A stretch of 64,000 nucleotides of DNA from Hypomyces perniciosus (Eukaryota; Ascomycota; Sordariomycetes; Hypocreales; Hypocreaceae), in NCBI GenBank assembly GCA_008477525.1, contig SPDT01000006.1:5035277-5099276 (forward strand). The letters are read 5' to 3'. A program made the translations under genes and the position numbers. Below are positions 1 to 64,000 of this stretch, in pieces (the first letter of the stretch is position 1; every line of letters begins with the position of its first letter). The notes under the pieces are model-generated. The model was not told the DNA's origin. It saw only the letters and a program-made list of their open reading frames with translations, and searched no databases.

Positions 1-72
1 GAATACGACGAAAACTGTAAAAAATACATGCAACATGAAACTCAGCCCCTGTCCCCTTGACTTTGTATGTAC

Positions 73-1377
73 CTAGCGTATATCTTCGTACTCGAAGCGT
101 TCCGCAGGGCTTGTGGCAACGTCTCGGGTAAACCAGCTGAATACACTCGCCCGTATCGGCACATTAGACCTGGGCCACATAACAGTCTGGGTCCGAGGGA
201 TCGTTGGTATAAAATGACCCTTGAGGATCTTTGCCCGCTTCAGCATGCCAGATTTACATCTCGCGAGAAGCTGACTTCCGGACCAAATGCGTTGGGTCAA
301 TTGTGCAGGCTGTAAGTGTTGAGTCGTGTGACCAGGCCACAAGTCTTGTTGGCATGTATTGGAATCCATAGCCCGCTGCGTGATTTGAACGTCCCTCGCC
401 GGAACGAAACAGAGGAGCTCCTTTGCATATGCGGCTGCTGTAGCAGAGGTATATCACTGCCACTGATCATTGTTGTGCGAATCAGCGTAATTGCAAATTC
501 CCCTAATCACAAGGCAGGGAAAACTGTTCATCACGCCGGCAGCTTCCATCTCTAAACACATGCAATCCCCTCCAGCATTTGCTACAATCTCGTCTCGAGT
601 AACCGCATCTTTGACTAGAGTGTCTCCCGAAGCGATAATGCCATAATGGATCTCAGGGTCAGTTGTGTCCCGCCCAGGGCGCTCGACCATCTGTGATGAG
701 TTACAGTTATCGCAAGTGAGTCCCCCAGCATGGTCGTAGGTGGACACAAATAGCCGGTCGTTCTAATGACCCTGATGGGCAACAGTCGGTCCTTTCTTCT
801 TCGATTTCAGCATTTGAGGGTTGGCTGCCCACATCGCTTGGAGCAAATCAAGAACTTTGGATGGCGCTATCTCGTGCTCTGATTGTAGGTTCGACATCGC
901 ATTGAGTAGAACTTGGGGAGGCGCATTGAGATAACCCTTAGGCTCCCATGTCTGTTTCATATTGGCTTTTCCTAGATCATACTGGATTACTCCTCCTGTT
1001 GTTCCGTCGGGCCGGCTGACGACAACACCCCCTAGCCGGATATCACGACCTTGATCCGGGCGGGCGATACCAGCCCCAATCCCCACGAGCAAGCCAACTC
1101 CGATATGAGGGAAGGAATAAATTAGGTTCAAGGCGGTTATTGCAGCGGAAACTTTTACATATGTTCCGGCAGGGAGTGAGGCTATCACGATGTTGTGCTG
1201 TCCCATCCGACCCCAAGTATACGAATTTGTGTCAGATTGATGCTGAGCAAAGCCTTTGGGTTTGTCATGGTGCTCATCCAGCAAAGCCATTGCGGCTGCA
1301 CGCGCTATGGGGAGAGCAGCAATCCATCCAACAGTATAATGAATAGGGCTGTCCAGTATTATCGCCATAATTGACAA
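73..1377 (-). pseudogene. Nucleoside-phosphorylase-like (PNP_UDP) protein, broken by two in-frame stops
   Basis: One reading frame runs from the ATG at 1377 down to a TAG at 73-75 but is cut by a TAG at 763-765 and a TGA at 454-456. Ignoring these stops, the frame gives about 430 residues resembling the phosphorylase domain found at the N-terminus of fungal NACHT/ankyrin proteins: YTVGWIAALPIARAAAMALL near the start, then VGLLVGIGAGIA, DIRLGGVVVSRPDGTTGGV, LEMEAAGVMNSFPCLVIRG and ICNYADSHNN. Both stops fall inside conserved stretches: before the STYDHAGG segment, where a Gln codon CAG would become TAG, and after DQWQ, where CGA would become TGA. C-to-T changes of this kind fit RIP or deamination. 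No NACHT or ankyrin domain follows; the last ~130 residues are unlike the family. Confident on the domain and the stops; less so that nothing is expressed. Confidence 0.8.
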
Positions 1378-3167
1378 CTATAGAGAAGAAGCCATCTCTG
1401 TTGAAATGTATCGCCATCGTCTCTCACATAATATGCTCTCAGAAAGAGGGGTACCAGCCGCACAATCCATAAATGTTTGATATGGAGGTGTGGTGCTAGG
1501 TTTAATCGTATATGCAGCATGTCTTGTCAAGGGCTAGACGTCCAATGATGATCCCCGGGAGGGCTCGGAAGCCCACACCTGGAGTTCGATACTTGGCAGA
1601 GAGTTTCGGCATAGCTGGCTTTACCAACGATGATGTGGATACATATATGTATGCTGATATCTGGCACACAATTGCATCTAGTGGAGCATTCAGATCCACC
1701 TTTTCATCGGCTCTCAATCAGTATATCTCAGCCGATCGAAGCGTGTTCTCACTTACCTGCCCCGGAATACAAAGGTAGATACCATTGATGCGAACTCATG
1801 TTTAATTTGTGCTCAAGATGTCTCAGATCCCTTGTGACTTTTTTTCTTGAGCAACGGTGCTATGTACAACACCGGTCAGGAACAGAAAAAGAAAGAATAG
1901 AAAAATGGAACATGCCTCCAAAAGCTGCCACAGATGAGGTAGAAAAAATAACTAGAATAATATAGGCTTAATAATTGTACTATTGAGTTAGTTAGACTTT
2001 TTTTTCTATTTTATACTTATTTTTCTATTTGCTTGAAGTGCTTTTTCCAGGGATCTGTAATCTACAAGTCCCTTTTTTGTTCCCCGGTTGAGTGTTGATT
2101 GCCTTTCTCGTGAATGCCGGTAACGTTTCATTGCCGGGATTCTATTTATGGAACACTGTCAAATTTCCTTCGTACTCTTTACAATCTTGTAGACTTCAGG
2201 GTCCCATCTGTTTGCCCCGGGTCATTGCATGACGCCAGCCGGGGCTATGCAGTAAGCAAGCGGTCCTACAATGGACATCCATTCGAGTGTAACTTTGACT
2301 TTGTTTCCGATGGAGTTGACAGATGTGCTATCCCCGATTCGTGAGTGGAGGCTTCAGTAAGTAGATCCCAGAAATAGTAGAGATTGGCCGAGGTGTGACA
2401 TCATCAGGGGTCGTGCGCCTGAGACATGACGGGCGCGGCGAAGCTTGTTGCGTGAAGAGCCATGATACCGCAAATAACCGTGTCTATATCAGGCAGAAAC
2501 ATGAAGATGCTTGCCTGAATGCACCGCAAAAATAACTCAGTGACAGATAATATGCAGGAATCCACCAGATCAAAGTACCGGTATCTACAGAAGATGCACC
2601 GTCCTTGCAGACACGAAGTCTTCGGCCCCACCCCCTTCTTGCAAACAAGGGCTAAACGGAGTCACGGCAGATCGCTATCGGAGAAATTAGCAACGGTAAA
2701 AGTGGCTAACAAAGCCTCTCCCTCGTATTGGCAGGGATAGACACATGGATATGACGTCGAGCCGCCATGGCAGCAGGGCCTAGTTGCCAACTCTCAGATC
2801 GACATGTCGTATCATGTCAGGGCCTTTTGTTTCCCGTGTTTGTTACATCAACTGTGGGCTGTCTTGAGCAGTAGTGCCGAACTTCACATTACGGGAAAGC
2901 TCGCCTCCTGTTGGCGGGAGATTCGGAGTGCAACCATCTTGCCGTCGGCCCCCAAGGGCAGAATTTAGAAGGTACATTATTACGTCGATTGTGAGGAGGG
3001 AGAGTACATATAAGAGGCTGGTTCTGCAGGGAGAGGCTGGGAACTTCGGCTCACACAACCATCATTCAACGAAACAACTCCAGTGCAATACTACCTATTA
3101 ACTCGGCCACCAATTCTCATTCCACTCTCGATCAAAGGCATCTGGGATCCATCAGTTGCATTCCACA
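1378..3167. other. Intergenic, no recognisable gene
   Basis: Two open frames of 76-88 codons on the + strand (1512-1778, 2114-2344) match nothing I recognise and have no supporting splice signals. The stretch near 1880-2060 is A+T-rich. The final ~150 bases before 3168 look like the promoter and 5' leader of the secreted-protein gene. Confidence 0.5.
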
Positions 3168-3621
3168 ATGAAGTTCGTCACCGTCATTGCCGCTGCCGTT
3201 TCTTCGGCTATTGCAGTCTCTGGAGGCCCAATTCAAAAGCGCGAAATCGGAGGCGTAAGTATCGCTTATAAACATCTCTTTATATGCTCTGCAATGACTA
3301 ACCCTCTTCCAGGTCCTTCTTTGCACAGGTCCCGACGCAACAGGTCACTGCGAGCACAACGTCTACGAGCTCAACAAATGCCACCAACTCACGAAACCCT
3401 TCTACGAGAACATCAACACCTTCGCACCCGATGGTGAAGATTTCGAGTGCTTCCCTCGCGTGGGCAACTGCAGCGATATCTGCAGGAGTCCCACAGGCTG
3501 CACGTTTGGAGCTGTCGACTTCAATTACGAGCACAAGTTCAACTTGAGCGCCATTGGATGGGATACGCTTTTCGGTCATTTCGACTGCTTTTTGAAGAGG
3601 GAAAACGACAAAGCTTATTAA
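3168..3621 (+). CDS. Small secreted cysteine-rich protein (131 aa, one intron)
   Basis: Exon 1 is 3168-3254 and exon 2 is 3313-3621. The 58-nt intron starts GTAAGT and ends TTCCAG, and the frame stays open across it. The first ~20 residues (MKFVTVIAAAVSSAIAVSGG) form a classical signal peptide. QKR follows and may be a Kex2-type propeptide site. The mature part has eight cysteines, enough for four disulfides, in LLC, GHC, NKC, FEC, GNC, DIC, TGC and FDC. It belongs to a type of small secreted protein common in filamentous ascomycetes; I know of no assigned function. An effector or antimicrobial role is possible but unsupported. The ATG is preceded by a favourable CCACA context. An in-frame TTG twelve bases upstream is not used as the start. 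Confidence 0.8.
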
Positions 3622-4092
3622 TTTTAGGGGTGTTAATATTATCGTGGATATTCTCTTAGTTCTTCATTTTTGAAGGGCGCGGCTCGGAGATGCAAGGGGG
3701 ATCCCATATGGAGATCGGCTCCTATCTCAATATTTGCTATTAGACATTGATTACTTGAAGGGAGAGAAGAAACCATACATAAGGGTAAATGTACTGGGAT
3801 TAGCATTCTTTTTTTTTATCATTGCATTTACGCATCATCGTTATGTACGTATTATCGGAGAGGAAAACGGAAATGGTTGAGGGGCAAATGACGGCATAGC
3901 GGGAGGATGGAGGGGTTGCTCTTGGCTTTGGTGGGGTAATTGAAGCATCAATAGCTGATCTCTCGGAATCATCATCATCTTATCATCTTCACCTTCACAC
4001 ACTCTCTGAAGCACAGCAGATCCGCTTTAGAGTTGTTAATAACTGGTTTTCTATACAATTGCCACGATACCAACGACGCGCCATCCTTCACC
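3622..4092. other. Intergenic between secreted protein and FGH genes
   Basis: Contains the 3' end of the secreted-protein gene, a nine-T run near 3809, and the likely promoter and leader of the S-formylglutathione hydrolase gene. No coding signal is seen. Confidence 0.5.
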
Positions 4093-5069
4093 ATGGCGAG
4101 CATCACCACCAACGCCTCCATCGCCACTTTTGGCGGCCGCATCCTTAAGCTCTCCCACCAATCCTCTACTACTGGAACTCCCATGAACTTCAACCTCTTT
4201 CTCCCCTCCGGAATATCCTCCTCTTCTCCAGCTCCTCTGCTCGTCTATCTGTCCGGCCTGACCTGCACCCCCGACAACGTCACCGAAAAAGGCTTCCTCC
4301 ACGCCCACGCCGCACCCCTCAAACTCGCCCTGCTCTACCCAGACACATCCCCTCGGGGCACAAACCACCCCGGCGAGCACGAAAGATGGGACTTTGGCAG
4401 TGCAGCCTCCTTCTATATCGATGCCACGCGAGATCCCTGGTCAGAGAACTACAAGATGGAGACGTATCTCACGAAGGAGCTGCCAGAGGTGGTCTTTGGG
4501 AATTTCAAGGAACTGGATCCACAGAGGGTGTCGATTGCAGGACATTCTATGGGTGGACATGGTGCGCTAACGCTGTATTTGAAGAATCCCGGAAATTACA
4601 AGAGCGTGAGTGCCTGGGCACCGATTTCGAACCCGACCCAATGTCCCTGGGGAGAGACGGCGTTTTCGGGGTACCTTGGTGATGATAGGGAGGAGTGGAA
4701 AAAGCATGATGCTACAGAACTAGTCAAGCACTGGAAGAACGGGCCATTGAATTGCTTAATTGATGTGGTAAGTTCGTGCTACCTCGGACATGAGCTTATG
4801 GGTACTAAACAAGCATGGGTAGGGAACGGCGGACAACTTCTACAAGCAGAGGCAGCTCCTCCCGGAGAACTTTGTGGAGGCCGTAAAGGCTACTGGTATT
4901 GAAGGCCTGAATCTCCGATACCAAGATGTGCGTTTCCACCTCTGGATTCTAGACGGAATATGAGAAGCTGACTTTCCTGTAATAGGGCTACGACCACTCC
5001 TACTTCTTCATCTCGACCTTTGGCGAGGACCATGTGAAGCACGCGGCCAAACATCTTGGTCTCTTGTAA
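4093..5069 (+). CDS. S-formylglutathione hydrolase (esterase D family)
   Basis: Hydrolyses S-formylglutathione to formate and glutathione, the second step of glutathione-dependent formaldehyde detoxification in the cytosol. Three exons: 4093-4767, 4823-4927 and 4986-5069, giving 287 aa, the usual length for the family. Introns are GTAAGT..GGTAG (55 nt, with an ACTAAAC branch site) and GTGCGT..AATAG (58 nt). The nucleophile Ser lies in GHSMGGHG at about residue 152. The catalytic Asp region (GTADNFY) begins exon 2 and the His (YDHSYFF) opens exon 3, so the triad is complete only after splicing. Other family marks are LSGLTCTPDN and RGTNHPGE. The start MASITTN has a CACC context; an upstream in-frame start at 4033 would add a non-conserved tail and is not preferred. 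Confidence 0.95.
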
Positions 5070-5242
5070 TTATCCAAATACTAACAGAATGAAAATTTAC
5101 CGCATGAGCTTAGTCCCGAGAAAATACTAATACTGAAGAGCAACACAGGAGGGTGAATAGAATAGATATCAAGGGAGAGTTCCCATGAGCAATTTATTAG
5201 ACTCTGGCCATACTCGAGGTGCTAGATACGCCAACCTCCATT

Positions 5243-6340
5243 TTAAACAACTCGCAACGTTCCGTTGCTGTTCGTGATCCTCTCATCCAAGATAATTGAG
5301 CTCGTCACCCAATCTCCATCACGGCGGAGTTCAGCCTCCAGCCTCTGTCCGCCGTCAACAAGGCGCACATTCCGCGCCGAAGCGCCAAAGTTGCCTCCAC
5401 CACTGCTGCGGTTACCGCCACCACCAGGGATCTGGAGGACCTGGCCGGGGTAGATCAGATCAGGGTTGTTGATGCCATTATGCCTGGCGATCTCCTCGAA
5501 CGAGCACCCGTGGGTCGAAGCGATACCGCGGAGCGTGTCGCCCTGCTGGACCGTGACGCTCTGAGAGCCGCCGCCGCTAGAGCCTCCGGAAGTCGCCCAG
5601 CGGAAGCTGCCGCGGTCGTTTTCGAGGATCTGGTTCAGGCTGAGGGTGCTGGACTGGTAGGACCCGTCGCCTCGCTTGCACGATGCGCGGAGGTTGTACT
5701 CGCCACTGGCATCAAGCTCAATGTCGCGGGAGGAAGCACTGAAGCCACCGGCATAGTGACCGCCGCGTGGCGCCGACTCGCGGTTGCGAGAGCGGCTACG
5801 AGAGCGGCTGCGGGAGCGGCTGTTGCGGCGCTGGGGAGGGCGGTTGCGCTGCTCCTCCTCTCGTCGTTTCTCGTCTTCTCTCCTCCTCTCCTCCTCCTCC
5901 TTCTTCCTCTCCTCCTCCTCCTTCTTCCTCTTCTCCTCTTCCTTTCGCTCGTCTCGGTCGTCCTTCCAGTCGGATGCCGCATCCTGCATCTTATGTCCGG
6001 CGAAGGCACCGGCAAGAGCGCCGACGACGGCACTCGTCTTGCTGTGGCCGGTCGCCTTACCGCCGAGCTTGTGGCCGCCGAAGGCTCCGGCCGCACCGCC
6101 AGCCAATGCACCCATTATGCCTCGGTCGCCGTCGCCTTCGCCTTCGCCGCCGTCGTTACGCTGGGCGTCATACTGGCCTTGAGGGTTCTGCCCGTACGAC
6201 TGGTTTTGGTTTTGGTACTGCTGCTGCTGTTGCTGCTGCTGGTACTGCTGATTTCCCTCGTTGTAGAAGGAATCGGCCTGCCCAGCACCACCTTGTTGGG
6301 AATATTGGTTGTCGTTGCGTTGGTAGTTGTAGCCGCTCAT
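5243..6340 (-). CDS. CVNH-LysM lectin-like protein with glycine-zipper N-terminus
   Basis: A single-exon 365-aa protein. Order: a Gln/Asn-rich start (residues 1-60), a Gly/Ala-rich glycine-zipper stretch with GALAGGAAGAFGGHKLGG and GALAGAFAGHK (75-117), a highly charged Lys/Glu/Arg segment likely to form a coiled coil (125-165), an Arg-Ser repeat (172-187), then a cyanovirin-N homology (CVNH) domain split by an inserted LysM. CVNH half 1 is about 205-253, LysM about 260-306 (SVTVQQGDTL..IYPGQVLQIPG), and CVNH half 2 about 318-365. This CVNH-LysM arrangement is known in filamentous ascomycetes; both domains bind glycans. There is no signal peptide, so it probably acts inside the cell. Long open frames on the opposite strand come from its biased composition and are not genes. 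Confidence 0.92.
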   Translation of the reverse strand: MSGYNYQRNDNQYSQQGGAGQADSFYNEGNQQYQQQQQQQQYQNQNQSYGQNPQGQYDAQRNDGGEGEGDGDRGIMGALAGGAAGAFGGHKLGGKATGHSKTSAVVGALAGAFAGHKMQDAASDWKDDRDERKEEEKRKKEEEERKKEEEERRREDEKRREEEQRNRPPQRRNSRSRSRSRSRSRNRESAPRGGHYAGGFSASSRDIELDASGEYNLRASCKRGDGSYQSSTLSLNQILENDRGSFRWATSGGSSGGGSQSVTVQQGDTLRGIASTHGCSFEEIARHNGINNPDLIYPGQVLQIPGGGGNRSSGGGNFGASARNVRLVDGGQRLEAELRRDGDWVTSSIILDERITNSNGTLRVV

Positions 6341-7678
6341 TGTGTTCGATATAGACGATCGAAATTGTCGGTGGATTGTGATGTCAGGAGATGTAGAGAG
6401 GGGAAAATGGAGAAGAAGCCGAGCACAACACCCAACGTGTTATCAACAGAACCTTTTATAACCCAACCTGAAGCAGGCCATCATGAGCTCACGCCACCAA
6501 CTCACCTCCACCTCCACCTCCACCTGCACCTCCACCTCCAACACGTTCGACAGTATTAGTCAGTGGCTTAGAGCGCTGCGCCATTCGTACCCGCAGCTTC
6601 CAAACCAATCAAGCTGATTGAAGGCTATTGGTCTGAGACGCAGAGGCCCCGTTAGTGCGACGTGGCAAGGGCCCTTCAAAAGCTGCCACGTATGTACAAT
6701 CAGCTGGTAACTCGTTCAAGGTGTCCGTCCAGCTTGCCTGCTGCTGGTTGTCATCTTTCCCCTCTCTGTTGGGTTGGGCTCTTGATGCCCGGTTTAGCGC
6801 GGCCCGACCCTACGGAGTCGATGTCCTTGCTTAGTCATCAGACACTCCATACTCCTACTACCCGGTAAAGCTCGTAACCCCTTAAAATACCCCATCATTA
6901 TGAATAATACCGAATGCTAATTTATTGAATGAATCCCATTTTTACTATGAGTACTTCGTATGTACTGCTAGTGTAGTAGTATTTACTCGTATTGACTTAA
7001 TTTTATGTTTATTATTAGCATCAGATGGAGTTGTTAGCTAGACTAGCAACCTTGTCCAACAGCCAGGTAAATGGCCAATCACATGCAGATGCGCAGATGT
7101 CTCACAGCAAATATCAGCCACACTTCACTTCTGCTGGCGTGATAGGTTTGGCAAAGCTACATGTACTGGCAAAAGATAGACGGCTTATTGCGGGGTACAA
7201 AGATCCGGATTCTCGGTAACATGGCCACCTCCGACAATCAGTCAAGACCGAGATCAGAGAATTCTATAGGATCCTCATAGAACTTCCTGCCCAGCATCTC
7301 CTGCATACCCTGATGCTACCATACTCGTAATCGTGATCATCCTCAGCACCTGTGACGCAGCCCAACAGTCTACTCGTATGTGAGGCAGTGGCCGGCCAGA
7401 GGGAAGCAAAATATGACATCGTGGTGGACATGGCGGGTTTAACCACGTGCTTGCGACGGAATTACATTCACTCAACAAGAGAGATGAAAACGAAACAAGG
7501 CTATCAAAACTTTTGAGATTACTACCTAGTACGATTCCACCTAGACCCCCAGTAATCGGATCAAAGCATATTGTGATTCGTACCTGCTATTCCACTCTGA
7601 CCAATATCTTGTCATAAAGATATTAGAATGGGAGACAGTTGCCGTACCATCTTGGACCGGCAAAGGGAACCCCTGTCA
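6341..7678. other. Intergenic, no gene seen
   Basis: Holds the promoter of the CVNH-LysM gene (6341-6500), a short simple repeat at 6504-6542, and about 1.1 kb with only short, unconvincing open frames. The part around 6890-7020 is A+T-rich. Confidence 0.5.
6504..6542. repeat. CCACCT hexanucleotide microsatellite
   Basis: About six head-to-tail copies of a CCACCT-type hexamer with one C-to-G variant, in the upstream region of the CVNH-LysM gene. A simple slippage repeat with no evidence of function. Confidence 0.85.
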
Positions 7679-9493
7679 TCAGCTGGCTGCAGGCTTCGCT
7701 GAATCGTCCCCCGAAGTCGATGCTTCTACTGGTTCGAGATCTGCCATGATAACCGCCGAGGAATAGTAGGAGCCATGGCTGGCCTCATTGCCGTACTAAG
7801 ATACAGTCAGCATGAGATTCTGGTCTAGTAGTATGGGTGGTCCCTACCGTAATGTAGCCGATGGAGAACTCCTTGGCGGTATTCTCATCCGGGGCATGAT
7901 TGAGCCACGTCACATTCCCGCTGAAATACAGTTTTTCCGTTTTTTTTGCGTGCCTCCTCCGTCCATTCTCGTCGACATAGAGGGTATACGTGACATTCGC
8001 GATTTCCTCTGGATGTGTGATTCTATGGTCATAATAACCGTCCTCAAACTTTGGTTTTCTCAGAGGCTTGGTGAACACTGCGCTGGTGGTGTAGTCGAAC
8101 GGGTCTTTGATTTCGGCCGGCTTGTGGAGATATGTGGCCGATTCCTCATAGTCCTTCATGTCGATCACAGCGGTAACTTGAGCATTACCAACAATTCGCT
8201 TGAGTGCCTGATAGACAACCATATCGAGGCCCTTGAGAGTAAGATGAAGGTTTTCCACGCTGCAATTGGCAGTATGTGGATAGGCGTGAGTACAAGTAAA
8301 GCCAACCTTGCGACCTGCCGATGCCCATCAGATAGGTTTCCGAGGCAATAAAATAGTTTTTATCTTGAAGGCACTTACTTTTGGATAGCATGCCAGGGCT
8401 CTTCAAAAATTCTCGAAGGGCTGCATAGAAAGAAAGGGAATCCTGGTCCAACACGTCAAGACGATCCGCCATAGAGGCGGGGCCGTAAGGGATCCAGAAA
8501 AGGTTATAAGCCAGCGTGATTCGGTGTCCTTGAGTGACTTCATAGACCTCGTGCTCGCAATTGGAGAAGAAAGCCGCCCAGTGTATAGTGGGAGAGGATC
8601 CCTCGGATGACCAGTCAAAGATGACTTCCTGGCCCGCATGTCGGACGGCAAGTTGACCACCTAAAAAGAATATTAGGGGGCTGCTATAATCCAGATTTTG
8701 CCAGCTTACCTTGATGTGGGTGCGGGAACGAAACAACGAGAGAGCCCATCTGTTTATCGGAACGCGGCGTGTCCACATGCGATTTAAATTTGCCAGACGG
8801 AGCCGAGTATATCTATTTTACTGTCAGAATCCTTCTCGCTCTATCACACACATATCCAAGGGATGAAGAGCTGTAACTTACGTTCAGCTTGTATAGCTCA
8901 GCCTTGATGCCCCAGATATTGTCACTGGCATGGGAAGCCGGGATGAGGGCTTGTGTGATCGCGTCCATCACGCCGTGCTCATAAGGATTGAAGCTGGTAG
9001 AAAAGTTTGCCTCATTCAATTTACCAGCCTTACGGTATTGTTCATCCAAGATGTCCTCGTTGCCTCTCCCAAAGGTGGCTGGCTGACAATCCTTGAGAAG
9101 CTGATCGAAAGCCACTTGCGAGCTTCCCTCTTCCGTATTCATGGGCAGAGTGACCTCGCGGCCTTGATCCCACGCGCCGCTCCTGTTCCACCGGATCGTG
9201 ACTGGGCGATCGGCGATCTTACCGCCGATGGTGAAGACATCTTTGTTCGCACGAGCAGCTAGTGCGGAACGAACTTCTTTGAGAAGATCTTGAGCCTCTG
9301 TCTCAAGAGGGCTCACAGGACGTGCAGACGGCGGGGCCGGGCCTTTGTCGTTGTAGGGCATGGTTGATGTGAAGGTCGAAGCGAAGCTCGAGAACAATTT
9401 GATTGGAAGGCTTGCGTGTGTAAGAATGAAGCTCAGCCCGCATCTCAACGGGGTGCTTGGCCCGAATATATAGAGAGGATCAGAGGGACTCAT
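7679..9493 (-). CDS. 2-oxoglutarate/Fe(II)-dependent oxygenase-like protein, five exons
   Basis: Exons on the minus strand: 9493-8882, 8812-8710, 8660-8379, 8314-7848 and 7795-7679. The introns of 49-69 nt all have GT..AG ends, and the frame is continuous, giving 526 aa, or 482 aa from the better-looking ATG at 9361 (MPYNDKGPAPP). The catalytic core is assembled by splicing. The iron ligands HxD occur in KSHVDTPRSDKQMGS (exon 2), followed by FPHPHQGGQLAVRHAGQ across the exon 2/3 border. The second His is probably in CEHEV and the 2OG-binding Arg in TQGHRITLAYNL. This is the fungal prolyl-4-hydroxylase-like family, often multicopy; the substrate is unknown. The last exon ends the protein with an acidic, Ser-rich tail. 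Family is well supported; the exact start is not. Confidence 0.85.
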
Positions 9494-10373
9494 TCCTTCT
9501 GGCTGTCATAACATTAAACTTAGACTTCTCATTTAGGGGTGTCAACTGCATATGCTCGTAGGCTACCGGTCCAATTGTTGGTTGGACAGTGGGCACATTT
9601 CAGGCAGCAGTACTCAGTGCCGCCGCCACAAAGTAATTTCAACAGATACCCTTCGACGATTCATATCGATCTTAATCCCATATGTCAGTCCAGAGTTACA
9701 AAAATACAGCGTACATCGCCAGCCACTCACTCACAGGTCATGTACTTTTTCACGCGCGCCGTTCAATTGATGTTTTTGGCTTCCCGCGGCGTGTAATGCA
9801 AACAACTTACACCGCTACTTAGTCCTCCAAGAAATGCTTCTCTGGTGAATTAGAGTAACTTACATAAATCTTCTGGAGATTAATGACGAGCACGAAGTAC
9901 GGATCATAATAGAAACCACGGGAGGAGGTCCTGACCCGGCCAGCCTCGGCTATGACTAGACAGGGTTAATTTAGTACATGGGCTAAATTTAGTCTCCGAT
10001 GCGGATTAACTTCTCCATTAGGGCAAAGTGCTTATACTTCACTCTCCCATTGACGCCCTGAAAGCTTGAAGCGGCTATTGATGGAGATCTGATTTGTGCC
10101 GACTGGACTGCGCCCTGACATTGACATAGTTCTATTGACATGCAGGGATCCGTCCTGGGAATTGGACCTTAAAAAGCCAGTCCCCCACGTTGAAAGACTA
10201 TTCACGACGAGGATAGTAATAGGAGATCCTCAATCTTGTCAATGTCGCAATTTCTAAGCTGACATTGGCACTCATTCGCAAGCGTCCACGTCCAGCCTCC
10301 TGGGACTATACCACGTGGTTTAACGCCTATTATTATTATTACTATTATTATCGTCACCACCATCACCGCAACA
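9494..10373. other. Intergenic, no gene seen
   Basis: Contains divergent promoters of the oxygenase (-) and the ACT-domain gene (+). The ~50 bases before the ACT gene carry a TAT/TTA trinucleotide run (10328-10353). Short open frames here have no recognisable content. Confidence 0.45.
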
Positions 10374-10817
10374 ATGTCTGTAATGCGCGATCCCGGCGAG
10401 CTATCGCTCAGCACGCTCCTCTCTACCATGACTACAATTCTACATCCTTCTACCTACGTCTTCGCCACCCTTCGCGATGAGGCCATTCTCCCACCGCTGT
10501 CAGAGCTGCAGCTCCTCTTCCGCGAGACAGAAGGCATCACCATTATCGTTACCCGGGCCTACGCCGAGGAGCATGGGATTGACTACTTCTTCCCCTGCCG
10601 CATGATCACGCTCAACGTGACATCTAGCCTTGAGGCCGTTGGCTTCCTGGCTGTCCTGACGACCGAGCTGGCCAAGAAGAAAATGGGCGTCAACCCTGTC
10701 AGCGGCTTCTATCACGACCACTTATTCGTACCCGAGGGGAGGGAGGAGGAGGCCGTGGAGGTGTTGGAGGCGCTGGCAAAGGATAAGGCTAAGGAGCTGG
10801 AGCAGGGAAATAAATAG
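10374..10817 (+). CDS. ACT-domain protein (DUF2241 / COG3602 type)
   Basis: A single-exon protein of 147 aa. It contains the small paired ACT-type fold seen in bacterial and fungal COG3602 proteins: STYVFATLRD near residue 26, then a segment like EGITIIVTRAYAEEHGI. The most conserved block is ITLNVTSSLEAVGFLAVLT (about 78-96), followed by GVNPVSGFYHDHLFVPEGRE (about 104-123). ACT domains usually sense amino acids; the ligand of this family is not established. The chosen ATG sits in a CAACAATG context just after the TAT/TTA run. The C-terminus is a charged helix ending KELEQGNK. The gene is isolated, with about 0.9 kb on the left and 1.3 kb on the right without genes. Confidence 0.88.
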   Translation: MSVMRDPGELSLSTLLSTMTTILHPSTYVFATLRDEAILPPLSELQLLFRETEGITIIVTRAYAEEHGIDYFFPCRMITLNVTSSLEAVGFLAVLTTELAKKKMGVNPVSGFYHDHLFVPEGREEEAVEVLEALAKDKAKELEQGNK

Positions 10818-12140
10818 GGAGAACTAAGAAGGGGAGCCATTGTTGTACGAATTCATCAATTATCTTGAACGCCGTGATCTGAGCCTCAGACCCGTGGTGA
10901 CAAAATAAACGCTTACTTTTCTGTGTCGAAAGGAGTTAATTGAATCGATAGATGAGCAGAAACAAGCTAGGAGCATCCTATAGACAACCTGAAGGTAGAA
11001 TATTCTGAATAATGACTATACCTCGATGCAAAGATATGAGTAGCAACTAATAATTACCATCGCACTATTTCCATTAGCATCATCCGACATTTCCCATTCA
11101 TATTGTTCCCGAATACCTCCAGGCCTATGTCTTAGATTCCAATCCGTTCGATCATAAACGTGGATCATCCAAGCTAGATCTAGGGGAGAACCCTCACGTC
11201 AGAAAGCCCTCTATGCTCGTACCGTAACACGTTTAGAAGACACGGAGATTGAGAAAGTCGGTAGGAAAAAAATGGCAGGAGTCGCAAATCTCATAGTTTT
11301 CCCAATGAATGACCTACTTTTAACTCTGAGCTTTTTCGGGGCTGTTCTCGGCTATTATATCCAGAACAGCCAGGAACTCTGTAGGCCGCAGTTTTAAGTG
11401 AGAATTGCGAATAAAACATAGGTACCTGCATATAACAATAGACCCTTAGCCTTTGATACTGTTTCAAGATCCATCTCGCAAGTCCAGGCCGATAAGAGGG
11501 AATCAGTGATAGTAAAGAAAAGGCACTATTTTTCGGGTGTTGGCCCGACGGCCGAACATTCAAATTATAATTAATCGAGACTCCATTCATCAAAGATGAT
11601 AAACTATAAGATATGCCTGCTTGTATATATATAACTAGATAAATTCTCCTAGCCTCTTAGCATGCCTATGGTCAGTCTCCTTCCTAGTCTGTTTTACAGC
11701 CTCATTCAATACCGCACTCTGAGCCGGTGCTGCGTTAACATGAGTAGCGCCTGAGCAATATCTGAATCGTGCCTAAGTCGGGCAAACCACAACAACACCT
11801 GCATAAATATTCCATTCAGCTTGCAGCTCAGAAAGCCTCTGTGGGGTAGAATCAATAGCGCGTCAATAGCTGGAATTTCAGCTGGTGGATGTATATGCGG
11901 ATTTCAATAATATTCCTTCAGCTTTCCCAATATAGACTGACTGAGGGGCAAAAAGGCTGCATGCACCGGACTGCATTTTCCAATAGCATTTGTTGATCGT
12001 TCATTGCATTTCCTGCCACGCTCCAGTATATAATTACTTATCCAGGGACCTTTATGGTCATCGCGCACGGTCTCTTCTCATTAACTTTTCCTATCATCCG
12101 GTCAACAACGTCAACACTTGCAACGCAGTTGACGTTCACA
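10818..12140. other. Intergenic, no gene seen
   Basis: About 1.3 kb with scattered stops on both strands. A 100-codon open frame on the minus strand (11291-11593) has no recognisable motifs. The last ~150 bases are the likely promoter of the DUF2235 gene. Confidence 0.5.
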
Positions 12141-14024
12141 ATGTCGGAAACTCCTCAGCCGATCCCAAAGCGTATTATTATATGCTGCGATGGCACGTGG
12201 CAGTCTGCCGTTTCAGGAGAGAAAAACAGCCCTTCAAATGTCACGAGACTGGCCCGCTGTCTGAACCGCGTCGCTGTCGAAGACGGCAAGACCCGGCAGC
12301 AGATTGTGTGGTACGACAGCGGTGTTGGAACGACATCGAGCTGGCTCGGGAAGAAACAAGAGGGCGCCATTGGTGCCGGTCTCGAAGGAAACATCAATGA
12401 AGCATACAACTTTGTTGCGCTCAACTGGACACCAGGAGATCAAGTGCTCTGTTTCGGCTTTTCACGGGGTGCCTACACTGCGAGGTCGATTGCCGGGCTG
12501 ATCTCGGACATTGGTATCTGCGAGCCGAGAAGACTGCATGATTTCTACGAAATCTGGGAGCTATACAAGGCTAATTACTCGGGCGAGAGGTTCCATGGAA
12601 GCAAGGCATGGTTTGACTACCTCGACGGCATACCGGCAGACGATGAGCACCAGCCTGATGACTTTGGCTACAAAAACATGAACTTTGTCTGGAAGAAACA
12701 TCCAAGGGGTGATTGGGCAATCAGCCCAGAGTCAAGGGAGATTGAAGTCGTGGGTGTATATGATACGGTTGGCGCCTTGGGCTTGCCAGACTTGCACGGG
12801 GTCAGGTTGGGTTGGGGGCCAGACAAGTACGGCTTCCACAATGTGAAGCTAAACCCAAGTAAGTACATGTACACACACGATAGCATATTGTATTTCTTTT
12901 CTAACAGCCTTTGCAGATATCAAACGTGCCTATCATGCACTTGCTTTAGATGAGCACCGTGAAGCATTTTCACCCACGCTTTGGCACTTGCCGGACGAGG
13001 TGATGATAGAGGAGGGAGATCTAGAGAAGCAGCAAAGACGAGTCGACGAGGCATGCAACAATTGGTACCTCGTAGCTTACGATAAGAAAGTCCCTCTAGA
13101 AGAGAGACAACGACTCAAGACTCTGTACGATGAAGCCCGCCGGGATTTGTGCCGCCTGCAGGAGAACAGCAAGCCTAGATCTGAACTCCGTCAGGTCTGG
13201 TTCCCAGGCATGCACATCAACATTGGCGGCGGTTCCAGCGACACACTGAAGAACAAGGGTGATCTTGAAGGTAATATCTCGTCCTGGCTCTATTGCTGAT
13301 AAAGCGTTAATGTTCGGTAGAAATGGCCAACATCACGTTCGCGTGGATGCTCGACCAAATCAGTCCCTACGTCTCCATCAACGAGACTGTCGTCTACCAA
13401 GACTCACGATACCGCCAGAACCACATCGATGATCTCAACGACCAATATCGCAAATATGACGAACAAGTGACCAAGGAGAAGGAAGAGGCTGCGAAGAGAA
13501 GCTGGGCTCAATGGGCTGGTCGTACGTTGGGTTCTTATGCCAACACCGTACTGCACCCCCTGACTAGACCTGAGAAACCCAACACTCTTCGTCGCGACTT
13601 TGGCTGGGGCACAGGCACTGTCGTCGACAGCTACGAAATGATGTATTGGCCAAATGGCTCTAAGCCTCGAACACCGGGAGCGTACGCAAAGGACATGAAG
13701 CATAATGCTCCAGGAGAGACCAAGGAAGAAATTCATCCAACGGTCGGATACCGATACAAGATGTTTCAAAAATTTCCAAAGGAACGCCAATACAGTCCTA
13801 TAGGTCTTGGAAATGGCAAGTATGAGAGACGGCAGAACACCAAGGGAGAGTGGGAGTATGTGCTTGGCGATGTGGTTTTGCCAGAGTATAAAATGCCGGC
13901 AAAGATTAAGAAAGGAGAGGCTACTTTCGAGAGATTTGCTCTTTCACTGGCATGGGAGAAGACGGAAGTTTATATTAAAAATCTCGATAAAGAGAACGGC
14001 ATTCGCGAGGAGGACTTTGAATGA
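12141..14024 (+). CDS. DUF2235 alpha/beta-hydrolase (T6SS Tle1-like phospholipase family)
   Basis: Three exons: 12141-12858, 12917-13270 and 13321-14024, with introns of 58 and 50 nt (GTAAGT..TGCAG and GTAATA..GGTAG), giving 591 aa. The N-terminus RIIICCDGTWQS is the signature start of DUF2235 proteins. The nucleophile elbow FGFSRGAYTARSIAGLI puts the Ser at about residue 108. EVVGVYDTVGALGLP carries the conserved downstream Asp, and VWFPGMHINIGGG the His region. In bacteria related domains are type VI secretion phospholipase effectors. In fungi they are multicopy and of unknown role. The C-terminal third is charged, with YRKYDEQVTKEKEEAAKR as a possible coiled coil. The chosen ATG is MSETPQP; in-frame sequence 5' of it is not family-like. 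It is convergent with the HET gene, 37 bp apart. Confidence 0.9.
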
Positions 14025-14061
14025 GCAGAGTGTCATTTGCTCACGTATATAATTCAATTGC

Positions 14062-16386
14062 TCATCCGAGAATCAACTCAATATCTTTACGCTCCTGCAT
14101 TTCCCACAAACTCTTCTCCACGCGCCCCGAGGCTTTCCGGTATGCAACGCCGTCTATCCACTCAATCCACAACACGTGGTAATATTCATACATTTCGCCG
14201 TCTTTTGGCCTCTCCTCATGATCCCATTCATCTAACACCTGATACGTTAGCCATTGGCGAGCGTCCCTCGGGACACGACCCAAGGCAACTTCAACCAGCT
14301 CTATTTCTTGTCCCATCAAGTCTCTACCATTGTTCTCATCGAATCTTGGTGGCCTTTCTTGGAGTCGCATGGCGCCAATCCAAGCTGACGCCTTGTCTCG
14401 AAGTGAAATGGTCGTGATACCCACCACGTATCGTGGCGTAATGACTTCGCCGCCATATAGAAATGCTCGTTTTGTCAGACATGAAATGAATGGTGCGGAG
14501 ACAGGCTTTTTTGGGGTCTGTAATGGATCGGGTAGGGGAACAGGATACCAAAATTCTGACTCAGGCTCTGAGTCGTGCTTATAAAAGTACCTTGGTGGGT
14601 TATCGAATTCTGGTGGCGGAAAAGTGAACCTCTCTGAAGGAGCCTCGGCATCAACACTGTGTCTGGTCCAGCCAGGAGGACAAGGGCTCTTTCGTCCTTC
14701 AACGGAATACTTCTGCCTGTACTCAAACCAGGTGTTCCGAATGGGAATTTGAGGAGCCTCTAAGCTTTCTTTCCAATGCCACTGGACGAGGGGCGTGATT
14801 CTGTCAAAGTACCTGGCACCCTCCCTAGACTTTCCAGATCTGATAAAGTCCAGCGCCGGATGGAATGCAATTGGCGACAGCGTGCCTTTCCAGCCTATCC
14901 AGCTCCAACTGGGAAGACAGATGTTCGTACCACACCCCTTTGCCCTTCGGCGAGCCAGTGTGTCACGGGGCTCCCAAAGGATCGCTATGTTGAACATGGC
15001 AACAGGCAGGCCGGAGATGAAGCCGCCATCAAAGCTTGTTGCGAAGGCATTGAGGATACCGGCAAAACCACCAAGTGCATCCTCTGGATATGTCAAGTCT
15101 CTCCTGTTGTACGTACCAATCATGTTCCACAACACAGATGGGTCAGGGATAGCACTTGACAGCGCTGCTTGCACATCAAGGGCGGCGTTAGTTTGTCCAC
15201 CATGTTTCTCACCCACCTCACCCCAAATATCAGTTTTGCAAACCCACCTGGCCCAGCCCCCCTCGAAGAAGAGCTGTCTCTGGGAAAACACATCTTCTTG
15301 GTATGTCCATCCACGTGTAGCCCATTTTGTACTCCTCGGATGCATGATGCATTCGACAACTTGAGCGCCAGGCCGTAATGTATGGATTACCTGGGTCGCA
15401 CACCTTGACTCAGTGAGGCCGCTAAGCCCTGGGAGACCGCTATCCGCGTCGATGCCGTCTGAAGCAGTGATTGTTATGAATGCATTAGAATATATGGACA
15501 TCATCTTGTTAATCTCTGCGTCCTTGTGCACCGGATCATCTTGAACGATACATAGAGAATCTACCCAAAGGTATCGTTCACCAAGTCGTTCGACACAGCT
15601 CATCGCATCCCTTACTGTCCTAGGTATGGGAACACTGGTTCTTCCATCGAAGAATGCTGATGGTTTCTGCAGCTGGATAATATTGTCAAGTCGAGCCATA
15701 AATGTGGGCGTTCCTCCCCAAACATAGCTTAGAGCTACATATCGATCAAGCTGAGATGGTCGCACTAAACATTTGCGCCAGACATCGATGAGCCATGTGG
15801 GCCGGACATCATGGCCGTATGATGTTCGTGTCTGATCGGAGCCACAGGTATCGCCGTGTGAAGAAAGGCATTTTTCTTTCCATTGTCTGAGAAGGCTGTG
15901 ATCAATCCAGAGAGGATTCACAAGTCGTGCAGTGCCATGTCGTTGAGATTTTGTATCTTTACGAAGCAGGTAAAGTCTCCCTGATGTAAATTGCTCAGAC
16001 TTTCCGAAGCTTTTGATGTCGGCATGGATTTCGAGGTGGTCCCATCCAGTAAATGCCAACACTGCGATTGTAACTTCATCAGCGGCACTAGTTGTGAGAT
16101 GGACTTTTAAGATTGATGCAATAAACTTGGGGTGGTATGGACATTGAGACTCCAAGACTTGCTTCCAGTCGTCGATGGTGACGTGATTCCTAGTATCTCC
16201 CCGGATCTCGACTGGAGCTTGGAGCAAACTAAGCAACTTTTCGCAAATCTCACACGGCTGGAATTGTTACTCAATATTCCGCCCCTGATTCCAAGATGGT
16301 TCTAAATCACATACCTGTTGTGGCAGCGAGCCGCGCTTTGAAGGCTGCCGCCTGACGGAGAGGTGGCTCGTTGGGACGTCTGACAT
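14062..16386 (-). CDS. Heterokaryon-incompatibility (HET) domain protein
   Basis: Two exons, 16386-16315 and 16257-14062, with a 57-nt intron (GTATGT..TTCCAG), giving 755 aa. The HET domain lies at about residues 195-345: RYVALSYVWGG, IPRTVRDAMSCVERLGERYLWVDSLCIVQDD (quoted here as three conserved blocks: the IPRTVRDA, YLWVDSLCIVQDD and YSNAFITITASDG segments), then GLPGLS. HET domains trigger programmed cell death when unlike strains fuse and may also act in innate immunity. Upstream of the domain, CEICEKLL is typical of the N-terminal Cys-containing region of such proteins. The small first exon encodes 24 residues and removes the need for a non-ATG start. No second effector domain is visible in the C-terminal half. 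It is intact, unlike several neighbours of the same functional class. Confidence 0.92.
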
Positions 16387-17106
16387 GGTAGATCACACCC
16401 TTCTTTCCATTCAGAATCGCCGGTTTATGTTGATGACGGATCTAATCGAGATGTATCTAAATACTATAATAAGTTCTTAGTACATGACGGCCCGTTCCTG
16501 GCGTCTCCACGCGCATATGACGATTGATAAAGAGGGGCGACAGAGGGGCAAACATACTCTAATTACCACTACTAATACTCCGTACTCCACACTTCGTAAT
16601 ATCATCATTAACTCTAACCTGAGCGTCGAATAGCGGGGGGAAACGGCCACCGATCACATGACGATTCGGTCTGATCCCGCTCAAGTAAGTCCAGGTCTCA
16701 GTTCCATTTAAACCTCGCCCTTCATATATACCCCCTAAGACACGATCGGTAAGCTCTTTTGCTAGGGTTTTAGCGCATTCTGGCTTAGTGGACTATTTAT
16801 CAATTTCTGAGTCTAGCACATTAATTAAAGGCCAATGGTAGTCTGGTTAGGCCAAGATCCACTACCTTTTCGAGAAGAGCCCTTTCTTCTTTCAAGTTTT
16901 ACCCTAGTACTCCGTAGCCTGAAAGAAATTCTTCAAGCTTAGTCAAAATTAAGATTGCATTATATACCTATACTTGATTGCGAGATACAAAAGGGGACAA
17001 AGGTATATCTTCCAACCATTAGATAGAAAATCTTGGAGATAAGTACAGTCACTAGGTCAGAACACCTTTATGCAGTAGTTGCGAGGCATTTTATTTGGAT
17101 ATCCCA
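16387..17106. other. Intergenic, no gene seen
   Basis: 720 bases with many stops in all frames. Includes CTCCGTACTCC-type motifs near 16576, which recur in several intergenic regions of this window. The first part is the promoter of the HET gene. Confidence 0.5.
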
Positions 17107-20100
17107 TCATTGACTACGAATGCCCTTCTTAAGCAGCATGCTAACCAACCCTGCAATGGTCTCTAGCTGTTCTCGTTTCAGGCCGTCGCATTTCTTGAGC
17201 GTATCGACCACATCCGGAAATGTCTTCCACACCTCAATGTACTTATGGTTCGTATGTTGATCTGTACCAATTGACCTCATGGCAGACTCCATTTGTTCGC
17301 GACATCGAATATTGATCAGGTCATGTCTGCCGATGGCGACGGTTGGATGATCCTGCTTCGTGGCTTCGGTGTGCAAGACACTCAGCCTGACGCACTCGAT
17401 AATCAGCGCGGCCAAGCCAGCAGCAAGGGCGGTTGCTACGGAGCTCCCTGAGTGGGCTTCAAAACGTTGCAATTCTTGATTATTGGTGTCTTCCGGGGGA
17501 TCAATAACCAAGTCGTGGCCGGGAAAGATGAAGCTTAGCCCGGGTTCGTCGCTAACATTATCCACCATGCTGCCAGTAGCCTTGGCAGCACCGATCCTGA
17601 AGATTTTTGGGTTGCAGCTATAAGGATACGTTAAATCGGCTGACTTTCCTTGGTCGCTGGCTGCGCAGAACATGAGGATGTCCCTTGTGTTGAGTGCGTT
17701 GTAGATTGCGTTGTCAAAAGCCTCCTTCATCGACTTATCGGCCGGTGGCTTGATTGTCCACGACATGGAGATAATTTGTGCTCCTATGTCGGTCGCGTAC
17801 TTAATAGCCTGTAGCAATGCTTTAGCGACACGCGGAAACAATATATTTGCATGTCCGAACAGATGGATAGATACACTTACCTCTATTGCGCTGTTGGGAT
17901 TGATTTGGAGCTTTGTCGAATTCCTGACAGAAAATGTCTCTAGCTTAATGACATGTATCACAGCACTCGGGCAAATACGGTGGATTAGCCTTGCCATCAG
18001 CGTTCCATGGCCGGAGGACGAATCCCAGTACGGAGATACGCGCCAAGCTGAGCCTTCTTGGTAGTGGCGGAAGCTTTTGCCTGGGATTTTCATGCCCCTT
18101 AAATCATCATGAGTGATATCAGTGCCGTCGTCGATCAGGGCTACCTCTACAGGCTTCAGAAACTCATCTTTTATCGGGTCTTTTAGCGCAAGGATTTGTC
18201 GGAAGCAAGAAGCAAAATCTTCCATACACTGCATCCACTTATGCGGATCGACCACCCGTTGCTGGTGTTGGTTGGACTGGCTGTCAGGTAGATGGCTGTC
18301 GGCCGACGGAATCTTGTATAGCCCAACTTTCGGTGACTGATATAGAACTTGAATTTTTTTGAGTGGGCTGGAATCGGGCCGCCACTTGTTGAGCCGCTTC
18401 TCGAAGTCATCAAGGTATTTCTGGATTCTCTGGTTTGATTCTATTCCCTATACATAATCATACGTTAGAAATATGTTACCCTTTGTTGTTAATGATGAAT
18501 GGACAAATGAACATTACAACCTACCTCGACTTGAGTTATGTGAATCTCTTCCAATGTGGTTATCATGCATAAACCTTCCGCCTCAGACCAGGCTCGTAGT
18601 ACGGGGTTTCTCCCGCTCCATTGAAGAAAAATTACTCGAAGGTGGCTCCCAATACACTTGAGCGACAGAGGATCCAAATCTAATCTCCGCCAGTCAAGTA
18701 TCTCGACACACTAAGTATATCAATTAGGACCAGATCTACTTATCTAATAGCTGGAAAGCATCCGCATTACTTACAAACAACTTGAGTGAGTCTTCAATGG
18801 CTTCATCACTGTGTGATGGAGCTTTTAGATCATCGACAATAACCTACATATTTGTTAGCGCCATAAAATTTAGCCATAGGTAGGCTGGAGTATCCGTAAG
18901 AGCTTCATACTTTGATAATGCGCTTGACACCTTTATACTTGAGCCAGTTGAAAAAGAAGACCAGATCCTGTGAAGATTTTGAGACATGCTGCTCTTGTAG
19001 TACTTGGAACCGGTAGGGTTCAACTTACTGTTCGACCCTGACATCGAGTGGCTGGGACCTTCTTATCATCCTCCAACTCGATTTGTGGAAATGCGACATA
19101 CTGAAGTACATTGTTGAACTTGAGATGGCTGAAATGATCTTCGAAATCTTTCTTGCTCATCTTTCTGGCGGGCCCAAAATCAAACCAAAGTTCTTCATCT
19201 ACATAGAGCTGTCAGATGCCTTATGCATAGATTTACCCTCACGAAGCATAAGTAACTGAAGAAAAAGCTACATACCTTCCTCTGGCACTCACAGATAACG
19301 AAAAACATGGTCTGGTCGTTGAGTGCGCAGAAAAAAAAGTTTGAGTAGTTCTCTGATCTCCTTGGAAGCATCCTCTCGCTCTCGCTCTCGCTCTTCGGGA
19401 TTTGCTCTTCGTGGTAGAGGAAGTATCCTGGATCCCCCAGTTCTGGAGGATGGTTGTGGCAGCATCTTATGGGGGAATTCCTGAGTCTCGTCCTTACCCT
19501 CCCCAGGAATCGCCGAAATTGACATTGAATTCTTGCGCGTTATGCCAATGTCAACTTCATCGGTTCTGTCCATATCTCTGTCTCTAGGCGCCGGCGGAGG
19601 AGGTAGTCCCATGTCGCCTTTCTCAATCCTCGAAACGGTATTCTTCTTTTCGGGTTTGATGTCGGCGTAACTATTTTTTTCGTCTTTGGCTCCCTTGGGA
19701 AGAGCATGAGCGCATTTCTTCTTTTGGTCTTCAGCCAGCGACATCTTGCTCCGGCTTTGTTTTCGGGTGTGCATATGGTACTGGTAGACAGAAGCACGAC
19801 GACCTGCGGGCAACTCCATTTCAAGAACCAGAGCATTTGGTTCTTCAAGAAGCAACTGTTTGACGATACCGACTTGTTCTTTGCAGCACCTTTCGTACTC
19901 AACGGCTAGATGGAGCGGCGTGCAGCCCTGGCTATCGGTCATGGTAAACATCTCTCTGGGTACGGACTTACACAACTTCTCCCATTTCAAGATGATAAAT
20001 TTATCATTTCTGAAACGGCCAGCGAGTGCGGCATGCAGGCATGTCGTTATTTTCTTGTGTTCGCCCTCCTGACACTCACTTTTGAGTGCATCCTTGACCT

Positions 20101-20560
20101 TATTCAATGTGCCTGACCCCAGCAATGAAAACATGCTAAGGAAAATCCTCGTGTTCCCCTCGGATATGGCGATGGTAAGCGGGGTGCGCCGAGATGCATC
20201 AAATTTCCCCATTAAATGCGGCAGACGGGTGATGGCTTGCGCTGTGAGGAATCCTAAATTGTTGCTGTCGGTCGGCTTGTAGTAAGCCAGGTGATGTAAG
20301 AAGTTGTACTCGTCTTCATCCCAAGCCGAAGTCTTGGCCCATACTGATACCCGCTGTTTCACGAAATCGTCCCATTTTCCCAATCTCTCGGCTTTTTCGG
20401 CATCAGTCTCTTTCTCATTTCCCTTCAATGGAGGAAGGGCTCGTGCTTCCTCAACATGCTTGTCAAACAGCTTCTTCACAACAGGTTCATTTTGGCCTGA
20501 CGCGTCTTCTTCATCAATGTCGATTGCGTCATAATCAAGGTCGTCGGCATGATCAGACAT
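17107..20560 (-). CDS. Ankyrin-repeat protein with C-terminal subtilisin-like (S8) protease domain; one frameshift
   Basis: Minus-strand exons by splice signals: 20560-19276, 19208-19029, 18967-18911, 18843-18775, 18710-18525 and 18447-17107. This gives about 1038 aa once a single-base shift in an eight-A run (19331-19338) is allowed for. The N-terminal third has ankyrin-like repeats (NFLHHLAYY, DASRRTPLTIAISEGN, DSQGCTPLHLAVEYE). The middle (ELWFDFGPARK, NVLQYVAFPQIELE, WSGRNPVLRAWSEAEG) is typical of fungal ankyrin-protease proteins. The S8 triad is complete: Asp in VALIDDGTD, His in SSGHGTLMARL, Ser in GSSVATALAAG. Residues 17880-17809 could be a 72-nt in-frame intron (GTAAGT..CTACAG). Proteins of this make-up are thought of as NLR-like sensors with a protease effector; that role is inference. 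The frameshift may be a homopolymer sequencing error. Confidence 0.85.
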
Positions 20561-21002
20561 TCTCCTGGTTGGCGCGTTTTGTATCGAGTGGGGAGCAAAG
20601 AACCTTGGTTATGCAATTATCATTGAGAAGTGATCCTTGAGGTTCGAGGCCTTCAATCAGAGGGACACAGCTCTTTTTGATCATCGCCACCGACGAAGTT
20701 AGCTCACATTAGAGCCCTCATTATCGACATGTATAGGGAGGGTCGGGCCGTCATTAGTAAGTTCAAATGGGCCTCCGCAAAAGAGAATATTATGTGTTGG
20801 GCAGCAATGCAGAGGACATGTACTTCGTGCAGTAGAAGTATCCGCTACTATGCAGCCTGTGGTGGTGTCGTGGGACCGTGGGCTGATTTAGATTTTATAA
20901 GCCCTTCAACGAAGACAGCCAAGATAGTCCTCAACATCACAGATAGAAGTATACAAGGCCATGTAGGTAACAAATACACCCAATATACAGTTACCCCGCT
21001 CC
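20561..21002. other. Intergenic upstream of ankyrin-protease gene
   Basis: 442 bases containing the probable promoter of the ankyrin-protease gene and the 3' end of the next minus-strand gene. No gene seen. Confidence 0.45.
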
Positions 21003-21950
21003 TTACTGTCCAGTCGCTGCGAACGAGGCCTCCACTCCCATCCTCACCTCACACAACGAATACAGCTTAATGCTGCTCAGACCTTGTCCATTGTGGCTCC
21101 TACCCCTCCTTTCCTTCTCCCCCGTCTTCTGGGGGTTCTGGGGGTTAAAGAGAATAGGATCATCCAGCGGCACCTTTGCGAACCATTGCTGCAAGCCCGA
21201 TACAAAATCGACCTCAGCCTCAAGGGTAACCTTGGCATTGAAGGGCTCGCTGTCCTCGCGGCGCAGGAGAGCTGCGACTTTGATAGAGTCTGGAATGCCT
21301 GTCTCGCGTCGCCTATTTTCCTGCATATTCCAAACCGCAACAGTAGATTCGCCCGAATTCTTGCCTGTGCCGAGATTAATGCTGCCTGTAATGGTCGTTG
21401 CATCGCTAATGTCCCTGCTGACGGTCTTGTCGATGGATGCCGCTGTGCCAATCCTCATAAACGGCACGCCTTGAGCGCCGAGATTAATCTCCCCACGACG
21501 AGTAGTCGACTCCTGGTCTATGGTCGGCACTACCGTCCATCTTTCTTCAGGGGCGATGGCATCGACAATGGGAGCAGTGCCGTTCTTGTTGGCAGCAAAG
21601 AACTCAATGTTGACGCGGGCGTGCTTTACACGCCGTGAATTCTTTTGGGGGTCGAAGCGAAACCGGAACACCATCAATGTCGCCTTGTCGTCTCCGCCTT
21701 CTTCGTAGGTCCCATGCGTGACATCCATCAAATCCACCCTCGTGTGGATATTGCCCCGCGTGCGCTCGATGACATTGCGCCTTTCCCAGTCTATAAGCGA
21801 AGCATTTTGGGTGCGAAACGTGCTATCCTCGCCGACCACAATCTCGTAGAGGGTCACGTCACGTTCCAAGAGAGGCGCAGCATCACTGTCCTTGTCATCA
21901 GCTTGCTGGGTTGTTATGGTCGGGTTATTATTGTTCTGGCACTCTCCCAT
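21003..21950 (-). CDS. Conserved-looking hypothetical protein (315 aa)
   Basis: An uninterrupted minus-strand frame. The likely start is MGECQNNNNPT at 21950; the same frame is open for 36 more codons upstream (to 22058). I do not recognise a named domain. The composition looks like a real soluble protein with alternating strands: DVTLYEIVVGED, RVDLMDVTHGTY, TLMVFRFRFDPQKNS, HARVNIEFFAA. A Gly-rich region (GSINLGTGKNSG) and a segment FNAKVTLEAEVDFVSG near the end suggest a beta-rich, possibly C2- or lectin-like fold; that is a guess. There is no signal peptide or membrane segment. It lies between the ankyrin-protease and the NACHT-like gene, so a link to those systems is conceivable. Three long frames on the opposite strand are shadows. 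Confidence 0.7.
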   Translation of the reverse strand: MGECQNNNNPTITTQQADDKDSDAAPLLERDVTLYEIVVGEDSTFRTQNASLIDWERRNVIERTRGNIHTRVDLMDVTHGTYEEGGDDKATLMVFRFRFDPQKNSRRVKHARVNIEFFAANKNGTAPIVDAIAPEERWTVVPTIDQESTTRRGEINLGAQGVPFMRIGTAASIDKTVSRDISDATTITGSINLGTGKNSGESTVAVWNMQENRRRETGIPDSIKVAALLRREDSEPFNAKVTLEAEVDFVSGLQQWFAKVPLDDPILFNPQNPQKTGEKERRGRSHNGQGLSSIKLYSLCEVRMGVEASFAATGQ

Positions 21951-22417
21951 TGCGTCGGGTCGGTTAATAGACAGTATGATCGGATGGCTGCATTCATAAA
22001 AACAAGAGCGAAGCCGCAAGAGGACCGGGATGATTTCGTCATGCCTTTCAAAATCCACGTCTCATCTTCTTATTGCTCTTCCCCGCTTCGACCTGTTGGA
22101 CGATTCGTGGATCCGTCCATATGCCCCACGACAACCCAGCAGACTGCATACAAGTACATGCCAAGATAATACCACCACATCAGGATGGTGGTATTGTCCA
22201 TCCAGGTATTTTACTGCCTAAGGCCAGAATAATACATAGCCATTGGTTCCCACAGAACAGCTTTGTAGAAAGTTATTCCATCCCGAACTTCATCCCACAA
22301 ACCAGATTATGTTGGCTAATATCATTTTCCTTTCTGCCTTCTCCACGAGTATCACATCCAACTAACAATCTCTGTCGCTTTTACTCAAGGAGTGTCTTGT
22401 AAACATAGCCAGAAATC
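21951..22417. other. Divergent promoter region between hypothetical gene and NACHT-ankyrin gene
   Basis: 467 bases between the likely ATG at 21950 (-) and the ATG at 22418 (+). No gene seen. A small palindrome, ACCACCACATC..GATGGTGGT, lies near 22171-22193. Confidence 0.45.
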
Positions 22418-25400
22418 ATGGAGGATTCGGCAACCCTCAATGAGAATGAATCCTCAAACAAAAATATTCAAGAAAGTCGTGTGGAGGTAGAAGATTGTGA
22501 CCAGGATGTGGAAAACACCAAATTTGAGTGAGTCCTCTGCACATATTTAGTTCAAACTCTACACCCTTCTAAGCCTTGGTTTCAATCATCTAGTGTCATA
22601 GGTATCCATGGACTTCACGGCCACTTCAGGGAGACTTGGCCTGCTCCTTCTGGGTCGCAAAGCCAAACCTGGCTCGCCAATATTTTCTCCAGCACAGCTC
22701 CGAACGCGACAAGAGTCATTTTATATGGCTACAACTCCGATGTGAATACAGACACATGCTATACGTTGCGGGGTATCTACCAAGAAGCCGAGACACTACT
22801 GGAAACCCTCTCGAAACTGCGGACCTCTTCGATCAAGGTATATGCCAAGAACTAAAGCCCCGCGGAGCTAAGCTGACAGTAACATGGCATAGAAAACCAT
22901 GCGTCCCATCTGCTTTATTGCTCACGATGTTGGAGGGATAATTGTGAAAGCGGTAAGGCAACCCCGATTGAGCAGCCCAACATCAATGTGAGTGCTAATC
23001 AATAAGCTAGGCAATGATTCTCGCATCTCATAATACAACTAAATACGCCGACATCTTGTATTCTACGCGTGTTATTGTAGGTCATTAGAGCGACTTATCT
23101 AGTGACATTTGAATATTAGGTTAATGATTGCAGGTCTTTTTCGGCTGTCCTCATCGGACTTTTAGAAGTCATAACTTGGAAGAGCAACTCCGTTATCTCA
23201 TCTCCCTTCACAAGGAACGATACGAAAACTGTCATCTTTCAAGACTCATCAGGAACTTTGCCTATACGATGACTGAGATCAATAGCAGATTCATTCATAC
23301 GAAGATCTTAACTCAGGCAATGCTCATGAATGTGTTTTCTTCGCATAAAGATCCATCCAAAAGAGTTTGTTTTACCTTTACTTCTGTTTACAAAAAATTA
23401 AATTCCACCAGGATATTGCTTTTCGAATGAAAAACTGACGTTTTTTTCTACTAAGGTATTCGATAGATTTACGGCCACTATTAACAGCCCCTTCATGTAC
23501 CAAATGTCAATCGATAAACCGCATCTCGATTTGACAAACAGCGATGATTCAAGCCTGGATCCACTGAGAGACCGTCTAGATCAAGAATGGCTCAGTATGT
23601 GCACCGAAGACATTGTTTCATTTCTGTTTATATATCTAACCGCTCAATATAGTGGTGCACTTCCCCGTAGACCTTTCGGCAACTCTACGAAAGCTACTCA
23701 ATCAGTCCTCGCCAGTCTTCCCATGCCTGGATGTTGAAACAATGACAGGCAAAACTGAGGTTGAAGATTTGAGAAGGACCAACTCTGGTCGAATCTTGTA
23801 TATCGAACTTCCTTCTGGTATGGAAAAAACCACTGAGCAGGTGTGGAGTTACCTTAACGAACACAAAGTCGACCGCCAAATGGTTCTCTACTTCAGCTTC
23901 AGTTCTCACGATATCAGATTCAACTCCATCCAGGCGATGCTTGTGACGTTTCTCGCGCAAGCTATCCATAATCGTTCACAACAATTTGGATCACATTACC
24001 TCTTAAACACTATTGGCGCTCTTAAAGAGCTTGAGGCATGGACTGTTGAGGATCTGTATGCTCACTGGGAATGCTTAAGAGTGCAGAGATGTAGGTTTCC
24101 ATACTGCCTATAATCATTTGTCTATAGTCCTCATCGCTTACGTCTTTCTCTTTAGGTTTTAGCAAAAGCATGTATGTGTTGGGTTGTCTTGACGAATGTG
24201 ACGCCTCTGCTCTATCGTTCCTTTCTCGAATCAGAAATCTGATGATGAGAGCGGTCGATCAGGTAAAGATGGTTATCACTGCAACAAAGGGAACACTCAA
24301 TGCCAAGCGCATCTCTGATGAGCTTTCCAAGTTTCCAAAAGATGCTGTCGTTCGCATTGACTACAGCCCGCCTAGTGTTGATCCTACCTCTGTTGGGTTC
24401 AAGGTAGCCATGTTTCTCCAGGAAGACCCTCGGTATACTGCGAATGGCCTACAAGAGGACGTCAAGGCCTTGCTTGTGAGCTGCACTAGCGACTTGGAAT
24501 TGTCCGATATGTTGGTGAAGTGGCTCAAGTCAAGTCAAGATCCTACGATGTCGGTCTCCCAGCTACTGGCTCGGTCCAGAACGCCGGGACCAGAACTTAT
24601 TTTCGATGCCATCTTGTCGGAAGTACCCAACGAGAGCCGACCGTGGGCTCAGAAACTTCTTTCATGGATGGTTTCTTCACTAAGACCACTGCGAGTAGCT
24701 GAGTTCCTCCATGTCTCCAACTTATGTCTTGAGGCCGGACAGGGACCTATGAGGCGACAACAAATGGACGAAATAAATGTACAGCCTTATTTCCTTGAAA
24801 TTCTACAACATTTCCGAGGGATTCTAATTTCCATACATGATGAAGTGCGATTTGGTCACCCCTTGGTACACCGCTGGCTCAGGTCAGGAGAGCTTAGTCA
24901 AGAGCAGTCCAATGCGTGGTATCGACAAAAGACAGAACATGAGCGACATGTTGATATCCTTCAAACATGTTTAACACATCTTCAAGAGGACACTGATTCA
25001 TCGGAGGCTTGGGCGGCACAGCTACCCTACGCAACTCAGTTTTGGACCCATCATTATAAAAAAGCTGGCCGGGTAGAGGATGTCCTTGAAACTATCTTTG
25101 AGCGTCGGTCGATACTGGAACGCTGGATGGATGCATACATGGCATTACGAGCTCCATGCATAAAACCCCTTGAAACAAGCGGCAGTCCTCTTCCTATCGC
25201 GGCGCATTTTGGTCTTTGTGACATTGTCAAGTCAATTCTGATAAAGCAAGAAGACGATGCTGAGTCACATGGCCAAGCTTTAGTCGAGGCTGCGAGAGGA
25301 GCCCAATTTCCAGTCCTACGCCAAATTCTCGATTGCTACTCGTTCAAATCAGACCCTGAAAATCATGTTTGTTTGCAAGATGCTCTTAAGGCCGCCTCTT

Positions 25401-28400
25401 GTTGCGGAAACCCTGACTTGTACAGAGAATTAGTCAATCATATCTCTAAACTTCTTCATTCTTCACAACTAAATACCATGGAAGAAAAGGAATCACTGGA
25501 GGGCTTCCCGCAGCGGACTGAAAATGACGACATGGAGACTATGAATACCATTTCAATCGACAAGATGCCTTTATCACAGACATTAAAAGATGCTTTTCTA
25601 TGCTTGAAGGAAACCATATGTCGGGCATCTTGGTTGGGATTAGAAGATGTTGTGACCAAGTTGTTATCCATGGGGGTAAATCCTAACCCTCCCGAAAGCG
25701 CTCTCTTCAACGGCATGACGCCCATCCACCTTGTCGCTCGTACCTCTCATTTGGCCACAGCCAAGCTGCTATTGGATGCCGGTGCGAGCCTAGATGCCTT
25801 GACTGATGATGCCGACGATACACCACTTAGTATAGCGGCCACGTACGGTCATCATGATATGGTAAAGATCTTGCTGGAACATCGGGCAGCGATTGATGTT
25901 AAAGATCGAAGTGGTTGGATGCCATTACAAACAGCATGCGCATATGGAAATCTCGTCGCAGTTGAAGTACTGCTTCGACATAAAAGCTTTCGAGAATACT
26001 TAGCACGAGATGCACCAGATCCGCCACTGTTGGTCGCTGCTAAATGGGGTCACATTAAAACTGTCGAAGCACTTCTTCGCTATGGAGATGACCCGGATAT
26101 TCCCAATGATACCGGGGAGACGGCATTGTGGCACGCGATTAATTCTGGTAGAATCGATGTTTGTCGTCTTCTACTGGAGTATGAGGCGGATCCGGACCTA
26201 ACGCCCGAATCCAAAGTTGTACCATTGGTCGAGGCAGTGATAAGGAGAAACCTAGATATCGTTAAACTCCTGGTTGATCATGGAGCCTATATCGACAAAA
26301 AGGAACTCCCAGGCTCTGGTTGGCAGCGCACACCAAGTAAGTTCTTGCGTCCCTTACATTCCAAAGACCCAATGAGTTTTGCTAATTACCTACCCCGTCG
26401 GCTTTTAGTGCAAGTGGCTGTGTGCTATAATTACCCCGAGATTGTTGAATTCTTCCTATCGAGAGACGCAGAGGTCGAAGTTACCGATGAGGATGGCTGG
26501 AGACCACTTTGGACAGCGGCGAAATATAACCACCAAGAAGTTGTGCGAATCCTTGTTGACGCTAAGGCAGATATAAATTCAGTCTGCACTGAAGGCGAGT
26601 TAGCACCCCTGCACGCAGCCTTTGAGTACCCCGAAATTGTCCGAATTTTGCTCAAAGATGGTGCAGATATCACCATGATCTCTAAAGATGGGGATACGCC
26701 TCTAGACTACGCCATCAAGGGGAACAAGCCTGAAGCCATTAAAGTCATGCTCAATGAATCGAAAAACCCAAAAAAAAGTCCCGACCTCACACTTGACTCA
26801 ACCAAGAGGGCTCTGTGTATTGCAGTATCCTCAGGCTGCACCGAAGCCGTTTCATTGATTCTTGAGGCTGGTGGCGACGTTAATCTTGTCGATGAGTATG
26901 GCCGATCGCTTCTTAGCCTCGCTATGTCGAAAGAAAGCGAGTCGCTAGTCCGGACGATTCTAGAGTACTACCCAGCTCTAGACGTCAGAGACACGGATAA
27001 GAATATAGCACTTCATCATATTTCCGCCGAAACCCCCGTGCCATCGATTCGGCTAGTGGTCAATGCTGGGGGCGACATAATGGCAGCCAACAAGGCTTGG
27101 GAAACACCTCTAACTCGCGCAATCACAGCACACAACGCGGAAGCTGTGAGGTATATGCTGACCAAGAAATCCATCTTGGCGACTTTGAATCGTATTCCTT
27201 TCCACGGCGTCGGTACAGCTCCCACGTTGCGTGCCAAGGAAGCACGCTGGAGATTGTTGAAATGCTCATTTCCAATAGATCAGACGTTAATCTGGGTTGT
27301 GCAGGAATTTATGCCACTCCCTTAATGGCGGCGACGATAAATAAAGCCACGGTCGCCGTAAAGGAGCAAATCATCCGAAAACTTCTCGAAAAAGGAGCTG
27401 ATCCAACTATTTCGTCCGGCCTACTCGGGTATCCAATCATCTCAGCTGCCTTAAGCTGTCCAGCTCATCTAATCGGATTGCTGATCGGCCATAAAGCATC
27501 CGTCGACGTCCAAGATCACTTTGGGCGGAAACCAGTCCATCTCGCTTGCTACAATTCCCTTGAGGTTTTGAACACCCTCAAAATCCCTAATTCCGATTTT
27601 GCTGCCAAGGACAAACTTGGACGCGTTCCCCTTCACTATGCAGTATTGAGTGGACAGGTTGACCTTGTGGAGGAGGTTTCGGTGCGTTCTAAGAAAATTG
27701 GGATCACGGTTGATGAGAAAGATAGTGATGGCTGGACACCATTGCTTTGGGCATCTCGTGCCTCGCACATTTGGATGTGGGAGAGTCGGAGAGTCCCATC
27801 ACATGACGATGTGATTACTCTCTTGCTCGACAAAGGTGCCAAGACTGAAGTTTCTGGCCGCGGTATATACGGGAACTGGACTGCGCTAGATGTCTCACAT
27901 TATCACAACGCTTACAGGTATGTCAATCCTATAACGCTACACCCCATTCACTTATCTAGTCCTCATACGGTCCAGAAGAAACACTACAATACAACTAAGT
28001 TGCTTCCTGTTAAAAATTCATGCATGGATATATTTTAACTGACATCTGATGTGTTATAGTATCACCAGCCAAATCGAGTCGAAGGCCCGATCAACACTTT
28101 TATCCTCAAAACCAGGAAAGAAGGGGGTGTTAGCAGCCCATTTCTGTAACTTTTGCCTTCTTCAGATAACAGGGATATATTTCAAGTCTTCCGATTACTT
28201 TGATCTGGTATTTTGCTTTAAATGCTACAGATCTACGTCATTTCTCTTTCCTCGGAATGAGTTTGACGACTGTGGTGATGACATGGATTCGGAAAGTCCT
28301 ACATCAGAGAGATCAGAATCCGAACCAGCTGCTTCAATTGCTACTGATGATATGATGGATGAGGAGGAGGCTCTGGAAGCTGAGTTTTATGACGCTTTAG

Positions 28401-28474
28401 GTGAGATTGATATATACAAAGACACAGGTGAAACAAGTTCATACGACTATGACATAGTCGTCAACATTGAATGA
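22418..28474 (+). CDS. NLR-like protein: alpha/beta-hydrolase (SesB-like) + NACHT-like + ankyrin repeats + ZZ zinc finger; one frameshift
   Basis: Exons: 22418-22527, 22594-22837, 22893-22952, 23011-23076, 23134-23364, 23456-23594, 23653-24090, 24156-27917 and 28060-28474, about 1821 aa if one lost base near 27221 is allowed for. The N-terminal lipase-like domain has VIGIHGLHGHFRETW and AHDVGGIIVKAAM, with Asp where the catalytic Ser is expected. The NTPase region has a weak P-loop (ELPSGMEKTT) and a Walker B-like MYVLGCLDECD. From about 25140 there are many ankyrin repeats (TPIHLVARTSH, TPLSIAATYGH and so on). The last exon carries Cys pairs (CNFC, CFKC) like a degenerate ZZ finger, then an acidic tail. 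This is a fungal NLR-type sensor architecture. Near 27221 the ankyrin pattern jumps from one frame (..FHGVGTA) to another (HVACQGSTLEIVEML). Confidence 0.87.
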
Positions 28475-29164
28475 GAGAGGGATACTTTGCTACTATAGTT
28501 AATATACCGTAGTTCTCTCTGAGACACGAGCCACTAGATTTATCCACAACTCATGAAATCACTTCTCTAATAGAACTTTCCAGTTTTCGACCCGGGAATG
28601 TGATCATAGGTCTATACCATTGATTGCTAGCAGGTCTTGTATCCGCTTCTTGGACTGGACCAACTGCATGTGACCTGGCTGGGCGGTATCGCATCAAAGC
28701 GCTGGTATTAAACACCAAATCTGTCATTCTCGGGTAACAAATCTGTAGCTGTGCACCACCCCTACCCATAGTTCCAAAGCCGCATCGCAAAAGCCGGGTA
28801 TTGAGTACCTCTTCCTCTCCATCCCTTCAAGCCTTGCACACACCCCTATTGTACGGTTGGCCTGCAGAGGTCTTCCGTGCGAGGTAGTTTCGCTCGGTAT
28901 CCTCGAATGGCGCTGAATATGTATTTGCTGTTGGGTAGCACGTCTACCTTTGCTGCGGTTCTTCGTCGCTGTTCATGTTTGAGTTGGGCACGGGGTAGTA
29001 GGTGCAGCATTCTCAATAGAAAAAGGGGAAGCAGAGAGGGGCATTCGGGGTGAAGATGTGATGTAGATGTTGAAGTAGAAACTTAACGCGGCATCTTTGT
29101 GATAGCAAGTCTCTCGGAAAGGCCTTATTGACATCCATACCATTTTGAACTACCTAAAAAAACT
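28475..29164. other. Intergenic between convergent genes, no gene seen
   Basis: 690 bases between the ends of the NLR-like gene (+) and the GNAT gene (-). Only short frames with no recognisable content. Confidence 0.5.
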
Positions 29165-29944
29165 CTAGTTCTTCGGATCCCTTTTCATATACCGAATGAC
29201 ATACCTTCCCCAATTCCCGCTCCCCTTGTCCCCCATAACCTCCTCGCCCTCTCTTGGCCCTCTCGGTGCCCACTCATCCAAATCTAGGTCTAGCTCCCTC
29301 ACAGCCTCAAACCCAGATTTCTTGTACGCTTCATACGCCTGATGTGATGAATGCACCCAAGTGGTGAGGCCCAACTTGTCTGCGATAGCGTTGCCATGCT
29401 GCAGAAGGGCACTGCCTACGCCTCGGGATTGGTGCGAGATGGACACATGCAGGCCGGTGATGAACATGCAGGGCTTGTCCTTGGGAATGATGTTCGACTG
29501 CCAGTGTTCCATATCACGGTCTTCGAGAGCGTTGAGACGATCAATCGAGTCTTGCTGCTTTTTCTCTCCATCATCTTTCTTGTCCTCGTTTGCTGACTCG
29601 TCCTTGTTCCCATGCTGTTCTTCATTCACCGCTGACTTGTCATCTCCGGGTCCCCTCCAAGGAATCGCCGCTTGATCCACGCCCTTGAACGCCCAACCCG
29701 CATGCCCCACGATCTCGCCCGTCTCCTCGTCTATGGCTTTGACGTAGATTTGCGTCTTTCGGTGAAGATCGTCGAGGAACATAGAGCTGATGATCTCATA
29801 CATGTCATAGGGTTTTCGACCTAGGCCTTTCACGATGGTGTGCGGGTCGACGGCGAAGGCGGAGGAAGTTATCTGAGCGCAGGTGGGGATATCTGCATAG
29901 TTGAGGGGTTGTATGGAAACCGGGATGCGCTTGCTGGGAGACAT
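29165..29944 (-). CDS. GNAT-family N-acetyltransferase
   Basis: A single-exon protein of 259 aa. The GNAT fold starts with IQPLNYADIPTCAQITSSAF (residues 11-30). Strand 4 and the acetyl-CoA loop are ITGLHVSISHQSRGVGSALL, the last part being the Q/RxxGxG/A motif (QSRGVGSA). TTWVHSSHQAYEAYKKSGFE is the usual C-terminal helix with Tyr followed by the Gly-Phe turn. An insertion of about 50 charged residues (DDKSAVNEEQHGNK onward, rich in Lys/Asp/Glu) separates the two halves; such inserts are common in fungal members. The substrate cannot be told; many relatives acetylate small molecules or polyamines. The start MSPSKRIPV directly precedes the first strand and is well placed. Confidence 0.92.
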   Translation of the reverse strand: MSPSKRIPVSIQPLNYADIPTCAQITSSAFAVDPHTIVKGLGRKPYDMYEIISSMFLDDLHRKTQIYVKAIDEETGEIVGHAGWAFKGVDQAAIPWRGPGDDKSAVNEEQHGNKDESANEDKKDDGEKKQQDSIDRLNALEDRDMEHWQSNIIPKDKPCMFITGLHVSISHQSRGVGSALLQHGNAIADKLGLTTWVHSSHQAYEAYKKSGFEAVRELDLDLDEWAPRGPREGEEVMGDKGSGNWGRYVIRYMKRDPKN

Positions 29945-30523
29945 GGTGACGATAAAGAGAGTAGGCTCTGTTATGGCGGGTAGGTGTGAGGATTGGGAGT
30001 ATTCGGACTTTGGTGGGTTAGAACTCCAAGCGGTACCTGGAGGGGTATTTATGTGTTTCTTGAGCGCTTAGTGTGCCTGTTGGACGGGTGTGTTGGTCCT
30101 TGTCAACCTGCAATGAAACCCGTGGCTCGGACCCTACGCCCACACCCAGAACGGTACTCGTAAGTGTCAGACCCATCTGCTAGGTGAGAGGCATCACTGG
30201 ACCACCAGGTGCGCTCGATTAAACGTATGGAATTTGTCTGTCTAGTCTAAGGAGACGAAAGAAACTCCCTTCATCTCTGTGTGCTAATAAACAATCACTA
30301 TGTGTAAACCAGGGTGGTCCGGGTCTACTCCGTACTACGTATTATTTATTACCCGACCTCTGGACCGTGGCACAGGGCACAAGGCACAGGGCACATTGTG
30401 TCCGTGCCGTGTACGAAGTACAGTCAATCAATCTATCATTCTTTGATGAAGCGCATTTATGAAGAGTAGAGGACTCCCGCTTTCGAATACTCGATGCTTC
30501 ATTCTACCAAGCTACAAACATAA
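29945..30523. other. Intergenic, no gene seen
   Basis: Promoter of the GNAT gene and the 3' flank of the next gene. Near 30368-30415 a GGCACAGGGCACA-like short direct repeat occurs, with no clear role. Confidence 0.45.
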
Positions 30524-31291
30524 TTACTGTCCCATCATCATCTTCAACTCGCCAGGCTTTGCATCTCCAAATCCAGGATTCATCGAAACAAGAATCTGCT
30601 TCCCTGGACGACCCATGGCCATGCCCATCGCACAATGCTCCGCATGCTCTGTTGCGCTCGCAAACCCCGTGTATTGCATCTTGGCCTTGCCTCGTACTTG
30701 CTTCAACAGCGTAAAAAAGCAATGCTTGTCATGCCACTCTATTGTCGCCCAGGCCTGTCGTTCCGAGTCCGGCTTCTCTGCCAGAAGTGCCATTTCCTCG
30801 AGTGTGAATATCCTGGTTGAGTTGAAGTTGGAGGCGTAGTAGTTCCATTCGCCATTTGGGCCAGGACCTGATTTTTCAAAGAGATCCGTCAGTTCGTCAT
30901 CGCGGCAGTGTGGTGGAAGCCAGGAGGTGGAGAGGGAATCGTATTTGCAATCCAGAGTGAGTGCCTCTGCGATGGAGGAGCCACAATTGCACAGTGGTAT
31001 TGCTGCTTTTTGGATGCGGGCCGCAATATATATGCCGAGGGTGACGAGGCCATAGACGGCTAGTGCAATTATGACTGTCTTGAAGATGCACGACAAGATT
31101 GTACGAAGGCGACTTTTTGGCCGAGTGCGAGGGATGAAAAAGTCGGCGTCTTCTTCATCACTGGTCTTGATTTCCAAAAATTCATGTCTGTCGGCCTTGG
31201 GTATAAATGGCTCTGAAGAAGACGAGCTGTATTGGTCAGTCAATCTCTGTGATCCTAGACTTGCGGGTCGGACATACGAGTCCACTGTCAT
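30524..31291 (-). CDS. Single-pass membrane protein with two HxxHC-like motifs
   Basis: The likely start is MTVDSYVRPASLG at 31291 (255 aa); the frame stays open for 50 codons upstream without family-like sequence. A cytosolic acidic N-terminus is followed by one membrane segment (TVIIALAVYGLVTLGIYIAA) and an outer domain with CNCGSSIAEA, LDCKYDSLSTSWLPPHC and GPGPNGEWNYY. I recognise this as a widespread fungal family without assigned function. The outer domain carries HDKHC and HAEHC, both fitting HxxHC, the metal-binding signature of UstYa-type oxidases, although overall similarity to UstYa is not evident by eye. It lies 655 bp from the repeat precursor gene and reads in the same direction. 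It could be a fourth tailoring oxidase or an unrelated neighbour. Confidence 0.75.
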   Translation of the reverse strand: MTVDSYVRPASLGSQRLTDQYSSSSSEPFIPKADRHEFLEIKTSDEEDADFFIPRTRPKSRLRTILSCIFKTVIIALAVYGLVTLGIYIAARIQKAAIPLCNCGSSIAEALTLDCKYDSLSTSWLPPHCRDDELTDLFEKSGPGPNGEWNYYASNFNSTRIFTLEEMALLAEKPDSERQAWATIEWHDKHCFFTLLKQVRGKAKMQYTGFASATEHAEHCAMGMAMGRPGKQILVSMNPGFGDAKPGELKMMMGQ

Positions 31292-31946
31292 TGTGGGAGA
31301 ATATCTGTTACTGTGCGCGTAGAGGCTTTCTAGCAAAGTGAAGCGAAAAGAAAGAAAAAACGAGAGATGGAGAGTGTATGGATTATGCCCTCTGGACCTG
31401 GGGAGTTGGCTGAGGACACATGGATCTGACCTGTTGAGCAAGCACTGCTCGGGCCATTTGCAAACGAATTACGAGTACTATTACCGCGCTAATTAACGAC
31501 TGTCTCACAGGCCCCTAATCGGGCTGCAAAAGGATCCGCGTTTGGAACCCGCCCGTCTTAGGCCCGATCTCAAACCCCCGCAAATAGGCCTAACTTCAAT
31601 ACTATCCCGGTGTCACTTGAGGATCCTACCTTATCTGAGAATCAGGTTGGCGGTGGGGTAGACGCTAATGCGACTTGCCTGTTAGTTCTGAGTCACCATG
31701 GGCATTCAGCTTTGTCCTTGGGTATTCCTAAAAAAAGCCCACCCGGTGGGTAATCTGCAACTCTAGTCTCTGAGCTTTCACTCCACGTAGACTAGTCCGC
31801 AAAGAAGAAACATTTGAGGAATATGAATAGCTTAGGAACTTCTCTGTATATGCCACTAGTACACATTCAAACTGCGAGTAATTCTCAACTATTTGACAAA
31901 TATGCAACCATATATCTCCATGAGCAGTTATGGGGTATCCATGCGC
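31292..31946. other. Intergenic, no gene seen
   Basis: Promoter of the HxxHC membrane protein and 3' flank of the repeat precursor. No coding signal. Confidence 0.45.
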
Positions 31947-32411
31947 TTAATTCTCGTTGACCGCCTCAAAGTCTCCCGCAGTGCCATACTTGGGGTAGTT
32001 GTTGGTACGCTTAACCTTCTCATCGTTGACTGCCTCAAAGTCTCCAGCAGTGCCATACTTGGGGTAGTTGTTGGTACGCTTAACCTTCTCATCGTTGACT
32101 GCCTCAAAGTCTCCAGCAGTGCCATACTTGGGGTAGTTGTTGGTACGCTTAACCTTCTCATCGTTGACTGCCTCAAAGTCTCCCGCAGTGCCATACTTGG
32201 GGTAGTTGTTGGTACGCTTAACCTTCTCATCGTTGACTGCCTCAAAGTCTCCAGCAGTGCCATACTTGGGGTAGTTGTTGGTACGCTTAACCTTCTCATT
32301 GTTGACTGCCTCAAAGTCTCCCGCAGTGCCGTACTTGGGGTAGTTGTTTGTAGGTGCGGCGGCGGCAAGAGCCGCGAAGGTAATAACAATGGTGGTGATA
32401 AACTTAACCAT
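31947..32411 (-). CDS. Candidate RiPP precursor: secreted, six-repeat, Kex2-processed peptide (KEP/dikaritin type)
   Basis: A 154-aa protein. Residues 1-20 (MVKFITTIVITFAALAAAAP) are a signal peptide. The rest is six copies of a 23-residue unit beginning TNNYPKYGTAGDFEAVN and ending EKVKR. Five copies are full length; the last stops after AVNEN. Copy 1 has N instead of D before EKVKR; all others are identical. Lys-Arg at each repeat end is a Kex2 (kexin) cut site, so the protein should yield five or six nearly identical peptides with two Tyr each. This is how fungal dikaritin precursors (ustiloxin, phomopsin, asperipin types) are built, and three UstYa-type genes lie within 6.5 kb. The exact core is unknown; the Tyr-containing NYPKYG part is the best guess. 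An alpha-pheromone precursor is less likely (no Trp/Cys pheromone core). Confidence 0.85.
   Translation of the reverse strand: MVKFITTIVITFAALAAAAPTNNYPKYGTAGDFEAVNNEKVKRTNNYPKYGTAGDFEAVNDEKVKRTNNYPKYGTAGDFEAVNDEKVKRTNNYPKYGTAGDFEAVNDEKVKRTNNYPKYGTAGDFEAVNDEKVKRTNNYPKYGTAGDFEAVNEN
31950..32351 (-). repeat. 69-bp coding tandem repeat, 5 full copies + 1 partial
   Basis: Minus-strand units: 32351-32283, 32282-32214, 32213-32145, 32144-32076, 32075-32007 and 32006-31950 (partial). Copies differ only at a few positions, including a silent GCG/GCT alanine codon that alternates irregularly along the array. Near identity at silent sites suggests recent expansion or homogenisation, as expected for RiPP precursors. 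Confidence 0.95.
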
Positions 32412-33260
32412 CGTGTCTTTCTTGTTGATATGCTAAATCATCTCAGCTTGGGAAGCTTGTGGTTAAGAAAAGCACGAGGGACGTACCGTATAGGTGGTAG
32501 GTGGATTGGAAGAAGATGATGATAACTTTGAGATTCGACGTGGTGAATGAATCTCTTGTGTGTTTGTTCTCTGTGCTTTTATACTGGGCAAGGTGGGACA
32601 GTTTACGTACTCGTGACAACATCAATCAATACTTGTTATCCGTAATTTTCCTTCGACATGTATCTGCATGCGTGGCGACACCCTGTACGAAGGGGCGTGA
32701 TGTAAAGTGGGCTAGTCTCATGAAGGTCCCTACTCAAGGCTCCAGGAGTCCAGGTTGTCACGTACCAACTCAAAAGTTCCATCATTTGTCTTATATGGCG
32801 CAGCCGTTTGACGAAAGAGGTTATGTCCGAGATATTGCGACTGAGACCGATTCGATGCAGTGCAACCCCGACTCCGCTGCGATACATGGTACTTATGTAC
32901 TTTATGAATGTCATCATCCTGTCTCACAAAAACCAGGCTATAATGTTGCCAACACACCTACATGTATGTGGCAAAGGGTTTCAGAGATCCTATCACCGCT
33001 TCTCCGTCTCAAATCGTGTCGGTGACGAAAGTCAAATACCTCCACCCTGGGGTGAATCTTACCCTGCATGAGCTGGTATGAATAGCAGTTTGCTAATGTC
33101 AATTAGGAAACCACCAGTCCTCTTGACTCACTACACCCCCCAATTGCATTTCTATGCAATTCTCTCCTTACATCCTTCCCCCTCTCACATATCTTCACTT
33201 TCAATCACTCACTCTCTTTCAGTTTCTACCACCCAACCATCCTGAATCCAAATCGCCATC
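32412..33260. other. Divergent promoter region of precursor and first UstYa-like gene
   Basis: 849 bases between the precursor ATG (-) and the UstYa-like ATG (+). No convincing gene. Just upstream of the precursor a GTACGT donor-like site (about 32485, minus strand) could start a 5'-leader intron. The shared region would allow joint control of both genes. Confidence 0.5.
32578..32583 (-). promoter_or_regulatory. TATA-like box of the precursor gene
   Basis: Minus-strand TATAAA within CAGTATAAAAGCAC, about 167 bases upstream of the precursor ATG. It is a good match to a core promoter element; a possible leader intron lies between it and the ATG. Confidence 0.45.
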
Positions 33261-34483
33261 ATGGGATCTTGGAGCCAGGTCATCAAGGACTCGCTCGGCC
33301 GGACGCAGTTGTACTTTGCAGTGCCATCCGCAAGTTTAGAAAAGTCATCACGAACTTCTGACGAAGATAGTCTTGATGACCAGGACGGTGGGCGTGCCCT
33401 CCTCGGGGACGAAGCCTACCGTCTCTACCACCCACATCGACGCTTCGGTGCCCTCGCCGTCATCACCGCGACCTGCGTCTTGGTGCTCACTGCAGTGGGA
33501 GCCTTTCTGTTTGGAAGAGCGTGGCAGCCTCACATTGATGAGAAATGCATGAGGCACAGTTCAACCTACTGTCCGTCAAAGATCACAATATGCCAACTGG
33601 ATCTAACTTTTTTTAGCAACCGTAATGGGACAAGTCAGCAATAAATTACACGATGTCAAGTTCAATGGTATATCCCCCCACCAAACCCTTCATTTCTCTC
33701 TACGGTCAGCTAACCGGCCCAACAGGCACCCTTGGTAAGAATTCTGAGTTTTCCGGTCACTGGGGAGACCCAAATGAAGCCATGGACCGCGAGTGGAACA
33801 AATGGGGTTTCGGTAAGTTTGGTTCGTGGAGCCCCCTCCCCTTTTTCGACCTTGACCTGGCAACTCCTTGGCTGACCAGCGCTCCAGTCAAATACGCCAG
33901 CTTTTCCCGCGACGAATTTGCGGCAATGGGCATGGATTTGGAAGGGTCCGCCAAGTTCACTGAAGAGTACGGGGGCGGGTATATTGGGTTCCTCGAGATC
34001 AGTCACAAGATGCATGTAAGTACTCAGTAGTTTCGCTTGGACATACCCTTTTTGTCCTGCAGGTGAGCTGACAGATCGATAGTGTCTGAACGTGATCCGG
34101 CAAGCATATCACAGGGATTACTATGAAAAACCGGAGAACAAAAAATGGGCAACCTGGCTAGATGACAGGCCAATTACTGTCAAAGTGCATATCAGTGGGT
34201 ACCCACGCGCCACTACAATGCACGGTCTGCTAATCGTACCCATTATCTAGACCACTGCTTTGAAATGCTTCGGCAGAACATCATGTGTAGCGCTGACGTG
34301 GGCGTCATTCCTCATCATTGGGTAAAGGATATCCCGGACCCATTTGCCAACTTCAACACGGTGCACAAATGCCGCGACCTTGATAGCGTGGCCAAGTGGA
34401 TTGACGAGCATGTGGTACCGCCTCCACCAGCGACTGGGTATCCGATGCCAAAGGACTCCAAGGTCTGGCCGAGACCACCGTGA
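33261..34483 (+). CDS. UstYa-type (DUF3328) membrane oxidase, gene 1
   Basis: Six exons: 33261-33570, 33617-33667, 33726-33812, 33888-34015, 34083-34194 and 34251-34483, all with GT..AG introns of 46-75 nt and continuous phase, giving 306 aa. The N-terminal ~65 residues are cytosolic. One membrane segment follows (ALAVITATCVLVLTAVGAFL), then the lumenal oxidase domain. Both HxxHC motifs appear only after splicing: HKMHC spans exons 4/5 and HINHC spans exons 5/6, each followed by the usual helix (LNVIRQ, FEMLRQNIMCSADVG). The C-terminus has HKCRDLDSVAKW. UstYa-family proteins catalyse oxidative cyclisation of fungal RiPP cores and some other oxidations. The gene is divergent from the precursor, with an 849-bp shared upstream region. 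Confidence 0.9.
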
Positions 34484-34504
34484 GGAAAGAGGGAACAAAC
34501 ATTA

Positions 34505-35053
34505 CTTGGGGGGTCGTTTAACCAAGGAAAAGACACTTGACCAAGGAAAAGATAAAGTGACTTCAATCCCCCGCTATTTTTCCTACACAATACAGGTAGA
34601 TTTGTTGTTTGAATAACCTTTAGTTTTTTTGACAGATATGTATGAGTGATAATAAAACCTACCCTAAACATAGCAAATTGGTAACTATATTAGTCTATTT
34701 TTTGGACTGCAGATACACTGTGATTAAATAGGCTATAGTTGTTTTTTTACTTAAAACTATTAAAAATTGAAAATTTTACAAGATGTGGAAATTGAAGTGT
34801 TTATGTATACTCTGTATCATGAGGCGAAAAGACATATACTTCACTTTATATGTCGCATTACATGTAAGGTCACTTATCCACACGCACAATGTGGGCTTAC
34901 ATTTACTGGATTTTGATCTGATATCATATGTATATGTGGCTGCAGCTAAAATCTATGTCTTTGGTCTCAGTTAAGTGTCTTTTCCTTGGTTAACCGACCC
35001 CCCGTCCCCAACTATTAGGCACGGGAAAGTGGCTGACTTTTAGACCCCCCAAG
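34505..35053. mobile_element. 549-bp MITE with TA target-site duplication
   Basis: The ends are inverted: left CTTGGGGGGTC.. (34505) and right ..GACCCCCCAAG (35053), each flanked by TA (34503-34504 and 35054-35055). A second matching inverted block, AACCAAGGAAAAGACACTT, occurs at 34520-34538 and in inverted form near 34974-34994. The right arm has an extra ~45 bp between the two blocks that the left arm lacks. The interior is A+T-rich and codes for nothing recognisable. The TA duplication fits a Tc1/mariner-type MITE. It lies directly after the first UstYa-like gene. Confidence 0.8.
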
Positions 35054-35055
35054 TA

Positions 35056-36866
35056 ATGCTATAAAGGTGTCCGGGCTATTGGCTGGCATCAGCAGTGCTA
35101 ACTATAAAAGGATGGAGCTCAAGGCGGCGGTAGTAACGCAATATAGGTAGTTGTTAAAAGGTGGGCCAGGAAAGCGAGGAATCCGGTACCGTATACGGAG
35201 TACACTCGGTAAATCCGCCGGCCGCTAAAAAGAATAGGATATATAAGTCCCACTTCTCTCCACTCTGCTAACTTTCCATATACTAGCGTAAATCAGAGAT
35301 AGAAAAAGTTTGGTGTGATTAAAGACTTAAGTTTACTCCGTATATATGGATGACACTAGGGCTTATATGGGCCCGTGGCGCTGTTTAGCGGTCAGCAAAT
35401 CTACTGAGTTTATACGGTATAAGTGGTGACTTCCTAGTTGAGTTAGACCCAGAAGCTAGAACCGAAGCTAAGACCGGACTCCGGAGGAATCTCGGTTTAA
35501 GTCAAGCTGTTTCCCTACCTATTCCTAGGGTAACAATGCAGGAACTAGGGCCGGCCGCCTACCCTTGACTAGGGATTTTATATAGTATATAATGCTATTT
35601 TGGAATTCTGACGGAAATGGTTTCCTGTTTGTATCGCTGTAAGTCGATTTGGCCGATTTTCCATACAAATAATTTTGCGAAAAAAATAGGAATGAGGCCA
35701 CGAACCTAATTCTGCCATATGAAGACTATTATTCAGTCGGAGGTCTATTGTAGAAAACACTGTATTGTTCACGACAATCACTTCTTATAACCGCACACAC
35801 AAGCACTAGCATTCTACAACTTCTGTTAGCTAGATTTTTTAATTCAAGTTCTATTATTCGAGATCAGTTAATCCCTAAGACTGCAATAGTCATTTCCCTG
35901 TAATTGCTGCTAGGATCCTTCAGAGCAAGGTGCATTCTATAAGGATATCTATAATTTTGTTTTAATACTAAATTCAGGATTAGTCCAATAAACATTAATA
36001 ATAACATGCAGTAAAGCATAAACATTCATAGTATTAGCTCATAGATATATTAAAGATAGATTATATTTGGACTAAGCTACGTAAATAGTTATCTCGTAAA
36101 ATTAGTCATTTGAACTCATGTCGGTCGGTTTCCGCTGTCTCACCAGAAGCGATCTCCCTTCAGCGCACATATAGGTAAGGGAGGTGTCTTAAGCAATCCA
36201 TCTACGCGTACTCCGTACTCCGTACCTACTCGAGCCGAGGCTGTCACCGCAGGAGCTAGCGTGCATCACGGCGAAGAAAAGTGATAACAATTACGCAAGC
36301 CATGGCACATTTGCCACCCTTGTCACACTCGTCACATTTCTCACACCACAATTTGTCTCATGTTAAGTCCCATCACATTTACACTTTTGATTTCATAGGT
36401 ACCCGGAGGTTTGAGACCGGGGGGGCCTTGGTCGGGCAGAAAAAGTCAATATTAGACGGAAAGAAAACAGGTCTCAGAATTTCATGCCTGTCCCGACTTT
36501 TTCTGCCCGATTGAGGCCCCCAGTCTTAGTCGACTCCCCTCCCCCGGTCTCAAGCCTGCGGGTAATACCGTATATACCGAGTAGGCCCCCTCATAATAGT
36601 CTCCCCGCCAGCCTTGTCGCTTTCCTCCTTTTGGTACTGATCGGCCTGGCGTGCCAAGCCACTTCACATATGTCGATTTAGCGCTGATGAACTCCTTGCT
36701 TTCGATCGCCACTTCCTCTTTAGGCAATTATCCGGTCGGTGAGGCCGTCATATCGTCTAGGCGAGATCCTCCCGCGCCTAGGCAGGCTAGAACCTATTCG
36801 TAAACGAGTTCACATGCAACGCATACATCAATTTGCTATATGTATTGTTTTGGTATTTTTCGGCGC
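35056..36866. other. Intergenic, no gene seen; contains an inverted-repeat element
   Basis: About 1.8 kb between the MITE and UstYa gene 2. Mostly A+T-rich to about 36100, then GC-normal. Only short frames. Several TACGGAGTA/CTCCGTA motifs near 35190 and 36210. Confidence 0.5.
36411..36553. repeat. Inverted-repeat (MITE-like) element
   Basis: The left end TTGAGACCGGGGG is matched by inverted CCCCCGGTCTCAA at the right end. Inside, CGGGCAGAAAAAGTC (36433-36447) pairs with GACTTTTTCTGCCCG (36495-36509). The right arm carries about 24 extra bases between outer and inner blocks. A fold-back of this kind suggests a small non-autonomous DNA element. No clear target duplication was found. Confidence 0.6.
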
Positions 36867-37650
36867 TCATGGGAATACTGAATATTTACCAAGTGAAGCC
36901 GCTTTGACGGGGACCTTCTCAGATTGCAGCACATAGTCATAGAGCAACGAAGCATTGCGACACTGGTGCGTCTGCCCTATACCGTTGATTCCGTCCTCCT
37001 CTTTACCCTCTGCATCCAATCTGTTAATTGACCTTTCCAATGCATCATCTGCCGAGCACAGGATAGACTGTATGCTCTATTAGAACCATGGATGAGATGA
37101 AAGGCGTTGGGGTAAATTACCTGAACAATGTAATCAAAGCAGTGCATAAAATGTTTATCATCTTCCATATCATGCATACCACGACTCTCAATGGGATGTC
37201 TATGCATCTCGCCGCTCACCACAACGGTTCGACTACTCATTAATTAGATACTTTATCGTATAACTCGCGCGCAATATGAAATACTCACATCATACTTAGG
37301 CAGTGCAGCTGATGAAACATCGATACCCCAAAGCCATGATTCCTATTATCTTGCAGGTCGACCATTAGGAAGCCTCCGTTTGGTGTGAGCAGCGAATCCC
37401 AGAATTCTGTTTCGTTGGAAGACCCATTGCTGCCGTAAATCGGATGCATCCATGGATCTTTGACGAATTTTGTAGGCGAGAGCTCTTGCGATGGCGTGAG
37501 AGCTGAACACTCGTTCGACCGCACGCGGTCGACGACGGTGGTAATTATGTTATCATAACCGGGGCGGATGAGGAAAAGAATTGTGATAATGGTTATAGCC
37601 GAGGAGAAACATGCGACAAGGCATGTGTGGAGTGGTGTTGACGATATCAT
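36867..37650 (-). CDS. UstYa-type (DUF3328) membrane oxidase, gene 2
   Basis: Minus-strand exons 37650-37289, 37232-37121 and 37076-36867, with introns of 56 and 44 nt (GTGAGT..GAGTAG and GTAATT..AATAG), giving 227 aa. The start MISSTPLHTC leads directly into the membrane segment (LVACFSSAITIITILFLI). The lumenal domain has GFGVSMFHQLHCLSMI (motif 1, HQLHC) and KHFMHCFDYIVQ (motif 2, HFMHC), then SILCSADDALE and THQCRNASLLYDYV, all standard for the family. It is shorter than UstYa gene 1 because the cytosolic tail is almost absent. It shares a short divergent promoter with UstYa gene 3, so the pair is probably co-expressed. Confidence 0.9.
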
Positions 37651-37905
37651 TTTAGAATGTGATGAGGTATGTGTATGTGAGATGTGAGAGTAGGGTGGAT
37701 TATATGAAAATGAAGGATCGAAGTGATGGAGCTGTGGCGCTTGACGGAGTGCATGGCTCAATCCCTCCCTTGCGTCACACCCTTGCAAGCTCTAGAAAGC
37801 TACCCAGGCTACAAGTACTACGATGTATGTATTTACTAAATCTGCACTAGCTAATATCTATGGGCCGTTAGAGAGCGGGTGGCTAACAACTCGGCTCTGT
37901 GACTG
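37651..37905. promoter_or_regulatory. Divergent promoter between UstYa genes 2 and 3
   Basis: Only 255 bases (306 if the second ATG of gene 3 is used) separate the two starts, which read away from each other. A bidirectional promoter is likely; no specific binding site is claimed. Confidence 0.5.
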
Positions 37906-38812
37906 ATGCCCCCTCGCTTTCTGCTCTATCACACATCCCATTCTCAGTTCGAAGCAATGCTCGACTCGGCCCCAGAGAACGAAGTGCCCTTCCTGCCCAA
38001 GGATCATGAGGCCATGCGGACAGCACACCGCGACCACCAGAGCCGCCGAACCACTCGATGCTTGATAGTCATCGTCGCCTTGGTCAGTGCTTTGGTTTCT
38101 GTCGTCGGAACCGTTATTATGCACAATATTCTTCCAATATCTTCCATTGCTTCAAGTAGAAGCCCACCGCGACAGGAACTGCTTCCATCATTGAACCTCC
38201 CACCACTCGGAAGCCTTCTTCGAACTTATGTCGGCGGATCCGCCTACTATGATAAAGATCTGAATGCCAGCCGTGAAGCGTGGATGTCGTTGTTTCCTCG
38301 TACGTTGTTTGCCCTTTGATCACCGTGACTGATACTGATCGAGTCTCAGCGGGAATGGGCTACGTTTCTATGGACAACATAAAAGAAGCAGGAGACATCC
38401 CTCAAATCTTTCAAGATATGAGCACGGATGACTCAGGGCGCTTCTGTGTTGCTGCATTCCATCAACTTCACTGTCTCGTAAGCCTTCCTGCTGCTTCATT
38501 CGCAATCGCCTTCTAAATGCCCACCAGTTCCTCATCTACGCCGACTTTCGCCGCGCCCTAAGCGGGGAACTCACGCATGCATTACACGATTCGCATTCTT
38601 TACACTGCTTTGATTATCTCCGAGAAAGTATTATTTGCGCCGCAGACAGTGCTCTTGAGCCTTTCCGCTCTCAGTTCGATGGTGGTACTCAAGGTAACGG
38701 TGTCGATGGCTTTGGAACTGTGCATCAATGTCGAGATTTCAAACAGTTGTTTGAGTGGAGTGAGAAATTTCGATACAGTGATGGGCATAACGCGGAGAAA
38801 TTTGAGGGATGA
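37906..38812 (+). CDS. UstYa-type (DUF3328) membrane oxidase, gene 3
   Basis: Exons 37906-38299, 38350-38477 and 38528-38812, both introns 50 nt (GTACGT..CTCAG, GTAAGC..CCAG), giving 268 aa, or 251 aa from the second ATG at 37957 (MLDSAPENEVPFLPKD), which looks like the usual family start. Membrane segment: CLIVIVALVSALVSVVGTVI. Motif 1, FHQLHCL, ends exon 2; motif 2, SHSLHCFDYLRES, is in exon 3, followed by IICAADSALEPF and VHQCRDFKQLFEWSE. Two HxxHC motifs are thus intact. It forms a divergent pair with UstYa gene 2 and reads toward the PKS fragment. Confidence 0.9.
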
Positions 38813-39430
38813 TATAGAACGGGGAATGGAAGCTAGATACTTCAAGACATATCAATACACTATCCGAACCACAATATCAAGAATTTCCTTCCTCATTTAG
38901 ATTCCTGACACGCGGTATGTTGATGAAAGATAACCCGAGTTTCTCCTGACCAACAGCCATGAGGATGCCTTCATGTGGCTTCTGGTGCTTTGAAGACCGG
39001 ACAGGATAGTCGACGGCTGTTGCCAGTTGCTTTGAGCATTTCCATAGCACACACATTTCCAGTCGTTCCAACATATATGACCATAGGCAGTGGAAAATCC
39101 AGGGTCCCGTCAAGGTCTTTATTGAGTTTTGGTGACCGCTGTTTCTTAGCTGTTTGGGCATCCAGTTTCGGAAGCGGCCGTCTCCGGTTTGAGGGGTTCT
39201 CTTGAAAAAATGGCATCTTGGCACGAGCGATGAGAGCGGGAACGGGAATATACCCCTTCATAGGGCCGCGGCATGTATGTGGGGCGAAACCGATGTCAAC
39301 TGTTTCTTGCGCAGCTCAAAGAGCTTGGCGTTTGAGGTTTTTCTCCGCCTAGTATATTTCCCCCTCAAAGTGAACGAAAGCCATACGTCTATATTCTCTA
39401 TCCCCGATTTCACGACTTCCCCTTAACAGA
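38813..39430. other. Intergenic upstream of the PKS fragment
   Basis: 618 bases with no recognisable coding content. Short frames on both strands overlap each other and show no motifs. Confidence 0.45.
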
Positions 39431-40465
39431 ATGACCCATTTCTCTAAGGATACAGCCATTATTGGCATGGCCTGTCGCGCCGCTGGTGGTAACAACTCTC
39501 CCGAGGAGCTCTGGCAGTTTCTCTTGGAAAAGAAAGATGCTTCGGGCGAGGTGCCCCATTGGCGTTGGGAGCCGTGGGTAAAGCGAGATGTCCGCAACGC
39601 CAAGGAGATTAGGAAAACGCTCACCCGCGGCTATTTTATTGAAGACTTGGAGGACTTTGATGCCGCCTTCTTTGGCATCTCACCAAAAGAGGCGGAGCAA
39701 ATGGACCCGCACCAACGGCTGGCCCTTGAGCTGAGCTGGGAGGCACTCGAGAACGCAGGTGTCGACCCCATGAGTCTGGCAGGGTCCAATACGGCAGTCT
39801 TCATGGGTGTCGACTCGGATGACTACTCTCGCCTACTGCTCGAAGACATCCCCAATATTGAACCGTGGATGGGCATCGGCACCGCTGCACACGGCGTGCC
39901 TAATCGCATATCCTATCACCTGGATCTCATGGGGCCTAGCGCTGCTGTCGATGCTGCATGCGCTTCGTCACTTGTTGCCGTGCACATGGGTCGTCGGGCC
40001 ATCCTTAATGGTGAGTCTGATGTAGCTATTGTTGGAGGCGTCAACGTACTGCTAGCACCTGCACTCACATGTATGCTTGGTAAGGCAGGTGTACTCTCTC
40101 CGGATGGTATTTGCCGCTCCTTCGATGATGGTGCCAACGGCTACGCACGTGGAGAGGGAGGTGCTGTGTTTATTCTCAAGACGCTGACAAGTGCAATAAC
40201 CGACGGTGATAATATCCTTGCCGTCCTCAGGGGGAGCGCCGTTGCCCACGACGGGAAGACCAAAGGAATTATGGCACCGAATGCCAAAGCCCAAGCACTT
40301 GTCGGGCGCCAGGCACTCGCACAGGCTCAAATTAATCCATTGACAGTAGGGTATATTGAAGCACACGCAACATCTACGCCATTAGGCGATCCCACGGAGA
40401 TGACTGCCATAGAGGCCATCTATGGGTCTGGAGCAGGGAGGTGCCCCGAAAGCCCTATCAGATGA
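39431..40465 (+). pseudogene. Truncated polyketide synthase: ketosynthase (KS) domain only
   Basis: 344 residues from a good start ([20 protein letters not shown]) through most of a type I KS. The active Cys is in DAACASS (about residue 177) and the first catalytic His in [11 protein letters not shown] (about 312). The sequence style ([38 protein letters not shown]) matches fungal partially reducing, 6-methylsalicylic-acid-type synthases, which are about 1750 residues long. The frame stops after CPESPIR, just before the Lys/GHxxxxAG region with the second catalytic His, and A+T-rich non-coding DNA follows. AT, DH, KR and ACP domains are absent. It cannot be a working synthase. The breakpoint is abrupt at about 40465, as after a deletion or rearrangement near the chromosome end. 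Confidence 0.92.
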
Positions 40466-41790
40466 AGAGAATTACGAGTATTTACATACACGTATACTAT
40501 CTCTATTTGCACACAACTTCCATTTAGCCCCACCCTCCCGCCACCACGCCCCACCACTAAACTTTAGTGTATATCCATAAACCAATTACTAAGTATTACA
40601 TTAAATGGTCATATATATATACCTAGTAGGTACTTCGTACTCTATACAGAATACAGAGAATACCTTTGTATAAAGGCGCAGGCAATAATCAAGGTGCGCA
40701 CAATAATAAAGACGCGCGCAATTATATGACAGCTATCTAGTGTGCAGGAGGGAGATTTTGGCGGGCAGCTCGGTCGCAGCTTGGTTTTGTTTACTCTGTT
40801 CAATTGCTTAATTTACGAAATTGGGCTTAGTGCATAGGATATGTGGAATCAGCTAAAAAAAAGAGGCAGGGTAAACTTGAAAGTTATGTGCAAATGGAGA
40901 GTAATTATCTTGATTAAACTTCGACTAGGCTCTGATAAGTAGACGAAGGAGCTTGCATTGCGAATCTTTTCAAAATACAATTAGTGTCTTCCTTTATGGA
41001 GTAATCACTGCAAAAATCAAGTAGAATTTTTTATTTTCAGGGAGCCAGCCCACCGCCAAGAAGTACTCCTGAAGTTTCATCAGGTAACTCACCCCAGTTG
41101 AAACGATCACACTGGATTTATCATCGTTCGCTGCGGAGCAATACAAACGCCCTGGCTTATATTGTTGAAACATTTGCTTGGGTGATGCTTCCCCAAATGA
41201 GGCGGTTTGATCAAGTCAATACTTAAACCGGGAGATTCGCCGGCACTGGCTGATATTCAATGACTCGCAAACCATGAAGACTAGCCAATTCACGGTGTTA
41301 TTCATGAACCCATCAACGCCGTGGATATCGAGTATTCTTTTTATCCGCTTTGTCTGTCTGTCGTCTTGCCCAAACAGAAAGAGTAACAGAGAAAGAGCTC
41401 ACTCAACCCAAGGGCGGCTTTGCGTCTAGGGTTGGAGCCTGGTGTTGAAAGTGAAAGAGGCAATCGATTCCGGTCCTACTTGTATTGTATTAAAGAAAAA
41501 AACTTCTCCAGGTCGTCAAGAACTAACGAGCACACCTGAGGAGAGTGAAGGAGTCCGAAGAGGCTGTGGCACTAGTGAACCGGCGGACTAGCAGGTAGGT
41601 AGTAGGCCGAACTGTATTGATCTCCGACCTTCCTCGAGAGAGGGGGAAGGCCTCTATCTATAGCTGTAGTATGCCATATGGCCCATCTTTATGCCCACTT
41701 ATACACTCTGTCTTTAGGATAGCAGCTCCAGTGTCCTCGGCCTCTGACACAGGTCCTCTAGAGTGCGATCTTGAAAAAGGGTACAAGGTA
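40466..41790. other. Intergenic, no gene seen
   Basis: 1.3 kb between the PKS breakpoint and the hAT element. Nothing related to the missing PKS domains is visible. A 79-codon frame at 41617-41856 runs into the transposon end and is not credible. Confidence 0.5.
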
Positions 41791-41798
41791 ATTGTTTG

Positions 41799-44700
41799 CA
41801 GGGCTGCATCCCGATCAAATCAAATCAAATATTCTATTAAACAAACAAACAAATAAAGCTATTTTTAATAATTCAACAGTTAAATGTATAAGGCTTAATA
41901 TTTAACTTATTTAATTAAATAATTTAAAGTAGTTTTCTTTTAGAATATTATTATTTTAAGCCTAGATATCTATAAAAAAAATATATTTCTATAAGCTATA
42001 AAAAGGTTTACTTAAATATATATAGCCTATAGTAGGAATTAAACTTATAACTTTTTTATAATAGTTATTTTTAGAGATTAGATTATTATATAAGCTTTTT
42101 TATTAGTTATTAACTATGCCTTTGATTATAATTTATATATTATATAGCCTAGCTAGCCTTTAATATAAATCTAGCTTAGTAATACTACTTTATATATATT
42201 ACAATACTATATATATTACTACTATTTAAATATATTAATAATATAACTTTATTTGCATATATACCTTTAATATAATAAATCTTTTAATTTTTAACTTATC
42301 TTTTTATTGCAGTATTTTATTGCAATTTAAAAATGCCTTTAAAATTATCTTTTTTTTTATTTTTTGCTTTAATAGCTATAAAATAATTAAAAATATTTTA
42401 ATAGTAATTTGGCGCAGTTGCTGCTTTATCTTTAATAAATTAATATTATAAAAAGGATTATAAAGCTATATAAGCTAGATTTAAAAAAAAGGCGATTTAT
42501 ATAGGAAATCCTTGCTAGCTATACTTTAAGTATATTATTCTAGATTCCTATCTTTTTTTATATTAATTTTTATAGGTAAATGTTTTTTAGATTTACTGCT
42601 ACTGTAATAAAAAGGGGGCTATTTTAGAGCTATATAAAGCATTAGCAATAACTTTTATAATTAACTATTTTAAAAAATAGTATAAAATATTAAAACATAA
42701 TATTACTGATTTAAATATAAATTTTAATTTTAATAATATTACCCTGCCCTTTACTAAGTAATAGCAATAAAATACTATATTAATTCTATAGTTATATATA
42801 TAAAAAGTTTATAAACTTTACATTATGTATATTATTAATACTAATTTATTATATAAAGCGCTTAAAAATAAATATCTTTAATTTATTATATATTAAATAT
42901 AATAAATCTGTTAAAGTAAAATAAATTAATGTAATTCCTTTAATATAATATTCTCTTTTAAAAAGGGATTTGTTAAAGTAAAGCTTTATACTTTATTATT
43001 ATAAATTTATTTTAATTTTAATCTATAAACTTCTTTAAATTAAAATATAATAATAGCAGTTATTCGCTATTTTTTTTAACTTATATAGTTATTAATAATA
43101 ATATCCTTTTACTTTTTAATAATAGCCTAGAAGTTATATAAAAGAGAATTTTATATACTTTTTAATAAATTATAGATAATTGGAATTTTATTAATTAAAT
43201 TAATATAGTTATCTCTAATAATATATTAAATAATAATATATATATATAGTATTTGTTTTATAGTTTAGACTTATAAATAACTAAAGATAATGTATTCAAA
43301 AGGCAAATATAATATTATAGATATATTTTAAATTTTGTTAACTAGGCCTTTTTATTTAAAAAGGATTATAAAGCTTTTAAATAAGAATTATAACTTTATA
43401 TTGTTATTCAGTACTTTAATAATAATTTTTGCTATTAAAAATATCAAAGTTTTATTAATAAGCTTTATAATATTATTATATTTATTTATTCCTTTTTTTA
43501 ATAAAATAAATATTTTAAAGAGTATACTGAAAAATTTAATAAAAATCATAATTTCTAAATCATTAGTAAATCTGCATTTAAATTAAAGTTTATTTTTAAT
43601 AATAAAATAAAATAAAATTCAATATATTTAATAATTAAATAAGTATTATGAAAGTAGCAGTATATTTAGAAATTCCTATATAAAGATAACTTTAAAAAAA
43701 GCTAAATATGTAGTATATTTTTTAAAAATATCTTTATATTTAAAGATTAGCAGCTTTTAATAGAGATTAAAGAAATCTTTTAACGTTTTTATAGTTAAAT
43801 AATATAATATTAAAGCTAAAGGATTAAAAGCAGTTATAGTTGACTGTAAGAGATTATAATAGGCATTAAATTCTTTTTTAAGTCTTTTAAAGATTAAAAA
43901 GTATTATATATTATATTTACTAATAAGGAAATTTAATAAATTTAAAGCTAAATGCAAATTATAAACTTAACTTAATTAAAGTATATATAATAAAATGTCT
44001 TTATAATAACCTTTTTTTAACCCCTTTAATCTTTTATATCTTAATTAAATATACTATAAAGTCTTTTTACCAATATATAAAACAATTATATTAAAATAAG
44101 CTAGATATTATAAATAAAGTAAACTTTATTTTTTTTTAAAAGGCTTTAAAGTATACTTTTAAGTCTTTATTATAATTATATAGTAGAAGTTTAATATTTA
44201 TGATACTTAGTTTAAAGAATTATTTTTATTTATAGCAGCAGTTATTTTATATTTAAGCTTAAATATTAAATAGTTAGAGAATTATTAGAATAGCGAGGAC
44301 TAGTTTATATAGCTTTATAATATTAAAGATAGTTTTACTATATACTAAAAGTATTAATATTATAATTAGGATAATAAAAGTATATTTAATTAAGATTTAA
44401 TATTAAAAAACTTCTTTTTAGTATTAAGGAAAGATAAAGAAAAGAGTAATTATTAATTATAGTTTAATTATAAAATAGTAAAATTATTTAATAATAGCGT
44501 TAAGCTTAAAAAATATTATTGCTTTAATTTGCCTTAAAAGGTTAATAATTTAATATGGTGGTAAATATTATATTAGTATATATTTTTAACTTTTAATAAA
44601 CTTGCTTTTAATATATTAGCAATTCCTGCTATAGCGGCTAACTATAAAAGAGCTTTTAGTTTTATTAAGTTAATATTAACCTTTTAGCGACTTTTTATAA

Positions 44701-44989
44701 AGCTATTAATATTTAAAAAGGTATAATATTTAAAGAATTAGCTGTAAAAAGGCATAATTATACTTAAAGGGAATTTTATTTTTAAAGGGGAGAAGTAGAG
44801 TAATTAAATTAGTATTAATATTAAGGAAATTAAGGGATAAAGGCATTAAGGAATTAAGAATAGTATTACCTAATTAAATATATTAAATTAAATTAAATCT
44901 AGTTAAACAGTTAAATATAGCATCGAAATTCAATTAAATAGTTAAATGTAGGGTCTAGATTTGCTTTGTTTGATTGGGATGCAGCCCTG
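41799..44989 (+). mobile_element. Complete but RIP-degraded hAT-superfamily DNA transposon (3191 bp)
   Basis: The left end CAGGGCTGCATCCCGATCAAA is the inverted copy of the right end, with one mismatch (right end inverted: CAGGGCTGCATCCCA then ATCAAA). Both ends are flanked by the same 8 bp, ATTGTTTG (41791-41798 and 44990-44997). An 8-bp duplication is diagnostic of hAT elements. The interior is nearly all A and T with stops in every frame, as after heavy C-to-T mutation by RIP. A remnant of the transposase C-terminus is still readable on the + strand at 44616-44681. The right terminal ~60 bp and the left ~30 bp keep a near-normal base composition. Confidence 0.9.
44616..44681 (+). pseudogene. 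Remnant of hAT transposase C-terminal dimerisation (hATC) region
   Basis: Twenty-two codons read without a stop: LAIPAIAANYKRAFSF then IKLILT. They match the hATC pattern, in which a Leu-x-Ile-Pro is followed by Ala/Ser-x-x-x-Glu/Lys-Arg-x-Phe-Ser. A Trp-Trp pair lies ~50 bases upstream, as in intact transposases. It confirms the hAT call and gives the element's orientation. Confidence 0.75.
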
Positions 44990-44997
44990 ATTGTTTG

Positions 44998-46437
44998 TTG
45001 TTTGTTTATTTTATTATTTATATCTATTAAGTAAACTGGTTATATAAATCCCTTATAGGCAATTGGATATTAAGAGTTAGCGGCTTATACTGCTATTTGC
45101 TGAGTTTCAATTTATAAAGGAAAAAGGGTTAATTTAAGTAGTATTAATCTATTTCCGCTAAGGGAGGACTATAAAGGTCCGCTTCCTTTATTAGTTTCTA
45201 AACGGCTTTATTTCCTGTAGGTTTAAATAAATAAAAAAGGGGGGTCTCTTTTGAAGGGATATTTAGAAAGAAAGGCTTCACTATTCTATATTCTATAAAG
45301 TAGCTTTATTTCTTTAATTTACTATATTTACAGATAAACCCTCTATTATATTTAAAGCATTTATAGTATTCCTAGACGTCTTTATATTTTAATCTTTCTA
45401 TTAAAAGCCTATAAAGGATAAAGTATAAAAGTTTAAATTTTAAAGGGGAAGTTAAGGCTTTAAGTTTTTATTATTTATAGCTTTTTAAGGTTTTATTAAA
45501 TTAATTTTACTCCTTTACTTTTATAACTTTTTCTTTAATTTATCTTTTAATATATATAATTATAGCCTAGTTTTATAGTATAATAAAGAAAGCTGTGCTT
45601 AATTTAGCTAAACAGTTAACTTATTTATTACTTATAATATCCTTATATTTTAAAACCTATAAAATAAAGCTTTTATAAAGTAAAATATTTTATGGTAGTT
45701 TCCAAAAGTATATATATACTCTTTATATAAAAAAGGGGGTTTATTAAATAGCCTATTAATAATTAATAAATTATTTAAGAAAAGGAAAGTTATTTAAATT
45801 ATATAGTTTTCCTTTATATATCTAGCCATTAGCTTTATAGCCTTTAAAGTAACCTATACCTTTATATTATAAACCTTTATATTATTAAAGTATTTAATAT
45901 TTATAGTTACTTTTACTTTATAATAAGCAATTACTTTTTAATTTATATTCCTTTTAATTTAAAATTTATTAAAGTAAATTAAAATTAAATAAAAGGGGAA
46001 AGATTTAATTATTTTTAAATATTCTTTTACTGCAGTTAATTTACCTATCCCTTTAAATTAAAATTAAAGAGAATATATAGGGACTTTTTAATAAAGAGTA
46101 TAAGTTTAATAGTCCTGTTAATTAAGGCGGCAGTATATTAAAATTTAGTTTATAGTAGCTAAGGAGGGAGTTTTTTATTAATATATTAATTAATTAAATA
46201 GTTTTAATCTAGTCCTGTGAATTTTACTCTGTATTTAAATTAAACTTAAATTAAAGCAATATTAATTAAAGGGACCTTTTAACTTTTTATATAAAACGGG
46301 AATACTTATAGTCTTTTAAATTAAAAAAACTGCCTTTACTATAGCTTTAAACGCTTTATATCTTTTATTTATTAAGTTAAATACTTTTATATTTATTTAT
46401 TTAATAAAGTTAGTTTATAATTATTATTTATACCCTA
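44998..46437. other. A+T-rich block, probably RIP-degraded repeat DNA
   Basis: Very low G+C with dense TA dinucleotides and stops in all frames. No end repeats or protein remnants could be recognised by eye. GC is slightly higher near 45060-45260. Confidence 0.6.
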
Positions 46438-46442
46438 GCTAC

Positions 46443-46668
46443 TGTAACGGGTGTAGCCTAACTGGAAAGCACGCAGTTAGGGCACCTCTGTATTGTCTAT
46501 CTATAGCTGAAGGAAGGAAGCTCTATACTAGCTATGTATGCGTTATATAGTTGTGCGTATAGGGTTGTGGCCGAGGTGGTTTCCTAATTAGGTAAGCGGT
46601 CTAGTATTGGTCGTATTTCCGGATTCGGCGTAGTCGTGATTCCGGGAGACATGGCCTAGCCTGTGACA
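46443..46668. mobile_element. Solo LTR (226 bp) with 5-bp target duplication
   Basis: Starts TGTAACGGG and ends CTGTGACA, i.e. TG..CA with short inverted ends. It is flanked by GCTAC on both sides (46438-46442 and 46669-46673). No internal retrotransposon sequence is next to it, so it is a solo LTR left by recombination, type undetermined. Its base composition is balanced while the DNA on both sides is extremely A+T-rich. A pol III A-box-like TGGCCGAGGTGG occurs inside, but no good B box. Confidence 0.8.
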
Positions 46669-46673
46669 GCTAC

Positions 46674-48270
46674 TATACATTTATTTTATACAAAGTAATA
46701 GGGAGGATATAGGCCTTTATAGTTTATATTATAGCTTTAAAAGGTAAGCTTTTTTAACTTTTATTAAATAATTTAAAAAAGTTAAAGACTTGATATATTT
46801 TACTTATAAGTATCTCTATATATTTTTTAAAAGAAAGCTTTAAGTTAAAGTAAACCCTTAATTATTAAATATTTTTTTTATATTAAATTAGTTTTCGTTT
46901 TATTATAATGCCTTTTTTATATATTTAGCCTTTTATATAGTAAACGTATAGTAATTCTGCTTTAATATAGTTAAAGGATATTGCGTTTTCTACTTTTCAT
47001 TTTAGTATTTTATTAAATGTTTATTATATAAAGGTAACTATTTCTTTAATCAACTTGCCTATAATACATATAGTAATGTTATTAATATATTTAAAATAAA
47101 ATTATTAATCTTTAAATTAAAAGATTGGGCTAAAGTAAAGTATTAATATAATAAAGAAAATATAGGATTTTTATACAGCTTTATATTTAAAGGTAAAGCC
47201 TAGTAAATTAATTTCTTTTTATAAATAAAGGTAGTTTTATTATTTATAAAGGATTTTATTTATTTTATAAATTAAATACGTTATCTTTATTATTTAAGCT
47301 GTAGGATTAATTTATTTTTTATAATAATATTAAAAGCCTTAAAGATATTAAAGGTAAATAAAGTTATAACCGTTTTTTTATTTAAAGTAACTTTAATATT
47401 ATAAATTAAATAGGCAATTTAATCTATAGCTATTGTTTTAAAAAAGGCTTTAAAGTATTACTTTAAAAGGATTTTATATTTAAATATTAAAAGGGATACC
47501 CTTTTAATAAATAGTCTTTAAAGCCTTTTTTATATAAAATAGCAGTAATATAAGCCTAAAAGCTTTATAGTTTAAATAATTAAGTTTATTAAATTTAAAA
47601 ATAATAATAACCTTTATATTTTTAAAAAGGAAAAAGTAATACTTTAATTTAAAATAGCCGTTAAAAAGGTTTATAATAAACTTTTTAATAGTAGGCTATA
47701 TATAATATAAAAAGGTAATTAATATATTATTAATATTAAGCGCAGTATTTTTTACTTTAATCATAGCTTTCTTTACTTTTTTTTTAATAACTGTTTTATT
47801 TTATAGTATTTAAAGGTTCTTTAATATGTAAAGTTCTTATAAGTTTTTAATATTTTCTTTTACTCCCTTTTACTATAATAGGTATTTTTTAAAAAAAAGT
47901 TATTTATTTTTTAAAGTTTAAAATCCTTTTATTACTTTTTTAATATACTTTAATAAATTAAGGTATTTAATTTATTATTATAATAAAAAGTAAATAATAA
48001 AACTATAGGGTAAAGGGAGGTATAGTTAAGGTAAAACCTGTGCTTGGCTATAGGGTTAGACTTAGATTTTTATACCTTTATAGCTTTATACCCTAAGCTA
48101 AAGCTTTTTTTATATAGGTTTAAAAGATTTTATATTTTATAAGTTTTAATAAATGTAATAAAGAAAGAAAAGGTAAAGAAAAGAAAAAAAAAGAAAAGGA
48201 GGGATAGTTAAGGCTAACCTCCTATTTAGCTATATAGTTAAGCCTATGTTTTTGGCTTTTATAACTATAT
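46674..48270. other. A+T-rich block, probably RIP-degraded
   Basis: Continuation of the block interrupted by the solo LTR. No readable gene. Contains a 93-bp sequence found again near the telomere, and two diverged direct copies of a ~80-bp segment (about 48014-48106 and 48199-48277) next to the satellite. Confidence 0.6.
47932..48024 (+). repeat. 93-bp dispersed repeat, copy 1
   Basis: Matches 62400-62492 on the same strand with a single difference (AATAATAAAA here, AATGATAAAA there). The flanking sequences are unrelated. Such identity stands out inside otherwise divergent A+T-rich DNA. Confidence 0.8.
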
Positions 48271-48569
48271 ACCCTGGGGTTAAACAGTCTTATACGCTAA
48301 GGTTAAAGAATCTTGTCCCCTGGGGTTGAAGAATCTTGTCCCCTGGGGTTAAAGAGTCTCGTCCCCTGGGGTTAAAGAATCTCGTCCCCTGGGGTTGAAG
48401 AATCTTGTACCCTGGGGTTGAAGAATCTTGTCCCCTGGGGTTAAAGAGTCTCGTCCCCTGGGGTTAAAGAGTCTCGTCCCCTGGGGTTGAAGAATCTTGT
48501 ACCCTGGGGTTAAAGAGTCTCGTCCCCTGGAGTTGAAGAATCTCGTCCACTAGGGTTAAAGAGTCCTGT
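48271..48569 (+). repeat. 23-bp satellite, 13 tandem units
   Basis: Thirteen units of CCCCTGGGGTTAAAGAGTC plus TCGT-type ends, without gaps (299 bp). Units fall into sub-types (TTAAAGAGTCTCGT versus TTGAAGAATCTTGT) in mixed order. The first two and last two units are the most diverged, as is normal for array edges. It marks the border between the A+T-rich block and the GC-normal island. Confidence 0.92.
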
Positions 48570-49391
48570 ATAGTTATTAGGTTGGAAGGAGGGCTTGCAC
48601 TTACCTAACAATATAAACAAGACTTGAAATTTACTTATTTATATCAATACTATAATATAAACAGCTAAGTTAATAATTCATAATTAAGATTAATATAGAA
48701 TAAATAAATACTCCCAGTTTATTTTGAAGTAGCTATAGCTGGTTTACCAGTATAGCTGCAATGGTTTGGCTATACCAGGGCTTCAGTCGTGGCAAGATTG
48801 CAGGTCTATTGCCGCTGTCTGCAGGCTCTCCCAGCTCAGCCAAAATTGCAAAAGAGAATGAATTCACTTATCGGTCAGGTTCAGTTAATAGCTATACCTA
48901 TCAAGGTTTCAAGCAAGTCCCAGGGACCTGGATTATTATAGCCAAATTGCACGTAAAAGGCAAAGCCTATAATAATATAGCCCTTATATAGTTCGCCATA
49001 TATATATAAAGGATGAAAGAGCACTGAACGATAGGATAAAAGACGAGGCGCAGAGAATCGAGAAGTGTATGGGGATAAGGGGATGATATAGACTCGTGTT
49101 TATTATTACTATCCTAAAGTAGTAAAGCGCTGGCAGGCTATTTGACCCACCTACTTCGTATATAACCCAGTGGCTAGGTAGGGCTAGTCTTTTATAGTGG
49201 ATTAATAAATATAGAAAAATAATAAATAATGCTGCGGCTTATAATCCCTGTAAGGGACCCTGGATAGGTGCTTGGTTTTAAGCTGGCAGACTAAAATTCA
49301 TCTCTAGGTATTTTGGCTGACATTGGGGTTAACTTGGAAGCTGAGGATAACAATATCTATAAAGCTACGCACCTGATAATAATACCGGATA
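48570..49391. other. Intergenic, no recognised gene
   Basis: A 76-codon frame at 48761-48991 has no family I recognise, though its composition is protein-like. The rest includes the promoter of the ParB-like gene. Confidence 0.4.
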
Positions 49392-51701
49392 ATGGACTCG
49401 CTGGCCACTACCTCACGGAAACGACAGAGAGATTTAGGCTCTGAGAATAATGCTTCTAGCACTCCTGCCAGCAAACGCGCGCGCGGCAGGCAATTCAGTG
49501 ATAGAGAGTCTACCCTGGAGCAAGCACGGCCATACTATATCCTCACAGCGCGGATGCCAGTAGATGCATTGACAGCGAAGTGGACTCTTGGGCAGAATCG
49601 ACCGATAGATTCGCAGCATACGCAAAAGCTCTGTAGCATTTTTATGCAAGGTGGGCTCAACCGAAACGCAAAAGAGCATCACCTCCGGGTAATATGCAGT
49701 CGCAGAGATATAAGCAACATGATGATGCATCTGGGACTAGGGCATACTGGAACTGCCCCTCCACCCAGCGATATTCCAGTGTTTTCGAAATGGCTGTCTG
49801 TCAATAATGGAAGGAAGGTCGAGATTCTGGCTGGGCAGCACCGGATCAAAGCACTGGAGGCGTATGTGGAGCGGACGGGCTCTAGCAGTGACGAGCTATG
49901 GTGGCCATGCGAGTTCTACGATCAGGGTACGTAATAACGAATATTGCTATCTAGAGAAGGGACAGCTGAAAACGCATGCAGATACTCTACCACCAGATTT
50001 GAACCTCGGGCTTCGGGTAAATCGAAAGGATCCGGCTCTGGCAGACAGTCATGGTGAGATCTGGGTGCAGGTGATGGCGGCATCGTCGCAAAATCCGAAG
50101 CTGTTCCAAGGTAAAGGTGCAGACATAGAGCAGCAGATGAAAAGTGCATTGCATTTAAGTGGCGAGGTTAAATTCCCACTCCGTCGGCTGGTGACAGTAT
50201 GGAGGAATGAGCGATGGAGGGCTATGGTAACACGCTGGTGCCAGACGACGATTGGGAGGACGACCTTTCAGATCTCGACATGGGACTGGATGATCAGTTA
50301 CAGGATGGATGACGTAGGTTCATTGACCGAGAGGAATATGCTCTTAGCTAACAGATGTGGGCGATAGTTTTGGTTCACGACTTTCCAGAATGTGCTTACT
50401 ACTCTTACTGAGCTGCCGGGAGATACAGCCAAGTCCGTGGAGTTGACAGATTGGGCGCTTATGTCGGCTTCGCTTCTGGCAGGTCGAACGGAGTTGCAGG
50501 TGCAAGAGCTCTTCTACCCCAATCAGACACGACAACAAATCGAACAGTCCCCCGAACGCCGACCTAACTTTCTCATCGCTTTCGACGATAGTGGTTACCG
50601 GGCAGTATATGAGTGTATACTACAGTCTCCCCGGCTTCAGTTTCCCAATGTCCATCGTTTGATACGACTATCGAAGGACGAAGGGCGAGTGTTGTACGTG
50701 GTGATGAGCCACGTGGTGGCCTGGTTAAATCCGAATCCTACAGTCATTATTGACCGGCGGGATAATAACAAGCCGCCTCTACGCAATGACCTATTGCCAG
50801 CGCTCCAGCACGTTAACTCTCGGCTTGTTAGAAAGCCAATCGGAGATTGCAGACGTCTATGCAGGATACACAAGATCAGCCGTCGCCAGAAGCGGCGTCT
50901 ATTGCTCTGCAGCAGGAGATTCTCGAATTTACCTTGGCTCACTTGGCAGCCTTCAAGAGTCCGGCCACGAAGGCATACCTCGAAGAGCCGCCAGTTAAAG
51001 TGGACGGCGAGCGGTACGCAGATCGCTTCTTGGACAAGGCATGGGGTGGTGTGCTGGGGATCGTACGTTGGTACGTGGGGCCGGAGTTCCAGCCCAAATG
51101 GATGACATCCAATGCAGCGGCAGCGGCGACGGCGACGGCGGATAGTTCCAAACCTTTACAGACGGCCGCGGACTTTGTGGAAGCTTTCTGCCAGTACATG
51201 AAGACAGCGCCTGCGTTTGCTAGAAACGCCGCCCTGAACCATAAGCTCAACTCTGCGATATTCCGCGACGCGCTGGCCAGCTGGCTTTCAGAGCAGTTTC
51301 GGCTGGAGCTTGAGGAGGGAGGCATTAACCAGCACATTCCGCCTAATCTCGCTTTAGAAGCCACAACGGCAGAGACGACAAGGGGGGATGAGGAGGACGT
51401 CACACACGGTAGCCCGTCGATTTCGCCCGATGCCCAAAAGGTACAGGCACCAATATTGGCTCCAGTTGTGAGCGAGACAGAACGCAATCACGAGCGCATA
51501 AGCAGGCGATTATGGCACCCATTGCCCGCAATACGAGTCGTTCAGCCCGTTGTTGGAGGGGCAGAGGAGCCAGGCCAGACTATAGCTCCATTATCGCAGC
51601 CGACATCACAGGCACTTAGCCTATCTCATGTCCTAAACACTCCATCTAAGAATACTACTTCCTCTAAGGGAGCTTGGAGGCGAGGCTATAAAGCAGCCTA
51701 G
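49392..51701 (+). CDS. ParB/Srx-like domain protein of a subtelomeric island (about 719 aa)
   Basis: Exons 49392-49926, 49982-50313 and 50368-50811, then probably 50853-51701. The first two introns (55 and 54 nt: GTACGT..TGCAG, GTAGGT..GATAG) are convincing. The last would be only 41 nt (GTTAAC..TGCAG), and a frameshift cannot be excluded there. The N-terminus has a nuclear-localisation-like KRARGR segment. It is followed by a ParB-N-like domain: MPVDALTAKWTLGQNRPID, then VEILAGQHRIKALEAYV, the GxHRxxAxE-type loop that ParB and sulfiredoxin-like folds use for nucleotides. Later parts (FWFTTFQNVLTTL, ILEFTLAHLAAFKSP, DFVEAFCQYMKTAP) are helical and unrecognised. The C-terminal ~100 residues look disordered. 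Chromosome-partitioning, nuclease or transposon functions are all possible; none is shown. Confidence 0.72.
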
Positions 51702-52122
51702 TATTATTATTAGTTTATATTTTACTAACTGGATATTTCTTAACTATACTGCATTATAGAGCTTTATGGTTTACTACTATTATTACTGTTGACGCTTAGA
51801 CTATATAGATAAGCTTAGGTTTTTTTGGCCTTGTAATATCTAGAATAGCAATAACTGTCTAGTGTCTTTACACCCAGGGTACAATAATAGTTACATTAGC
51901 GCGCGCGCAAACATAGTAGAGATAATATAGCTAGTGTTTTATAGGCTAAGCTTTTTTCCTTAAGGGTTAGTTATTATAGTATTATTTATAGGAGAAAAGA
52001 GAGTCTAGGTTATATTTACCCTATATATCGAGATATTGTTAATATTCGTGTTAGGCAGGTAGTCTTGTAGTCCTGTCGTTTTCCTTATAGCAAATAAATA
52101 GGCTCCTGTATAACCCTCAGCT
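51702..52122. other. Intergenic, no gene seen
   Basis: 421 bases between two same-strand genes, with a GCGCGCGC run near 51900. Presumably terminator of the ParB-like gene and promoter of the next. Confidence 0.45.
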
Positions 52123-55100
52123 ATGGACATTAACGTATATACAGACTATAGAGAGGAAAGCGATGATGATGGCCTTGGCAGCCATGCAACCCCAGATACC
52201 TATGATGAGTTCTATCTCGATACAGATAGAGGCGAAACGAGTCACGAAAAGGCGGAAACTATAATAACCAAGGTAGAAGACTTGAAGATTGTCCACTCGT
52301 CTGGCGACTTTAAGATGAAGCGTGAGTGTAACAAGTGCTCTCTAAAGCTCAGGACTCTAGTTTAGAACTCTAGTATGCTGATGCAGGGCGAGGTTAGCGG
52401 AGCAGTTTATATCGAGAACAAACGCAGCAGACTTCAATGCTGCTCAGGCACTCGGTACGTTCCAGCAGAGGTTCACCATGGATTACGGACGACGAGGGGC
52501 TGGATCGAGGCCAGCTAGCCCGGATGATGAATACTACCCTGTGTTCCATCTGGACATGATCAGCATCGTTGGCTGCCCGCTCCAGCCCATCAGCAACAGA
52601 AGCGGATTCTTCGACAACGTCACCTTCACTCTGCAGAACTGGCAGGCACCGTACAGTTCCAAGCACGCTGCGAGCAGTCTCCCGTTCGACCTAGCGCACC
52701 GCACATTCCGCCTTGCCACGGGAGCGTCCCGTGAGTCCTGGTTCGTCGGTATGCACCCGGTTCAGACCGAGATCCTTGACCTGCCACAGTCGCGAGCGAG
52801 GCGCCGGGTCCAGCAGATGGCGTCCATGCAGAGCAGTGCCATGCAGCGCCACCACGCCGAGGCGCTGTCTATGCATATAAAGCAGATCTTTTTGGATGGG
52901 GAGCTCCTCGGGGAAGGGGTTGAGCCGTCGTGGAAACTCGGCGATCGCCGGTCACAGAATATATCGTATGAGAAATGGTCCATCTTCCAGGCATTGTTTA
53001 TGGAGCAATGGCCTAGCTTTGCCCAGGGGCACGCATACGATAAGTTTTGGGTCGACCACAAGCCTGCATTTCACGCATACGATCACGGAGCTAACATCCA
53101 GATTGAAGTGAACCAACCGCTGGAGAATCTTCCAAGAGAGACACGCCTCCGAGCCGATAACGAAGACAATAGTGACAGTGAAAGCAGCGACAGCGACAGC
53201 GACAGCGGTAGCCCCAGAGAGCATGGCGACTTGCCCCGGGAAAGTGGCAACAGTCGCAATAACGATACATCAAATAACGAGGCACAGGAAGAGGCAGACA
53301 ATGAAAACACTGTTTATCAGGCATCACTATACAGTGACGGACTTGAGCAACTGCGCGTCGAGCTTGAGAAGAAGTACAACCTGGATCATATTAACCGGGT
53401 GTCGTATGCTCTCGCTGCTGATATAAACTGTGTTGAAGGAGCGTCCCAGGGCCGGCGTCTGAGTATCAATCAGGATGGGGAAGCACTCTGTATGCTGGCG
53501 GATCGGTCCAAAGTTGCTGCGTTATATCGCAGTCCGCATGACTTTACCTTTTATCCCCTCGCCTTCCACCCGCGATACGGCAATTTCTCTTCCAGCGGCC
53601 CGCCAGAGTTTCTCAGCAATCTTTACACCATTATGCGAGACAATATGAGTTACCAAAACGATGGCGTGGATGTGCTTTCCTTTGGCTTCTTCCAGGGCTA
53701 CTCGAACATCAAGCGACTAATTCGGAGCCGCGCGGAAGACCTCCTACCCACAAGAGGCACAGCAACGGCAGCGCTTACATTGCCGCCATCAGAGGCAAAC
53801 CGAAATCCTGCGTATATACGAGCCAAACAAGAGCAGCTTTTCCGTATCCTTCGTGGCGAGCAGACGCCGGATCAGCCGGAGTCGTCAACCCCGTTCGCGC
53901 GCGAGAGACAGCGCCTCGAGGCCGCAATGGCACAGGAGCAGATGGCGTTCCGCATGGAGCAGGTTGTCACTGTCAGAGTCTCAGGCCTTACCAGGCAACG
54001 GCGGAACTTTTTCAGCGTGCTCCAGCCCATCTTCCAACTCATGCGGTTCTTCCTGAGGGAGACTCGGTCATATATACCCGTGTTGCGGAGTTTCAGGCCG
54101 TCCATATTCCCCAACGTCCTCTGCTCCTACGCCAAGATGTTCGAGCTGGCATTGGGTGAGATGGACCGCCGGTTCCAGGCCAAGGGCGACGAGGGTCTCG
54201 ACCTGGCACTCTCAGAAGCCGTCGCCGTCCTGGATCGTCTCGGCAACTTCTGCTTTACAGGCGACCCCAGGGTGCTCCCAAACACAGTCCTCGGCCCCCT
54301 TATCACGACTGAGAGTCTACGCAAAGGGGCCTGGCCGTATGTGTCGCCGGATATGCTTGACTTTCGCGATTCCATCGGCACTATTAACATCGCGCGGTGG
54401 CCCTGTACAGCCAACAATAATCGGCCTATCCTACTACATATAGCCGCCTTGGCATACCATTACGGCCCTGTTGTAGCGGCTAACCGGCATAGTCAGGTCT
54501 GGTTTGGCCAGCTTGGAGGCAAGGTTATCCGGGATATCAGGGCCGCTGTCCGCTTCCTCGAGGAGGTGTTTCGCGACATGTGGATTCCACAGATGGTATC
54601 CTTCATAACGTTTCAGCTGCGGAGACATCTTGGCCGCAGCATTCGCAGTGGCAGAGAGCCGACCGAACATGCCAGGCAATCGCAGAGGGTCAATACAGCC
54701 TTGGCTGCTTGGGAATCGAGCGATGAGCCGTTCAGTGACCGGTTAGTCCCTTCGAAAAGTGGGTTGGGGTATTTAATCGCTAACATAAAATGTAAATAGG
54801 CAATTCCGGGTACTCTTTGAAAGGTTAGCATTTGAAGGGCCCCCGCCTATAGCCGCATCGAATAAGGCCCGGCAGGACTTTGCTAAAGAGATATACCAAG
54901 CGTGTATATCCAGCGAGCTCTCCGCAGGCCGGCCGATCTCTTCCACGCACGGCATATGGTTTCTTATCCTGCGCGGGGCAATCCAGCACACAAGCGAAGA
55001 GGACGTTTCCAGCCACGATTGGATCAACGGCCTGGCGACAGCGATGGCCCTGACCGGCATTGAGTGGGCGCCGGGCTCCCACCGCGGCAGACTCACAACT

Positions 55101-55924
55101 CGGCGCATCATCCGGCTAGCCGGCGCTATAAAGGAAAACCAGTTCCTCACCGCCCGGCCGGGTAGTCTGAAGCGGGCGGCCATAGAGGCAGAGCAGCGGA
55201 TAGCACTGGAGGAGCAGCGGCCAAAGAAAGCACGGAGACCGGTGATTGACTTTGGATGCGACGTTCCCTTTACTACAATACCACGCCTAATCCTCGAAGG
55301 GTTTGCCAAGCTCGACAAGACATTCGCAAAGGGTAACCAGGCCATACTAAACCACTACCAGACTGCCCGCAACTGCCTGACGCTATGCCTAGGCGATTAT
55401 CGATGCGACGTTATGTTTATGCTGGCACTGACTGTAGCGGCGTCATCGGCAACGCCCCAGGTAAAGGTGAACGAGAGGGAGTTTAGTGTAGCACCGAAGA
55501 AGAAGGACTCGGCCATGTTGGCGGCGACTATGGTTACACGAATGCTGTGGTTCCTGCGGCCAGAGGAGTTCCCTTGGGATAAGGACAAGCGGGGCATCCT
55601 CCGAGTCAGTGAGATGACCAAAAAGATAGGTTAGTTCTGCCAGGTCAGGGTCTAAATAGCCGATGCTAATAGTGTATGTGGGGCATAGAACATAAGGGCT
55701 GCAATAACCGTATGCTACGCGAGCTGCGATGGATACAGGTACAGGGCAACCGAGACAGCCCTCGAAACAGCGACTCGCGTCTACAGTCAGCCGAGGAGCT
55801 ATACGCATTGCAGAAGGAGTTAATAGGTTTACGAAGAGACGCAGAGCGCTTTATCTCAGTAGTGTTTAACAGTAATAATAAGGTATGGGTAGATCGATGC
55901 TCGTCAATTATTAAGCAGAAGTAG
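52123..55924 (+). CDS. Large unknown protein of the subtelomeric island (1202 aa, four exons)
   Basis: Exons 52123-52321, 52398-54741, 54800-55629 and 55689-55924, with introns of 76, 58 and 59 nt (GTGAGT..GTTAG, GTTAGT..AATAG with a GCTAAC branch site, GTTAGT..CATAG). Phases agree and the frame is open throughout. I do not recognise the family. Visible parts: an acidic first exon (YREESDDDGLG), a region VFHLDMISIVGCPLQPISN, an acidic Ser/Asp run (DNSDSESSDSDSDSGS), and conserved-looking blocks (FHPRYGNFSSSGPPEF, SFGFFQGYSNIKRLIRSR, FFSVLQPIFQLMRFFLRE). A charged segment LEEQRPKKARRP could be a nuclear signal, and the C-terminus has a coiled coil (EELYALQKELIGLRRDAE). No signal peptide or membrane segment. 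The neighbours suggest it belongs to the same unit as the ParB-like and Ulp1 genes. Confidence 0.75.
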
Positions 55925-56017
55925 GGGAAGGTTTATTAGAGCTTCAATTACACTAGTGTAGGCAAACTTGCATCTAGGTTCCCCCCTTTCTCCCCCTTTT
56001 CCCCTTTCTACCTCCTA

Positions 56018-57550
56018 TTAACGCGGGCTGCTATCTGAGGACGAGATAGTGATGGCGTCCGGCCTACCCGTCGAACTGCCCAGGGAGATGACAGTAATAG
56101 GCCCGCCTCTGTTTAGTACGCCTCGGTCGGCGGCGTTAAAGTGAGGGCTGGCTGTATTCCAGCAACGGATCCGGGGGCGAGCCATGTCATCCCACACGCG
56201 TTGCCCTGTATTCTGCTGCCATAGTCGTCGGTGCTCGGGCGTGAAAGGCGGCCAATCCTGGGGCGGGGTCGAGGAGTGCCGAGAGCCTAGGCCAAGTATA
56301 TAGGTGTCATTGCCGCCAGCGTACATGGGTGCGAGGACACGGCACGGCCCGCTGCCCCACTCGTCCGAGCCCGGGATAGAGAGCCGGATCGGTTCGCCCG
56401 GGAAGCCATTGACGAAGGCGAAGGACAGCTGGGGAGTGGAGGACCATCGCGGGAGCCGTTGATGTATGATGTCAGACGTCTGTATGCCCAGTTCGTTGCA
56501 GAGCATGGCCCTGAGGAAAACCCCTGCTCGCTGAAAGGCAATACTGCCGCTGGGCGAGCCAAAGGTCCAGTCCGGCAACAGGAGCTGTGCGCCTCCTAGG
56601 CTGGGGCCGCTGCTCTGCTGGCGCCCGTCGTGCGGGATCCACGTCACTGGGACGCCGCGGCGCTCGAGGCTGCTGTATGTGTCGCCGATGAGGCCCCGGA
56701 CAGCCTGGTGGATTAAGACGAGTCCAAGGTAGCCACATGACCAGCCATTAGGCTGTTCCGGCAATGGTGGGCAGATGACCTCGAAGTCGTATGGGTAGCC
56801 GAGGTTAAGAAGGAATGACCGCCAAGCCAGGCCAATACTCTTCGCCCTGCCACCGCGCCCCGAGTCCAGCGTATCGAACACGTACAGTATATGGGGTCCG
56901 CGGTCGTATACAGCGGAAACCCAGTGGTTGTCGGCATGGAAGTTGAAGAACGTGGCGATAAGCCGCTTGCCGTGGATGGCGCGGCGGATGTTCTTGGTGG
57001 CCGCGGCGCTTGGGAGGTTGGCGTTGACGAGTTCGGCGTTGGGGGCAAGGCGCCTGTCCATGACAGATGGGTCTCCCCCGTTCGCCCAGAAGCGGCCCAG
57101 GGTATCGTCAGGAAACTCAATAAACGTCTCCATCATGAAGACAGATCGCTCAATGCCCTGGCCCACGATGGCCATCATGGCCTGGAGGGAGAAGTTGTTG
57201 GCGAAGCGGCCATACTGGAACAGGAGCAGTGCCTGCCGGACTTCCCAGATATGCTGCTGCCACGAGCGCCCATCCACTACTGGAGTGGTAGCAAACCGAC
57301 CCGTCTTGGGGAGGCCGGGGAACTGCTGGCAGAAGTTGTCTGGGGTCAGGGCGAGTTCGGTTTCATTGGTAATGCCGCAGCCGCTGGGCCACTGCTGGCG
57401 CACGTTGAGGACGGGCGGCTGCTGTATATAGGCGGCCCGCAAGTCAGGAGGTATATCCAGCATCGTCTCGAGGGGCTGCTTTTCCAGGGGTCCCTTGACG
57501 TGCATCCGGAGGACTGGGCGGGGTGCCCCGGGGGCCCTGTGGTCGGACAT
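56018..57550 (-). CDS. Ulp1-type SUMO/ubiquitin-like cysteine protease (C48)
   Basis: A single-exon protein. The likely start is MSDHRAPGAP at 57550 (510 aa); an in-frame ATG at 57592 adds 14 residues. The C48 triad is present: His in FHADNHWVSAVYD, Asp in ILYVFDTLD, and Cys in PEQPNGWSCGYLGL, with the oxyanion Gln/Asn just before it. Spacing between His and Cys is about 63 residues. The family removes SUMO or other ubiquitin-like proteins; genomic Ulp1 genes and transposon-borne copies (MULE, CACTA and KDZ elements) are both known. The ~230 residues after the catalytic core are Pro/Gly-rich and unrecognised. It is convergent with the large unknown gene, 93 bp between stops. Long opposite-strand frames are shadows. 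Confidence 0.88.
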   Translation of the reverse strand: MSDHRAPGAPRPVLRMHVKGPLEKQPLETMLDIPPDLRAAYIQQPPVLNVRQQWPSGCGITNETELALTPDNFCQQFPGLPKTGRFATTPVVDGRSWQQHIWEVRQALLLFQYGRFANNFSLQAMMAIVGQGIERSVFMMETFIEFPDDTLGRFWANGGDPSVMDRRLAPNAELVNANLPSAAATKNIRRAIHGKRLIATFFNFHADNHWVSAVYDRGPHILYVFDTLDSGRGGRAKSIGLAWRSFLLNLGYPYDFEVICPPLPEQPNGWSCGYLGLVLIHQAVRGLIGDTYSSLERRGVPVTWIPHDGRQQSSGPSLGGAQLLLPDWTFGSPSGSIAFQRAGVFLRAMLCNELGIQTSDIIHQRLPRWSSTPQLSFAFVNGFPGEPIRLSIPGSDEWGSGPCRVLAPMYAGGNDTYILGLGSRHSSTPPQDWPPFTPEHRRLWQQNTGQRVWDDMARPRIRCWNTASPHFNAADRGVLNRGGPITVISLGSSTGRPDAITISSSDSSPR

Positions 57551-59094
57551 AATAGCGGCAGGCAGTGGGAGTGGATGGATAGACAACGACAATAGGAGAA
57601 GGAGCAGGAGCTAAGTATACTAGGGCTGGTAAAGTGGCGTTAGTATAAAAGAGAACAGACAAGAGATAATAGGTAAAGGGAGATAGAGACAAGGGGAAGA
57701 TACTCGCAATAACCTGGAACGGTAGGGAGAAGGGAAAACTCACAATAGAATCTCAAGTATAGTTGAGCGCGGCTAGGGATTTGAGTGGGTGTTGGCAGTT
57801 GAGGCAGCGTTGCCGAAAACGTAAAACGCAAATACTGTCAGCAAGAGTTAGTATACAGGGTGGCAGGGTAGTTAAACAGGAAAGTGAGAAGAGAGAAGAC
57901 CTAGTGTATTGATAGCCTGGTGTGTTTGGTTATCAATGATTGGCAATGCCACGCAGCAGAGAGCAGACAATAAAGACAGCATACAAGGGGAACTTTTCAA
58001 GGCGGAAGAGTCGATGAATAAAGGTGTCTAGACGCAGCGAATACTGGCGAGGTGAGATGGATAGAAAGAGATGCAAAGAAAACGAAGTAGTAAAGGGAGG
58101 GAAGAGGGTTTTGTAGGTAAAGTGAAGAGAGGGGAAGAAAAGAGAAGAGGGAAGCAGAGAGAGATGGAGAATTTAAGTAGGAGAAGGAAGTGGCCCTGAT
58201 TCACCACCATTCGTCTGGTGTAACCCTTGATTTACAAGCCAGCGAACAGAGCAGAGAGGAACTGGCGCCGATTCACCACCCTTCATCTGGTCCGAGCCGG
58301 CTTACAGGGAATTGACAGGTTAATTGTATGCAAGTCCGTGGCAGAAGAAAGGGAGTTAAATAACAGCGCAATTAATGGATATGGTGTGTAAATCTATGGC
58401 AGAAGAAAGGGAGTTGAACGATGGCGCCCTTTGTGGTAGTGATGTGTGCAAGTCTGTGGCAAAAGAAAGTGATCTGAACAACGGTGTAGTGGACGAATGC
58501 GGTGTGCAAGTCTGTGGCAGAAGAAAGGGATTTGAACGATGGCGCCCTTTGTGGCAATGATGTGTGCAAGTCTGTAGCAGAAGAAAGGGAGTTGAACGAT
58601 GGCGCCCTTTATGGCAGTGATGTGTGCAAGTCTGTGGCAGAAGAAAGGGAGTTGAACAACGGCATAGTGGATAGATGCGGTGTACAAGTCTGTGGCAGAA
58701 GAAAGAGATCTGAACAACGGCATATTGATGGATATAGTGTGTAAGTCTGTGGCAGAAGAAAGAACCTAGATAAAGGTGAAATTAATAAATAAAGTCTATA
58801 AAGTCTTTAGTAAAGGGAAAGGATATAGATACAGGTACCTTTAATAATAGTAGTAAATCTAAGCTGTTATTAAACAACTATAATGTATTTAAACAGTTAT
58901 AGAACAATTATAAGCTAATACTATTTATATATTTGAAAGTAAAGTAGACATAATAAGCGTTCAAGGTAAATATACCTTATATTACTGTATTATTTTATAT
59001 ATTATCTCTGCTACTTCCTTACTTAACGGCAACTAGCAACAAACTCAATTACTCTCTTATTTACTACAGTAACTGGCAACAGTATATTCCAATA
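57551..59094. other. Intergenic with a minisatellite
   Basis: Upstream of the Ulp1 gene. The stretch 57590-58190 is purine-rich on the + strand. A GATTCACCACC..TCTGGT segment occurs twice (58198-58220, 58269-58291). The minisatellite at 58330-58770 follows, then A+T-rich DNA. No gene supported. Confidence 0.5.
58330..58770 (+). repeat. ~58-bp minisatellite, about 8 units
   Basis: Units carry GCAAGTCTGTGGCAGAAGAA then AGGGAGTTGAACGATGGC and a variable end of two kinds: GCCCTTTGTGGCAGTGATG or ATAGTGGATAGATGCGGTG. Lengths vary between 57 and 60 bp. Open frames over it are created by the repetition. Confidence 0.85.
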
Positions 59095-59760
59095 TTGAAG
59101 TCAATACCGCCTATTCCATTCACTATCAAGATGGCCCAACAAGCTATTTACCAAACAGTAACCCGATTTACTCAGCGGGAATACTATGCACCGCTTGATG
59201 CATTGTCTATATTTACGGCCATTAGTATGCTACAGGGCAAGAGTATTACCCAGTATACAACAGTATATAATAGGGCTACTATACTCCTTAGAAAATGGAT
59301 GGCATCGCACAATACCCTTCAGATATCTTTACTATCTATTCAGCAAGACCGAAACGCCGCCTTAATCCAGGTCAATATCCCTACATATCTCCAGGAAGCT
59401 CTATGGTGCATAGGTGCTGATATAATATGCCCCGAGTTCCCAAGAGAATTCCTGGCGAAGCTGCGCAATAGCCCAGGAACAGTGACTGACAGGGAGTTGA
59501 ATAGGTGGGAAGAGGATCTTGGGAGAGTATTACAAGAGGGATACCATGAGCCTATCCGAAGATACCTTAATGGTATCGCCAGGGATTATGTCGCCGCTAA
59601 CAAGGACCCAGGAAACGCTGTATTGACTGACCTTGCTTTAACTAGAACCCGATTCTTTATGCAGAGTCTTCATAATGAACTTGAGATTGGGGAGGAAGTC
59701 AAGGTTTGGCGGGATTTAGAGAGGGTTATTGAGCAACTACGCCCTTTATGTATAGCCTAG
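59095..59760 (+). CDS. Unknown protein (221 aa)
   Basis: An uninterrupted frame, M at 59095 or 59131 (MAQQAIYQTVTRF, 209 aa). No domain is recognised. Composition is like a helical soluble protein: YYAPLDALSIFTAISMLQGK, RATILLRKWMASHN, YLQEALWCIGADIICPEFPR, WRDLERVIEQLRPLCIA. Retrotransposon Gag-like proteins can look this way, but no zinc knuckle or other mark is present. Codon use and G+C are like the ParB-like gene, and the frame is intact despite A+T-rich DNA on the left. Its 3' flank is shared with the next degenerate locus. Confidence 0.55.
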   Translation: MKSIPPIPFTIKMAQQAIYQTVTRFTQREYYAPLDALSIFTAISMLQGKSITQYTTVYNRATILLRKWMASHNTLQISLLSIQQDRNAALIQVNIPTYLQEALWCIGADIICPEFPREFLAKLRNSPGTVTDRELNRWEEDLGRVLQEGYHEPIRRYLNGIARDYVAANKDPGNAVLTDLALTRTRFFMQSLHNELEIGEEVKVWRDLERVIEQLRPLCIA

Positions 59761-59787
59761 TGAAAGGTAAAGTTAGGGTAGGTTTTT

Positions 59788-59860
59788 AATACGCATAAAA
59801 GCGTATCCTTCCCCTTTTATCATTATTCCACTCTTTCTAGCCTATTGTGTATTATATAGT
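59788..59860 (+). repeat. 3'-flank repeat, copy 1 (copy 2 at 60778-60854)
   Basis: AATACGCATAAAAGCGTATC, then CTTCCCC and CATTATTCCACTCTTTCTAG, are matched at 60778-60854 with few changes. Both copies lie just after an open frame, as if two members of a family share their 3' end. Confidence 0.7.
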
Positions 59861-60157
59861 AGCAATTTCATTATTCCGATCATGTAACCAGCTTCCGCTG
59901 CCAGATACAGCCAAACGCAACCAACCAACACCAACCAAGCTGCAACCAGACCTATCTACAATCGACTAAGCCGTCCCTTTCATTAGGCCTGAACGGCAGC
60001 TTTAATCCGGTTTAATCAGACCTGCCGGATAATGCATTAGTTAACCATTAATAACGGCTTTTCCTTTATTCCTTCGTTCTTTGGCGTTCTATAACGCGTT
60101 TCCTTGCTTCCTTCGCGTTTGGCGTTATTTCTTTCCTTCGATTCGATCGACTTTGTA
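59861..60157. other. Short intergenic stretch
   Basis: Includes an AACCAACCAACACCAACCAA-like run near 59919. No gene seen. Confidence 0.4.
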
Positions 60158-60714
60158 ATGGGCCTATTCGATCAGCTCGATCAGCTCGAACAACAGCGGG
60201 CCTGGCAGCTATATCAGCATGATCTACAGCGCCGAACCCGTAGATTGTGCCGCCAGACCTTCCCGTCACGAAATCAAGACTTTCTTCATCTTCCAAATCG
60301 CGCTGCCTAGCTAACCCGATCGAATTCAAGCCCATCAGCCGTTCAAGCCGGATCCAACGCTTCTAACAACGCCGCTTCGAACAACGCGAATTCGACCTAC
60401 CTAGCCGACCCAAACAACGCGGCCCCATTCAACTCGTTCCACCAAGCCAGATAGAACAACGCTGCTTGGTTAGACCTAGCCGACTTGGACAACGCGACTT
60501 TGAACAACGCGGATTCGAACAACGCCGTTCCGTTCAACCTAGCCGACTCGAACAACGCGTTCCTGGAAGCCGGCCACCAAGTCATCATAATCGACAGCGC
60601 TTGGATAGCCTAGCCCAATGGCAAGCCGGCTATACAAAGCGCTATATCAATCAATATGGCTTCGAACCACTAAGCCGGCTGTTGGATAAGGCCGTTAGTC
60701 GTTATCTTATTTAG
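60158..60714 (+). pseudogene. Degenerate Gln/Arg-rich repeat locus
   Basis: The first frame (MGLFDQLDQLEQQRAWQLYQ..) stops at 60308-60310. A second frame closer to the end is Gln/Arg-rich (RDFEQRGFEQRRSVQPSRLEQ) and ends with QAGYTKRYINQYGFEPLSRL, stopping at 60712-60714. Between 60350 and 60560 a motif like GAACAACGCG recurs every 12-40 bases, often preceded by CTAGCCGAC. In the second frame a TAA near 60366 stands where CAA (Gln) fits the repeat, suggesting C-to-T decay. Probably a decayed gene with an internal short repeat; function unknown. Confidence 0.4.
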
Positions 60715-60777
60715 GTTTATTGGTGGCGTGGGAATAACCTAAGGTCGGGTTAGTTTTCTTTTCTAGAAGGGGCATTT

Positions 60778-60854
60778 AATATATATAAAAGCGTAACCTT
60801 CCCTTTCCTTCCCTTTTTATTATTATTCCACTCTTTCTAGCTTATTATATATTA
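60778..60854 (+). repeat. 3'-flank repeat, copy 2
   Basis: See the copy at 59788-59860. This one has an extra CTTTCC step inside the pyrimidine run. Confidence 0.7.
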
Positions 60855-63848
60855 GTTTTGGGTTATATTTAATTAAGTTTTAATTTTAATTATAGGTTAT
60901 AATATATAATATTTATAACTTATCCCTTGTCTTTATTTTAAAACTTATTATATAGTGTATTATTAAAAAACTTAAAATTTATATTACTATTATTTTGTTT
61001 TATTTTAGAACTTTTATAATATATATTTATAATAGTATTTATTATTATAATATAATATAATATTAAATATAACTTCTTTTATTATAATTTATTAATTTAA
61101 ATACTAATTTATTATAATTTTTATTATACTTTTTTATATTTAAAATATAAAATATTTTAATTTAAGTAGTTTTAAGTTATTTATTTTCCTTTTATTTTAA
61201 TATTACAATAAAATTAAACTAAAATATAATTTCTATTATTTTTAAAAGCCTTAATCTTTTAAATATTTATATTATTAATATACTTAATTAAAAATGCTTT
61301 ATATATATTAAAAGTATATATATATTTTTAATAAAAAATAAATAAATTAAATAAAAGGTATATTTTTTATTTTTTATTATAATATATGAAATTAAAAGAA
61401 TTTATTATATTAAGTCTATTATTTATAAAGAATTATTTATTATTTAATATAAAAGGTATATATTAATATATATTTTAAATTTAAAACATTTATATAAACT
61501 TCAAGTTATAAAATTTAACTTATAATAATTCATAAATAATATACTTTAAATATATTAATAAAAAGGTTATATAATAAAAGATTTAATATATATAAATTAA
61601 AAGGTAGTAATATAAAGATTATAAAGATATAAATAAAACTATTTTATTTATAATTAAAATAAAATATATAATATATAAAGTATAAATTAAAAGGAAATAT
61701 AAAAAATAGTAACATGAAACTTTAATAAATAAATTTAAAGGCTTTTTATAGTATCTTTACTATTAATATAAATAAATTACTTTACTTTTATAAAAGATAT
61801 ATTATATAAAGAATAGTTTATATAACCTTTTTAGAATTAATATAAAATAAAAGATAATATATAAAGGGTTTATAAAGATTTAATAGTGTAATTTATTATT
61901 ATAATATTAAATAAAGAATAGGAATATAAAGTAAAAGAAAATATATAAAAGAGAAAATATATATTAAAAATGAAGAAACTTTTAATTTATTATTAAATCC
62001 TGTTTATTAATATAAATATGAAATAGATATTCTAAATAATATAATATAATTCTAAAGGGTATAAGGTAAAGGAAGAAATATAATATACTTATATAATAAA
62101 AGTTATATTAGTAAATAATAAGTTTATTAAAATATGCTTTTTAATATTTTATTATATACATTAAATAATTTAATGTATTATTATAATAAAAGATAAATAA
62201 AGATATAGGGTAAAGAATAAAATAAAATATAACTATAAAATAAAAGTTATTTCTTAAATATAATAAAGATAATTATATAAATATAAAATATAAGATTATA
62301 TATTATATATATTTTTAAATTAAATTTATATTTCTACTATTACCTAGATTACTAGATATATTTATTGATAATAAATATATTAGATAAGGAATATATTGTT
62401 TACTTTTTTAATATACTTTAATAAATTAAGGTATTTAATTTATTATTATAATAAAAAGTAAATGATAAAACTATAGGGTAAAGGGAGGTATATTATAAAG
62501 AAAATAAATATCAAGTTTATAAATTTAATTTTGCAATAAATTGTATTTTAAAATACAGTTAATATAATAAAGAAATAATTATAATATAAATAAAATAAAA
62601 ATATAAAAGTTATATAAAATATAAAGCAATATACTATATAAATTATTTTAAAAAGTTGTATTTATAATGGACTTTATATATAATAAATATAATGACTAAA
62701 AGGTTATAATATATATTTTTTAAAAATATATAAAGTAATTAAATATAAAATAAAAAGATATAAATGAAATAAAATATTATAAATATAAAAATTGAAAATA
62801 AAGATATAATATTAATTATATTACTTTTATATTAAAGATATTATATAACTAATAGTTTATTTACCTTTATATATATATAAAGTATATAAAGTAAAAGGAT
62901 TAATTTTAAAAAAAAAGAAATAATATATAAAAGTATAATTGAAATATAATGAAATTAATATATATATTAATAATAGTATTAATATATATTATAAAAAGAT
63001 TAAGTAATTTAATATTTTAATATAAAGTAAATAAAGACTATAAGAAATATATATATATTACTTTAATAAACTTAATAAAAATATTTATTGAAATATAAAG
63101 TAAAAGGGTAATATAATTGAATATGAGAATTAAAATATATAGTTTAAGGAAAGTATAAATATATAAGAAAGTAAAAAAAAAGAGTTTAAACTATAAAACA
63201 AAAGCTAAAATAAAGTTTAATAAAATATTACAAGATTATATAATTAAAGATAATAGTTATATAATAAAAGCGATTTAAAGGAAAATATAATATAATAAAT
63301 AAATAAATAATAACATCTTTAAATTATTTTTATTAAATTTTAAAAATAATTTTTTTTATATATTTATATATTTATATATAATTAATATTTTATTGAAAAT
63401 AATTTAAAATAAACTATATATTATATAATATAAATTTAAAATCTTTAAATATTAAATGTTAAAAGCAAATATTATATTTTTATTATTTTATTTAAATTAA
63501 TTATTTTAAAATAGAATATATAGTTAGAAAGCTTAAATAAATATATAATAATATAATTATTAAAAATAAAGGTTTATATATAGATAATAAATATAATAAT
63601 AAAATAGTAAAATATATATAAGATTATATTTAATTAATAGGTAAAGTAGCTCCTATATATATATAGATGATATATTAATATATATGAATTTATAAAACTA
63701 TAATAATAAATATAATAATTTAATGATAGAATATAATTATAGTAAACTTTATATAAACTACCTAAAAGGGAAAGCTATAAAGGACTAAAACGCTTTTATT
63801 TATAATAGTAATAATATCAATTTAAAAAGAATATAGAATAATAGTAAC
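60855..63848. other. Subtelomeric A+T-rich block
   Basis: About 3 kb of nearly pure A+T with TA-rich texture and stops everywhere. No gene, transposon end or protein remnant could be read. Contains copy 2 of the 93-bp repeat. Confidence 0.65.
62400..62492 (+). repeat. 93-bp dispersed repeat, copy 2
   Basis: Same-strand copy of 47932-48024 with one difference. Lies about 1.4 kb from the telomere. Confidence 0.8.
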
Positions 63849-64000
63849 TAGGGTTAGTCTAGGGTTAGTCTAGGGTTAGGGTTAGGGTTAGGGTTAGGGT
63901 TAGGGTTAGGTTAGGGTTAGGGTTAGGGTTAGGGTTAGGGTTAGGGTTAGGGTTAGGTTAGGGTTCGGGTTAGGGTTTTAGGGTAGGTTAGGGTTAGGGT
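63849..64000 (+). repeat. Telomere, TTAGGG repeats (right chromosome end)
   Basis: TTAGGG repeats read 5' to 3' toward the end of the window, as expected for the G-rich strand of a right telomere. The inner edge has two TTAGTCTAGGG variant units. Inside are shortened units (TTAGG), a TTCGGG variant and a TTTTAGGG stretch near the end. TTAGGG is the usual telomere repeat of filamentous ascomycetes. Confidence 0.98.

What the first reader, a model, noticed from the sequence alone, without database searches (positions are those of the whole stretch)
30524..38812. Candidate new dikaritin-type RiPP cluster in a subtelomere
A secreted precursor with six near-identical Kex2-bounded repeats lies with three spliced UstYa-type genes (each with two HxxHC motifs) and a fourth HxxHC-containing membrane protein. 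UstYa-type oxidases plus a repeat precursor define fungal dikaritin pathways (ustiloxin, phomopsin, asperipin, epichloecyclin types). The repeat, with NYPKYG as the likely core region, matches none of the cores I know. No S41 peptidase, flavin monooxygenase or methyltransferase is in the window, so the product may be made by a minimal set or need genes elsewhere.
Basis: partly seen in the sequence, partly recalled or inferred. Interest (0 to 1): 0.93.

Follow-up and report, generated by a model that had tools for sequence, protein, structure and literature searches.

The report
Conserved fungal repeat-peptide (RiPP) gene cluster
Near a chromosome end of a fungus lies a small set of genes that appears to make a secreted, enzyme-modified peptide cut from six near-identical repeats; parts of this set recur together in distantly related fungi, and the product is unknown.

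Summary
A 154-aa secreted precursor (window 31947-32411, minus) carries six near-identical 23-aa copies (TNNYPKYGTAGDFEAVNDEKVKR) with five KR (Kex2-type) sites between them. Three spliced genes beside it score as UstYa (PF11807), each with two HxxHC motifs; a fourth one-pass membrane protein, gene A, has two as well. The contig ends in telomere repeats.

Comparison argues against chance: 8 of 26 hits of UstYa gene B share a contig length with a gene A hit, six of them also the species name (Hypocreales, Xylariales, Sordariales, Geoglossomycetes). In Rhypophila the precursor homologue has the locus tag next to gene A; in Cladobotryum and Trichoglossum one tag lies between A and B, where the precursor lies here. 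The best-supported core is A-precursor-B; whether UstYa genes C and D belong is untested.

Most likely Kex2 frees the repeats in the Golgi and copper-dependent DUF3328-type enzymes oxidise or cross-link them, probably at the invariant YPKY. This is an uncharacterised member of the known dikaritin-type RiPPs; product, core limits and chemistry are inferred.

The parts
30524..31291 (-). Gene A: 255-aa one-pass membrane protein with two HxxHC motifs (residues 187-191 and 216-220); probably a strongly diverged UstYa/DUF3328 relative; neighbour of the precursor in Rhypophila too
31947..32411 (-). Precursor: signal-like N-terminus plus six 23-aa copies TNNYPKYGTAGDFEAVNDEKVKR (last copy cut short), five KR sites between copies
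32412..33260 (.). 849-bp divergent intergenic region between precursor (-) and UstYa B (+); likely holds both promoters (inference)
33261..34483 (+). Gene B: UstYa (PF11807), 306 aa, introns 33571-33616, 33668-33725, 33813-33887, 34016-34082, 34195-34250; HKMHC and HINHC
36867..37650 (-). Gene C: UstYa (PF11807), 227 aa, introns about 37233-37288 (3' site chosen among alternatives) and 37077-37120; HQLHC and HFMHC; membership of the cluster untested
37957..38812 (+). Gene D: UstYa (PF11807), 251 aa (or from 37906), introns 38300-38349 and 38478-38527; HQLHC and HSLHC; divergent with C across 306 bp; membership untested
34498..35062 (.). Repeat element with inverted ends lying between B and C (not part of the pathway; bears on whether C and D belong)

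Best explanation
A dikaritin-type RiPP biosynthetic cluster whose conserved core is gene A, the repeat precursor and UstYa gene B. The precursor enters the secretory pathway. Signal peptidase and Kex2 (cutting after each KR) give six near-identical peptides of about 21 residues starting TNNYPKYG. Membrane-bound HxxHC(x)nHxxHC copper oxidases facing the lumen (B, and A as a diverged relative, perhaps with C and D) oxidise the peptide, most likely cross-linking one or both invariant tyrosines of YPKY. Other proteases then trim it and it is secreted. Shown here: precursor anatomy, Kex2-type sites, UstYa membership of B, C and D, motifs in A, and recurring A-B linkage (with the precursor between or beside them where it could be seen). 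Inferred: the copper chemistry (carried over from published DUF3328 enzymes), Tyr cross-linking, core limits, the roles of C and D, and the biological role of the peptide.
For: Precursor with six repeats and five KR sites. Homologous precursors in Trichoderma sp. SZMC 28011 (72% identity over 71% of the query) and Rhypophila sp. PSN 637 (68% over 43%), with signal-like start, repeat and KR|T junctions conserved; all 13 copies of the three species carry YPKY and E-x-VN. UstYa domain in B, C and D. Linkage: 8 of 26 B hits have the contig length of an A hit (recounted), six with the same species name; Rhypophila A = V8F33_012884, precursor = V8F33_012885, B on a contig of the same 54,403 bp; Cladobotryum A/B = PT974_07855/07853; Trichoglossum A/B = GP486_002006/002008. 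Gene A family: at least two HxxHC motifs in 57 of 59 rows, their H and C residues nearly invariant; 11 of 59 members hit PF11807 at E<=0.01. Published mechanism: the DUF3328 protein CctR is a membrane-associated, dimeric, binuclear-copper, O2-dependent enzyme using HxxHC(x)nHxxHC (PMC12435403, abstract and passages). Definition of dikaritins as RiPPs from Kex2-processed repeat proteins cyclised by UstYa homologues (PMC10512285, passages).
Against: No product is known and no expression data were available. 18 of 26 B hits have no A hit of equal contig length, and Lecanicillium saksenae has A and B hits on different contigs; each hit is a cluster shown with one contig, so these misses are hard to read. 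The Trichoderma precursor's contig (922,052 bp) matches no A or B hit. The precursor search found only two relatives (capped at 7994 scored candidates of about 85-270 aa), none of them the gene between A and B in Cladobotryum or Trichoglossum, so that those genes are precursors is a prediction. Gene A itself has no Pfam match and profile comparison with B is weak: probability 38.6% at best, 5.5% in the other direction, 0.9% with untrimmed alignments. No cluster peptidase, transporter or regulator was identified.
Confidence: 0.77

Rival explanations
1. The functional unit is A-precursor-B only; C and D are a separate divergent UstYa pair, perhaps left from another cluster (such as the one the adjacent truncated ketosynthase came from), brought near by subtelomeric rearrangement. 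(A narrower form of the best explanation, not its opposite.)
For: B and C are separated by 2.4 kb holding an inverted-repeat element, a stretch of which has 39 further matches elsewhere in the genome. The truncated ketosynthase at 39431-40465 follows D, and its nearest relative (66% and 59% pieces) sits 7.5 kb from the end of contig C22. D has a 58% identical exon in another two-UstYa locus where no precursor was seen.
Against: C and D are two of about 15 UstYa genes in the genome and start within 5.6 kb of the precursor; characterised clusters can hold several (five in phomopsin, PMC7329392 passages). Shared promoter words were uninformative: none of 8 bases in all three intergenic regions, but only 0.18 expected by chance.
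Confidence: 0.45
2. The precursor yields linear secreted peptides (a pheromone-like or signalling repeat protein) and the UstYa genes act on something else.
For: Many Kex2-processed repeat proteins may be unmodified: only 22% of 7878 had a DUF3328 gene nearby (PMC7329392 passages).
Against: Linkage to A and B in other fungi; tyrosines invariant in all 13 copies; in the same survey 98.6% of 216 putative fungal pheromones lacked DUF3328 neighbours.
Confidence: 0.1
3. Decaying subtelomeric cluster: genes intact in frame but not expressed or no longer functional.
For: Telomere-proximal position with AT-rich blocks and a truncated ketosynthase next door. The precursor itself has a high TpA/ApT ratio, 1.87, though at 50% GC and in a short repeated sequence, where the ratio reflects the repeat unit.
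Against: All four enzyme genes and the precursor are open with every HxxHC motif kept; six of nine codon differences between repeat copies are synonymous; A, B, C and D have 46-52% GC and TpA/ApT of 0.39-0.63.
Confidence: 0.08

Closest known systems
Asperipin-2a type dikaritins (few-gene repeat-precursor + UstYa clusters)
   Same: Repeat precursor with Kex2 sites, UstYa oxidase, few genes, tyrosines in the repeat (asperipin joins two internal tyrosines, PMC9233826 passages; four genes sufficed for it, PMC10512285 passages)
   Different: Two HxxHC partners in the conserved core (A and B) plus C and D here; no reductase or transporter, named for asperipin in PMC12048977 (passages), was identified; precursor sequences were not compared
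Ustiloxin / phomopsin type dikaritins
   Same: Repeat precursor, more than one UstYa gene, HxxHC oxidases
   Different: The only S41 peptidase hits in the genome are on C7 and C14 and tyrosinase hits on C22 and C16; no methyltransferase among the 30 open stretches scanned
Epichloecyclins (GigA)
   Same: Secreted multicopy precursor, probably Kex2-processed, Tyr in the repeat
   Different: Epichloecyclins are cyclic nonapeptides joined Tyr-Ile (PMC9233826 passages); this repeat has no Ile
CctR and other DUF3328 copper enzymes (cyclochlorotine pathway)
   Same: One membrane segment and two HxxHC motifs in A, B, C and D; helical domain behind the membrane helix in the model of A
   Different: CctR hydroxylates the cyclic peptide cyclochlorotine (PMC12435403; that it is non-ribosomal is recalled); the substrate here would be ribosomal

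Membership tests
Dikaritins (RiPPs from Kex2-processed repeat proteins cyclised by UstYa homologues; definition as in PMC10512285) | Secreted precursor with tandem repeats separated by Kex2 sites | tested here: met
   signal-like N-terminus, six copies, five KR sites
Dikaritins (RiPPs from Kex2-processed repeat proteins cyclised by UstYa homologues; definition as in PMC10512285) | UstYa (DUF3328, PF11807) gene beside the precursor | tested here: met
   B, C and D over the Pfam cut-off; B homologue on the precursor's contig in Rhypophila
Dikaritins (RiPPs from Kex2-processed repeat proteins cyclised by UstYa homologues; definition as in PMC10512285) | Mature product is a cyclised or cross-linked repeat peptide | not testable with these tools
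   needs mass spectrometry
Ustiloxin/phomopsin sub-type | Cluster-encoded S41 peptidase | tested here: not met
   two S41 hits in the genome, on C7 and C14, none on C23
Ustiloxin/phomopsin sub-type | Tyrosinase in the cluster | tested here: not met
   hits only on C22 and C16
DUF3328/UstYa family, gene A | Score over the Pfam PF11807 cut-off | tested here: not met
   no match; 11 of 59 relatives match at E<=0.01
DUF3328/UstYa family, gene A | HxxHC(x)nHxxHC behind one transmembrane helix | tested here: met
DUF3328/UstYa family, gene A | Homology to UstYa by profile comparison | tested here: inconclusive
   E 3e-4 and probability 38.6% at best, aligning both motifs; 5.5% in the other direction; 0.9%
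Ascomycete alpha-pheromone precursors | No DUF3328 neighbours (context of nearly all pheromone-type repeat precursors, PMC7329392 passages) | tested here: not met
   UstYa neighbours present, B on the precursor's contig in Rhypophila as well
Ascomycete alpha-pheromone precursors | Sequence similarity to known pheromone precursors | not tested
   no pheromone sequence was compared

The most novel reading that the evidence does not exclude
Gene A founds a second, Pfam-invisible branch of binuclear-copper peptide oxidases that works together with a UstYa enzyme of the B type on one invariant YPKY peptide, as a minimal three-gene RiPP pathway kept over class-level distances in Ascomycota, which suggests a conserved physiological role rather than a lineage-specific toxin.
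Probability: 0.3. Interest if true: 0.7.

Novelty: new member of a known kind. Interest (0 to 1): 0.5.

Why it matters
A 2022 review counts only five reported dikaritins against at least 838 types of Kex2-processed repeat proteins (PMC10512285, passages). This is a compact cassette with a predicted substrate (the invariant YPKY repeat) and a predicted pair of oxidases, with relatives in four orders and two classes, including the genera Trichoderma and Cladobotryum. That makes it a small, directly testable model for how DUF3328 copper enzymes choose and modify a ribosomal peptide, and it points to an un-named HxxHC family (gene A) that the Pfam UstYa model misses in 48 of 59 members at E<=0.01.

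Tried and rejected

Literature: eight searches. 'YPKYG' anywhere in the full texts gave one unrelated algal paper. That the precursor family is undescribed rests on that search: text inside figures, supplements and papers not held were not seen. Seen in part: PMC7329392 (passages, part 1 of section 6), PMC6339444, PMC12048977, PMC12435403, PMC9233826, PMC10512285, PMC10989895, PMC11265373 (passages only), PMC7099791 (outline and the Results; its detailed Trichoderma reesei candidate is a different, non-repeat peptide without UstYa in the listed cluster). The Cladobotryum genome paper (PMC10989895) lists 3 fungal RiPP clusters in C. mycophilum; I could not tell whether one is this cassette.
Full report
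What is in the sequence. The window is the end of contig C23 of a 44.0-Mb, 23-contig fungal assembly and closes in TAGGGT telomere repeats. On the minus strand at 31947-32411 lies a 154-aa protein: MVKFITTIVITFAALAAAAP followed by six copies of TNNYPKYGTAGDFEAVN-DEKVKR, the last one cut short. The DNA repeat is 69 bp with 97% matches. Five KR sites separate the copies; the first copy follows the signal-like stretch directly. It is the only such sequence found in the assembly.

Neighbouring genes. B (33261-34483, +), C (36867-37650, -) and D (37957-38812, +) score as UstYa, PF11807, at E 1.8e-45, 1.2e-16 and 2.7e-23. Each has two HxxHC motifs and one N-terminal hydrophobic stretch. B's five-intron model is supported by gap-free collinearity with an 88% identical Cladobotryum protein of the same length. 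C's first intron has several possible 3' sites and was chosen by analogy. Gene A (30524-31291, -) has no Pfam match but shows HDKHC and HAEHC behind one membrane helix. Its AlphaFold model has mean pLDDT 82.7 and places each motif near the start of a helix.

Other genes checked. Pfam scans of 30 of the 132 open stretches of 90 aa or more in the window gave no S41 peptidase, methyltransferase, flavin monooxygenase or tyrosinase. In the whole genome, S41 hits lie on C7 and C14 and tyrosinase hits on C22 and C16. To the left are a GNAT acetyltransferase, ankyrin proteins and a subtilase. To the right is a truncated ketosynthase.

Related sequences. Cut at KR, all 13 copies of the three species carry YPKY and E-x-VN; copies picked by the pattern TN[DNS]YPKY, which are the same 13, give TN[DNS]YPKY[GK][KT][AF][EG][DE][FY]E[AE]VN. 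In Rhypophila the first copy is preceded by a KR, which supports KR|T as the processing point.

Conserved neighbourhood. Gene A gave 66 hits and B gave 26. 8 of the 26 B hits have the contig length of an A hit: Cladobotryum mycophilum, Annulohypoxylon moriforme, Whalleya microplaca, Xylaria cubensis, Rhypophila sp. PSN 637, Trichoglossum hirsutum, and two unnamed contigs. 18 do not, among them Lecanicillium saksenae, whose A and B hits are on different contigs. Because hits are clusters at 90% identity shown with one contig, a non-match is weak evidence. The Trichoderma precursor's contig matches no A or B hit. In Rhypophila the tags of A (V8F33_012884) and precursor (V8F33_012885) are consecutive. 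In Cladobotryum (PT974_07855/07853) and Trichoglossum (GP486_002006/002008) one tag lies between A and B, where the precursor lies in this window; that such tags run in map order is recalled, not tested, and the genes between were not seen. Rhypophila is in Sordariales, Cladobotryum in Hypocreales, Annulohypoxylon, Whalleya and Xylaria in Xylariales, Trichoglossum in Geoglossomycetes. Vertical descent and horizontal transfer were not separated. The best named hits of A and B are from Cladobotryum and Trichoderma, so the host is probably of the Hypocreaceae (inference).

What gene A is. In 59 aligned members, 57 have at least two HxxHC motifs, and W186, H187, H190, C191, H216, H219 and C220 are nearly invariant. 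11 of 59 members reach PF11807 at E<=0.01. Direct profile comparison with B is weak: E 3e-4 with probability 38.6% in one direction, 5.5% in the other, 0.9% with untrimmed alignments. I read A as a strongly diverged relative of UstYa; this is likely, not proven.

How it probably works. Published work shows that the DUF3328 protein CctR is a membrane-associated dimer with a binuclear copper centre at HxxHC(x)nHxxHC, needing O2 and electrons (PMC12435403, abstract and passages), and that dikaritin precursors are cut by Kex2 in the Golgi and cyclised by UstYa homologues (PMC9233826, passages). By analogy the TNNYPKYG... peptides released here would be oxidised in the lumen by B and A, with the two invariant tyrosines of YPKY as the likeliest sites. 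The number of cross-links, the trimming and the final core are unknown.

C and D. They are genuine UstYa genes but their place in the pathway is open. The gap between B and C holds an element with inverted ends; a stretch of roughly 75 bp of it has 39 further matches in the genome, a lower bound, and one further place matches its ends. D has a 58% identical exon in a two-UstYa locus on C8 where no precursor was seen. C has only weak matches elsewhere in the genome (37% over short stretches). All three protein searches had gone to the precursor, A and B, so linkage of C and D elsewhere was not tested.

Comparison with known systems. By the published definition (PMC10512285, passages) the locus meets the genetic criteria of a dikaritin cluster; the product criterion cannot be tested here. 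It is not of the ustiloxin/phomopsin make-up (no S41 peptidase or tyrosinase in the cluster) and is nearer to the few-gene asperipin plan. In a survey of 1461 fungal strains, 22% of 7878 repeat precursors had DUF3328 genes nearby at a mean distance of 3.09 genes (PMC7329392, passages), so the arrangement is of a known kind. The repeat itself was not found in the papers held.

Verdict. A real, conserved, uncharacterised member of a known class. Its value lies in the compact cassette and in gene A, rather than in a new principle.

Noticed in passing
window 34498-35062: Repeat element with 34-bp inverted repeats (94% complementary) and a 16-bp outer pair; a stretch of roughly 75 bp of it has 39 further matches in the genome, a lower bound. 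Looks like a short non-autonomous mobile element.
   Followed up: partly
window 39431-40465: Ketosynthase domain cut off after 344 aa, with the C-terminal part incomplete; nearest relative (66% and 59% pieces) is at C22:7490-8496, close to another contig end, suggesting exchange between chromosome ends.
   Followed up: partly
window 42001-48000 and 61001-63800: Blocks of 9-26% GC with raised TpA/ApT and lowered CpA+TpG ratios, as left by repeat-induced point mutation; genes A-D do not share this, while the precursor has TpA/ApT 1.87 at 50% GC, probably an effect of its repeat unit.
   Followed up: partly
window 48272-48569 and 58325-58762: Tandem arrays of 13 copies of a 23-bp unit and of nested 60/118/178-bp units near the chromosome end.
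   Followed up: no
window 52382-54796, 49383-51698, 56021-57610: Long open stretches (805, up to 289 and 530 aa) without any Pfam match.
   Followed up: no
window 5246-6439, 11997-13296, 14065-16266: A protein with CVNH and LysM domains, a Tle1-like phospholipase-domain protein and a HET-domain protein.
   Followed up: no
L022:6385-8429 (G000 C8): Two adjacent UstYa genes, one 58% identical to gene D over its last exon, with no repeat precursor seen nearby.
   Followed up: partly
window 29165-29944: GNAT acetyltransferase gene next to gene A; whether it belongs to the cluster was not tested.
   Followed up: no
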